Origin: Cymodocea nodosa
Taxonomy: Eukaryota > Streptophyta > Magnoliopsida > Alismatales > Cymodoceaceae
Direction: 5' to 3'
Assembly: GCA_036874045.1 (NCBI GenBank)
Contig: CM072345.1
Location: 3,621,501-3,685,500 of the forward strand
Length of the DNA: 64,000 nucleotides
How positions within the stretch are numbered: position 1 is the first letter of the stretch; each line of letters begins with the position of its first letter. Positions 1 to 64,000 of this stretch are shown here, piece by piece. The position numbers were made by a program, and so were the translations under genes. Under the pieces are notes generated by a model, which did not search any database, was not told where the DNA came from, and saw only the letters and a program-made list of their open reading frames with translations.

Positions 1-600
1 AGATTTAAAGAATCCTTTTTCAGGACAACAATCCTTACATACCTATCTGCTCAAGTACAAAAGGCACCTGATCAAACTGATCAATAAACTCTCAAAGATT
101 TTCACTTTGTAAGCACTTTTCATTTTAAGCACAATATATATGTATTCCATTAATACAGATGCAATAAAACACAAATCTCATACAATTTTTACTTCTATGA
201 TTGTACTGAGAATATGAATCAGTTTCAATAAGATTATACTTTTGATTAACAGTTTAAGATGAGTTACATATAACTTATTCTACAAGTTTAATCAATTAAG
301 TCAAATTTATGCATGATCATATGCATTTTCCTTGATTCAAAGAAAACATTTAATCAAAATTTCAGAATGTCAGAAGTATTTAATGTTTTTCATTTACACT
401 TCCACTTAAACTCGAAAAAACTATTAAAATTGATAAACTACTTAAAATCAATAAGATACTACTATGATTTTACAATAAATACATAGTATCTTAAGTAGTA
501 GTTTAGATATTACTTTAGATATTTATAATAAGTATATAACATCTATGAGGTGAACAACATCATCAATAATATTTATCCTTTCATGTGGAGTTTAAGCATT
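1..600 (-). other. Non-coding pol-ORF3 spacer of element A
   Basis: AT-rich sequence without a credible reading frame. It aligns along its length with the spacer of element B from about 55627 to 56223, with scattered substitutions and small indels, which shows that A and B are close relatives. Confidence 0.8.
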
Positions 601-2147
601 TTACACATCACATAGCCTACAAATACCTAAATTTAATCTAATGTTGCAGAATGTATTTTCGTCTAGAGGTTTTGTAAATATATCAGCTAATTGATTTTTA
701 CTAGACACAAATTCCAATTTAATTTTTCCTTTAATTACGTTATCTCTTAGAAAATGATGTCTAACCTCTATATGCTTTGCTCTTGAATGTAATAAAGGAT
801 TTTTAGAAAGATTTATTGTAGAACTACTGTCACAATAAATCTCAGTTGTATCATAAGATAATCCAAAATCTTCTAAAGTTTGCCTTATCCACATAATCTG
901 AGTGCAACAGTAACCTATTCAGCTTCTGTAGTAGAAAGTGCTACACAGTTTTGCTTTTTACTAAACCATGACACCAAATTATTTCCCAATAATTGACATG
1001 TGCCACTCATACTCTTTCTATCAGATTTAGATCCTGCATAATCAGCATCAGTATATCCTATAAGATCTGTTGAACTATCCTTAGAATAATACAGTCTGAA
1101 ATTTTTAGTTCCTTGTATATATCTAAATATTCTTTTAACTGCAATTAAGTGTGATTCTTTAGGATTAGATTGAAATCTAGCACAAACACACACAGCAAAC
1201 ATAATATTAGGTCTACTAGCAGTCAAATAAAGTAAAGAACCAATCATACTTCTGTATTTTCTTTGATCTATAGATTTTCCTATGTCATCAATATCTAACT
1301 TTAAAGAAGTACTCATAGGAGTTCCTCGAATCATTGTATCATTAAAATTAAATTTCTTAAGCATTTCATTTGCATATTTTTCCTGATTTAAAAATATACC
1401 CTTATCCATTTGCTTAATTTGATGTCCTAGAAAATATGAAAGTTCTCCTATCATACTCATTTCAAACTGATTAGTCATCTCTTCAGAGAATATTTCTATC
1501 AACTTGTTAGAGGGTGCTCCAAAGATTATATCATCCACGTATATTTGAACAACAATCTGATCTTTACCATCTCTCTTAATAAATAGCGTATGATCCACTT
1601 TTCCCATGATATAACCTTTTTCTATTAAAAAAGTAGACAATCTTTTATACCATGATCTAGGTGCTTGCTTCAAACCATATAAGGCTTTCTTCAATTTATA
1701 CACAAAGTTAGGATTTTTAATATCTTCAAATCCAGGTGGTTGTTTTACATAGACTTCTTCATTAATTAAGCCATTTAGAAATGCACTCTTTACATCCATT
1801 TGATATAATTTAAAATCCATATAACAAGCATAGGCCAATAATATTCTAATACTTTCTAACCTAGCCACAGGAGCAAATGTTTCATCATAATCTAATCCTT
1901 CTTCCTGTGTATACCCTTGTGCAACTAATCTAGCTTTATTCCTTATAATTTGACCAGTTTCGTTAGTTTTGTTTCTAAAGATCCACTTTGTACCTATTAT
2001 GGACAAATTTTCTAGAGGAGAAACTAATTCCCATACATCATTTCTGATGAATTGATTTAGTTCTTCTTGCATTGCCACTATCCAATTTTCATCAGATAAT
2101 GTTTCTTGTATATTCCTTGGTTCCACCATAGAAACAAACATACACAT
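601..2147 (-). pseudogene. Reverse transcriptase-RNase H region of element A
   Basis: This is the C-terminal part of a copia polyprotein, which copies element RNA into DNA in the cytoplasmic particle. The main frame (915-2147) holds the RT fingers and palm, including [20 protein letters not shown] and the catalytic YVDD box (about 1530-1541, intact). The RNase H segment ends in [12 protein letters not shown] and ALSTTEAE. A break near 900-915 separates the last part (601-894), which contains HSRAKHIEVRHHFLRD and QLADIFTKPL, the usual end of RNase H in SIRE-type elements. The stop lies at 601-603. Although the catalytic box survives, the break and upstream damage make the copy a pseudogene. 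The closest relative here is the matching region of element B. Confidence 0.92.
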
Positions 2148-2158
2148 ACTTTTTAAAT

Positions 2159-3704
2159 TTACTGAAGCTCTAGTTTTAACTCTCTCATTAATATTACCAA
2201 TGACTTGAGTAATGGGAAGTGATGAAGAATAACGCTAATTCTCTGATTTTCCTCAATATTCTCATCAACAACTGAAAGTCCATCACTTTCATCATTAGTT
2301 TGATCATTTAAGTTCATATTTTTGATTTTCTCAGATAAATCATTAATCTCTCTATTGATCTCTAACTCATTTGGAAAATTGATCATATCATCATTATCAA
2401 CTTTAGATTGAGATTCTCTAAGAGAATTTTCATTGAAGCTTACATGGAGGGTTTCTTCAATAGTCCTAGAAGTCTTGTTATATACTCTATAGGCTTTACT
2501 TCTAGTAGAGTAACCTACAAAAATTCCTTCATCCGATTTAACTTGAAATTTATCCCTTTTATCCTTAGTATTAAGAATAAAACACTTGCACCCAAATGGT
2601 TTCATATAGGAAATATTTGGAACCCTATTAAACATAATTTCAAAAGGAGTTTTATTTACATGAGGTCTTAAATGACTTCTGTTAATAACATAACAAGCTA
2701 TATTTACTACTTCAGCCCAAAGATTTTGAGGTAACTTATGTTCATTCAATATAGTTCTGGCCATTTCTTGAAGTGATCTATTTTTTCTCTCAACAACACC
2801 ATTTTGACACGGTGCTCTTGGAAAAGAAAATCTGTGATCAATGCCATGCTCATTACAATAGTTATCCATTTGATAATTATCAAATTCAGTTCCATGATCA
2901 CTCCTAAGTTTTTGAATAGAGACACTTTGCTCATTTTGAACAAAATTGCAAAACATTTTAAATTTTTCAAAAACTTCTGTCTTAGATGCTAGAAAATATA
3001 CACAAGTGTATCTAGAGAAGTCATCTACTAAAACAAATACATACCGTTTACCACCAAGACTCATGATTCTTGTTGGTCCAAATAGATCCATATGTATAAG
3101 TTCTAAGACTCTTGCTTGAAATATCAGTTTTGGATTTAAAAGAGTTTTTGTGAAGTTTACCTAACTCACATGCATCACACATAAAGTTCTTTGAGTATTT
3201 AATCTTTGGTAAACCTCTCACTAAATGTTTTCTAGATAGTTTATGTAACAGTCTCATATTTATATGCCCAATCCTTCTATGCCATAGATATGCATCACTA
3301 GTTTCAGCTAGCAAACATGAATTTAAATCAACTACACCAGAAGGTAAAGATAAAATACGTACAGAACCTTTTCTTTTAGCAATAAACTTAATTTCATTTG
3401 TATTTTTATCAATTATTTTGCATACATTATCTTCAAACACTACATAATATCCATTTTCAGTTAGTTTTATGACACTTAGCAAATTAAATCCTAGGTTTTC
3501 TACATATAGTACATTTGAAATAACACAAGTAGGAGTTATTTGAACATTGCCCATACCTATGATTTTATCTTTGCTTTTATTTCCAAATGTTACACTTCCT
3601 TTCATGGTATTTGTAAAATTTTGTAATAGACTTTTTTGTCCAGTCATGTGACTTGACACTCCACTGTCCAAGATCCATTTTGATGTTGTTTGCTCCTGCA
3701 ACAC
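2159..3704 (-). pseudogene. Protease-integrase region of element A
   Basis: The segment begins with the aspartic protease motif WILDSGVSSHMTG near 3670. The GAG-pre-integrase zinc-binding stretch follows (WHRRIGHIN, then CDACELGKLHK near 3170-3290). The integrase core shows its three acidic sites: VDDFSRYT, the SDHGTEFD box and NGVVERKNR. The C-terminal integrase region includes GCKCFILN and VGYSTRSKAYRVYN. Two frames overlap at 3048-3091, which indicates a frameshift close to the start of the core. The role would be polyprotein maturation and insertion of cDNA into chromosomes. Catalytic residues are present, but the reading frame is broken. Confidence 0.9.
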
Positions 3705-3707
3705 AAA

Positions 3708-5966
3708 TTAAGAAAAACTTTTTCTTGGTACCCAATGTTGTTGAGGACCAAGTTCATTAAACGCATATTTCTTCTTTTTGTTTAAAAATAGTTTAACATT
3801 ATCATTTATATTCTTATTAGTTGTAAGTACTATTGATTTATCATTAGCTTCATACTCACATATAGCATTATTGCTTTTGCAATCATTCTTTTTGTTTTCA
3901 GATGTAGTATAATCAAGACCAAACATATTTTTATCAGATGTTAATTTGTTTTGGTCATGCTTATACATTTCTGTAAGTTCATACCAAGATTTTGTACTTA
4001 TATTAACACTTTCCGTACATACAAAATCTTTTTCTGCACAAGAATTTTTTGTTTTATCACATGTAGAATGAGTAATTGGTCTAATACTAGTGTATTGAAT
4101 TACATGCTCAGGTTTCTGAATTTTCAGTTTACTACAATTGTCTGAAATTTTAGAAACATTAGAAACTGAATTTCGAGAACAAGAAACAAGATTTTTAGAA
4201 ACATTTATAGTCATGTTAGAAGTACAATTTGACAAATCACATTGATTTATATTATTACTGCATGATTCATCCATTGAAGTAACTACTTCTACATATTTAT
4301 TACCTTGTTTCATAATAAAAGGAATTTTAGTCTTAGATTTACTTGAACTGCAACTAATAAATCCTTTATTGGCTTAAGATTCAAGATATTCAGGAAAATC
4401 AAATCCTAAGCCAAATTTATAAGACACCGCAGGGGTACTAGTTAGTTTGTCTAACTTAGTTTGACTTAAATTCCATTTCTCAATGGTAGAATTTAAATCT
4501 TGCTCTCTCAGTTTTAATTTATCTATCTCTAACTCAAGTTCATTTATATTGTTTCTCAACATTTCATTTTCAGATTCTATCTTTAATTTTTCAGCATTTA
4601 TATTTTGTATTTGTTCATGCAAGATACATTCATTAAATCTAAATTTTTGCAAATCTCTAGCATGATTTTCATTGTCACATTTAAACTTTTCTAAAGTAGT
4701 AGATAGGAAACAATTTTCTTCTTCCATAATGGATGAAGATTTTCTAATATTCTTATTTTCCAGTTTACATACTTTAAGTTTTTGTAATAATGCATGATAA
4801 GCACATAATAATTCATCAAAGTCGAAATCTGAATGACTTTCAGGATCAAATATTACCTCAGACTCATCTGCCACGAAGCACACAAGAGCAACATCTTCTA
4901 ACTCTTGTTCTCCTTCTGAATGTGAAGATTTTGATATTGATTCCTTAGATTCAGACTCTTCAGACGTGTCATCCCAAGTGACCTTCAAAGCCGTTTTCTT
5001 GTAAAACTTTTTCTAAGTTTTCTGAGCCGTCTTCTTCTGATTTGTCCTACTTTACTTTTCATTTTTCCTCATAGGACAATCTGGAGAAAGATGTCCAGGT
5101 TTCTTACAGTTGTAGCATACATACTTTCTGGATGAAGAATTCTTGTCATTCAATGATTTTGACGTTGAGGGTTTACCATTTTTGTTCCTTTGCTGTTTTC
5201 TAGCTTTCCATGCTTTCTTGAATTTCCTAGTCAGCAAAATCAAATCCTTGTCAAAATCAGTAGATATATCAGAATCTGAATTAATTTCGAAGGTTATTTC
5301 TTTCTTCATTTTTAGTTTGTTGTGACTCAGTGATTCATTTAATTGAACTTCATAAGTTGTTAAATTTCCTATAAGTTCATTCATAGTATAAACATTTAAA
5401 TCTCGTGATTCCTCAATTGATGTTACTTTCTGAGACCATTTAGAACTTAGGGATCTGAGAATTTTCCTCACCAAATCCTTCTGTTCAAAATTCTTTCCTA
5501 AACATTTTAAAGAGTTTATGATATCAAGAAATCTGGAAAACATCTCAAAAATATTTTCGTCTTCATGCATCTGAAAGAGTTCATACTTATGAATCAACAT
5601 GTTTATTTTTGTCTCTTTAACTTGAGAAGTACCTTCATGTGAAACTTCTAATGCATGCCACACCTCATAAGCAGATTTATATGCCGACACTTTACTGAAC
5701 TGTTCATAACTCAATGCACAAAATAAAATATTTAAGCCCTTAGCATTCAGAGTTTCATTTTCTTTTTCAGTAATTGTCCAAGTATTATAAGGGGTAGTTA
5801 ACGGAGTACATGGTTTAGAAATCATGAACCACAACTTATGATCTATACTTTGAAGAAGAACAGTCAACCTATATTTCCAATATTCAAAATGTATTCAATC
5901 AAATAAAGGAGGACGATTAAGACTTTGGCCTTCATATAAAGAAAAATTACCATTTCCAGTAGCCAT
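3708..5966 (-). pseudogene. Gag region of element A
   Basis: I take the start at 5966 because element B has the same ATG (61553), opening with MATGNGNFSLYEGQNLNRPP. The N-terminal capsid-like part carries the SIRE-type EYWKYR and SIDHKLWFMI features. The zinc knuckle CYNCKKPGHLSPDC (CX2CX4HX4C, 5076-5117) is intact. The long C-terminal extension is Ser/Glu-rich, then Asn/Lys/Leu-rich and probably coiled coil. Breaks occur near 5867, 5052 and 4374, and a frame change is seen near 4313, so no full Gag can be made. Gag would form the virus-like particle and package the RNA. Confidence 0.87.
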
Positions 5967-6152
5967 TTTACCTTAGATTTTTCAACCTATTTGATTTTAA
6001 ACAGTCTAAAAACTTTAAAACAACTTGAGCCTTAAATCAATAGAGTTAAACATATGCTCAGATATTAATTTTCGTTTAAAAACAAAGAAGGTAGAATAAG
6101 CAATGATTTTAAATAAGTTGGTATCAATTTTATATCAAAGATTATTCACAAA

Positions 6153-6164
6153 GTTCTGATACCA
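6153..6164 (-). other. Primer-binding site of element A
   Basis: The minus strand reads TGGTATCAGAAC two bases after the LTR end. It differs by one base from TGGTATCAGAGC, the complement of the plant initiator-Met tRNA 3' end. It fixes the inner edge of the 5' LTR. Confidence 0.9.
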
Positions 6165-6166
6165 CT

Positions 6167-7731
6167 TGTAGGATCATATGGCTACCCAAGAGGAGGGTGA
6201 ATTGTGTATTTTTAATATTTTCTGAAATATAATTGAAACTTTAAATCCCAAAAACAAGTCGAGACATTGTTTTCATAAAATCATTTTTATTCAAGGTTTC
6301 AATTACAATATACAATTCAATTCTCCTCAGAAATTGTAGATGCAATTATATTTCGATACCATGTATAATCTAAACAATTTCATAACTACAAACAGAGAAA
6401 ACTAATTTGCGGAATTTAAAACTTTTCTCCCTGTTTGAGATCTTTCTTCTTCTTTTTCTTCTTCAGCAATTCTTTAGTGACGAATATCTTGTCTTTTCAT
6501 GCTTCACCGAATTTGCTTTCTTCTGATACTTCAAATCTTTAGTGACGAAAATCTTACCTTTTTATGCTTCACTGAACTTTCTTCCACTTGAGAGATTTTT
6601 CCCGAGAAGGTGTTTTTGATCCCTGAAAAAAAATTTTCTTTTGGTGTGCAGGGATGGTTTGATCCTTGAAAAGATTTTTCGTTTTGTGTGCAAGGATGGT
6701 TTGATCAACGAGAATTCTATGCCTTTTATACTGTATCTTCATTTCATGCATATCCTTCACGTTTAACCACTACCAGTTTTCCACTTCTCCACGTCTTTCC
6801 TTTTTCCTTCATCGAAACACACACGTTCTAACCCACGTTTATATTTTGAATTTTCTTTAATCATCAGTCTTGGATCTTTGAAAAATTTCCTGCAAAATAA
6901 ACTTTCTCGTCCAAAAGTTTTCATCAATGTAATAAGAAGTCATTACTTTAATGTTAACTAAACGAGTAACACAAGTATATATATATAACTTAACGAGTTC
7001 ACCATGTGCTATTTCACGTGACAAGTACTGTAGCTAACTCAATGAACTAAGTCTGTGGTGTTATGCTATCTTAACGAACCATCTCCGTTGTATTATGATA
7101 ACTCAACGAACCAGTAATAAACAAATGTTTTTATAATAAGAATTTTACCACGTGCAGAAATAACAACTTAAGTTTATAACGCTAACCTAACGCGTTGCCT
7201 TAGTGTTCAATATTGCAACTCAACGCGTTTAGTTATGTTAACTTAACGAGTTAAACATGAGCACCTCACGTGATATAATACAACATTGGTAACTTATAAT
7301 TTCACCACGTGTATAACACTAACTTAACGAGTTCGTCTCTTCTTTTACTCACTAACTTAACGAGTTATCATGTGACCTATTTTAACCTTTAAGCCTCTAA
7401 CTTAACAAGTTTTCACGTGACCTCTATACAAATGAAACTCTAACTTAACGAGTTGTCTAAACGTGCACTGTTCATGATACAGAAGATATAACATTAAAAC
7501 ATATCATACTTTTCAATAAAAACACACGTTAACTTAACGTTTAGCTAAATGAGAAATTAATGCAACTAAACGACTAGTTATTAACTTCAGATCTAATACA
7601 GACAAGTATTTATATCAGTAAGCTTTTTCTATATTAATTGATGATTTTAATTTCTTTTCACAAGCAATAGTAATTGAGGAAATATGATTATTTTCATTCA
7701 GCACACATCATCAAAACAAAAATACTCAACA
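6167..7731 (-). repeat. 5' LTR of element A (family 1)
   Basis: On the minus strand it starts TGTTGAGTATTTTTG and ends ATCCTACA (TG...CA), matching the LTRs of B and C and the solo LTR. U3 (about 6945-7460) holds seven exact TCG-N3-AGTTA motifs, all in element-sense direction and mostly TCGTTAAGTTA or TCGTTGAGTTA, with several CACGTG sites between them. The TATA box is at 6722-6730. The transcribed part (about 6470-6700) has two short tandem duplications, one of about 66 bp and one of about 45 bp. Confidence 0.92.
6722..6730 (-). promoter_or_regulatory. TATA box of element A LTR
   Basis: TATAAAAGG on the minus strand lies downstream of the motif array. The same box is found in C (20558-20565), the solo LTR (28028-28036) and B (62204-62212), so it is a family feature. 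Confidence 0.75.
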
Positions 7732-8162
7732 AATAATTTAAAAAAAAACAAATAAACTATTTTAGATTCAAAGGACAAAATGTTCAAATAGTTTACAATG
7801 TTCTCAAGATAATGTTAAGTTTAGCATGTGTGTTGCTTTTGGAACGTTTCAGTTGGAAGCATCCAAAAATTGTTTAGTTTACTAACTAGATGTTATGTTA
7901 GATAAGGTAACGTGTAAAAATGCCTCTAGACAGCGTTTTACTCGTTAGGTTAGTTAACTCAACGAGTTATACTTGAATATTTCGGGTACCTTGATTGAAT
8001 AAACTTTATTCAATATTTATTTAATTTCTAAACCCGACTTCTCTTCACATTAAGTTATACGCCTAAAAATCCTATTTAAACACTTATTACACGGGCACTT
8101 AGGTTATTTGTAAACTTTGTCAAGAAAATCTTTCTCGCTTGTTGCTATTACAACCTACGACG
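7732..8162 (+). promoter_or_regulatory. Leader in front of ORF3 of element C, possible internal promoter
   Basis: It contains an inverted pair of the family-1 LTR motif around 7938-7968: one exact copy (TAACTCAACGA, reverse) facing one near-copy (TCGTTAGGTTA). A TATA-like TATTTAAA lies at 8073-8080, 83 bases before the ORF3 ATG. The corresponding region of element B (54646-55080) keeps the same arrangement. The promoter role is inferred. Confidence 0.45.
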
Positions 8163-10429
8163 ATGGTCTCCAAATTCTACAAAGGTCGTGGTAGAGGAAA
8201 AGGCAAAAGCAAAGGAGATGCAAGAGGAAAAGAAATAGAGAATGATGAAGTTCCACGTACTTGGTTTGAGAAAATATTTCGAGTGGACAAAAGGTTATCA
8301 GAAATTTATAGTTAATATTTCTTTCCTGAAGGTATACTAAATGAAGTTAAACAAGAACTCCAAAATACTGATGCTAGTATTACATACATGGGTATTCGTA
8401 GTAAATTTGATAGAGAATACAGAATGAAATGTGCTGAGATTGCATTTTTGGAACAATATGAAAAATATTTGGAAAATGTGTAGGTTCATCAAATAGAACT
8501 CCTCAAACTCCTATAAACGGTACAAGACGACATGCATTTGAGGAAGAGCATGAATCAGCTATCCCTACTCCTTTATATTCAAAACAAGTAGAATCAGATA
8601 TTGCTGTAGACAAAACAAAAGTTGACAGTCTTTGAAAGGCCGTTGCAATAGAAAGTGCCTTAGAAGAATTAAAGTAGAAAACTTTTATGGAGCAATTTGA
8701 AAAGAAAACAGTAATACTTGAAAAGGAGAAACAGAAATGTTATAGAAGAAGGAAAGTTAGAAAAATTATGTCTAAGGAAACAAAGTCTATTGAAAAAGGA
8801 AAATCAGACGAAAATTTATTTCCAAAGGACAATGTATGTCTAGACATTGTACCTTATTGTGCATCTGATAAACTCATCAGTTCCGAACACACTGAAACTA
8901 ATGTAGATAATGAGACTTTATTTTCCCTTGCTAGAAAGCTTGAGAAGAAATACAAGTCAAATATGAGCTCAAGTTTTTCTATTAGTACAAGTCCTGATGA
9001 TGCAGAAATTAACAAATCAGAGCATCAGCCACCTGACATTGAACAAGTTATTATAGATATAATTGACAATGTTGAAGCAGTAACTAGTTCACAGGCTGAA
9101 TTGTCTAGAGTAGCAGATATTGAAAATATTAAGACTCTAGAAGAGCTAAAAGTTAACCAACCTTCTACAGAATCTATAGAAGTAGAGTCTAAGAATTCAC
9201 AGCATGAATCAATGGAATTATCTGTTGAACAAAATGAACAATTATAGACAGATACACCGGTTGTAGAATTTGTGGAAATATTGAACTCTGAACATTCTAT
9301 AGAGACTGAACAGATGAATGTTGAGCATATTGACAATGTTCCTAACACTGTTGAAGCTAAAAAATCAAGCTTACTTGAGCAACTTCAAGATAATATTTTG
9401 GAAGAGGAACAACATGACATTCATTTTGAAGAAGAGGTTCCTGAAGATGAATTAAACTCTGAATCACGGCTTCAGGTATCACCTTCTTTGTATAGAATAT
9501 TAAAAATTCAAGGTAATGCAATTCATTTTAGATTTGAAGAAGCATTGCAGAAATACAATAATCTGATTACATGTCAGATTTTGCATGCTCGTCCAATAAA
9601 ATTCAGAAATTTGATGGAAATAAGAGATCTGTTTGAGTTTCAAGGCCTCATTAAATTCTTGCCAGTAGGAACGAAATGGAAGCAATACATAGAGCTTATT
9701 GCAGCTTTTTATAGCAATTTGGTCAAGAATGGAAATTTTCTGAATACTCAAATAAATGAACAGGAGTTTATATTGTCTCTTGAGTTAATTTTTGAAGTTT
9801 TAGGATTAAAGAATGAAGGTGTTGTTGTTACCAATAGATTTGACATGATAAGACAACTGGAATGGAACATTCAGTCTTTATCAAAAATTCCAGATGTATA
9901 TTCTAAAATGAGATTAATGGATAATCTGAATGTAGAGGCAAGGTTTATTGCAAATATATTGCATGCAAATTTATTTCAGAGAGTTGGACACAATTTGGAA
10001 GTCAATAGAAGCTGTTTATATGCAACTTATAGCCTGCTGAATAGAATTCAAATAAATTGGTTTGATGTATTTATGTCTCTACTACAGCATATGAGTTCAA
10101 AGTTATTTTATGGTGATGCTGTATGTACAATCCTTGCAAGCTAATTGACTTTATCCGATTGGCCCTCTGAAACTTAAGGCATGAGAGCATTTAGTGTCAA
10201 AGATTTGCAAAAATTCTAGGCTATGCATAAACCTCAACGACAACAACAACAACAACCTAATACAGACCATATACAACAACAATAACAAAGTTATTCAATT
10301 CAAGTAGAACAGCAAACCCAGCTACCTCCTGACTTAGATGCAGTGTTTAACGACATCAGAAATGATATTAGGCATCTAGGAGATAAAATATGTAATGCTA
10401 TAAGTGATATACTCAAGAGGGGTCGATAA
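8163..10429 (+). pseudogene. ORF3 of element C, Transposase_32-like protein
   Basis: The ATG at 8163 opens MVSKFYKGRGRGKGK, a basic Arg/Gly/Lys-rich start also found in B. An acidic Glu/Ser-rich middle follows (about 8690-9470). A conserved globular region runs from about 9470 to 10110, with HARPIKFRNL, FEFQGLIKFLP, EVLGLKNEGVV, ARFIANILHANLFQR and CLYATYSLLNRIQ. It resembles the plant 'putative transposon protein' (Transposase_32-like) domain in its IL-H-x-L and tyrosine-leucine helix pattern. The tail is Gln-rich and ends in an amphipathic ICNAISDILKRGR. It sits where SIRE elements keep their extra 3' gene. Stops near 8314, 8479 and 9245 and late breaks disable it. Function is unknown. Confidence 0.8.
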
Positions 10430-10849
10430 CTGTTTTTGTTTGTTTCTGAATACAAAATGTAATGTTTGTATTACTTGTTTGATTCTTTGAACAATACATT
10501 TTTCTGTAAATGTGTTCAATTATTATTCTTGTTTATAGAAATCGTTGTTGTAATTCTCTTATATATGTATATATATTCTCTGTAATTATCTTTTTGATTA
10601 ATGACAAAAAGGGAGAGAAATATTATAAAAAGATGATTATGATCTTAATTGCATATATATATTATAAAAGAAGATGCTATTTAAATGGTTATTGTAATCT
10701 GACAGATGATAATTAGAAAATTGATACTTATATAATTATTGACATCTTAGAGTTTTAGTTTTGAGAGGTAAAATTTACACAAACAATAGAAAAAAGCTTA
10801 AGTCATAATTGATTTAATATGGTTTTGTCATCATCAAAAAGGGGGAGAT
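10430..10849 (+). other. 3' untranslated region of element C with two polypurine tracts
   Basis: The tract next to the LTR (10836-10849) reads AAAAAGGGGGAGAT and would prime plus-strand synthesis. A second purine run, preceded by ATGAC, lies near 10600-10620, about 230 bp upstream. Both follow a TTTTTG/ATGAC or GTCATCATC context. The rest is AT-rich and non-coding. Confidence 0.75.
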
Positions 10850-11126
10850 TGTTGAGTATTTTTGTTTTGATGATGTGTGCTGAATGAAAATAATCATATT
10901 TGCTCAATTACTATTGCTTGTGAAAAGAAATTAAAATCATCAATTAATATAGAAAAAGCATACTGATATAAATACTTTTCTATATTGGATATGAAGTTAA
11001 TAACTAGTCATTTCGTTGCATTAATTTCTCATTTAGCTAAACGTTAAGTTAACGTGTGTTTTTATTGAAAAGCATGATATGTTTTAAAGTTATATCTTCT
11101 GTATCATGAACAGTGTATGTTTAGAC

Positions 11127-12840
11127 TGTTAGGATCGGTAGACTCACTAGAGGGGGGGTGAATGGTGAAAGTGTGTAATTTTTAAGTTCCTTTGATTGTT
11201 GAAACAAATGATTCAGATAGAAGTGAAATGAGATGAATTTAAAAAATGCAAAGCAGTAAAGAAAGATAACACACAGCAAGTTTTAGGTGGTTCACCAACT
11301 TGGCTAGGCCACCCCCAAGATTCACTTGGGCTTCACTAAGTGTTTCAACACTTACACACTTGCTTTCAGGTCAAAGCAAGAACCAACAACATAGAAGTTT
11401 TCAGGTAAAAACTTCAGTAAACCAACCTCTAGAGTTTTCAGGTCAAAACTCAAACCAACAACTGAATGTAGCTTTCAGGTTGAAGCCACAAACCAACAAC
11501 TTGAATCTTTCAATCAGAGTTTGGCGCACAAAGCTTTTTCTGTAGTAAGTCTTTAAAGTATACTTCACTGTTTGCAGACTTGAGTGTATTTGAAATTGGG
11601 GTGTAGCTCAGTGTATAAATTATATCTGTTGTGTCTTTGTTCTTCTCTTAAACTCCTCATATATATGCTAAAGGCATAACGATCATATTTTTCTTTCAAC
11701 GGATGTATTCTGCTGTACTTGGTAAATAATCAGTCCTAAATATGGTAAGTTACCGTTCTGTTTGATATTCAGTAAATAACCTTCCGAAAATCTCAGGCTT
11801 TTGGATGGTTATAAAAATAACTTACCGAAAAGCATCCATAACTTGCCGATTCATCACTCATGTTCTGTTCTCTAAGTCACGTGAGGATTTTAAGTTGCTC
11901 ACGTGTAAAGTTGAATGTTCGGAGTCTTGTATTTAACTTATCGAAAGAGCTCCTGATTTTCGGATAGTTAACTACTGTAACTTACGGAACTTTCATTTAA
12001 GCCTCTGACAATTGTTCCTTCAAAACTACACGTGCATAAAAACATAACTTAAGTTTCGGATAGTTAAGCCATAACTCACCGAAAATCTCTTGAGATTTCG
12101 AATAGTTATCTTTCTAACTCTTCGAAAACTTAAATGATATTCTTTTTGGAATTCTACACATGACAATTTCAATAACTTAAGTTTCGGATAGTTAAATTGT
12201 AACTTACCGAAACTCTCTTTGAAATTTTGGATAGTTAACTAACTCTCCGATTTTTCTCTTTTAATCTTTCAACTACCGGCATCTCCATTTTGCACGTGCG
12301 TAATAAAATGACTTAAGTTCCGAAAAGTTATGCCTGTAACTTACCGAAAAACTCGAATAGTTATCTAACTCTCCGAAAAGAAAACTCGGATAGTTATCTA
12401 ACTCTTCGATAAGTCCTTTAAGCTTCCGTTCTATATTTCTGCATGTGATTTATTGAATGACTTAAGTTTCGGATAGTTAGCCTTTCTAACTTTCCGATTT
12501 TCCTTTTTCTTTCGGATAGTTAACTCCATAACTCTCTGATCATTCAACCAACTTAACTGTCTGATATAATAACTCTCCGAAGGCTTTGTAAAATTCGGAT
12601 ATTTATCCTTTTAACTGTTAGATAGTCTTGCTGCTATTTTATTCTTCGGATGCTTGAACCTGTAACTGTCTGATTTTACTGTAACTTGAAAGTATTATCA
12701 TCTAGAGCCTTCTCAATCTGTTTATTTGCTTGGAAATTGTTCTAACAACCTTCTGAACTAAAGCAGTGCAAACTTAACTGTGAAATACAATATGTTTCCT
12801 CACATAGGTTTTGCATTATCAAAATACTCGGGTTCTAACA
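11127..12840 (-). repeat. 3' LTR of element D
   Basis: On the plus strand it runs from TGTTAGGATCGGTAGACTC to GGTTCTAACA. It is near-identical to 17930-19644. A TATA-like run (CATATATATG on the minus strand) lies near 11660. U3 is 11800-12610, which is almost entirely motif array. Confidence 0.95.
11800..12610 (-). promoter_or_regulatory. U3 motif array of element D 3' LTR
   Basis: I count 20 exact TCG-N3-AGTTA motifs in about 810 bp (8 on the plus strand, 12 on the minus). They mostly alternate in facing pairs separated by a few bases, for example TCGGATAGTTA then TAACTTACCGA. ACTTAAGT precedes several copies, and CACGTG sites lie some 10-15 bases further out. Chance expectation is about 0.03. 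Confidence 0.8.
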
Positions 12841-13251
12841 ATCCCCCCCTTTTTGATAATGACAAAAACCTTTACATTTATTTACATGTATTTCACTCCC
12901 TAGTGTATTACTATACAATCAGTCACACAGAGAAAAATAAAACAGGAATTTATCAATACTATACTGATGAGAAGAGATTCCTCCCCTTGACTTTGAGCTA
13001 ACTTCTCCCCCTATCTGTGTGCTGAGTTTTTATTCTCTTTTAATGATTCTCTTTTAATGATTCCCTTTCAGTGCTTGCTGGAAATACTGTAAGTGACCAA
13101 ATTTTCAAATTCTTCTCCTCCTTTTTGTCATTATATAAAAAGGTGAGGACTGTAAAACTAAGTTTCTGTAAAACTGATATTGACTGTATCCTGCACAAGT
13201 AGGTTAGTAGCAAAAACAAGCTCCCATATGGTGAGCTTGATGAAAAAATAT
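12841..13251 (-). other. Polypurine tract and 3' untranslated region of element D
   Basis: The tract beside the LTR, AAAAAGGGGGGGAT on the minus strand, occupies 12841-12855. A second run, ACAAAAAGGAGGAGAAG on the minus strand, is at about 13110-13130, some 270 bp upstream. No coding frame of note is present. Confidence 0.75.
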
Positions 13252-14790
13252 TTAAAGATCTTGTAAAGAACATATTCCTAGATTTCGTCTAATATGATTA
13301 AAAGTTGATTCATTTAAAGGTTTGGTGAAAATATCTGCAAGTTGATTTTCTATTGGCACAAACTTAAGTGAAATGTTCCCTTTCTCCACATGATCTCTTA
13401 GAAAATGATGTCTGATCTCAATATGCTTGGCTCTGGAATGAAGTACTGTATTCTTAGATAGACTGATTGCACTATTGTTATCACAAAATATGATTTAATT
13501 CTGAATTTTTAGTCTGTAATCTGCTAGAGTTTGCTGCATCCAAAGGATTTGTGCACAACACAATCCAACTGCAATATACTCGGCTTCAGTAGTAGATAAA
13601 GCTATACAATTTTGTTTCCTACTGAACCATGAGATTAAAGAACATTCAAGTAGTTGACAAGTACCACTAGTGCTTTTTCTATCAGATCTATTGCTTGTAT
13701 AATCTGCATCACTATAACTTGTTAAAATCAAACTACTGTCAGCTGAGTAGAATAATCTGAAATCTTTTGTTCCTTGTAGATATCTGAAAATCCTTTTGAC
13801 TGATTTCAAATGTGATTTCTTTGGTGATGCTTGAAATCTAGCACATAAGCATACACTAAACATAATATCTGGCCTGCTAACTGAAAGGTATAATAGGGAT
13901 CCAATCATACCTCTATATTGCCTTTGATCCACTACAACAATTGAATCATCCATTTCTATTTTAATGCTTGAACTCATTGGAGTATTTGTGGATTTGATGT
14001 TTTCATAACCAAATTTCTTCAACATCTCTTTACAGTATTTTTCTTGATTGACAAAGATACCATTATGCATTTGATGAATCTGTAATCCCAAGAAAAACTT
14101 CAATTCTCCCATCATGCTCATTTCGAATTTATTTTTCATCAAATTCTGAAATTCATGACAGAGATCTTCTGAAGTGGCTCCAAAGACTATATCATCAACA
14201 TATATCTGAACAATCAACATGTGTACATCAAAAGTTTTGATAAACAAAGTGCTGTCCACTTTGCCTATAGAAAAATTGTTTTCAGTTAAATTTTTTTTCA
14301 AATTCTCATACCAAGCTCTAGGTGCCTGTTTCAAACCATATAGAGCCTTTCTCAGTTTGTAGACATGATCCGGCTTGAGTTCATCTTCAAATCTAGGAGG
14401 TTGTTTAACAAACACTTCTTCTTGAATTTCTCCGTTTAAGAAGGCACTTTTCACATCCATTTGAAATAATCTTATCTTCATACTGCTTGCAAAGGCAAGC
14501 AACATTCTAATAGCTTCAATCCTAGCTACAAGAGCAAAAGTTTCTTCATAGTCAATACCTTCTTGCTGATTGTAGCCTTGTGCAACTAATCGAGCTTTAT
14601 TTCTGAGAATGTTACCTTCTTCATCTAATTTGTTTTTGAAAATCCATTTAGTTCCAATGATGGATTTTCCTGCAGGTTTTTCTATTAGTTCCCACACATT
14701 GTTTTTCTAGAACTGATTTAATTCTTCCTACATAGCCATTATCCAGTAGGTATCCTTACAAGCTTCATCTACTGATTTTGGCTCTATTTC
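13252..14790 (-). pseudogene. Reverse transcriptase-RNase H region of element D
   Basis: The long open part (13495-14697) begins near NNVWELIEKPAGKSIIGTKW and includes [32 protein letters not shown] and an intact YVDD box at 14191-14202. RNase H motifs follow ([28 protein letters not shown]). A stop just after 13495 separates the last part, which can be followed to NLGICSLQDL and a TAA at 13252. Enzyme motifs are well kept; disabling changes are few in this part compared with gag. It would make cDNA from the element RNA. Confidence 0.92.
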
Positions 14791-15030
14791 TGACACAAAC
14801 GCACAAAAATTGCAGATATCTTGTGCTTTGCTTCTGGTTTGTACCCGTTTAGATATATTTCCAATAATTTGTTCCTCAGGATGATCAGATCTAAACTTCC
14901 AACTGTTATGATTCTGATATCTATGGTTGAGATTTTGGTCTAACCCTTGTGAATTGGTATTCTGCTTGCTTTTATCATCTTCAAAGTATTCATTTTCACT
15001 ATCATCATTAATCTTCAGCTTTTTGAAATT

Positions 15031-16329
15031 CTAGAACAGATCTTCATCAAACTGAACATTTATACTTTCCTCCACTCTTCTATCTTCAACAAAATATACT
15101 CTGTAAGCTTTGCTTCTCGAGGAGTAACCAACAAGTATGGTAAGCTTAGACTTAGCATCAAACTTGTCTTTAGCATTTCCTGTATTTAAGACAAAACATT
15201 TGCATCCAAATGTCTTAAAATAGCCAACATTTGGAGTTTTTTCGAACAAAATTTCAAAGGGTGTCTTATTCAATATGGATCTAATGTGAGTTCTGGTGGA
15301 AATGTGACAAGCTGTTCCTACAGCTTCTGCCCAGAGAAATTTAGGTTGATCCGTGGCATTTAACATAGTTCTAGCCATTTCTTGTAATATCCTATTTTTC
15401 CTTTCCACAACTCCATTTTGAGCAGGAGTTCTAGGACAAGAGAATTCATGCAAAATTCCAAATGAATTGCAGAGGTTTTCAAATTCATAGTTTTCAAATT
15501 CACCTCCATGATCACTTCTAATTTTCTTCACTGTTAATTCATTTTGATTCTGAACTCTTATGCAGAAATTCCTGAACTCATTGCAAGTTTCATTTTTATG
15601 TGTCAAAAATATCACCCAAGTTAATCTGGAGAAATAATCAACAATAACAAAGGTATATTTTCGACCCCCAAGACTTGATACTTGAGAAGGACCAAACAAA
15701 TCTAGATGTAGCAGTTCTAATGGCCTTTTGGTGGAAACAACACTTTTGCTGTGAAGAGCAGTTCTCTTCTGCTTCCTTAGCATACACTCACTACACACTC
15801 TATCCTTCTTAAAAGTGAGTTTAGACAGACCCCTAACAAGATCACCCGTGGATAGCTTTCTGATATTCTTCATACTGATGTGACCAAGTCTTCTAAGCCA
15901 CATCCAATCGTCTTCACCAGTTGCTACCAAATAGGAATTGCTTGCAGAATTTTCACATGGAAAGTTTAATGTATATATTGAGCAATTTCTAATACCAGTA
16001 AATTTTGTTTCATTTGAGGCAGGATCAATAATGTAGCAGTTTTCAGCATTAAAAGAAACAGTATAGCCTTTATCACATAATTGTCCTACACTTAACAAAT
16101 TTTGTTTTAATCCATTTACATGCAAGACATTCTCAATTATACCATTTTCAAATGTAATATTTCCTATTGCAGTTATTTTACACTTTTCATTATTTCCAAA
16201 CTTAACAGATCCTGAACTTAAGTTTTTAACTGAGTCAAGAAAGCTTTTCTTACCTGTCATATGCTTTGAGCATCCACTGTCCACAATCCATTTAGTTGAA
16301 TGTGCTTGAAACTCCTTGTCACCCTGCAA
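15031..16329 (-). pseudogene. Protease-integrase region of element D
   Basis: This is one uninterrupted frame of 432 codons. The aspartic protease site is WIVDSGCSKHMTG near its start. The pre-integrase zinc stretch includes LRRLGHIS and CSECMLRKQKR. The integrase core has LDLFGPSQV, VDYFSRLTW (first acidic residue), SDHGGEFEN (second) and NGVVERKNR (third). The C-terminal part has FGCKCFVLN and VGYSSRSKAYRVYF. The frame stops at 15031 before joining RT, and the stretch 14790-15030 holds the damaged linker. All three integrase acidic residues are visible. Confidence 0.92.
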
Positions 16330-16339
16330 ATTATACTGA

Positions 16340-17879
16340 AATTAAAGCTTTTGGTACCCACATCTTCTTGGGTCCAGTAGAGTTAGTTCTTAAAACATTA
16401 AATCTATTGCCTCTTGGCAGCCACATATGACCTAATCTTCGTTTGATGGCAAACACAGTGGTGCCATCACTATAAGATTGAATCACTCCACCACAATAAG
16501 GTATTTCCTATGGTGTAGCATACCCTAGGCCATATTTATTCCCATTTGATCGTTGAGATCCTATTATTTTATTTAATCCTTTTTGTCCTTGAGTAAATTT
16601 ACATATAGTATTTTTCAAATCTGATATAGTAGTTGATAGATTTTTATTTTCATCTTTTAATTCACAGTTATCACAACTATACTTATCTAAATTTGATTTT
16701 AGATTCATATTTTCAACTATAGTTGATTCTAATTTAGCAAATGAATTTTCTAAATAATGATTTAATCTTTTAATTTCTTTATTAAAATCTCTACACTTCA
16801 CATATAAATTATCTACAGTAGATAAAAGACTATTTATGTCTAGATCATCATACTCATTTTCTGAACTAGAGGAAGTAGAGCATACCACTTGTGCTGCAAA
16901 ACAAACATTTGCTGCAGCTTCTTCTTTAGAATCTGATGAACAACTTGAAGAGCTATTGTCATCCCACGTAGCTTTGAGAGCCATCTTCTTTTTGTCCTTC
17001 AATCTCTTCTTCTTATCTCCTTGATCCTCTTCTATCTGAAATGGACAGAAGGTCTGTATGTGCCCTTGCCTTTTACATTTGAAACATGTAGGAACAGTTC
17101 TTTTAGAGTAGCTGGGCTTATTCTTTTTCTTCATAAATTTTCTGAAATTTCTTGCCAGCAACATGATCTCATCATCATCTGAGCTTGGAACTTCTTCTGT
17201 AGATGGAAATGCTATTTCCTTTCTTTTTAGCTTTCTTTTCAACAGTTCCTTCTTGCTCTTTCCAATCCTTCATCTGAACTTCGTGGGCTAGAAGATTGCC
17301 CAACAATTCTTCAACTATATAGTTGTTAAGATCCTTGGAATCTTGAATAGATGTGGACTTCTGTTTCCACTCAACAGTTAAGCTCCATAGGATCTTCTGT
17401 ACCTATTCACGTGAAGAGAACTCCTTTCCCAAGCCTTTCAGACTATTAGTGATTTCAGTAAATCTAGAAAATATTTCAGTTATGTTTTCATTATCATTCA
17501 TTTTAAATAGTTCAAGTTTTCTTAAAAGAATACTGATTTTTGTATCCTTAACTTGGCTTGTACCTTCATGAGTAACTTGAAGGATTTTCCACGCCTCATG
17601 AGCAGATTTGCATGCAGATACTTTATTATATTGATCAGTAGTTAGTGCACAATAAATGGCATTCAACCCTCTAGCATCCAACTAGATGATTTTCTCATCC
17701 TCCTCAGACTAGTCCATAACATTACTGGTTGGAAGTGTAGTTCCAAGAACAACAATCTTCTAGAGTTTAACATCAGAACTCCTAAGGAAACACTCCATTC
17801 TATTCTTCCAATAGTTATAATTGGAGCCATCGAATAGGGGAGGTCTATGGATATTTTGTCCCTCAACAAATTGAGCCAT
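16340..17879 (-). pseudogene. Gag region of element D
   Basis: The start at 17879 gives MAQFVEGQNIHRPPLFDGS, identical to the start in element E. The zinc knuckle CFKCKRQGHIQTFC (17045-17086) is intact. It is followed by a Ser-rich stretch (SSSSCSSDSKEE) and a predicted coiled coil rich in Asn, Lys and Leu. Within the first 200 codons there are stops where E has Trp (two) and Gln (one), and a TAG near 17403 that is shared with E. A further break lies near 17242-17280. Together these end any intact Gag. Confidence 0.88.
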
Positions 17880-17929
17880 AAATCCAGATGGTTAAATCTT
17901 ATGAAGGATTAACCTTGCTTTGATCCAAT

Positions 17930-19644
17930 TGTTAGGATCGGTAGACTCACTAGAGGGGGGGTGAATGGTGAAAGTGTGTAATTTTTAAGTTCTTTTGATT
18001 GTTGAAACAAATGATTCAGATAGGAGTGAAATGAGATGAATTTAAACGAATGCAAAACAGTAAAGAAAGATAACACACAGTAAGTTATAGGTGATTCACC
18101 AACTTGGCTAGTCCACCCCCAAGATTCACTTGGGCTTCACTAAGTGTTTCAACACTTACACATTTGCTTTCAGGTCAAAGCAAGAACCAACAACATAGAA
18201 GTTTTTAGGTAAAAACTTCAGTAAACCAACCTCTAGAGTTTTCAGGTCAAAACTCAAACCAACAACTGAATGTAGCTTTTAGGTTGAAGCCACGAACCAA
18301 CAGCTTGAATCTTTCAATCAGAGTTTGGCGCATAGAGGTTTTTCTGCAGTAAGTCTTTAGAGTATACTTCACTGTTTGCAGACTTGAGTATATTTGAAAT
18401 TGGGGTGTAGCTCACTGTATAAATTATATCTATTGTGTCTTTGTTCTTCTCTTAAACTCCTCATATATATGCTAAAGGCATAACGATCATATTTTTCTTT
18501 CAACGGATGTATTCTGCTGTACTTGGTAAATAATCAGACCTAAATATGGTAAGTTACCGTTCTGTTTGATATTTAGTAAATAACCTTTCGAAAATCTCAG
18601 GCTTTCGGATGGTTATAAAAATAACTTACCGAAAAGCATCCATAACTTGCCGATTCATCACTCATGTTCTGTTCTCTAAGTCACGTGAGGATTTTAAGTT
18701 GCTCACGTGTAAAGTTGAATGTTCGAAGTCTTGTATTTAACTTACCAAAAGAGCTCTTGATTTTCGGATAGTTAACTACTGTAACTTACCGAACTTTCAT
18801 TTAAGCCTCTGATAGCTATTCCTTCAAAATTGCACATGCATAAAAACTTAACTTAAGTTTCGGATAGTTAAGCCATAACTCACCGAAAATCTCTTGAGAT
18901 TTTGGATAGTTATCTTTCTAACTCTCCGAAAACATAAATGATCTTCTTTCTGGAATTCTACACGTGGCAATTTCAATAACTTAAGTTTCGGATAGTTAAA
19001 CTGTAACTTACCGAAACTCTCTTTTAAATTTCGGATAGTTAACTAACTCTCCGATTTTTCTCTTTTAATCTTTCAACTACCGGCATCTCCATTTTGCACG
19101 TGCGTAATAAAATGACTTAAGTTCCGAAAAGTTATGCCTGTAACTTACCGAAAAACTCGAATAGTTATCTAACTCTCCGAAAAGAAAACTTGGATAGTTA
19201 TCTAACTCTCCGATAAGTCCTTTAAGCTTCCGTTCTATATTTCTACACGTGATTTATTGAATGACTTAAGTTTTGGATAGTTAGCCTTTCTAACTTTCCG
19301 ATTTTCCTTTTTCTTTCGGATAGTTAACTCCATAACTCTTTGATCATTCAACCAACTTAACTGTCTAATATAATAACTCTCCGAAGGCTTTGTAAAATTC
19401 AGATAGTTATCCTTCTAACTGTCCGATAGTCTTGCTAATGTTTTATTCTTCGGATGCTTGAACCTGTAACTGTTTGATTTTACTGTAACTTGAAAGTATT
19501 ATCATCTGGAGTCTTCTCAATTTGTTCGTCTGCTTGGAAATTGTTCTAACAGCCTTCTGAACTAAAGCAGTGCAGACTTAACTGTGAAATACAATATGTT
19601 TCCTCACATAGGTTTTGCATTATCAAAATACTCAGGTTCTAACA
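17930..19644 (-). repeat. 5' LTR of element D, with degraded primer-binding site
   Basis: It starts (minus strand) TGTTAGAACCTGAGTATT and ends GATCCTAACA at 17930. The adjacent binding site at about 17917-17928 reads TTGGATCAAAGC, one base deleted and one changed from the canonical site seen intact in E. The U3 array (about 18600-19400) has 18 exact TCG-N3-AGTTA motifs in facing pairs. Confidence 0.94.
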
Positions 19645-20557
19645 TAGACAACTCGTTAAGTTAGAGTTTTGTTTGTATAAAAGTCACGTGAGAACTCATT
19701 AAGTTAGAGGCTTAAAGGTTAAAATAGGTCACGTGATAACTCGTTAAGTTAGTGAGTAAAAGAAGAGACGAACTTGTTAAGTTAGTGTTATACATGTGGT
19801 GAAATTATAAGTTACGAATGTTGTATTGTATCACGTGAGGTGCACATGTTTAACTCGTTAAGTTAACATAACTAAATGCATTGAGTTGCTATATTGAACA
19901 CTAAGGCAACACGTTAGGTTAGCGTTATAAACTTAAGTTGTTATTTTTGCACGTGGTAAAATTCTTATTATAAAAACATTTGTTTATTACTGAATCGGTG
20001 AGTTAAAGTTTTTCGGAGACTTACAATCGTAACTATCCGAAAGGTAACTTAAGTCATGTTTTCAGGTCTTGACATGTGTCTCACTAGTTTTATAATATAA
20101 AGAGTTTTTCGGTGACTTACATCCATAACTATCCGAAACTTAAACTGTTTTCGGTGAGTTATCGTTTAACCTTCCGAAAGAAAGGTTAAGCTGATTCGTT
20201 GAGTTAGCATAACACCACAGACTTAGTTCGTTGAGTTAGCTACAGTACTTGTCACGTGAAATGGCACATGAGGAACTCGTTAAGTTAGAAATGTTAAGTT
20301 ATATATATATACTTGTGTTACTCGTTTAGTTAACATTAAAGTAACGACTTCTTATTACACTGATGAAAAATTTTTGGACGAGAAAGTTTATTTTGCAGGA
20401 AATTTTTCAGAGATCCAAGACTGATGATTAAAGGAAATTTGAAATATAAACGTGGGTTGGAACGTGTGTGTTTCGATGAAGGAAAAAGAAAAGACGTGGA
20501 GAAGTGGAAAACTGGTAGTGATTAAACGTGGAGGATATGCATGAAATGAAGATACAG

Positions 20558-20565
20558 TATAAAAG
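20558..20565 (+). promoter_or_regulatory. TATA box of element C 3' LTR
   Basis: TATAAAAG lies downstream of the U3 array (19650-20340) and just upstream of the CT- and GA-rich transcribed segment. It is conserved in position with A, B and the solo LTR. Confidence 0.7.
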
Positions 20566-21128
20566 ACATAGAGTTCTCATTGATCAAACCATCCTTGCAC
20601 ACAAAATGAAAAATCCTTTCAAGGATCAAACCATTCCTGCACACCAAAAGAAAAATCTTTTTTAGGAATCAAAAACACCTCTTCGGGCAAAATCTCTCAA
20701 GTGGAAGAAAATTCAGTGAAGCATAAAAAGGTAAGATTTTCGTCACTGAAGATTTGAAGTATCAAAAGAAAGCAAATTTGGTGAAGCATAAAAGGACAAG
20801 ATATTCGTCACTGAAGAATTACTGAAGAAGAAAGAAGAAGAAGAAGAAGAAAGATCTCAAACAGGGAGAAATGTTTTAAATTCCGTAAATTAGTTTTCTC
20901 TATTTGTAGTTATGAAATTATATAGATGAAACATGGTATCAAAATATAAATGCATCTACAATTCCTGAGGAGAATTGAATTGTATATTGTAATTGAAACC
21001 TTGAATAAAAATGATTTTATGAAAACAATATCTCGACTTGTTTTTGAGTTTTAAAGTTTCAATTATATTTCAAAAAATATTAAAAATACACAATTCACCC
21101 CCCTCTTGTGTAGCCATACGATCCTACA

Positions 21129-21398
21129 GTTGGTAACTTATATTACCTGATCTCAATCATGTAGTGTTCTGAGCTTTTGTCTCACCGCTAGTGGCTTTTG
21201 ACTCTCGTATGCGTCAGCCCTAGCTACACTCTTTATCCTTTCTAGGGGGAAGTGGGCAAGTGCCAGTTTCAGACATTAGGTCGTCCGGTTTGCCCGATCA
21301 TAAAATTACCTCAAAAAACAAGGAATGAATGAAAGAAAGGCCAGAAGAAGAGACAAGTGAAACTAAAAGACAGACTTGTGTGGGGTTACCAGAGGCTT
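21129..21398. other. Unassigned sequence right of element C
   Basis: No coding frame, LTR end or tRNA is seen. It is probably part of the gypsy 3' untranslated region that also holds the minisatellite, because Tat-type elements often carry tandem repeats between pol and the 3' LTR. Confidence 0.4.
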
Positions 21399-24146
21399 TG
21401 GGTTCCGACATCAGATAGCACCCGACTTGGGTTCCAAGATTGGATAGCACCTTGTTTGGGTTCTGTTGCGAATAGCACCCAGTTAGGTTCTGTAAGGTAA
21501 TTTGTTGTTATTCAATTAAATACATGAAAAACCCAAATTTTACATTTATAAACTGCAAGCGCACAATACCTATTGTATTAAGCATATGCAAGAGCGGGTC
21601 GATCCACAAGGAGCTTGTCTTAATTGAATTTATGGAAATAATTGTTTAGCAAGACATTTACTTTTTAAAGTCATAATATAAATTCTAATTATAAATTAAT
21701 AGGTAAAAATTACATAAGTACAATGAAGAGTCAAATATCACCCAAAATCCAATAAGTTCCTAAGGTTAACCCTTAGGAAACTCAAGAAAATCAATGAGTT
21801 TCGGCTCTGAAATCACAGAAGTAAGGCTCAATTTCTAACTCTCTTTTCCTCCAACCTGGGAATTAAAAAATTTAGATAAAATATTTTTTAGAAAGATCCT
21901 CGAGTTATCTTTGAAATAGAAGTGATTTTGTAGACTAACTCATTATAGAACTCTAAAAATATCTGATTTTGCTAACAAAGTGCAGAATCGTTCTGGAAAC
22001 TTTCCAAAATCGCACCTTCGGTGCAAAAATCGTAACACACTCAAAACTCCATAAAATCCTGCGAAATCAGAGGGCTTTGAACCAAGACTTGTATTAATAT
22101 TAAGGAAAATTAACAGAAAGATTTTTTACAAAGATTACAGCACAGACAACACTCAGGCATCGAGCACCAAATCTGGCACCCAAACAGAAATTCCAAACTG
22201 CTGCAACCTCTAGAAGAAAAAATCAAAAACTGAAGAAATACATTTCTAAAAATTATGAAACTTACATAACTGTAATCTACACAAAATTTCCTACAAAAAA
22301 ACTCTATGGAAACCTACTTTTTGAAAGGAGAAAAGAAATGCAAGGATTCTGTTTACACAGAATCCGGAACTACAAGAATTCATTCCTTCCTAACTTGGTC
22401 GTCGAAATCATAGAAAATAGCTCTACTTGTAACAATGATTTCTCCCAAAATAATGATTGAAAAATTATGAACAAATATGTTCTGGAAATGGTTTTAAGTT
22501 ATCTAAACATACACAGTAATTTTACATTTTCAATCGTTCTCAGTTGAAAATAACATCAAAACCTAGTGAGGTGTGCAAAATAGTATTGAAATATTACAGA
22601 ACGCGCACTTCCAGTAAAATATCAACAACTTTATCAATTATTTATGAAATTCTATGAAATAACCTTTGAATGAAAATAGACTCATCAATATAACAAACCC
22701 ATTTTACAAAGATTAAAAATATGATGTATGAAGGGAGAAATCGTATTAGAAATTTTTGCAAAGCTACTGACCGAAAATGTGATTTCAAACCCAGAATGTA
22801 CTCTCCTAAAACAAATAGAAAAATCATACCAAACGCATTCAAAAAATTAAAAAAAGTTTACAGAAAGAATTGTCTTTTATTTCTCTACAAAAACGACATA
22901 AGAATCGATGAAAAACATTGATAAAAACTCAAGATATGAACAAAAAAATTGAACCCTAAATCTGAAAACAGGGAAGACGGAATTCTATACAAGTCATTCA
23001 CAACTATTTGCATCCATTCACAATATAAACATAAAACTAAAGCATTTCCATCATAAAAATGAGATCTTAACAACAAAAACCAAAGATTACCTACTGTTAG
23101 AGACATGTTTACAAACATTCAACATAAAAAACACAACAAATTTATACATAGTGATCACCTCATTTGCTTATACCTTTGAAGCTTCACCCAAGATTTGAAA
23201 CAAGTTCTCCAATGGTGAATGATGCTACACGTCCCTAGAAGAAAGAGATTTGGGCTGTCACCCCTCCTCCACGTCCTCCTAAAGAATGGAATCCACCAAT
23301 GGTTGCTTCAAGGCATAGAGTTGTTGTACCCTAGCTTCTCCTCCACACTTCCATGTAGATTGCAAGCTTCTATGGAGATGGTTGTCACCCCAAATCACAT
23401 TGAAGGAGCTACACTTTGTTGGGAAGGTCTGAAGTTCCTCCTCTTCCACACGTCCTTGCTCCAACAGCAAGGTATCCACGGTCTAAGCCCTAAAACCCCC
23501 AAGGAAGGAAGAGGAAGAAGAAGGGAGTCGAAGTCTTACACCTTCTTGGATCCACACCCTAGCTTGGAGAAGAGAAAGGGGAGCCTTCCTTGCAAGATTG
23601 GAGCTTCAACACAATGGAGAGGGGGCCCTAGCTGAATGGCACAAATGAGGGGATGGTGTTGGACGAGACCTCCATCTCCTTAAATAGAAGAAAAGGGCTT
23701 TTGCATACAAGCCCTCAAGTATCTTCATTTTCTTTCATCTCTTGATGGTAAATTGCCAAATGGGTCTCCAACTTTATTTGTACAACCTATAAAACTTAAC
23801 AAGCATATTAAAACATAACAAGACATGAAATAACATAACATAAAGCATCTAAGTATTAATCAACATTCATTTCCATGATTATTTAAGTCATAATCAAATA
23901 AAGGGTTAAATTGTGCAATTTTAAGTCATTTACTTCAATAATCATGTGTAATCATATAAATGTCAAAGTGATGGTATTTCAATTATAAACATGCATTATG
24001 TCTCATTTAAGCTCTAATAAGCATGAATAATCCTATATAAATTAGCACAATTTTACTCCTTACAGGTTCCAACATTGGATAGCACCCAATGGGTTTTGAC
24101 ATCAAATAGCACCCTACTTGGGTTCCATTGCAGATAGCACCCAGTT
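21399..24146. repeat. 29-bp minisatellite, interrupted by G1
   Basis: Six imperfect units built around GGGTTCC...GATAGCACCC lie at 21399-21490 (three) and 24065-24146 (three). Unit interiors recur in a rough three-unit order (GACATCA, AAGATTGG or AACATTGG, GTTGCGA or ATTGCAG). Removing G1 and one copy of GGTTC restores the register. Confidence 0.8.
21491..24064 (+). repeat. G1: 2.57-kb LTR-like insertion, probably a solo LTR
   Basis: Ends are TGTAAGG...CCTTACA, a TG...CA structure with a 7-bp terminal inverted repeat. It is flanked by the 5-bp duplication GGTTC (21486-21490 and 24065-24069). Both are typical of an LTR-retrotransposon LTR left by recombination. A diverged copy lies at 43562-45685; shared blocks include AACTGCAAGCGCAC, GGAAACTTTCCAAAA, CACCTTCGG and a TTAAATA box near 23678. 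A stretch shortly inside (CGGGTCGATCCACAAGGA) resembles a Pol III B box. No gag-pol is inside, and the short frames are not conserved in the second copy. Confidence 0.75.
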
Positions 24147-25186
24147 ATGCGTGGGCCCCAATGGAACTGTTGCTTCTACTCCACTTCTCATTCGTTCTTT
24201 TCTTTCTTTTAAACATCTCTTTTTTCTTTCGGCCCTCCCATCTTTTGTCTCAACTCTCTTTTCATCTTTTCTTTTCTTTTCTTTTCTTTTGATTTTCTTC
24301 TACACATCATTTTTTGTTCTCTTTCCTATTTTAGTTGCCTTTTTTTTTTCACTTTTCCACATTTTTTTTCTTTAAGCCTTATTTTTCTTTTCCACTCCTC
24401 GACAATCCAAAGGAAGGTGCCATTCATGTGCTTGTGGGCAACAAGTCACAAGATTGTGGGTAGCCTGTTTATCGGCAGCCCATGTAGAAAAGGAACTCTG
24501 AAAGTTGAATGCTTTAGGAAGGGACATGACACTTGATTGATCAAAAGAGTTTGGAGAAAAGAGACAGCTCCGTTGCTTGGGAACCTCAAGAGGAGACCAA
24601 AGGTTGGACAAAGGCAAGGAGCATTATTCGTAGAAATATGCGATTGTCTCAGAGAAAGGGAATGGAATGGGATTTCAAAAGGGAAAGACTGAAGTGAGGT
24701 AATTCCTTGACCCAACACCCTGGGAAAACCAAGTCGTCCATAGTTGTTGCTTGTGTTACTGACACTTACCCTCAAATAAGATTTAGAGATTCACTAAGGG
24801 TCCTCCACGTTGCACTCTTCATCTCCGTACCCCTTTCACCGGTGGCACAAGATGGCATCACATGGTTAGATCACCATGGACTTAGGTGGAAAACTCCCTT
24901 AAAGCTCAGAACTTGCCCTGCATAAGAGTCCAGGTTGAATAGAGTATCTATCCTCTAACCCAAGTCTTGGAATAGTGAAGACTTGATGCTGGTGGCTCTC
25001 TAACTCATGTTACTCAGCCATTCTAATAGCATCTCCATAGAGTGACTCTGTGAGACCGCTAAGTCTAGAGAATGATCTAGATTAAATCAACAGATCTCTA
25101 CCTATTGTAGGGAGTAAATAGAATAATAAAACCTTGTGAAAAATAATAGCAGCTAAAACTACAAAAGGTTAAAAATCAAAGGGGGT
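24147..25186. other. Gypsy 3' untranslated region with pyrimidine tract
   Basis: A C/T-rich strand (about 24180-24400) includes a run of CTTTT repeats near 24262-24292. The remainder shows no supported gene. A purine run on the minus strand just below the gypsy stop (about 25175-25185) could be a polypurine tract but has no LTR next to it. Confidence 0.45.
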
Positions 25187-26438
25187 TCATTGATAGAACC
25201 ACCTCAAGTTGGAGCGGTTTACCAACTCCTCGATGGTACTTTCCCTGACTTAACGAATATATGCAGCCCCCCTAGAGAGGAGTCACATCACCCAATATGG
25301 CCCCTTCCAATTGGGTTGGAATTTGCCACATTGGTTTGATCTATGCAATCGGCGAAGAACGAGATTGCCCTCTGATATAGGGTGAGGTTGCACCTTCTTG
25401 TTGTATGCACGTGCTTGCCTATTTTAGTAGCAACGTGCATGATGAAGTGCCTGAAGGTGACATTCATCCAACAGATCCAATTGCAAGTACCGGTCCTCAA
25501 GCCACTCTACGTTAGTAAGTTGGGTTTCCCTTAAGGACGCGAAGTGAGGGGATTTCCACTTCGATAGGTAAAACCGCTTCAGATCCAAAAACCAACGAGA
25601 AAGGAGTGTCACCGGTCGAAGAGCGGATGGCGCATCTATAAGCCCATAGAGCGTATGGAAACTTCTAGTGCTAGTCTTGACACGTCTCCATCGTCTTCTT
25701 AAGGATTTGAATGAGGTTCTTGTTTGCCGCTTCTACAGCGCCATTCATTTGTGGTCGATATGGCGTAGAGTGGTGATGTTTGACTCCAAGCGTCTCTAAG
25801 TACTGTTGTACTAAGCCTGCGATGAAATTAATACCATTATCAATAAAAACCTCAAATGGGACACCATACTTGGTGACAATGTAGTCTCGAATGAACTTCT
25901 GAGTGGCATTGGCTATGACCGTCCGATAGGTTGCCGCTTCCACCAATTTGGTGAAGTAGTCGATTGCCACCAAGATATATCTGTGTCCATTTGACACGTT
26001 CGGACAAACTTCGCCAATGACATCTAACCCACACGTCGAAAAGGGCTAAACTCCTACGTCATTGGCATATAATGGCATTGGAGGAGCATGTGGCACATTC
26101 GAATGTAACTAGCAAGTTGGGCACTTCCTGACATGGTTACAACAATCTACTTCCATGGTAGACCAATTGTATCCTTGCCTTAGAATCTCCTTGGCAAGGA
26201 AAAGGTCATTCATATGTGGACCATAGGTACCTTCATGCATCTCTTGCATGATGGTCTCTGCCTCTAGTTGATCCACACATCTCAGGAGCATGTGGTTGTG
26301 GGATCTGTGGTATAGCTGATTGCCACCCAACACATATCTGCTCGCCATTCTGGCCAATGTCCTCCTATCTGCTACATGGCATTCTGATGGGAAGGATCCA
26401 TCTTTGAGGTATGCCATGATATCGTGGAATCATGGTTT
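25187..26438 (-). pseudogene. Tat/Athila-type Ty3-gypsy integrase fragment
   Basis: The fragment opens in the RNase H-integrase linker (FHDIMAYLKDGSFP; the preceding Trp codon is TGA). The HHCC zinc finger follows (HEGTYGPH ... CCNHVRKCPTC, about 26109-26260). The core has VAIDYFTKLVEA, FIDNGINF and NGAVEAANKNL, the usual three acidic sites of this clade. The C-terminal part (about 25250-25620) is shifted in frame but includes [19 protein letters not shown], then NLRWFYQ and a stop at 25187-25189. The upstream RT and RNase H are cut off by element E at 26439. Integrase would insert element cDNA; this copy is dead. Confidence 0.9.
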
Positions 26439-27064
26439 TGTTAGAACCCGAGTATTTTGATAATGCAAAACCTATGTGGGGAAACATATTGTATTTCATA
26501 GTTAAGTTAGAGCAGCATTAGATCAGAAGGCAGATAAAACAAATTCCAAACAGACGAATAGATGGAGGAAGTTCTAGAAGATACTGCCTTAAAGCTACAA
26601 GAAAATCGGACAGTTACAGGTCCAAGTATCTGAAGAGTAAAACAGCAGCAAAACTATCGGACAGTTAGAAGGATAACAATCCGAATTTTTCAAAGCCTTC
26701 GGAGAGTTAAATAATCAGACAGTTAAGTTGGTTGAATGATTGGAGAATTAAGGAGTTAACTATCCAAAAGAAAAAGGAAAATCAGAAAGTTAGAAAGGCT
26801 AACTATCCAAAACTTAAGTCATTCAATAAATCACATGCAGAAATACAGAACGGAAGCTTAAAGGATTGTCAGAGAGTTAGATAACTATCCGAGTTTTCTT
26901 TTCGGAGAGTTAGATAACTATTCGAGTTTTTCGGTAAGTTACAGGTATAACTTTCTAGAACTTAAGTCATCTTATTACGCACGTGCAAAATGGAGAAGCT
27001 AGTAGTTGAAAGCTTAAAAGGGAAAATCGGAGAGTTAGATAATTATCCAAAATTTCAAAGAGAG

Positions 27065-27469
27065 TTTCGGTAAGTTACAATTTAACTATCTGAAACTTAA
27101 GCCATTGAATTTCCCACGTGCAGAATTCCAGAAAGAAGCTCAAATAAGTTTTCTGAGAGTTAGAAAGATAACTATCCAAAATCCTAAAGCGTTTCGGTGA
27201 GTTACAAGGATAACCATCTGAAACTTAACTCGTTGAATTTTCCACGTGCAGAACTCTAGAAAGAAGCTCAAATAAGCTTTCGGAGAGTTAGAAAGATAAT
27301 TATCTGAAATCTTAAAGTGTTTCGGTGAGTTACAAGGATAACCATCCAAAACTTAAGTCATTGAATTTCCCACGTGTAGAATCCTAGAGAGAAGCTCAAA
27401 TAAGTTTTCGGAGAGTTAGAAAGATAACTATCCGAAATCCTAAAGCGTTTCGGTGAGTTACAGGGATAA
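27065..27469 (+). repeat. 128-bp tandem repeat in the E LTR
   Basis: Three full units begin at 27065, 27192 and 27320, and a fourth begins at 27448 and continues beyond the solo LTR at 29089. Each unit holds TTTCGG(T/A)(G/A)AGTTAC, a facing TAACCATC..GAAAC or decayed form, CACGTG and a CGGAGAGTTAG pair. It shows U3 growing by duplication of a motif module. Confidence 0.85.
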
Positions 27470-29083
27470 TATAGGATCGTATGGCTACACAAGAGGAGGG
27501 TGAATTGTGTATTTTTAATATTTTCTAAAATATAATTGAAACTTTAAAACTCAAAAACAAGTCGAGACATTATTTTCATAAAATCATTTTTATTCAAGGT
27601 TTCAATTACAATATACAATTCAATTCTCCTCAGAAATTGTAGATGCAATTATATTTCGATATCATGTATCATCTAAACAATTTCAAAACTACAAATAGAG
27701 AAAACTAATTTGCGGAATTTAAAACTTTTCTCCCTGTTTGAGATCTTTCTTCTTCTTCTTTTTCTTCTTCAACAATTCTTCAGTGACGAATATCTTGTCT
27801 TTTCATACTTCACCGAATTTGCTTTTTTTCTGATACTTCAAATCTTCAGTGACGAATATCTTACCTTTTTATGCTTCACTGAACTTTCTTCCACTTGAGA
27901 GATTTTCCCGAAGAGGTGTTTTTGATCCCTGAAAATGATTTTTCTTTTGGTGTGCAGGGATGGTTTGATCCTTGAAAAGATTTTTCGTTTTATGTGAAAG
28001 GATAAATTGATCAATGAGAATTCTATGCCTTTTATACTGTATCTTCATTTCATGCATATCCTTCACGTTTAACCACTACTAGTTTTCCACTTCTCCACGT
28101 CTTTTCTTTTTCCTTCATCGAAACACACACGTTCTAACCCACGTTTATATTTCGAATTTTCTTTAATCATCAGTCTTGGATCTTTGAAAAATTTCCTGCA
28201 AAATAAACTTTCTCGTCCAAAAGTTTTTCATTAGTGTAATAAGAAGTCGTTACTTTAATGTTAACTAAACGAGTAATACAAGTATATATATAACTTAACG
28301 TTTCTAACTTAACGAGTTCCTCATGTGCCATTTCACGTGACAAGTATTGTAGCTAACTCAACAAACTAAGTCCGTGGTGTTATGCTATCTCAATGAACCA
28401 TCTCCGCTGTGTTATGATAACTCAATGAACCATTTCCGTTGTGTTATGATATCTCAATGAACTAGTAATACACAAATGCTTTTATAATAAGAATTTTACC
28501 ACGTGCAAAAAATAACAACTTAAGTTTAAAACGCTAACCTAACGCGTTGCCTTAGTGTTCAATATAGCAACTCAATGCGTTTAGTTATGTTAACTTAACG
28601 AGTTAAACATGTGCACCTCACGTGATACAATACAACATTCGTAACTTATAATTTCACCATGTGTATAACACTAACTTAACGAGTTCATCTCTTCTTTTAC
28701 TCACTAACTTAACGAGTTACCACGTGACCTATTTTAACCTTTAAGCCTCTAACTTAACGAGTTCTCACGTGACCTCTATACAAAGAAAACTCTAACTTAA
28801 CGAGTTGTCTAAACGTGCAATGTTCATGATACAGAAGATCTAACATTAAAACCTATCATGCTTTTCAATAAAAACATACGTTAACTTAACGTTTAGCTAA
28901 ATGAGAAATTAATGCAACGAAATGACTAGTTATTAACTTCAGATCCAATACAGACAAGTATTTATATGAGTAAGCTTTTTCTGTATTAATTGATGATTTT
29001 AATTTCTTTTCACAAGCAATAGTAATTGAGCAAATACGATTATTTTCATTCAGCACACATCATCAAAACAAAAATACTCAACA
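27470..29083 (-). repeat. Family-1 solo LTR
   Basis: A 1614-bp LTR related to those of A, B and C, with no internal region. The 5-bp duplication GATAA stands on each side (27465-27469 and 29084-29088). The right end is ACTCAACA; the left terminal TG has become TA. It arose by recombination between the two LTRs of a full element. The TATA box is at 28028-28036 and the motif array at about 28250-28810. Confidence 0.94.
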
Positions 29084-30008
29084 GATAACCATCTGAAACT
29101 TAAGTCAGCCTTTTATGCACGTGTTGAATTGAAGCAATCAGAAAGTTAACAGAGGGTTACTATAGCCAACTATCCGACAGTTATTTAACTGTTCGGTGAG
29201 TTACAGTTATAAGTATCCGAATGAATGACAGCTCGCAGTAAATATTCTAGAATCCTACCTAGCAAAAAGGTTTAAGTGATCTTTCGGTGAGTTACAGATA
29301 TTCTTCGGAGAGTTACACAGCTAACTATCTAAAAGGTTAGGAAAATCAGTAAGACATCTTGAAATAACTTTCTGAACGGTAACTTACCGTATTTGACTGG
29401 TGTCTAATCAAGTACAGCAGAATACATCTATTGACAGAGAAATATGATCCTTGTACCTTTAGTATAAATATGAGGAGTTTAAGAAAGGAAAAGACAGAGA
29501 CAACGGATATACCACATACAGTGAGCTACACTCCAATTCCAATTACACTCAAGTTTGCAAACAGTGAAGAATATTCTAAAGACCTATTACAGAAAAGGCT
29601 CTATGCGCCAAAACTCTGATTGAAAGATTCAAGTTGTTGGTTCGTGGCTTCAACCTGAAAGCTACATTCAATGTTGGTTTGAGTTTCGACCTGAAAACTC
29701 TAGAGGTTGGTTTACTGAAGTTTATACCTAAAAACTTCTGTGTAGTTGGTTCTTGCTTTGACCTGAAAGCCAGTGTGTAAGTGTTGAAACACTTAGTGAA
29801 GCCCAAGTGAATCTTGGGAGTGGACTAGTCAAGTTGGTGAACCACCTAAACATTTGCTGTGTGTTTCTTTTCTCTACTGATTTGCATTCTTTTAATTTCA
29901 TCTCATTACATTTCTGTTGAATCATTCGATTCAACATCAAAAGAATTTTAAAAACTACACACTTTCACCATTCACCCCCCCTCTAGTGAGCCTACCAATC
30001 TTAACAAT

Positions 30009-30020
30009 TGGTATCAGAGC
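30009..30020 (+). other. Primer-binding site of element E
   Basis: TGGTATCAGAGC, exact match to the plant initiator-Met tRNA complement, two bases inside the LTR end at 30006. The leader to the gag ATG is about 37 bp. Confidence 0.93.
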
Positions 30021-30057
30021 TTGGTTAATCCTTCATAAGAATTAACCATCTGGATTT

Positions 30058-31590
30058 ATGGCTCAATTTGTTGAGGGACAAAACATTCACAGACCTCCTC
30101 TATTCGATGGTTCCAATTGTAACTATTGGAAGAATAAAATGGAGTGCTTCCTTAGGAGTTCTGATGTTAAACTCTGGAAGATTGTTGTTCTTGAAACTAC
30201 ACTTCCAACCAGTGATGTTATGAACTGGTCTGAGGAGGATGAGAAACTCATCCAGTTGGATGCTAGAGGGCTAAATGTCATTTATTGTGCACTAACTACT
30301 GATCAATATAATAAAGTATCTACATGTAAGTCTGCTTATGAGGCTTGAAAATCCTTCAAGTTACTCACGAAGGTACAAGCCAAGTTAAGGATACAAAAAT
30401 CAATATCCTGTTGAGAAAACTTGAACTGTTTAAAATGAATGATAATGAAAGCATAATTGAAATGTTTTCAAGATTTACTGAAATCATTAACAGTTTGAAA
30501 GGCTTGGGAAAGAAATTCTCTTCATGTGAATAGGTACAGAAGATCTTGAGGAGCTTAACTGTTGAGTGGAAACAGAAGTCCACATCTATTCAAGATTCCA
30601 AGGATCTCAACTACACGTTGAAGAATTGTTGGGCAATCTTCTGGCTCACGAAGTTCAGATGAAGGACTGAAAAGAACAAGAAGGAGTTGCTGAAAAGAAA
30701 ACTGAAAAGAAAAAGGAAATAGCATTTCCATCTACAGAAGAAGCTCCAAGCTCAAATGATGATGAGATCATGTTATTGGCAAGGAACTTCAGAAAGTTTA
30801 TGAAGAAAAAGAATAAGCCTAGCTCTTCTAAAAGAACTGTCCCTACATGTTTCAAATGTAAAAAGCAAGGGCACATACAGACCTTTTGTCCATTTCAAAC
30901 AGAAGAGGATCAAGGAGATAAGAAGAAGAGATTGAAGGACAAAAAGAAGATGGCTCTCAAAGCTACGTGGGATGACAGTAGCTCTTCAAGCTGTTCATCA
31001 GATTCTGAAGATGAAGTTGCAACCAATGTTTGTTTTGCAACACAAGAGGTATGCTCTACTTCCTCTAGTTTAGAAAATGAGCATGATGATTTAGACATAA
31101 ACAGTCTTTTGTCTACTGTAGATAATTTATATGTGAAGTGTAGATATTTTAAGAAAGAAATTAAAAGATTAAATCATTGCTTAGAAAATTCATTTGCTGA
31201 ATTAGAATCAACTATAGTTGAAAAAAGAAATCTAAAATCAAATTTAGATAAGTATAGTTGTGTTAACTGTGAATTAAAAGATGAAAATAAAAATCTATTA
31301 AATACTATATCAGATTTGAAAGATACCATATGTAAATTTACTCAAGGTCAAAAAGGATTAAATAAAATAATAAGATCTCAAGGATCAAATGGGAATAAAT
31401 ATGGCCTAGGGTATGCTACACCACAGGAAATACCTTATTGTGGTGGAGTGATTCGATCTTATAGAGATGGCACCACTGTGTTTGCCATCAAACAAAGATT
31501 AGGTCATATGTGGCTGCCAAGAGGCAATAGATTTAATGTTTTAAGGACAAACTCTACTGGACCCAAGAAGATTTAGGTACCAAAAGCTTT
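30058..31590 (+). pseudogene. Gag region of element E
   Basis: The start MAQFVEGQNIHRPPLFDGS matches D. The zinc knuckle CFKCKKQGHIQTFC is at 30848-30889. It is followed by Lys-rich and Ser-rich stretches, then a coiled-coil-like region ending near GHMWLPRGNRFNVLRTNSTG, the tail just before protease. Breaks include TGA in place of a Trp codon near 30346, a TAG near 30531 shared with D, and a frame change around 30600-30770. It would build the particle; this copy cannot. Confidence 0.88.
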
Positions 31591-31604
31591 AATTTCAGTA
31601 TGAT

Positions 31605-32144
31605 TTGCAGGGTGATAAGGAGTTTCAAGCATGTTCAACTAAATGGATCGTGGATAGTGGATGCTCAAAGCACATGACAAGTAAGAAAATTTTTCTTGAC
31701 TTTGTTAAAAACTTAAGTTCAGGATCTGTTAAGTTTGGAAATAATGAAAAGTGTAAAATAACTGCAATAGGAAATATTACATCTGAAAATGGTATAATTG
31801 AGAATGTCTTGCATGTAAATGAATTAAAACAAAATTTGTTAAGTGTAGGACAATTATGTGATAAAGGTTATACTATTTCTTTTAATGCTGAAAATTGTTT
31901 CATTATTGATCCAGCCTCGAATGAAACAAAATTTACTGGTTTTAGAAATTGCTCAATTTAAACATTAAACTTTCCATGTGAAAATTCTACAAGCAATTCA
32001 TATTTGATAGCAACTAGTGAAGATGATTGGGTGTGGTATAGAAGACTTGGCCATATCAATATGAAGAATATCAGGAAGCTATCCACGAGTGATCTTGTCA
32101 GGGGTCTGCCTAAACTCACTTTTAAGAAAGATAGAGTATGTAGT
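31605..32144 (+). pseudogene. Protease and pre-integrase of element E, cut by element F
   Basis: The protease site WIVDSGCSKHMTSKK is near the start, and the frame stops near 31959. It then continues with RRLGHINMKNIRKLS and KKDRVCS, where the sequence is replaced by F's LTR at 32145. The integrase core is absent: E resumes only at the RT motif QPPGFEDE at 42812. Confidence 0.88.
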
Positions 32145-33365
32145 TGTTAGGTATTTAATTTTGAAGATGTATGCTTTATTAATATATTTAAATAAGTCTA
32201 CATAATATTCTCTAAGTATATTTCTCTAAGTATAATAGTTAACAGATTATCGGAAAGTTTCATTTTTATGTCGGATAAATTAAAGATTTCCGAAGAGCTA
32301 GATTTGCAATAGTTAAACTTTTGGATAGTTAACGTTTCGTTTTTGTCGAATACTTTATGTTAAAAACTCGTATAGTTAAGTTATCCGCACGTGTGTTTTT
32401 AATGTTTTAAGTTGTCACGTGTTTTCCATGTGTGTTCGGTAATGAAAAATCGAATAGTTAGATAACTGTTCGAGTTTTTATACGCATGGATAGATAACTG
32501 TTCGAGTTTTATAAAAGGACTAACGAACAAATAAGTTTCCTTGTTTAGTCACGTGTTTTGCAGGTGCAAGAACTCGAAGAGTTAAATGATAAGTGTTCGA
32601 GTTTTGACAGGAGTTAAAGGATAAATGTTCGACTAAATCGAAGACTTAGAAGATATTCTACAAGACTCTAGGAAAATAAAATTTCGGTGAATCTACGAGT
32701 GGAGATCGTGGAATCTCAGATTGTTAGTGAAGAAAGTGGAAATTTAAATAGAAAGTAATTTGGATTAAAGAGAAAATTAGTACGTGGATTATGGATTATG
32801 GATTGTGGATCAAGTGGATGAACATGCTGAACGTGAAAGACAACAGAGTTCGACTACTAATAGAGAGTACGAGCTACATTACAATAGAGGATCCCAATCT
32901 CAAAAACCAAGTCTGAATATTCAATTTGGATCCCTAACTGAAAAGTTAAGTTTGAATATTCATATTCTGAAAAGTTCTCCAACATCAGAAGAAGTTCAAA
33001 ATTCCAAGCAATTTTAGAAAAGGAGCTGCAAACGCAAGAAGTTTGGAAATTCGACAACTAGAGAAGAAGAGATACAAAAGTTGAGCAAAGAGAAAGAAAA
33101 GAGTTGTGTGCATAAAGATCAGGTTTTATACAATTCAAAATTAGTTTTGAAAAAGAGCTTTGTTTTCCTATTTGAATTGTATATCAAAAATTACTGTATC
33201 AAAACCGTCAAGAAGGGAATTGAGCTGAAAAGATATTGTAAATTCTGTCTTGAAATAAAAGAATAGAATTTCATTTACGAGTATTTTGTGCTCTTGTTTT
33301 ATCCGCTATTTTAATTACTAAAGACACAATTCACCCCCCCCTCTTGTGATACAGACGATCCTACA
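32145..33365 (+). repeat. 5' LTR of element F
   Basis: Starts TGTTAGGTATTTAATTTTG and ends GATCCTACA. The 3' LTR at 41592-42811 matches it closely. Below the TATA box the sequence is largely purine-rich, and it ends with the C-run plus CTCTTGTGATACAG segment resembling the ends of the other two families. Confidence 0.94.
32368..32584 (+). promoter_or_regulatory. U3 motif array and TATA box of element F 5' LTR
   Basis: Five exact TCG-N3-AGTTA motifs lie at 32368-32378, 32450-32460, 32463-32473 (reverse), 32495-32505 (reverse) and 32574-32584. The second and third face each other across two bases and form a 24-bp near-palindrome. TATAAAAG is at 32510-32517. CACGTG sites lie nearby. Confidence 0.75.
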
Positions 33366-33469
33366 ACTGGTATCAGAGCAATTAAACTATTTAAAGCATC
33401 TGAAAAGCCTTCATTTCTCTATTTAGGAATTTGTTTTTCCTGTCATTTACTTCGGATAATCTGTTCAAA
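33366..33469 (+). other. Primer-binding site and leader of element F
   Basis: The exact site TGGTATCAGAGC is at 33368-33379, two bases after the LTR. The leader runs to the gag ATG at 33470. Confidence 0.9.
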
Positions 33470-35505
33470 ATGGATAATTCTGAAATCTTAGTTATGACTG
33501 AAGGACAGACCACTAATCATCCTCCTATGTTCGAAAGTAGCAATTATGGCTACTGGAAATATAAGATGAAAGTATTCTTTCAGTCAATCGATTTCAAATT
33601 ATGGCATATAATTAGCAATCTTATAGTGTTAGTTACGACTCCATATGATACTTGGACTTTTGATGAAAAGGAGTGAATGACAATGAATGCTAAAGGTTTA
33701 AACATCTTGTTTTGTGCTTTATCTCATGATCAATTTAATAAAGTTTTTGCATATCAAACTGCATATGAGATATGACATACATTAGAAGTTGCCAATGAAG
33801 GTACTAATTAGGTCAAGGAATCTAAGATCAATATGTTAGTACATAAATATGAGCTTTTTAAAATGCACGAAAATAAATGTATCTCTGACATGTTTTCCCA
33901 TTTTCTTGAGATTGTAAATTCATTAAAATCTTTAGGCAAGAAATTCGAGGAAAAAGACTTGGTAAGAAAGATCCTTAGATCTTTAACTAAAATTTGGGCT
34001 CAAAAGACAACATCTATTGAAGAGTCCAAAGACTTAAATACATATACTCTCAATGATCTCATAGGAAATCTAATAGCCTATGAAGTACAACATTTAGATC
34101 CAAAAAGGAAAAATCCTAGAAGGGATCTGGCTTTTGAGGCTGATAAAGTCTTAGAAGTCATTAGTGATTCTAACGATGATTTATTGTTGTTGACTAGAAA
34201 ATTTAGAAATTTGTTGAAGAAACGTAGGAACTTCAAGTCAGCAAAGACATCTGGAGATATGGAGAAGAAGTCATTCACAAAAGACAAAAGTATATGCTAC
34301 AAGTGCAACAGGCCGGGTCACTTTCAAACTGATTGTCCTCTCAACAAAGATAAGAAGAACTCGAGGAGGAATTTCAGAAATAAGAAATTCAGAAAGAGAA
34401 TGGCGCTTAAAGTGACATGGGATGACTCTTCAGCTTCACAAAGTGAAGAAACAAAGGATTCAACATCAGACAATGAATCCTCATCAACATCAAACAATGA
34501 ATCCTCATCAACATCAGATTCAGAAGAAAATCTAGCAAATGTATGCTTTTTGGCAAAATCCAGTGAGGTATCCTTTGATCAAAATGCTAATTTTGATAGT
34601 TTTGATGGATTACTTGTTGAATACAATAGACTGGCTAGAAAATATAAGAAAGTCAAAATAGAAAGAAAGGACACTAGGAAAATGCTAGATGAATCTGAAA
34701 ATAAGATTGATTTTCTAAACTCTACATTGAATAAATTTAAAGAAGAAAATCAAAGGCATGCACAGGAAATTTTAAAGTTCACTGCTATAGAAAGAAAATT
34801 GCATGCTGATTGTGAAAATTTAATTGCTGATAAGAAGAAAATGATCTATGAAATTGAAAAACTGGAACTGACTATTACTGATTTAAATTCAGAAATTGAT
34901 GTGTTAAAGATTAAAGTCTGTGATCAAAAGGCTATATTAAGTAAATGGAATAATAGTCAAACTTTAACAAATGAACTCAGTAGTAAAATATCAAATGTAG
35001 AAAAACATGGTATTGGTTTACACGATGCATCTTCTAAAAATTATATATTGCATGATGGTACTGCTAAAAATAATGTCTTTATTTCCAGTATTAAGAATAG
35101 TAAGAGAAAAACTATTCTGTGTGTAATCAAAAAGGGAGAAAAATATGTGTAAATTGATGAAATGCAGCATATAAATAATAGCACACGATGCAAGAATTTC
35201 AAAAGAAATCTTCAGAAGAATCAAGCTAAGACATTTGAGAATTTTAATATTCTTGATCAATTTTCTTCATATTTAAAGAATATCGGATATTGGAAATCAA
35301 ATAATGTCAGAAACGAAAATTTCAACTTTGGTCTACATGGAGATAAATGCTCTGATAATTATAACACTAAGAGAAAGAAACGCAAAAATAATTATCAGAA
35401 AATAGATAAGTTGAAGTCTAAAAATATGGATTATTTTGATATGACTCTCTCTAAAATTCTTGGACCCACTCAAAAATGGGTTCCAAGAGATAAAATCTCT
35501 TTTTG
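33470..35505 (+). pseudogene. Gag region of element F
   Basis: The start MDNSEILVMTEGQTTNHPP is followed by YGYWKYKMKVFFQSID, the SIRE-type N-terminal signature. The zinc knuckle CYKCNRPGHFQTDC is at 34295-34336. After it come a basic stretch, a Ser/Thr/Asn repeat (SSSTSNNESSSTSD) and a coiled coil to about 35000. The last part (35162-35506) ends LGPTQKWVPRDKISF, the usual lead into protease. Stops near 33676, 33775 and 33810 interrupt the first 120 codons; the 439-codon stretch from 33833 to 35152 is open. Confidence 0.88.
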
Positions 35506-35514
35506 ACTGTTTTG

Positions 35515-36066
35515 TAGGTACACAAATCAAAATGGATAATGGACAGTGGAGCATCCAACCACATGACTGGAGATATACGATTACTTACAGAAATAACAAA
35601 GACCAAGAATGAACAAGTTACCTTTGGAAATAAAAGCAAAACAAATATCCTCGGGTCTAGTAAGGTTCAGGTAACTGAGAAATGTTTTATAAATGATGTC
35701 TTATTAGTTGAAAACTTAGGTTTTAATTTATTGAGTGTTCTTGTTTTAATGAAAATTTATAGAGTAATTTTTGAAAAAGATTCCTGTAAAATTATGGACA
35801 TGACTACAAACGAAATTTTATTCACTGCATACAAGAAAGGATCTGTTTGTATTTTAAATTTGCCTTCTGATATTATTAAAGACAATGTTTGCTTAATTGC
35901 AAAATTAGATGAAGTCATTTTATGGCATAGAAGGCTAGGACACTCAAACTTAAAATTATTACAAAAGCTGTCTAAAAAGAATCTAGTTAGAGGTTTACCT
36001 AGTATTAAGTACTCGAAAGAGTTTATGTGTGATGCGTGTCAACTAGGTAAATTACATAAAACATCC
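35515..36066 (+). pseudogene. Protease and pre-integrase of element F
   Basis: The protease site WIMDSGASNHMTG (near 35530) is intact. The pre-integrase zinc stretch WHRRLGHSNLKLLQKLS and CDACQLGKLHKTSFKS follows. Immediately after this the integrase core is gone and the sequence jumps to the late RT region. One open frame covers 35539-36105. Confidence 0.9.
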
Positions 36067-36079
36067 TTTAAAAGCTTAA

Positions 36080-36805
36080 ATGAGTACTATCACCAAGTTG
36101 GATAAAGATGACTCTGGAAAAACTGTAGATGTAAAACAATATAGAAGTATGATTGGTTCATTACTCTATTTAACATCTAGCCGACCAGATATTATGTTTA
36201 GTGTGTGTACTTGTGCTAGATATCAATCAAATCGTAAGGAATCACACCTACTTGCTGTTAAATGAATTTTTAAATATCTATTAGGAACCATCAATTTCGG
36301 ACTATTTTACTTTAAACACAGTTCTTTAAACTTAGTAGGTTATAGTGATGCTGATTTCGCAGGATGTAAGTTTGAAAGAAAAAGCACTAGTGGCACTTGT
36401 CAATTGTTAGGTAATTCTTTAGTGTCATGGTTTAGCAAAAAGCAAAATTGTGTAGCATTATCTACAACTGAAGCTGAATATATAGCTGTTGCACTTTGCT
36501 GTGCTCAAATCCTGTAGATCAGACAAACCTTAAAAGATTTTAATTTAAACTATGAACCAACTAAGATTTTCTGTGATAGTAGTTCTGCAATAAGTTTATC
36601 TAAAAATCCTGTCTTACATTCACGAGCAAAACATATAGAAGTTCGACATCATTTTCTAAGGGATAATGTTATAAAAGGAAAAATAGTATTAAATTTTGTT
36701 CCTACCACATAACAATTAGCAGATCTATTTACAAAACCCTTAGATGAAAATACATTCTCAAAATTATGATTAGAACTTGGTATCTGTAGGTTATCTGATA
36801 TTTAA
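36080..36805 (+). pseudogene. RT tail and RNase H of element F
   Basis: The sequence resumes at MSTITKLDKDDSGKTV, which in B lies downstream of the YVDD box. About 1.8 kb (integrase core, linker, RT fingers and palm), judged from B, is missing. RNase H motifs are [41 protein letters not shown] and QLADLFTKPL, with stops in place of coding triplets near 36262, 36516 and 36709. The final stop is at 36803-36805. No catalytic RT could be made. Confidence 0.9.
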
Positions 36806-37974
36806 ATGGTCCTATTCATTGTATTTTGGTTTGTTATAAGGTAGTTTTAGAATTTAAAGTCTTTTTATTAAAAAAAAAAACAAAATAACATATATTTTTT
36901 TAATTACAGTTTTCTGGTAGTTAAGAATTTATGAAATTCTGATTTTTATTGAAGTCAATTTATTTAAGAAAAATTCAGAAAAGATTACTTAAGGAAAAGT
37001 TAATTTGATTCAATGTGAGTGCCAACTATATTTTTGTTACTTATGTATATGCTATTACAGAGATTTTAACAGGAAAATACATAGAAAGTATGTACTTTTT
37101 ATTAAAGGAAAGTTATTAACATTCTGTTAGAAAAATTAAGTCTTGCGGTTGCCTCTAATTTAATTTACTGTCTTGTTTTATTTTTGTTTATTTTTTGCCT
37201 GTAATTACTTGAGTAATTAAGTCCGTTGGGGGATCTTAAACCCTAGTCACTTAAACCAACTGGTTTGAGATGTGCTGACTAAAAACTCATTTTGCAAGTA
37301 ATTCAGATTATATTTTAAAAAAAAAAAAAAAATTACCTGTTCTCAATTGTCATTGAGTAACTGGTTATCTTTCCCCTAAGCAAGGGATTATGATCACGTA
37401 AAAAGATGATATTATGGGAGGTAATACATAAAATATATATATATGAATATAAAAAAAAAAAAAAATGGGGCAATGTACTCAAGCTTAATTTATCTTTCAA
37501 GGTGTTATAACAATCCTGACATAATCTATGCATATAATCCTTGTTATTATCTACTCTTTACACATAATGTACGATATTTATTTGTCTTAAGTTGTGTACT
37601 CATTATTGAAATCTTTTAAGTTTCTGTAGGTATATCTCTATGAATTATCTTTTGTAAACTGAATAAGATAAAAGCTAGAAAGTTTAAATTGTTAACTCTA
37701 CTACTTATTTCTGTATTTCATTCAAATTAAAAAAAAAAAAAGAGACTCAAATCTATTTAAGGCTTAGCATCCTCTTTAAGTAAGCTTTTTGACATTTTTA
37801 AGTCAACTCTACTTAGGGCTTGGCAACCCAGATTAAGTACGCCATAGATTCTTTACACTACATTTATGTAGGGGAGCAATTTCTCGTATAATAATTCATA
37901 ACTTTTGAACTATTATATGTTTTCATGAAAGAATCTACATAATTTCAAGAAATACACCTTAATTAAGTACATTT
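36806..37974 (+). other. Non-coding pol-ORF3 spacer of element F
   Basis: AT-rich with A-runs of 10-15 bases near 36870, 37317, 37450 and 37728 and a short TA repeat near 37433. No supported gene. Confidence 0.6.
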
Positions 37975-38799
37975 CTAAACTGTCGGTGACTTGCAGGTAT
38001 TTTAATTCTTAAGTATCCGAATTTTCTATTGTTTCGGCAAGTTATATTACAAGTATCAGACAATTGTGTTTTAAAACGTTCAATAGACTATTTTATTATT
38101 TCCTGAAGTACACATGTCGAAACCATAATGCATGACTTAAGTGGATTTTCGGTAAGTTATCTGTAACTCTTCGAAATGTGTCTGGGCATCGGAAAGTTAG
38201 ATTTGTAACTGTCCGAAACATCTCTTTATTATAAAACTACTTAAGTACACGTGTCGTGATCTGGATGATTGACTTAAGTTATCTTTCAGAAGGTTATCTG
38301 TAACTCTCCGAAATGCACCTGAGCATCGGATAGTTAAGTTTATAAGTCTCCGAAACTTTCTGAACACCTTAAGTTCAAATTGTGCACGTGTTGAATTTCA
38401 CTGCTTTATAATGTCTCAGTCGAAACTCGAAAAGTTATGTTTAAATCTTCGAGTTTTCACACCTATTCCTTCGAGAAACTCGAACAGTTATCATAAGTCT
38501 TCGAGTTTTCTCACTTTTTCACTTAGCTTGAAGTTATTTCTTTATATGCACAATTACGCTAAGTACTCTGCAATTGTTGGTTGTAAAACTTGTACAGTTA
38601 TTGCAAGCACTCGAGTTATTTATCGGTAACGGATCTTATATTTATGATTTCAATGATTGAATTCGTTTGTCCATTTATAAACTCGGAGAGTTATGAATGT
38701 TTTCCTAACAACCTTTCGTGTTTCTACATTGGTAAAACCCTAGCTTCACAATCTTTCCTTCCACTAAGTTCTACAGTGCAAAGCGAAGATTAATCAACA
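37975..38799 (+). promoter_or_regulatory. Motif array in front of ORF3 of element F, possible internal promoter
   Basis: Ten exact TCG-N3-AGTTA motifs lie between 38034 and 38693: forward at 38034, 38149, 38189, 38326, 38427, 38480 and 38683; reverse at 38164, 38206 and 38301. Several form facing pairs. CACGTG occurs at 38248-38253 and 38385-38390, and ACTTAAG precedes some pairs. This is the composition of a U3 region, yet no LTR ends are seen. A weak TATA-like TTATATG is at about 38542. An old fragment of another LTR is the main alternative. Confidence 0.6.
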
Positions 38800-41265
38800 A
38801 TGTTAAGACGTGGAAGATGACGTGGTAGAATGACCAAAGTGCAGAAAAGAGAGCTGGAACTTCAGAAAATGCAGAATGAAATCAACGATATTTACTCCAG
38901 GTACACTTTTTCAAACAAAGTACTACACGAAATCAGAAAAGCTGTTCAAGATGAGAAAAATTTCTATTGGAAATTTATTCGAAATTATGCTGAAACACAG
39001 TTTAGACTAAAACAGATTGAACTTTCCGCATTGCATTTATGAAAAAGAAATTTACAACCTAACCCTGCGATTGTAAGTTCTGGACATGTACTAGAGACAT
39101 CGATACAGTCTATCACTTATTATGGAAAGAAGTGGGGACCAATGATCGAAAATGCAAACAAGGAATTACAATCCTTGTATTCCCAACATTATTTTCCCCC
39201 AACTGTTTTAGATGATATTAAATAGTATATCGATGAACAGAAAACTGCCATTAGCAAAATGGGCCTTTGAAGTGAAGGACAAAGAGTTTATCAACTCAAA
39301 ATGGCAGAGGTGGAGAGCTTAAAACTCTATATTCCATTATTACCACCTAGGCATCATGGTGAAGGACTATCAAGACAACAGGTGCCTTTAACAGGAGAAA
39401 TTAAGACAATTTTAGAACCTCCTGAACAACCTGAAACACTACAGACATATAGTCGGACAAAGAAAAAGACAATTGAATATTTTGGACTAACTGCAGGTGT
39501 ACAAGGAATATTACAGCAAAAAGAAGAATCAGTGAAAAATGGAAAACTATGCTCTATTGCAAAAGCTGGACAGACATTTTTGTCAGGAATCCCAGCAGAT
39601 GTGGCAAATATTGGCTTACAAGCATATACTCTAAGGTATTGTGTCACATTAGTGCATAATGTATCTTTTAATACAATGGACTGTTTTTCACACAATGCTG
39701 CAAGCACACATTCTTTTCCTACAGAAAGTGAGAATGTAGGAAATTTTGATGATATATATATAGATGATATCAAATTTGATGATATTATTGATGACATAGA
39801 CACTGAGTCTATGAATTTTGAAGATATTTCATCTGAAGAGGAATGTACAGATATTCTTCCTCTTATTGTATCTCGAACAGAGACTTTTGAATTTTGGTAC
39901 AGTTGCTTATACTACACTTTATATGTATGGTTATGTCTGTTACAATATATCGTATACTTGTTGATAAATGTATATAATCAACAACATACACAGTTACAAA
40001 TAGAATATGATACTACCAATGCCTCACATATACAAATTTCAGAAATACAAGATGATTCTATTCCACAAACAAATATAGAACATTCTTTCATACAGAGACA
40101 GTTGTATAGATCACATATAGATATATAGGTTGCTGATATACAGATTGTTATAGAGACTATTGCTTCTAAAATGTTTCCAGAAGAACAAACAGAAGAAATT
40201 CAGTAGATTATTGATACGACAATAAAAGATATTTCAAACATTTATATTAGTTTTGATAGAAATTCCACTAGTTCTGAAAGATCTGACAATATAGATGCTG
40301 CTGATAATATTGAAACAAGTCCCAGATCAGAACATCATGACAGGAAAATACCTAATCCTGAACAGAGTTTAGATGCAAATACACTATTATGGTTTAGAAA
40401 TAATTCCTGTTATGACAAATTTCAGACATAAAATTTTTACAGTTTTATATTCAAGACTAGTTAAGTTTGAAGGGATGGCACACATACATGAACTGTTTGA
40501 ATTTCAAAGCTTGTTGACTCTACTTCCGCAACAGCCAGGCCATCTTGCTATACCCGAACTTCTCAATTGTTTTTACTCAAACTTAACAATGGAAGAAGGT
40601 ATTCCTGTTTCTAATATACAAAAAAATGACATATATTTAACTCCAGATTTACTTCATCAGGTACTTGGTTTGAAAAATGAAGTAGTTAAATTATCAGAAA
40701 GAAAACAGGTTTATCGATTGGGATGGGACATTACAAGTTTAGCCAAAGATCCAACTACCAACAAACCATTGACATTACTAAATGACTTAAATGGCCAAGC
40801 ACGTTTTATTGCAAAAATATTGCATGCTACATTGTTTCAGAGGTTTGGTCATGGGACAGAAGTTGGCAGATGTTGTCTTTATGCTACATACGCATTAATC
40901 AACCATATACAGGTGAACTGAAAAGATTAAAGTCACGATCTTTCTCTGCAAAGGAACTCCAAATATACCAAGCGGCAGATACACCCATCCTCAGACAGCA
41001 ACAATCCACAGAATTTACAGAAACACAGCAACATTCAGATATACAACAAGATATACATATAGATATACAACAAGGTATACACAGAGAAATACATACAGGT
41101 ATAGATACAGACATACATACTGAATTTTTACAGCAACCATCACAAGTTTCTCAAAATGATTTCGATCAAGCATTACTTGATTAGATAAACAGAGTTAGTA
41201 CAGATATTGCAAAGACAATTTCAGACACCCTGATTGATATTTTTCGAAGACAAAGAGGCTTGTGA
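38800..41265 (+). pseudogene. ORF3 of element F, Transposase_32-like protein
   Basis: The ATG at 38800 gives a short basic start (MLRRGR, then a TGA in an Arg position), comparable with the RGRGKGK start in C. An N-terminal helical part runs to about 39290. The 275-codon frame 39301-40128 has acidic IDDIKFDD-type repeats and a hydrophobic stretch at about 39895-39985 that could span a membrane. The conserved region (40373-40918) includes FEFQSLLTLLPQQPGH, QVLGLKNEVVKLS, ARFIAKILHATLFQRFGHG and CLYATYALINHIQ, lining up with C and B. The tail is Gln/Ile/His-rich and ends in SDTLIDIFRRQRGL. Stops and a frame change near 40380 disable it. Confidence 0.8.
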
Positions 41266-41591
41266 TTATACAAATTATGTATTACATGATTTATTTTTTG
41301 TAATTTGTAACCAAAATCATTATGTAAACTGTTTACTGATTTTAAAGTTACGTGATTATTTTTCACAGTTTATGATATTAAACAGTTTTTGCTTAATCCA
41401 TAAATCCTATGTATGATTGACACTATCGTTTTGATTAATATATACTTAGTAAGATATCCTTCCTTACATTTATAACACTTAACTTCCTAAAGGAGGAGAA
41501 AATAGTTTGTTTACTTTTTTATAATGCCAAAAAGGGGGAGATATAAATTATGTGACTTATTAGGTTTTGACATCATCAAATAGGGGGAGAT
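41266..41591 (+). other. 3' untranslated region of element F with two polypurine tracts
   Basis: The first tract, AAAAAGGGGGAGAT, is near 41529-41542. The one adjoining the LTR is AAATAGGGGGAGAT, ending at 41591. They are about 50 bp apart. Confidence 0.8.
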
Positions 41592-42811
41592 TGTTAAGTA
41601 TTTAATTTTGAAGATGTATGCTTTATTAACGTATTTAAATAAGTCTACATAATATTCTCTAAGTATATTTCTCTAAGTATAATAGTTAACAGATTATCGG
41701 AAAGTTTCATTTTTATGTCGGATAAATTAAAGATTTTCGAAGAGCTAGATTTGCAATAGTTAAACTTTCGGATAGTTAGCGTTTCGTTTTTGTCGAATAC
41801 TTTATGTTAAAAACTCGTATAGTTAAGTTATCCGCACGTGTGTTTTTAATGTTTTAAGTTGTCACGTGTTTTCTATGTGCGTTCGATAATGAAAAATCGA
41901 ATAGTTAGATAACTGTTCGAGTTTTTATACGCATGGATAGATAACTATTCGAGTTTTATAAAAGGACTAATGAACAGATAAGTTTCCTTGTTTAGTCACG
42001 TGTTTTGCAGGTGCAAGAACTCGAAGAGTTAAAGGATAAGTGTTCGAGTTTTGACAGGAGTTAAAAGATAAATGTTCGACTAAATCGAAGACTTAGAAGA
42101 TATTCTACAAAACTCCAGGAAAATAAAATTTCGGTGAATCTACGAGTGGAGATCATGGAAACTCAGATTGTTAGTAAAGAAAGTGGAAATTTAAATAGAA
42201 AGTAATTTGGATTAGAGAAAAAATTAGTACGTGGATTATGGATTATGGATTGTGGATCAAGTGGATGAACATGCTGAACATGAAAGACAACAGAGTTCGA
42301 CTACAAATAGAGAGTACGAGCTACATTACAACAAAGGATCCCAATCTCAAAAACCAAGTCTGAATATTCAATCTAGATCCCTAACTGAAAAGTTAAGTTT
42401 GAATATTCATATTCTGAAAAGTTCTCCAACATCAGAAGAAGTTCGAAATTCCAAGCAATTTTAGAAAAGGAGCTGCAAACGCAAGAAGTCTGGAAATTCG
42501 ACAACTGGAGAAGAAGAGATACAGAAGCTGAGCAAAGAGAAAGAAAAGACCTGTGTGCATAAAGATCAGGTTTTATACAATTCAAAATTAGTTTTGAAAA
42601 AGAGCTTTGTTTTCCTTTTTGAATTGTATATCAAAAATTATTGTATCAAAACCGTCAAGAAGGGAATTGAGTTGAAAAGATATTGTAAATTCTGTCTTGA
42701 AATAAAAGAATAGAATTTCATTTACGAGTGTTTTGTGCTCTTGTTTTATCCGCTAGTTTAATTACTAAAGACACAATTCACCCCCCCTATTGTGATACAG
42801 ATGATCTTGCA
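41592..42811 (+). repeat. 3' LTR of element F
   Basis: Starts TGTTAAGTATTTAATTTTG and ends GATCTTGCA, where the 5' LTR has GATCCTACA. Six exact TCG-N3-AGTTA motifs are present. The TATA box is at 41957-41964. Confidence 0.94.
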
Positions 42812-43561
42812 AACAACCTCCTGGATTTGAAGATGAATTCAAGTTGAATCATGTCTTCAAACTAAGAAAGGCTCTTTATGGTCTGACACCTAGAGCTTGG
42901 TATGAGAAATTGAAAAAGTTTTAACTGGAAACAATTTTTCTATAGGCAAAGTGGACAACACTTTGTTTATCAAAACTTTTGATGTGCATATTTTGATTGT
43001 ACAGATTTATGTTGATGATATAGTCTTTGGAGCCACTTCAGAAGATCTCTATCATGAATTTCAGAATTTGATGAAAAATAAATTCGAAATGAGCATGATG
43101 GGAGAATTGAAGTTTTTCTTGGGATTACAGATTCATCAATTGTATAATGGCATTTTTGTCAATCAAGAAAAGTACTGCAAAGAGATGTTGAAGAAATTTC
43201 GTTATGAAAACATCAAACCTACAAATACTCCAATGAGTTCAAGTATTAAATTGGAAATTGATGATTCAAGTGTTGTAGTGGATCAAAAACAATATAGAGG
43301 TATGATTGGATCCCTGTTATACCTTTCAACTAGCAGGCTAGATATTATGTTTAGTGTATGCTTGTGTGCTAGATTTCAAACATCATCAAAGGAATCGCAC
43401 TTGAAATCAGTCAAAAGGATTTTCAGATATCTACAGGGAACAAAAGATTTTGGACTATTCTACTCAGCTGACAGTAATTTGATTTTAATAGGCTATAGTG
43501 ATGTAGATTATGCAGGTAGCAGATCTAACATAAAAAGCACTAGTGGTACTTGTCAACTACT
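42812..43561 (+). pseudogene. Reverse transcriptase-RNase H fragment of element E
   Basis: The fragment begins at [10 protein letters not shown] disrupted LYGL motif near 42880 and a stop near 42924 follow, then an open frame from 42951 with YVDDIVFGATSEDL (YVDD at 43008-43019, intact), [14 protein letters not shown] and VDYAGSRSNIKSTSGTCQLL. It is cut at 43561 by G2. It is close to the same region in D. Confidence 0.9.
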
Positions 43562-45685
43562 TGTCTATTAAAATAATGGCAAAAGCGTAAATTTTACATT
43601 TATAACTGCAAGCGCACGGTGCCCATTGTAATAAGCATGTGCAAGTACGGGTCGAATCCACAAGGAGTTTGTCTTAAATAATTTTATTAAAATGATTATC
43701 CGATTAAATATCCACATTAAACTAATTCATAAGTAAACTCTAATTACTTAATATTAATATACAAAATTCGTAGCACAATTAAGGTTTATAACATTACCCC
43801 AAAATCCAATTAGTTATGATAAGATATTTAAGAAATCAATGAGTATTAATCTGGAAATCACAAAATTTATGCTCGACTTTTAACTCCAATAACTTCCAAC
43901 CTGAATGTTTAAAAATCCAGAATAAATAACGGTTGGAAAGATCCTCGGAATATCTTTCAAATGGGTGTAATTTCGTTGATTAAAAAAAATTAAAATGCTA
44001 GCAATATCTTATTTAAGAAAGGGGCGCAGACGGTTATGGAAACTTTCCAAAAATGCACCTTCGGTTCAAAAATCAAATCTCCATCAAATCTTCATGAAAT
44101 GCTACAAAATAAGTGTGCCTTGAAAGTAGATTAGTTACACTAACAAGGAAAATTTACAGAACTGAATTCCACAAAATACACGATGCAAGCATAGCACAAG
44201 CGTTGAGCTAAAAACTAGCACTCAACAGAGACTCAAAACCGCTAATACCTTTACAAAATAAAATTGAAAAGCATCAAAAAACATTCTAAAACTTTGTAAA
44301 CTTGTTCTACACTCATTATGCTTACAAAACAAAACAAAAATCAGGATTTAGAGATGACGAACAAGTGCAAACAATTCGAAGAAAAGCTACTAACATTCTG
44401 GCCATCTAAGAAATGGAAAACTACCTTCACAATTTACACCATCACAAACATTCACACGAAACATATGATATGAACTCAATTCTTATATCAATTAACATCA
44501 AAACAATATATAATCTTTAATTTAGAACATTTGAAACAAAGATTTATGCATAGAATTTCGTTCTTCCACATACTCAAACTATACTCATACATATAAAATT
44601 GTAAAACATGAAAACTAGTATGAGGATCTCTCCTTTCCATCATACCTTTTAATCCTCCACGTTTCTTCAAGAAATGACTCCCCAAAGTCCTTGAAATCAA
44701 TGTTCCACAGGGCTGTCACCACCTGTAGCACGTCCAAGTGAAGCTTCTAAGGTTGCCTTGAAGAAGAGTGGTGCACGTCCTCAAGATCTTGCCTCCAAGA
44801 CCCACAACTTTGGCTTCCACATTTAAGAATGGTGCTTCTGATGACTCAACCCTGAAGATCCTAACCTTTTGCTCCACTCCAAATCAGTCACACGAGCCTC
44901 CCAATCCACCAAGATGAACGCCCAAGGAGATCCTAACGTATGGCCATCTGAATTGAAGAGAAGGTGTCTTCTAGGAGGAGTGGAAGACACCAAAGCTCAC
45001 CATTCTTGAAGGGAGCTTGTTCAAGATCAAGGGGAAGATGAGACTTTCCGAATGAAGATGCTGGAATGGCTAGAACCGCCGGCTGCAATGTGTTGGAAGA
45101 GGAGGAGATAGCCTAGAATTGAGTGGTCAAACACTTTAAATACTCTAGGCTTTTGTTGCTTGGGCTCCAATAAGTTGCATCCAATGGCCCACGTTTTTTC
45201 CTCTTTAATCCACCTTGATTTCATGATTTATTGACCTATAAAACTCAAAACCAAGTTGGATGCACATATACATTGAATATAAATCATATGATGCAAATAT
45301 AGTATACATGCATGCATGAGTTGCCATATATGGAAAATTGCCAAATTAGGAAGGTTTTGGTCTACAACTTTTTCACATGTACATACATGAATTACTTAAA
45401 GTTCTTTAGTTTAACATCATATTTAAGTGATTTGGCAATCATACAATGTATATAAAGTCATACATTGAAGAATTATAAGAATTATGTCTAATACAAGGGC
45501 TATTGACTAGGTGTTTAATTGATAAAGGATAAATTTGTACATTATCAACTATTTAATCCCTAATTCATGCATATGTCTAAAAATATGATTTTCATGTAAT
45601 CCTTTATAAGAACATATATAATGATGACTTATAATCCTTAACATGCATGAATTAACATATATAAAATGCACAAATTGATACTTGT
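43562..45685 (+). repeat. G2: second, diverged copy of the G repeat
   Basis: It starts TGTCTATTAAAATAATGG inside E's RNase H and shares ordered blocks with G1: AACTGCAAGCGCAC, CGGGTCGAATCCACAAGGAG, GAAACTTTCCAAAA, GCACCTTCGG, GGGCTGTCACC and CACTTTAAATACTC (near 45130). Its right end is ragged: G1's CCTTACA end is not present, and H's truncated LTR follows directly. No target duplication is visible. No supported gene is inside. Confidence 0.7.
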
Positions 45686-45893
45686 TGTATGGTTACTGGT
45701 ACAAAGAAGGGGGAGAAAAAAATCAAGGGATGGTTTGGCATGGCATCCCTTAGACGTGAATGACCCCTTACATATATAGGAGCAATAGTTGGTGATACAC
45801 AAAAGACAAGTTTGCCCCTGTACAAATTATCAAAGAAATACAACCATATTCAATGACACATACATATACTTGATGGAAGACACACGCATCACA
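45686..45893 (-). repeat. 3' LTR of element H, truncated
   Basis: It matches 50620-50827 with scattered differences, while the part equivalent to 50455-50619 is missing. The inner start, TGTGATGCGTGTG on the minus strand, follows the purine-rich AATGTGGAGATT, the polypurine tract. Confidence 0.88.
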
Positions 45894-45961
45894 AATCTCC
45901 ACATTGTCTTTCATTAATTTTCACCACGAATAGGTTATGGATCACCAAGACTCAACTTGGG

Positions 45962-48900
45962 TCAACAGCAACAATAGACGTTGAGTAAGTCCAAGCAATG
46001 CTTGAACTTGCTTTCAACAATGCTCTTTGTAAACATATCAGTCGGATTGTCCTTTGTGTTGACCTTCATAATCTTTATCCTGTCTTCATTCTTGAGGAAG
46101 TGATACTTAACATCAATATGTTTAGTTCTATCATGAAAGACATTATCTTTGAAGAGACAAATAGTGCTAAGACTATCATAGAAGATATCAGCTTTATTAA
46201 TGTGCCAACTAAAGTCTCCAAGTAAGCCTTTCAACCAAATCCCTTCCTTCGCAGCTTTTGTCATAGCCACATATTTAGCCTTAGTTGTGGACAGAGATAC
46301 TGTAGGTTGAAGAGTTGATTTCCAACTCACAATAGAACCTACAAATGTAAAGACATAACCAGATAATGATCTCCTTCTATCAACATCACCTGCATAGTCT
46401 AAGTCTGTATAACCAGCCATAGTACAACCCTGATCTGCTGCATACATCAAGCCAACACCTGGAGTTCCTTTCAAATATCTGAATATCCTTTTAACTGCTT
46501 TCCAATGTTCCCTGCCCAGATTGGACATGAACCTACTAACAACACTCAAAGGATATGCTAGATCAGGCCTAGTGCATACCATAACATACATAAGACTTCC
46601 AACTGCCTGTGCATAAGGAACTCGCTGCATATCAAGCTTTTCAGAATCAGTTTGTGGACACATCGCAGATGACAATTTGACATTTTTGTCATAAGGCGTG
46701 CTAATGGCTTTGCATGAAACCATACCAAATCTGCTAAGGATCTTCTCAATATACTTCTATTGATTCAAAAACAGCTTACTAGAATTTCTTTCACGCCTAA
46801 TCTCCATTCCAAGAATTCTGCCAGCTGGACCAAGATCCTTCATATCAAATTCTGATTTTAATGTGTCCTTTAGCTCTGGTATCACATCGATATTCTTCGC
46901 AGCTATAAGAATATCATCAACATACAATAACAAATAAACATGTGTACTCTTATCAAGAGTTTTAACATATACACATGAATCATAGTTGCTGCATCTAAAA
47001 CCAACTTTAACTATAAAGGCATCAAACCTTTTGTACCATTGGCGTGGTGACTGTTTAAGTCCATACAAGGACTTATTTAATTTGCACACCCAATCAGATT
47101 TACCTTTCACCACAAACCCTGTTGGTTGTTTCATCCAAATATTTTCTTCCAACTCACCATGCAAGAAGGCCGTCTTTACATCTAGTTGTTCTAATTCTAA
47201 ATTCTGTGCTGTAGTAATGGATAACAAAATTCTAATAGATGTATGACGTACAACAGGAGCAAATACCTCATTGAAGTCAACTCCTTCTCGTTGTGAATAA
47301 CCTTTGGTGACTAATCTTGCCTTGTGCTGCACACCTACGTTGCCTTGAGTCCCAATCTTCTTCTTATAGACCCATTTGCAAACAACAATATTTGTGTTCT
47401 TTGGACATTTCACTAGTTCCCAAGTTTTGTTCTTATGGAGAGATTGAAGTTCCTCCTCCATAACAGACATCCAAAGACCAACTTCCGAATCTTTTATTGC
47501 AGCTTCATATGTAGGTGGATCAACAGAATCCTCCACCTCAACTGCTACTTGTAAGGCAAAAGCAACTAAATTATCGTAGCCATATCTAATCAGAGGTCTA
47601 ACATCTCTTCTTGGATGATCTTTGCCAATGGTTCTTGGTGGTTGTTGCTCCACCTCTTCCTCCTCAACTTCATTTTCCTGAGTTTCAGATGAGATTTCTC
47701 TAATTTCAACTTGATCAGTGATAGGCGGCTGCTGTGCGTCATCTATCTCCATCTGTTCAGGAAGGGTGTGCTCAATTTCTGGTGTTTCACCTGCTAGTTT
47801 ATTTGTTGCCTGCAAAAGAGAATTCTCATCAAAAGTAACATCACAGCTATATATTACTTTGTGAGATTCAATATCATATATCTTGTATCCCTTTACACCA
47901 ACACCATAGCCCACAAATATGCCTTGCTTGGCACGTGGTTCCAACTTGCCATTGTTCACATGATAGTAAGCTGGACACCCGAAAATTCTGAGCTTTGAAT
48001 AACTAGCAGATCTTTTCAACCATACCTTAAGAGGTATCTTCCCATCTAAGGCACTAGAAGGGGACCTGTTCACTAGATAGGAAGTTGTGTTAACAGCCTC
48101 TGCCCAAAACTTCTTGCTCAAACCTACATGAGACAGCATACAACGTGCCTTTTCTAGGAGTGTTCTGTTCAATCTTTCAACCACTCCATTTTGCCGAGGG
48201 GTATACCTAACAGTGTTATGCCGTGTAATGCCTTCATCTTTACAAAAGTTATCAAATTCTTGAGAACAAAACTCAAGAGCATTATCAGTTCTAAGATATT
48301 TTACCTTTCTGTCTGTTTGGTTTTCTACCTACTTCTTCCAATGCTTGAAGCAAGAAAAAGCTTCACTTTTGTGTGTCAAAAAGAAAACCCAGTTCATCCT
48401 TGAATGACAATCAATGATAGAAAGAAAATATCTAGAACTTGCAATAGAAGGATGACATGAAGGTCCCCAACAATCAGCATGAATATAATCAAGAACTCCC
48501 TTGGAGCTATACTAACTACGTGCAAATGACACTCTTTTATGTTTGCCAAAGACACAATGCTTGCACATGTCAATACAAGAAACATTGTGCCCATCAAACT
48601 TGCCCAGACTACTCAGTTTCTGCATTCCTTTCTGCCCCAAATGACCCATCCTTGAGTGCCACATGATAGAAAAATCTTGCTGGCCAGATATAGCTGATGT
48701 AGCTGCGCCAACAATTGGAGTGTCCTGCAAAATGTATAAGGGACCAGATTTGGTTCCCTTCATAACAACTAATGAGCCTTTCAGTATGCTGATCTTCCCC
48801 TCACCACTTGTATATCTATAACTCTCAGCATCAAGGGCCATCAATGAGATTAGACTTTTTCCAAGCTTTGGAACGTGCCAAACATCCTCTAGAATTCTAA

Positions 48901-49108
48901 TTGTGCCATCATGTAGTTTAAATTTTATAATGCCCACACCAACTCTAGAACACACATCATCATTGGCTAAAGTCACTTGACCACCCTCCACCTGCTCGTA
49001 GGTGTCAAAATACTCCCCAGTAGGAATCATATGATGTGAAGCTCCTGTCCATAATCCACTGATCATCAGAATAGGCACTGCAACAAACTGTAAGAGAAAA
49101 GTCATCAC
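45962..49108 (-). pseudogene. Protease-integrase-RT-RNase H of element H
   Basis: At the protease site the expected Asp-Thr/Ser-Gly triad is broken: ATGGAC is followed by AGGAGCTTC, consistent with two lost bases, and the frame changes to GASHHMIPTGEYFD. Integrase shows the zinc stretch (WHSRMGHLGQ ... CKHCVFGKHK), a damaged core (48185-48510) and VERLNRTLLEKAR with the third acidic residue. RT (46757-47500) has LDVKTAFLHGELEE, SLYGLKQSPRQWYKRF and an intact YVDD in LLLYVDDILIAAKN. RNase H ends with TKHIDVKYHFL and a TGA at 45962-45964; a stop lies at about 46755. Enzymes would copy and insert the element; this copy cannot mature its polyprotein. Confidence 0.9.
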
Positions 49109-49150
49109 CTAACGTAGAACTAGTTTCTACCACAACAACCTTTCCTTTGT

Positions 49151-49895
49151 TCATAAGCTTGGGACAATGTGATTTCCAATGTCCTTTCTCCTTACAGTAA
49201 TGGCAAGTATCCCTAAAGTACTTGCCCTTCGACTTGCTTTTGCTTCTATTATTCCCTCCACCTCGTCTCTAGTTTCTTCCCCTGTTCTCTTGCTACTAAG
49301 CTGAGAGGCCAACACCACTTGCCTCATTTCTACCATGCACCATGTGCCTGAGCTCCCTAGAATGAAGGCTGGACCTCACTTCTTCTAGTGTAATTGAATC
49401 TCTTCCAACTACACAAGACTGAACAAAGTTTTCATAAGTTAATGGGAGTGAACAAAGTAAGATAAGAGTTGCATCTTCGTCTTCTATGATTACTCCAATA
49501 TTCTTGAGTTCCATCAGAATAGCATTTAGCTGATCTAAATGCTGCTTAAGAGGTGCACCTTCTATCATCTTTAAAGAGAACAATCTTTGCTTTAAGAACA
49601 ATTTGTTTGTTAAAGACTTAGTCATATACAATGACTCAAGTTTCTGCCAAAGACCTAACGAGGTAGATTCATCAGCAACTTCTATTATAACTTCATCAGA
49701 CAAACACAACAAGATGGTGGAGTGAGCTTTCTCCTCCTGCAATTCAAACTCTAGCGAATTTCTATTCAGAGTAGTTTCCTTATTTAAAGGAGCCCAAATA
49801 CCTTGTTGCTTTAGAAGTGCTTTCATCTTAATTTGCCATAAACTGAAGCTATTCTTACCATCAAACTTTTCTATCTTCAACCCCGAAGTATTCAT
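49151..49895 (-). pseudogene. Gag region of element H
   Basis: I place the start at 49895 (MNTSGLKIEKFDGKNSFSLW), the typical Tnt1-type Gag opening, rather than at the in-frame ATG 18 codons upstream. The UBN2-like capsid region follows (LYMTKSLTNKLFLKQRLFSL, HLDQLNAILMEL). The zinc knuckle CHYCKEKGHWKSHC is near 49165-49210. A frame change near 49296-49336 separates the capsid part from the Arg/Gly-rich part and knuckle. Confidence 0.88.
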
Positions 49896-50454
49896 GTTTT
49901 CAAAACAACCAGCAATACACACGAGATACAATGTGATTTCAATAAACACAATTCTGCAGCAAGGTACACAATAACAAGCAATATCTCAACAACAATATGC
50001 TACTAAAACTACTGATTTCAATGAAATGCAATCAGCCACAAGCCAAGCACACTACTTAGCACAAAATAGTAGCAAATACTCGCACAAACAAAGCACAAAA
50101 CCACAATCACAAAATGCTCAAAATCTGACAATCAAAGAGTCACTCGTCTAGAAAACTGTTGTGCCCTAGCCAGACGCCTCTTGTTGTATCTCTCTAAATA
50201 CGAAACTTCTGACCACGAAATTTTAGAGGAAGGAATTTCAGGAAGCTTACTACATGTCCTCAAAAATTTGAGATGAAACGGAGCACGGACAAGGAAGGTG
50301 CACAACTTGGTGTCGGAGTGTGCAGGCTGGTGCCAGCGACGACGGTAGTTACAACAATGGAGAGATCCCTTGCAAAAATGGCTTGAACCTTGATGAAACT
50401 CTTCGAAACTTTAGATGCAAACCCGGAGATGTCCAACCTGGCTCTGATACCAGT
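49896..50454 (-). other. Leader and primer-binding site of element H
   Basis: The exact site TGGTATCAGAGC (minus strand) lies about 50441-50452, one base from the LTR. The 0.56-kb leader carries no supported gene; it has a Cys/Ser-codon-rich shadow frame only. Confidence 0.85.
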
Positions 50455-50827
50455 TGTTGTGCAGAAAGATCAAACAAACATGGAGCATCTAGGGGTGGCG
50501 TGGAGAAGAGATCTGCGTGGAAGAGAGGATTGCGAGTGGAGAATTCGAAGAACAACAAATTTACGTGGTTCCCCAACACAGGTACGTCCACGGGTGATCA
50601 ATCTATTGTGATTCTTTGCTGTATGGTTGCTGGTACAAAGAAGGGGGAGAACAAAATCAAGGGATGGTTTGGCATGGCATCCCTTGGACGTGGATGACCC
50701 CTTACATATATAAGGGCAACGGTTTGTGATACACAAAAGACAAGTTTGCCCTTGTACAAATTATCAAAGAAATACAACCATATTCAATGACACATACATA
50801 TACTTGATGGAAGACACATGCATCACA
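50455..50827 (-). repeat. 5' LTR of element H
   Basis: Starts TGTGATGCATGTG and ends TCTGCACAACA on the minus strand. A TATA box (CTTATATATG) is near 50705. The inner part (50455-50619) is absent from the 3' copy. Confidence 0.9.
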
Positions 50828-52160
50828 CACACCTCAATCATGACCGGAGGAGGTCAAACCGAAGCTAAAAACCCGTAAAACCTACGTAGGAAAAATGTCC
50901 GACCACAAGCTTTTGCCATCGACCACGAAAAATAGCATGCATTCAGTGGAAAATGCTGGAAAACGAAATTTGAAACTTCGCAAATGCATAACTAGTGATT
51001 CGGGTGGGTACCTGCATGTGGAGGAATGATCGCGGGATGGCCGGAGATGAGCAGCAATCGCAGCAACTGAACGATGGTGTGCAGCAACTAACAACGCGAT
51101 TTTACAGTGAGAGAAAAGCAAATTCGTGGTTTCACACAAATCCCTAGGAGGTTCTAATGGAGATATCCGGATTAAGATCCAGGCGGATCCAGCACCGATG
51201 AGTCAGTGAGATGACGACTGCCACGTGGTAGCACGAGAGGGCAACACGTGGCAGCTGTGCCACGTGGCCAAATTTGGGTAATGGTCCCTCCGGTGTAATT
51301 CAGACATGTTGAGTTCGAATTCAGCCTCAGTTTTGGAAAATTCAACTTGTAGGACACCAAAATGGCCTCGAAAAGTCGAATCCTCAAACAAACGGCCTAG
51401 ATTGTCCAAGTTGATCTCGAACAATCTGGAGACCCGATTGACAATCCAATTGAAGGGTTGGTCAATCAGGGTGGAGATGAGCCTCATCCTATGATTGGAT
51501 TTCTCGATTATTAGTCGAATAAGTGAGATTCTCATTCCTCACCCAAATGGAGGGCTAGAATTCCCCCGGAGTTAATCCGAGAAGATCATGGGCGCGATCG
51601 ACAATCCATTTGAAGGATTGGTCGACCTGAGGGGCATTGATCATATCTAGATGATCAAAAGTACCCGATGGCAGACGAGATGGATTCAAAGTCAAAACAC
51701 CTTGTACGGACGACCATGATCGTCTAGGGCAGAACTAGGTGATCAACATGCGTCAACATCGATCGGATAGTGTATCTATACGATCCAAGGTGCTCCGATC
51801 ACGAATATGTGATCAGACGACCGATTCAACATCCCAAGATATGCCAAACAAGATAGGGGCCGAATGGACGGCCTAGATTGTTTAGGACTAATTCAAACAA
51901 TCGGAAGCCCTGATTGACGATCCGACCAAAGGATCAGTCAATTAGGGAATAGGGAGGCCCAAACCATAAGGTTAGATGGAGGAAACTCCATTGGGGGACC
52001 AGTAGTGGTCACACACCCGAACAAGGCCAAGACCATCTAGCACTACTCTAGATAGTAGAGGTGCACAACTACATAAGCACAATGATAGTGTACACCTCGG
52101 GGGTTGCAACAGTGAAAAAGATAGTTCCTAAAAAGGGGGGGCGAGATTTGGGTGTCTACA
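50828..52160 (-). repeat. J: GC-richer LTR-like block
   Basis: The right end, read on the minus strand, is TGTAGACACCCAAATCTCG, an LTR-like start, and it truncates element B. A block of about 115 bp recurs (51389-51500 and 51863-51980), with a weaker third copy near 51590. Base composition is clearly GC-richer than the neighbours. No protein motif is seen. It may be a gypsy LTR, but the other end is not identified because H lies there. Confidence 0.5.
51221..51268. promoter_or_regulatory. Cluster of three perfect G-boxes in J
   Basis: CCACGTGG at 51221-51228, CACGTGG from 51245 and GCCACGTGGC at 51259-51268 lie within 48 bp. A TGAGTCA motif is just upstream (about 51199). CACGTG is the core of plant bZIP and bHLH sites. 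Use as an enhancer is inferred. Confidence 0.5.
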
Positions 52161-52378
52161 CATAATCATCTTTTTTATAACATTTCTCCCCCTTTTTGTC
52201 ATTAATCAAAAAGATAATTACATAGAATATATATAGTAAGAGATATATTTACAACAATGCTTTCTATAAACAATAATAAGAATGATAACCATTTATAGAA
52301 GAAAAAATGTATTGTTCAATGAATCAAACAATGAATACAAACATTACATTTTGTATTCAGATACAAGCAAACAAGTAG
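52161..52378 (-). other. Partial 3' untranslated region of element B
   Basis: Keeps the upstream polypurine-like run GACAAAAAGGGGGAGAA (minus strand, about 52184-52200), equivalent to the one at about 10600 in C. The LTR-adjacent tract is lost. Confidence 0.75.
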
Positions 52379-54645
52379 TTATCTATTCCTCCGAAGTATA
52401 TCACTTATAGCATTAAAAATTTTATCTCCTAGATGCCTAATATCATTTCTGATGTCATTAAGTACATCATCTAGGTTAGGAGGTATCTGAGTTTGCTGTT
52501 CTGCTTGAACTGTATAACTTGGCTGTTGTGGTCAAATCTATTCTGTACAATCTGTTGGTTGTTGTTGTTGTTGATGAGGTTGATGCAAAGCTTGGAATTT
52601 TTGCAAATCTTTTATACTAAAAGCTCTCATGCCTTTAGTTTCAGAGGGCCAGTCGGATAAATTCAATTGGCTTGCAAGGATTCTACATACAACATCACCA
52701 TAAAATAACTTTGAACTCATATGCTATAGTTGAGAAGTAAAAACATCAAACCAATTGATTTGAATTCTATTCAGCAAACCATAAGTTGCATATAAACAAC
52801 TTCTGTTGACTTTCATGTTGTGTCCAACTCTTTGAAATAAATTGGCATGCAATATATTTGCAATAAACCTTACCTCTGCATTCAGATTTTCCATTAATCT
52901 CATTTTAGAATATACATCTGGAATATTTGATAAAGACTGAATGTCCCATTCTAGTTGTCTAATCATGTCAAATTTGTTTGTAACAACAACACCTTCATTC
53001 TTTAATCCCAAAATTTCAAAAATTAACTCAGGAGACAATATGAACTCTTATTTATTTATTTGAGTTTTCAGTATATTTTCATTTTTGACTAGATTGCTGT
53101 AAAAGCTACAATAATCTCTTTATACCGCTTTCATTTCGTTCCAACTAGCAAGAATTGAATGAGACCTTGATACTCAAATAAATCTCTCATATCAATCAAA
53201 TTTCTGAATTTTATTGGTCTAGCATGCAGAATCTGATATGTAATCAGATTATTGTATTTCTGTAATGCTTCTTCAAATCTAAAATAAATTGAATTTCCTT
53301 GAATTTGTAATACTGTATATAAAGAAGGTGATACCTGAAGCCGTGATTCAAAGTTTAATTCATCTTCAGGAACTTCTTCAAAATGAATGTCATGTTGTTC
53401 CTCTATCAAAATATTTTCTTGAAGCTGCGTATGTATACTTGATTCTTCAGCTTCAATAGTGTAAGGAACATTTTCAATATCCGCCACATTCATTTGTTCA
53501 ATTTCTATAGAAAATACAGAGTTCAAATTTTACACAAATTCATCAGCCTATGTATCTATCTATAATTTTTCAATTTCTGCAACAGATAGTTCCATTTGTA
53601 CATGTTGTGAATTCTCACACTTTGCTTCTATAGATTCAGAAGAAGGCTGGTTGATGTTTAGCTCTTTTGGAGTCTTAACGTTTTCAATATCTGCTACTCT
53701 AGACAATTCAGCTTGTGAACTAGTTACTACCTCAACATTATCAATTATATCTGCAATAACTTGTTCGATGTTAGGTGCCTGATGCTCTGATTTTGCAATT
53801 TTTGCATCATCAGGACTTGTACTAATAGAAAAACTTGAACTCATATTTGACTTGTATTTCTTCTCGAGTTTTCTAGCAAGAGAAAATAAAGTCTCATTAT
53901 CATCATCAATTTCAGTACGCTCGGAACTGATGAGTTTATTAGATGCACTATAAGGTACAATGTCTAGACATACATTGTCCTTTGGAAATAAATGTTCATC
54001 CGATTGTCCTTTTCTAATAGACTTTGTTTCTATAGACATAATTTTTCTAACTTTTCTTCTTCTATAACATTTCTATTTCTCCTCTACAAGTATTGCAATT
54101 TTCTTTTCAAATTGCTCCATAAAAGTTTTCTGCTTTAATTCTTCAAAAGCACTTTCTATTGCTATAGCCTTTCGAAGACTGTCAACTTTTCTTTTATCTA
54201 TAGCAATATGTGATTCTACTTGTTTTGAATATAAAGGGGTAGGGATAGCTGATTCATGCTCTTCCTCAAATGCATATAGTCTTGTACCGTTTATAGGTAT
54301 TTGCGGAATTCTAGTTGATGTACCTACACCTTTTTCCAAATATTTTGCATACTACTCAAGAAATGCAATCTCAGCACATTTCATTCTGTATTCTCTATCA
54401 AATTTACTACGAATACCCATATATGTAATATTTTCATCAGTATTTTGAAGCTCTTGTCTAACTTCATCTAGTATACCTTGAGGAAAGAAGTAATCTCTAT
54501 AAATTTCTACTAACCTTTTGTCCACTCGAAGTATTTTCTTGAACCAAGTGCGTGGAACTTCATTAGTATCTATTTCTTTTCCTTTTGCATCTCCTCTGCT
54601 TTTGCCTTTTCCTTTGCCACAACCTTTGTAGAACTTGGAGACCAT
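52379..54645 (-). pseudogene. ORF3 of element B, Transposase_32-like protein
   Basis: The start at 54645 gives MVSKFYKGCGKGKGKSRG, matching C. In order: basic start; EVPRTWFKKILRVDKRL; a helical Lys/Glu-rich part (54073-54339); an acidic middle with SSSFSISTSPDD; and the conserved region (52724-53330) with HARPIKFRNL, EILGLKNEGVV, ARFIANILHANLFQR and CLYATYGLLNRIQ. The Gln-rich tail ends in AISDILRRNR with stop TAA at 52379-52381. Breaks lie near 54350, 54060, 53560, 53130-53038 and 52724. Because gag-pol lies upstream on the same strand, it is a gene of this element and not a chance neighbour. Confidence 0.82.
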
Positions 54646-55085
54646 CGTCACAGGTTGTAACAACAAGAAGCGGGAAAGATTTTCTTGACAAAGTTTACGA
54701 ATAACCTAAGCGCCCGTGTAATAAGTTTTTAAATAGGGTTTTAGGCAAATAACTCAACATGTATAGAAGTCGGGTTTAGAAATTAAATGAATATTGAATA
54801 AAGTTTATTCAATCAAGGTACCCAAAATATTCAAGTATAACTCGTTGAGTTAACTAACCTAATGAGTAAAACGCTGTTTAGAGGTAGTTTTACACGTTAC
54901 CTTATATAACATAACGTTCAGTTAGTACACTTAACAAAAATTCGGATGCTTTCAACTAAAATCTTTCGAAGACAACACACATGCTATACTTAACATTATC
55001 TTGAGAACATTGTAAACTATTCTAACATTCTCGTCCCATGAATCTAAAATAGTTTGTTTGTCTTTTTAAATTGTTTCATCAAGAT
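54646..55085 (-). promoter_or_regulatory. Leader in front of ORF3 of element B
   Basis: Aligns with 7740-8162 of C. It keeps an exact motif (TCGTTGAGTTA on the plus strand near 54843) facing the near-copy TAACCTAATGA, and the TATA-like TATTTAAA near 54730. An internal promoter is inferred. Confidence 0.4.
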
Positions 55086-56223
55086 CTTAAGAGGACTTTA
55101 ATTTAGATTAACCAAGATTTGTATTTTGAATTATATTAATCCATTTTGGACATTGTTAATCCTCCCCCTACAAATATACTTCTTATATATTCAATAACAT
55201 ACAAAATATACTTGTATAACAATAGATGTTAAGTATAACTAGACTTTTAAATTTTCTTTTCAGAAACTTCCGTTATTCTGAATTCATAAAAAATGATTCC
55301 TAAAATCAATTCCTACTGTATATGAATGAAAACACAACTTTGAACTCAATATAATTAATTCAAGGAGAATAAAAGAATGTATCTCAAGTAAACGTTTTCA
55401 AAAGTGCTAATGTTGATTCAATAAATCAGTAGTCATATTGGTAGAAACTATATTCGATTCAAAGATATCTGTAATTAAACAACTTTTTCTTTTCAAAACA
55501 GTAACTATTGATAATTTTCTTTAAAAGTTAGTTTGAAAAGCTTGAATCATACAAGAGCTTTCTAATGTACCCATGTAATGAGCTTTTAGTCAACAATCCT
55601 AGATCTGATCAGGACCTTAGGTTGCCAGATTTAAAGAATCCTTTTTTAAGACAACAATCCTTACATACCTATCTACTCAAGTACAAAAGGCTTGTGATCA
55701 AACTGATCAATAAACTCTCAAAAAGTTTCACTTTGTAAGTACTTTTCATTTTAAGCACAATATATATGTATTCCATTAATACAGATGTAGTAAAATACAA
55801 ATCTCATACAATTTTTACTTCTATAATTTTACTGAAAAATATGAATCAATTTCAATAAGCTTATACTTTTGATTAACAGTTTAAGATGAGTTACATATAA
55901 TTTATTCTACAAGTTTAATCAATTAAGTTAAATTTATGCATGATCATATGCACTTTCCTCAATTGAAAGACAACACTTAATCAAAATTTTAGAATTTCAA
56001 AAGTATTTAATCTTTTTCATTTACACTTTCATTTAAAATCGTAAAAACCATTAAAATTGATAAACTACTAAAATCAATAAGATACTACTATGACTTTATA
56101 ATAAATACATAGTATCTTAAGCAGCAGTTTAGAAATTACTTAGATATTTATGATAAGTATATAATATCTATGAGGTGAACAACATCATCAATAATATTTA
56201 TCTTTTTGTGGAGTTTAAGCATT
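55086..56223 (-). other. Non-coding pol-ORF3 spacer of element B
   Basis: AT-rich; its right half matches the first 600 bases of the window. No gene supported. Confidence 0.7.
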
Positions 56224-57660
56224 TTACACATCACATAGCCTACAAATACCCAAATTTAATCTTATGTTGCAGAATGTATTTTCATCTAGAGGTTTTGTAA
56301 ATATATCAGCTAATAGATTTTTACTAGACACAAATTCTAATTTAATTTTTCCTTTAATTACATTATCTCTTAGAAAATGATGTCTAACCTCTATATGCTT
56401 TGCTCTAGAATGTAATATAAGATTTTTGGAAAGATTTATTGTAGAATTACTGTCACAATAAATCTTAGTTGTATCATAAGATAATCCAAAATCTTCTAAA
56501 GTTTGCCTTATCCACAGAATCTGAGTGCAACACAGTGCAACAACAATATATTCAGCTTCTGTAGTAGAAAGTGCTACATAGTTTTACTTTTTACTAAATC
56601 ATGACACCAAATTATTTTCCAATAATTGATATGTGCCACTGGTACTCTTTCTATCAGATTTAGATCCTACATAATCAGCATCAGTATATTCTATAAGATC
56701 TATTAAACTATCCTTAGAATAATACAGTCTGAAATTTTTAGTTCCTTGTATATATCTAAATATACTTTTAACTGCAATTGAGTGTAATTCTTTAGGATTA
56801 TATTGAAATCTAGCACAAACACACACAACAAACATAATATCAGGTCTACTAGCAATCAAATAAAGTAAAGAACCAATCATACTTCTGTATTTTCTTTGAT
56901 CTATTGATTTTCCTATGTCATCAATATTTAACTTTAAAGAAGTACTCATAGGAGTTCCTCGAATCCTTGTATCATTAAAATTAAATTTCTTAAGCATTTC
57001 AACTACATATTTTTCCTGATTTAAAAATATACCTTTATCCATTTGCTTAATTTGAAGTCCTAGAAAATATGAAAGTTCTCCTATCATACTCATTTCAAAT
57101 TGACTAGTCATCTCTTCAGAAAATATTTTTATCAGTTTATCAGAAGTTGCTCCAAAGATTATATCATTCACATATATTTGAACAACAATCTGATCTTTAC
57201 TATCTCTCTTGATAAATAGAGTATGATCCACTTTTCCCATGATATAGCCTTTTTCTATTAAAAAAGTAGACAATCTTTCATACCATGATCTAGGTGCTTG
57301 CTTCAACCCATATAAGGCTTTCTTCAATTTATACACAAAGTCAGGATTTTTAATATCTTCAAATCGAGGTGGTTGTGTTACATAGACTTCTTCATTAATT
57401 AAACCATTTAGAAATGCACTCTTTACATCCATTTGATATAATTTAAAATCCATATTACAAGCATAGGCCAATAATATTCTAATACTTTCTAACCTAGCCA
57501 TAGGAGCAAATGTTTCATCATAATCTAGTCCTTCTTCCTGTGTATACCCTTGTGCAACTAATCTAGCTTTGTTCCTTATAACTTGACCAGTTTCATTAGT
57601 TTTGTTTCTAAAGATCCACTTTGTACCTATTATGGACTGATTTTCTAGTGGAAAGACTAA
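56224..57660 (-). pseudogene. Reverse transcriptase-RNase H of element B, catalytic Asp changed
   Basis: The frame 56599-57501 has [30 protein letters not shown] and [19 protein letters not shown]. The catalytic box reads YVND instead of YVDD: the codon at 57166-57168 is AAT on the minus strand, where A has GAT. Loss of this metal-binding Asp should abolish polymerase activity. RNase H continues through frame breaks near 56599 and 56540 to a stop at 56224-56226. Other motifs are close to A. Confidence 0.92.
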
Positions 57661-57684
57661 TTCCCAAACATCATTTTCGATGAA

Positions 57685-59330
57685 TTAATTTAGTTCTTCT
57701 TGCATTACCACTATCCAATTTTCATCGGATAATGCTTCTTGTATATTCCTTGGTTCCACCATAGAAACAAACATACACATACTATTTAAATTTATTGAAG
57801 CTCTAGTTTTAACTCCCTCATTAATATTACCAATGACTTGAGTAATGGGATGTGATGAAGAATAACGCCAATTTCTCTGATTTTCCTCAATATTCTCATC
57901 AGCATCTGAAAGTCCATCACTTTCATCATTAGTTTGATCATTTAAGTTCATATTTTTGATTTTCTTAGATAAATCTTCAATCTCTCTATTGATCTCTAAC
58001 TCTTTTTGGAAATTGATCATATCATCATTATCATCTTTAGATTGAGATTTTCTAAAAGAATTTTCATTGAAGCTTACATGGAGGGTTTCTTCAATAGTTT
58101 TAGAAGTCTTGTTATATACTCTATAGGCTTTACTTCTAGTAGAGTAACCTACAAAAATTCCTTCATCCGCTTTGGTTTGAAATTTATCCCTTTTATCCTT
58201 AGTATTAAGAATAAAACACTTGCAGCCAAATGGTTTCATATAGGAAATTTTTGGAACCCCATTAAACATAATTTCAAAAGGAGTTTTATTAACATGAAGT
58301 CTTAAGTGACTTCTGTTAATAACATAACAAGCTGTATTCACTGCTTCAACCCAAAGAATGAGGTAACTTATGTTCATTCAACATAGTTCTGACCATTTCT
58401 TGAAGTGATCTATTCTTTCTCTCAACAACACCATTTTGAGATGGTGCTCTTGGAAAAGAAAATCTGTGATCAATGTCATGCTCATTACAATAATTATCCA
58501 TTTGATCATTATCAAATTCTGTACCATGATCACTCCTAAGTTTTTGAACAGAGGCATTTTGTTCATTTTGAACAAAATTGCAAAACATTTTAAACTTTTC
58601 AAAAACTTCTGTCTTAGATGCTAGAAAATATACCCAAGTGTATCTAGAGAAGTCATCTACTAAAACAAATACATACCGTTTACCACCAAGACTCATGATT
58701 CTTGTTGGTCCAAATAGATCCATATGTATAAGTTTTAAGACTCTCTTGCTTGAAATATCAGTTTTGGATTTAAAAGAGTTTTTGTGAAGTTTACCTAACT
58801 CGCATGTATCACACATAAAGTCCTTTGAGTGTTTAATCTTTGATAAACCTCTCACTAAATGTTTTCTAGATAGTTTATGTAACAGTTTCTTATTTATATG
58901 CCCAATCCTTCTATGCCACAAATATGCATGACTAGTTTCAGCTAGCAAACATGAATTTAAATCAACTACACTAGAAGGTAAAGTTAAAATACATACAGAA
59001 CCTTTTCTTTTTGCAATAAACTTAATTTCATTTGTATTTTTATCAATAATTTTGCATACATTATTTTCAAACACTACATAATATCCATTATCAGTTAGTT
59101 TTATAACACTTAGTAAATTAAATCCTAGGTTTTCTACATATAGTACATTCAAAATAACACAAGTTGGAGTTATTTGAACATTACCCATACCTATGATTTT
59201 ATCCTTGCTTTTGTTTCCAAATGTTACACTTCCTTTCATGGTATTTGTAAAATTTTGTAGTAGACTTTTCTGTCCGGTCATGTGACTTGACACTCCACTG
59301 TCCAAGATCCATTTTGATATTGTTTCGTCC
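57685..59330 (-). pseudogene. Protease-integrase of element B
   Basis: The protease site WILDSGVSSHMTGQK opens a frame covering the pre-integrase zinc stretch (WHRRIGHIN, CDTCELGKLHK) and the core (VDDFSRYTWVYF, SDHGTEFDN, NGVVERKNR). All three acidic residues are present. A short deletion near 58360-58377 shifts frame just before VEAVNTACYVINRS, the C-terminal part. The last part (57685-58377) has GCKCFILN and VGYSTRSKAYRVYN and runs into the RT linker. Confidence 0.9.
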
Positions 59331-59344
59331 TACAAAACAAATTA

Positions 59345-61553
59345 AGAAAAACTTTTTCTTGGTACCCAATGTTTAAAAACAGTTTAACATTTTCGTTTAC
59401 ATTCTTATTAGTTGTAAGTACTATTGACTTATCATTAGTATCATACTTACTTATAGCATTATTGCTCTTATAATCATTCTTTTTGTTTTCAGATGTAGTA
59501 TAACCAAGACCAAACCAATTTTTATCAGATGTTAATTTATTTTGGTCATGCTCATACATTTCAGTAAGTTCATACCAAGATTTTGTACATGTATTTAAAT
59601 TTTCAATACATACAAAATCTTTTTCTGCACAAGAATTTTCAAATTTATCACATGCAGAATGAGTAATTGGTCTAACACTAGTGTTTTGAATTACATGCTC
59701 GGGTTTCTGAATTTTCAGTTTACTACAATTGTCTGAAATTTTAGAATCATTAGAAACTGAATTTCCAGAACAAGAAACAAGATTTTTAGAAACATTAATA
59801 GTCATGTTGGAAGTACATTTAGACAAATCACATTGATTTATATTATTACTACATGATTCATCCCTTAAAGTACCTACTTCTACATATTTATTACCTTGTT
59901 TCATGATAAAAGGAATTTTAGTCTTAGATTTACTTGAACTGCAACTAATAAATCCTTTATTGGTTTGAGATTCAAGATATTCAAGATAATCAAATCCTAA
60001 GCCAAATTTATATGACACCGCAGGGGTACTAATTAGTTTGTTTAACTTAGTTTGACCTAAATTCCATTTCTCAATGGTAGAGTTTAAATCTAGCTCTCTT
60101 AGTTTTAATTTATCAATCTCTAATTCGAGATCATTTATATTTTTTCTCAATATTTCATTTTCAAATTCTATCTTTAATTTTTCAGCATTTGTATTCTGTA
60201 TTTGTTCATGCAAGACACATTCATTAAATCTAAATTTATGCAAATCTGTAGCATGATTTTCATTATCACATTTAAACTTTTCTATAGTAGACAAGAAACT
60301 ATATTCTTCTTCCACAATGGATAAAGGGTTTCTAATATTCTTATTTTCTAGTTTACAAACTTTAAATTTTTGTAATAATACATGATAAGCACATAATAAT
60401 TCATCAAAGTTAAAATCTGAATAACTTTTAGGATCAGATATTACCTTAGACTCATCTGCCATGAAGCACACATGAGCAACATCTTCTAACTCTAGTTCTC
60501 CTTCTGAATGTGAAAATTTTGATGATGATTCTTTAGATTCAGACTCTTTAGACGTGTCATCCCAAGTGACCTTCAAAGCCTTTTTCTTGTAAAACTTTTT
60601 CTGAGTTTTCTGAGCCATCTTCTTCTGATTTGTCCTACTATGCTTTTCATTTTTCCTTATAGGACAATCTGGAGAAAGATGTCCAAGTTTTTTACAATTG
60701 TAACATACATACTTTCTGGATGAAGAATTCTTGTCATTCAATGATTTTGATGTTGAGGGTTTGTCATCTTATTCCTTTGTTGTTTCCTAGCTTTCTATGC
60801 TTTCTTAAATTTCCTAACTAGCAAGATCAAATCCTCGTCAGAATTAGTAGATATATTAGAATCTGAATTAATTTTGAAGGCTATTTCTTTCTTCACTTTT
60901 AGTTTTTTGTGACTCAATGATTCATTTAATTGAACTTCATAAGCTGTTAAGTTTCCTATAAGTTCATTCATGGTATAAACATTTAAATCTCGTGATTCCT
61001 CAATTGATGTTATTTTCTAAGACCATTTAGAACTTAGGGATCTGAGAATTTTCCTCACCAAATCCTTCTATTCAACATTCTTTCCTAAGCATTTTAAAGA
61101 GTTTATGATATCAAGAAATTTGGAAAACATCTCAGAAATACTTTTGTCTTCATGCATCTTAAAGAGTTCATACTTATGAATTAACATGTTTATCTTAGTC
61201 ACTTTAACTTGAGAAGTACCTTCATGTGAAACTTCTAATGCATGCTACACCTCATAAGTAGATTTATATGCCGACACTTTACTGAACTGTTCATAACTCA
61301 ATGCACAAAATAAAATATTTAAGCCCTTAGCATTCAGAGTTTCATTTTCTTTCTCAGTAATTGTCTAAGTATTATAAGGGGTAGATAACAAAGTATATGG
61401 TATAGAAATCATGAACCACAATTTATGATCTATACTTTGAAGAAAAATAGTTATCCTATATTTCCAATATTCAAAATGTATTTCATCAAATAAAGGAGGA
61501 CGATTAAGATTTTGGCCTTCATATAAAGAAAAATTACCATTTCCAGTAGCCAT
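59345..61553 (-). pseudogene. Gag region of element B
   Basis: The start at 61553 gives MATGNGNFSLYEGQNLNRPP, followed by FEYWKYRITIFLQSIDHKLW. A TAG at about 61364 replaces the Trp codon kept in A. Further breaks follow to about 60760. From 60741 one frame runs through the zinc knuckle CYNCKKLGHLSPDC (about 60660-60700), Lys-rich and Ser/Glu-rich stretches and a long coiled coil. The N-terminal capsid part is therefore dead while the extension is still open. Confidence 0.88.
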
Positions 61554-61753
61554 CTTACCTTAGATTTTTCAACCTATTTGATTTTAAACAGTCTAAAAAC
61601 TTTAAAACAACTTGAGCCTTAAATCAAGAAAGTTAAACGTATGCTCAGATATTAATTTCTGTTTAAAAATAAGGAAGGCAAAATAAGCAATGATATTAAA
61701 TAAGTTGGTATCAATTTTATATCAAAGATTATTAACAAAGCTCTAATACCACT
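61554..61753 (-). other. Leader and primer-binding site of element B
   Basis: The site at 61740-61751 reads TGGTATTAGAGC on the minus strand, one C-to-T change from canonical. Confidence 0.88.
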
Positions 61754-63232
61754 TGTAGGACCGTATGGCTACACAAGAGGCAGGTCAATTGTGTTTTTCA
61801 ATATTTTCGAATATAATTGAAACTTTAAAACTCAAAAACAAGTCGAGACACTATTTTCATAAAATCATTTTTATTCAAGGTTTCAATTATAATATACAAT
61901 TCAATTCTCCTCAAAAATTGTAGATGCAATTATATCTTGATACCATGTATCATCTATACAATTTCATAACTACAAATAGAGAAAACTAATTTGCAGAATT
62001 TAAAACATTTCTCCCTATTTGATATCTTTCTTCTTCTTCTTCTCTTTCTTCTTCAACAATTCTTCGGTGACATATATATTCCATTTTTCTGCTTTACTGA
62101 ATTTTCTTCCACTTGAGAGCTTTTTCCTTGAAGAGGTGTTTTTGATCCCTAAAAAGATTTTTCTTTTGGTGTGCAGGGATAACTGATCAATGAGAATTCT
62201 ATGCCTTTTATACTGTATCTTCATTTCATGCATATCCTCCACATTTAATCACTACTATTTTTCCACTTCTTCACGTCTTTTCTTTTTCCTTCATCGAAAT
62301 ACACACATTCTGACCCACGTTTACATTTCGAATTTTGTTTAATCATCAATCCTAGATCTCTGAAAAATTTCCTACAAAATAAACTTTCTCGTCCAAAATT
62401 TTTCATCAAGTATAATAAGAAGTCGTTACTTTAATGTTAACTAAGCGAGTAACACAAGTATATATATAACTTAACGTTTGTAACTTAACGAGTTCCTCAT
62501 GTGCCAACTCACGTGACAAGTACTGTAGCTAACTCAACGAACTAACTTCGTGGTGTTATGGATAACTCAACGAACTATCTCCGTTGTGTTACGATAACTC
62601 AACGAACCAGTAATAAACAAATATTTTTATAATAAGAATTTTACCACGTGCAAAAATAACAACTTAAGTTTATAACGCTAACCTAACCAGTTGCCTTAGT
62701 ATTCAATATAGCAACTCAATGCGTTTAGTTATGTTAACTTAACGAGTTAAACTTGTGCACCTCACGTGATACAATATAAAATTCATAACTTATAATTTCA
62801 CCACGTGTACAATACTAACTTAACGAGTTCGTCTCTTCTTTTACTCACTAACTCAACGAGTTCTCACGTGACCTATTTTAACCTTTAAGCCTCTAACTTA
62901 ACGAGTTCTCATGTGATCTCTATACAAACAAAACTCTAACTTAACGAGTTGTCTAAACGTGCACTGTTTATGATATAGAAAATATAACTTTAAAACATAT
63001 CATGCTTTTCAATAAAAACACACGTTAACTTAATGTTTAGTTAAATTAATGCAATGAAACGACTAGTTATTAACTTAGTATAATTTCAGATCCAATACAA
63101 ACAAGTATTTATATCAGTAAGTTTTTTCTGTATTAATTGATGTACTTTAATTTCCTTTCACAAGTAATAGTAATTGAGCAAATATGATTATTTTTCATTT
63201 AGCACACATCATCAAAACAAAATACTCAACAG
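61754..63232 (-). repeat. 5' LTR of element B (family 1)
   Basis: It is 1479 bp, TG...CA. Ten exact TCG-N3-AGTTA motifs lie between about 62430 and 62955, all in element-sense direction, with CACGTG between them. The TATA box is at 62204-62212. The two short tandem duplications of the transcribed part in A, C and the solo LTR are single-copy here. Confidence 0.92.
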
Positions 63233-63959
63233 TATATCAGTTCTAGATCTTAATGTTATACATATATCTTCCAGATTTTTGTTACTTTCTTGATGTTCTT
63301 GTATATCATTTTCGTGATTATGATCTTCAACTGTTTTTAGTTTTAAATTGCATTCTTTAAATTCTATTTCATTGGTATTTTCTTTTGTTTGTATGTCTTG
63401 CAAATTATGTAGATCTATAACATTATAATTTTCATTTGTGTTGTCCTGTTGCATAACTTGTAATTTCATTGTATATTTGTCTAATGCTTTTAGTTTTCTT
63501 TCCAAATCATCTAATCTCATTGCATTCAATTTTTGATCAATTTTCATTATGGTTTTTTCAGTTTCATAAATGATATCAATTTTAGGTTCTGAATATGCTT
63601 CCTTATAGTTTAATTGGTTGACTTCTTGTTGTTGACACATAAATTGTTCTAGTTTGTCCATGTTTTGCTCTAAGCTACGCTCTAGTCTATCATATCTATC
63701 CCAAACTTCCTTGTCTCTCAACATATTACACATTCTAAGCTGACCATTAGTTGGGTAAACCATAGAATTCTCATACTCAAATCTATTATAATGAAGATAA
63801 TTCATTTGTTGTTCATGTGATCTAACCATCTGCAATCATTTCAGTTTCAAACAATCAGAAATGTCGTGACCTTCCAAATTGTAGAATTCACATATGCTAA
63901 CTATAGGTTTCAGAAATCTTTGAGCATAAGCATATGCCATATTCTCCATTATAGAAGAA
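63233..63959 (-). pseudogene. Athila/Tat-type gypsy gag fragment
   Basis: Reading from MENMAYAYAQRFLKPIV, a zinc-knuckle-like stretch CEFYNLEGHDISDC has Tyr where the second Cys is expected. A TGA follows in a probable Trp position (KLK*LQ), then a long helical Gln/Glu/Lys-rich part, then ITLRSRTD, resembling the TLRSGK motif that precedes protease in Athila/Tat elements. Element B's LTR cuts it at 63233. Whether it belonged to the same gypsy copy as 25187-26438 cannot be told. Function would be particle formation; it is a remnant. Confidence 0.6.
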
Positions 63960-64000
63960 AACACACAACACTCCTCTTGCTATTAAAACAAAACAGCACT

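Follow-up and report, generated by a model that had tools for sequence, protein, structure and literature searches.

Arrays of the 11-bp word TCG-N3-AGTTA, candidate factor-binding enhancers, in Sirevirus and Athila-like retrotransposons of Cymodocea nodosa

In Cymodocea nodosa, the control sequences of several retrotransposon families that are unrelated to one another are densely filled with the word TCG-N3-AGTTA, which suggests that the same kind of DNA-binding protein reads them all. In a 64,000-bp stretch of contig CM072345.1 (the window) and in further sequence of the same genome, we observed enrichment of the word, a fixed spacing between its two blocks, constraint on its bases, helical phasing of neighbouring copies and a recurrent placement, and found it in copia Sireviruses, in gypsy Athila-like LTRs and before an F-box gene. 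We propose, with a probability of roughly 0.78, that the arrays act as factor-binding enhancers at both promoters of the elements. Protein binding, activation or anti-silencing, and a single factor class for all carriers are likely.

Results

Exact counting in the window revealed 115 copies (53 forward and 62 reverse). Genome-wide (374.6 Mb), counting returned 255,090 copies (126,383 on the plus and 128,707 on the minus strand) versus 11,883 (5,992 and 5,891) for a reversed-pattern control. In a small sample of 264 kb, composed of the window, 19 fragments of 10 kb and four of 2.5 kb, 243 copies were found against 4.2 expected under a first-order Markov model, a 58-fold excess, and the word, taken together with its own reverse complement, ranked first among the 46,222 spaced words occurring at least 40 times. 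These counts bear out the enrichment over chance claimed by a first-pass annotation of the window.

A spacer of three bases is required, as spacers of 1, 2, 4 or 5 yielded only a 0.5- to 1.4-fold representation in the sample. N3 is partly restricted, its middle base being A or T in 112 of the 115 window copies, and G was never seen immediately 5' of TCG in these copies. Single changes are tolerated at T1 (to C or A), A7 (to G) and G8 (to C). Neighbours expected from CpG decay, with TCA (77) or TTG (54), are common in the sample, yet just 3.5- and 2.4-fold above chance. The flanks of the 115 sites are weakly conserved.

Most window copies (103 of 115) lie inside Sirevirus LTRs, while 10 occupy the gap between pol and ORF3 in family 3 and two the corresponding gaps of family 1. 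The 48,189 bp outside the segments listed below hold two copies only, both of them these family-1 gap copies (7955 and 54842). Beyond the window, 120 of the 128 sample copies were assigned to named classes and 8 remained unassigned, in a classification that includes self-matches as its library pieces (Athila LTR and gap, ORF3 region, F-box stretch) came from the same sample. The features of the window are as follows, with element borders, TATA-like boxes and primer binding sites (PBS) judged by eye.

6160..7732, minus strand: element A 5' LTR, family-1 Sirevirus; direct array 6955-7451, 7 copies
7942..7965, plus strand: facing pair in the family-1 gap; TCGTTAGGTTA (one mismatch) and TAACTCAACGA (exact), offset 13
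8163..10216, plus strand: ORF3 of family 1, interrupted in this copy; N-terminus basic; gypsy ORF3 homologue at L021:3339-4103(-)
10850-11126: element B LTR, first piece, split off by element D
11127..12846, minus strand: element D 3' LTR, family-2 Sirevirus; array 11818-12580, 20 copies, many as facing pairs
17930..19644, minus strand: element D 5' LTR, family 2; array 18622-19426, 19 copies
19645..21135, plus strand: element B LTR, family 1; array 19653-20332, 11 copies
26438..27471, plus strand: element C LTR, family 2, first piece; array 26606-27460, 15 copies
27472..29083, minus strand: solo family-1 LTR inside the LTR of element C; array 28262-28803, 7 copies
29084-30006: element C LTR, second piece; 3 copies
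32144..33366, plus strand: element F 5' LTR, family-3 Sirevirus; array 32368-32584, 5 copies
38034..38693, plus strand: element F internal array between pol and ORF3, candidate ORF3 promoter; 10 exact copies
39301..40921, plus strand: family-3 ORF3 pieces; weak PF20167 similarity in 40373-40921, below the curated cut-off
41591..42806, plus strand: element F 3' LTR, family 3; array 41768-42031, 6 copies; preceded by the Sirevirus polypurine tract (PPT) octamer AGGGGGAG
45682..50827, minus strand: unrelated copia element with 212-bp LTRs, internal negative control; motif-free
52595..54705, minus strand: element G (family 1) ORF3; several open pieces
61753..63231, minus strand: element G 5' LTR, family 1; array 62438-62947, 10 copies

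The annotation's 20 copies between 11800 and 12610 were recovered exactly (8 plus and 12 minus), as were 7 in element A and 5 and 6 in the LTRs of element F, and the further copies that it reported for the solo LTR amounted to 7. Its hand counts fell short elsewhere, as we found 19 rather than 18 copies in the other LTR of element D, 11 rather than 10 in element B, and 15 plus 3 rather than 11 in element C.

By their hallmarks, the motif-bearing copia elements of the window are Sireviruses. A copia-type gag/RVT_2 polymerase is present (PF07727, 5.2e-75 in family 1; PF14223, 5.9e-16 in family 3), and family 2 was placed with the copia Sireviruses through blastn/tblastn similarity. The PPT octamer AGGGGGAG, whose first base lies 10 bp upstream of the 3' LTR, is exact in families 1 and 3 and reads AGGGGGGG in family 2. 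By eye, the LTR inverted repeat is CATCATCAAA..TTTTGATGATG in family 1, CATTATCAAA..TTTTGATAATG in family 2 and imperfect in family 3, where CACCCCCCCC lies near the LTR end; the element F 5' LTR ends in polyC, followed by the PBS TGGTATCAGAGC. An env-like gene, a frequent feature of Sireviruses, separates pol from the 3' LTR in families 1 and 3 (ORF3), and no ORF3 match was found in element D (family 2). The LTRs of the three families share no mutual blastn match of at least 250 bp. Nested insertions were also observed at 10850-21135 and 26438-43564: element D lies in the LTR of B, the solo family-1 LTR in the LTR of C, and element F in the gag-pol of C.

Each family has its own arrangement of the motif, as the annotation had described. 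In family 1, the spacer is TTN in 30 of 35 copies and 33 of 35 run in the sense orientation, as direct repeats. Spacers begin with G in 50 of 57 family-2 copies, in mixed orientation (40/17), and 8 of 11 family-3 LTR copies carry AAN, also in mixed orientation (7/4). The internal copies of family 3 are mostly G-first (7/10). Close facing pairs have start offsets of 13 and 15-18, never 14. Same-strand spacings gather near 21, 31-33, 40-43, 52-53 and 62-64 bp, with a phasing of R=0.64 at 10.5 bp (n=50, deduplicated). Stricter versions gave p=0.0001 (n=39) and p=0.007 (n=30), and the strictest deduplication with a free period gave p=0.027, the signal weakening as deduplication tightens.

The core of the motif resists change. 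Pooled deviation from the column majority was 5/599 for core bases outside CpG versus 252/4645 for the background (p=1.4e-8), with a mild bias as sites were chosen on column majority. This is a roughly six-fold lower deviation than in the flanks, while the spacer (16/300) deviated at the background rate. The count took in 8 family-1, 4 family-3 and 7 Athila-like copies, and left out family 2 and the family-3 gap, with two probe-covering copies each. Core and background deviated at 4/371 versus 154/2440 in family 1, at 0/84 versus 70/1035 in the Athila-like copies, and at 1/144 versus 28/1170 in family 3, a difference that is not significant alone (p=0.36). In family 1, CpG within the motif decays like other CpG (18/122 versus 37/218).

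CpG observed/expected ratios were 0.96-2.18 in five arrays, at a G+C content of just 0.33-0.35, compared with 0.17 in pol and with 0.11 and 0.65 in two stretches of R/U5. Once motif and G-box were masked, the ratios were 0.59, 0.22, 1.43 and 0.52 versus 0.28 in R/U5 and 0.10-0.26 in coding sequence. CpG outside the motif and G-box is thus mildly raised, and in family 2 not raised; a region-wide hypomethylation footprint read from CpG was dropped.

CACGTG G-boxes, the usual sites of host bZIP and bHLH factors, number 42 in the 15,387 bp of motif segments (2.73/kb) versus 6 in the 48,613 bp elsewhere (0.12/kb), and each LTR and gap segment listed for the three Sirevirus families contains them. 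The word CTTAAGT is likewise enriched in motif-bearing segments (2.86 versus 0.23 per kb). Segments showing G-box/CTTAAGT enrichment include 6160-7732, 11127-12846, 32144-33366 and 38000-38700.

Arrays stand in front of ORF3, and in families 1 and 2 they precede TATA-like boxes identified by eye: one such box lies near 11658 in the element D 3' LTR, and a TATAAAAGG-like box near 6728 in the element A 5' LTR. The annotation had placed the motif in the U3 of three copia families. Arrays do lie in these LTRs, but that account proved too narrow, as copies also occupy the pol-ORF3 gaps and Ty3/gypsy LTRs. In element F, 38000-38700 carries 10 exact and 5 one-mismatch copies with 2 G-boxes, and the internal array was aligned with a 95.4% identical stretch in sample sequence L024. 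The family-1 facing pair at 7942-7965 lies about 200 bp 5' of the ORF3 ATG at 8163, and element G holds the equivalent exact gap copy at 54842.

ORF3 has a basic N-terminus (GRGRGKGK), and its homologue in L025 has a glutamine-rich tail. Family-1 ORF3 shows weak similarity to Transposase_32 (PF20167) in 9272-10144, below the curated cut-off. In a protein search, a 290-aa piece of ORF3 was 89-100% identical to the 135 candidates scored of 11,886 first-look candidates. A protein homologue search gave 532 candidates, none at E<=0.001, and Rfam gave no match at gathering scores. An AlphaFold model of the 290-aa piece, built from window-only sequences, reached pLDDT 33 and was discarded. Among the 19 ten-kb fragments, ORF3 occurs in six, all of which (6/6) have at least 7 motif copies; five others also have at least 7 copies, with ORF3 absent from the fragment. 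The role of env-like or extra 3' ORFs in plant LTR elements is described as an open question in two papers (PMC6317226, PMC7264820).

The motif is also carried by Ty3/gypsy elements in L009 and L021. RNaseH precedes integrase in L009, and L021 is 87% identical to it over the RNaseH-integrase stretch. We take these carriers to be Athila-like on account of a tRNA-Asp-like PBS and the protease. The annotated features outside the window are as follows.

L009:2479-3660, minus strand: gypsy polymerase; RNaseH 23-124, H2C2 223-279, rve 301-392
L021:139-810, minus strand: F-box ORF; PF00646, 3.2e-10; two exact motif copies right upstream

Further copies of this gypsy LTR-like stretch were found in L013, L020 and L023; within it, facing half-sites come right before an AT-rich TATA-like run. 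L009:470-600 contains two exact and three one-mismatch sites versus a resampled mean of 0.16 (at most one mismatch). On one strand of L021, pol is followed by near-matches and then by ORF3 (4103-3339). By eye, this pre-ORF3 stretch had been read as a motif array, but counting gave near-matches only: L021:5690-5880, a stretch chosen by eye, lacks exact sites and has 4 with one mismatch (300 resamples: mean 0.33, maximum 3), and L009:1430-1500 holds one one-mismatch site. Any array before the gypsy ORF3 is therefore decayed at best. This ORF3 shares 35% identity with family-1 Sirevirus ORF3 over 199 aa (E 2e-42) and 39% with a family-3 ORF3 in L024 over 153 aa. Since gypsy LTRs carry the motif and gypsy elements a homologous ORF3, copia and gypsy elements share both. 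At its right end (63232-64000), the window matches internal sequence of the gypsy element classed as Athila-like (L009, L020, L023).

The F-box gene of L021 is very multicopy, with 150 scored of 5,679 first-look candidates genome-wide, 150/150 at 83-100% identity, and is probably retroelement-borne. A frame upstream of it (L021:1845-2246-) looks gag-like by eye and matched nothing in Pfam at E values up to 0.1. The F-box stretch (L021:1-2900) showed no ORF3. F-box silencing suppressors are known from plant viruses, to which this gene may offer a parallel. L025:1-2510 contains two more LTR-like array families, one a decayed array adjoining an ORF3 homologue (959-1219-) and the second a direct TCGTAAAGTTA array (1851-2171).

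Motif-free material was found as well, on a thin basis: 0 copies in the unrelated copia LTRs (2 x 212 bp, 424 bp), in L014 and L017 (10 kb each; other copia / gypsy RT at 39% identity) and at 21136-26437 of the window (gypsy RT at 27% identity). L010, L016 and L022, with gene-like ORFs by eye, contain 1 copy in 30 kb.

Discussion

The shared code described by the annotation is of a kind that has a precedent in the repeated motif (RM) boxes of Sireviruses. Bousios et al. (2010) reported these boxes, palindromes with a CGG-CCG core, from the LTRs and from the region 5' of ENV, and found no common factor for them (PMC2829016). As with RM boxes, our motif is copy-rich in the upper LTR half before the TATA box, has an extra cluster directly 5' of an ENV-like gene and keeps its core amid diverged flanks; clusters of RM boxes form CpG islands (PMC2829016), and the arrays here may be CpG-dense as well. 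There are exceptions in placement: family 1 has one pair only before ORF3, and in a family-3 LTR one copy (32574) comes after the TATA-like box at 32510. Published RM boxes are symmetric palindromes, with one exception (Tnd-1), and are described as Sirevirus-specific, and AGTTA is absent from all 13 consensus words of Table 3 in that source (PMC2829016). In contrast, the unit here is an asymmetric half-site, direct in family 1 and present in gypsy LTRs too; its first spacer base is G, giving CGG, in 50/57 family-2, 4/35 family-1 and 1/11 family-3 LTR copies. Because families 1 and 3 lack the palindrome and its CGG-CCG core and the motif extends beyond Sireviruses, we class it as RM-like, an asymmetric variant that would work in the manner of RM boxes.

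As the core is constrained, the spacer drifts and same-strand spacings are helical, the word looks like a protein-binding half-site. We propose a bipartite half-site (TCG plus AGTTA, about one helical turn, with A/T as the middle spacer base) for one DNA-binding factor class, which may bind as closely set facing dimers and/or as multimers along one helix face. Groups of 5-20 sites, interspersed with G-boxes in the Sirevirus families 1 to 3, would form an enhancer in the LTR U3. In front of the accessory gene ORF3 stands a further array in family 3 and one pair in family 1. These sites would drive, or keep open, both element promoters. The shared code read by one factor class, as proposed by the first-pass annotation, is well supported by the fixed spacing, constrained core and phasing, but it reaches further, into pre-ORF3 regions, gypsy LTRs and the F-box upstream region.

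Functionless spread of the word through tandem duplication of a short unit would be extremely improbable. Some arrays are indeed tandem (27037-27469, 128-bp unit), but site flanks are weakly conserved, spacers drift as fast as the background while the core changes more slowly, sites are found in either orientation, and no alignment joins the LTRs of the families. We also consider it highly improbable that the sites serve as RNA or DNA hairpins, a small-RNA source or an integration target instead of binding a protein: facing pairs could form short hairpins, and there are papers that mention Sirevirus LTRs in connection with a host epigenetic response, but the direct repeats of family 1 (33/35 sense) form no such hairpin, and the helical phasing of direct copies points to a protein on DNA. 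An AP-1/GCN4-like reading (TGAGTTA, which we take to be the motif of that class) was dropped because N3 varies.

Which protein would read the half-sites is a matter of our own estimates. We give even odds to a host transcription factor, MYB-like or other, for which the elements evolved many sites independently, alongside those of host G-box factors. The occurrence of the motif in both superfamilies and upstream of a multicopy F-box gene with no ORF3 in view, the lack of alignment between the three families' LTRs and the G-boxes in all their listed segments are consistent with such a factor. AGTTA/TAACT is presumably a MYB core. The single copy in 30 kb of gene-like sequence and the motif-free copia and two other gypsy lineages argue against a host reader.

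A tentative alternative reader is ORF3 itself ('env-like', Transposase_32-like), which would bind the motif and activate its own family and relatives or lift their silencing, in the manner of VANC in VANDAL transposons; the F-box element would be a hitch-hiker. The ORF and the LTR site common to both superfamilies favour it: homologous ORF3 occurs in copia families 1 and 3 and in the gypsy Athila-like element, exact sites precede ORF3 in both copia families and lie in the gypsy LTRs, and the L025 homologue adjoins a decayed array. The basic N-terminus and glutamine-rich tail would fit a regulator, and a nuclear localization signal is predicted in the sunflower Athila Transposase_32 ORF (PMC11728184). 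Athila-type elements are reported to carry a PF20167-like accessory ORF 3' of pol, as the gypsy carrier L021 does, and the accounts of them, as far as consulted, mention no promoter motif common to copia (PMC11728184). On the other side, no DNA-binding fold was seen (pLDDT 33, PF20167 below the cut-off), the gypsy pre-ORF3 stretch has zero exact copies, the F-box stretch and five motif-rich fragments lack ORF3, and RM-bearing Sireviruses without ENV exist (PMC2829016). Other readers are a minor possibility.

VANC21 and VANC6 motifs, YAGTATTAY and AGTTGTCC/AGTTGTAC, lie in dense non-coding arrays (PMC5735166). The likeness extends to a short motif with family-specific variants and an accessory protein in the same element (PMC5735166, PMC10398659). 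VANDAL is however a DNA transposon with a different protein, VANC21 motifs have one orientation, and binding and demethylation were demonstrated there (PMC5735166, PMC10398659). It is somewhat doubtful, but conceivable, that ORF3 is a sequence-specific trans-regulator (activator or anti-silencer) with TCG-N3-AGTTA as its cognate site, the gene and site forming a module that passed between Ty1/copia Sireviruses and Athila-like elements of the Ty3/gypsy type, or persisted in both, and that the F-box element exploits. If true, this would amount to a genome-wide retrotransposon regulon.

Among the titles and abstract openings listed for Sireviruses, Athila, envelope-like ORFs and LTR motifs, none concerned a motif common to copia and gypsy elements. 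One motif in two superfamilies that also share an ORF offers a concrete, cheap binding test, and would bear on how retrotransposon expression is coordinated and perhaps on escape from silencing.
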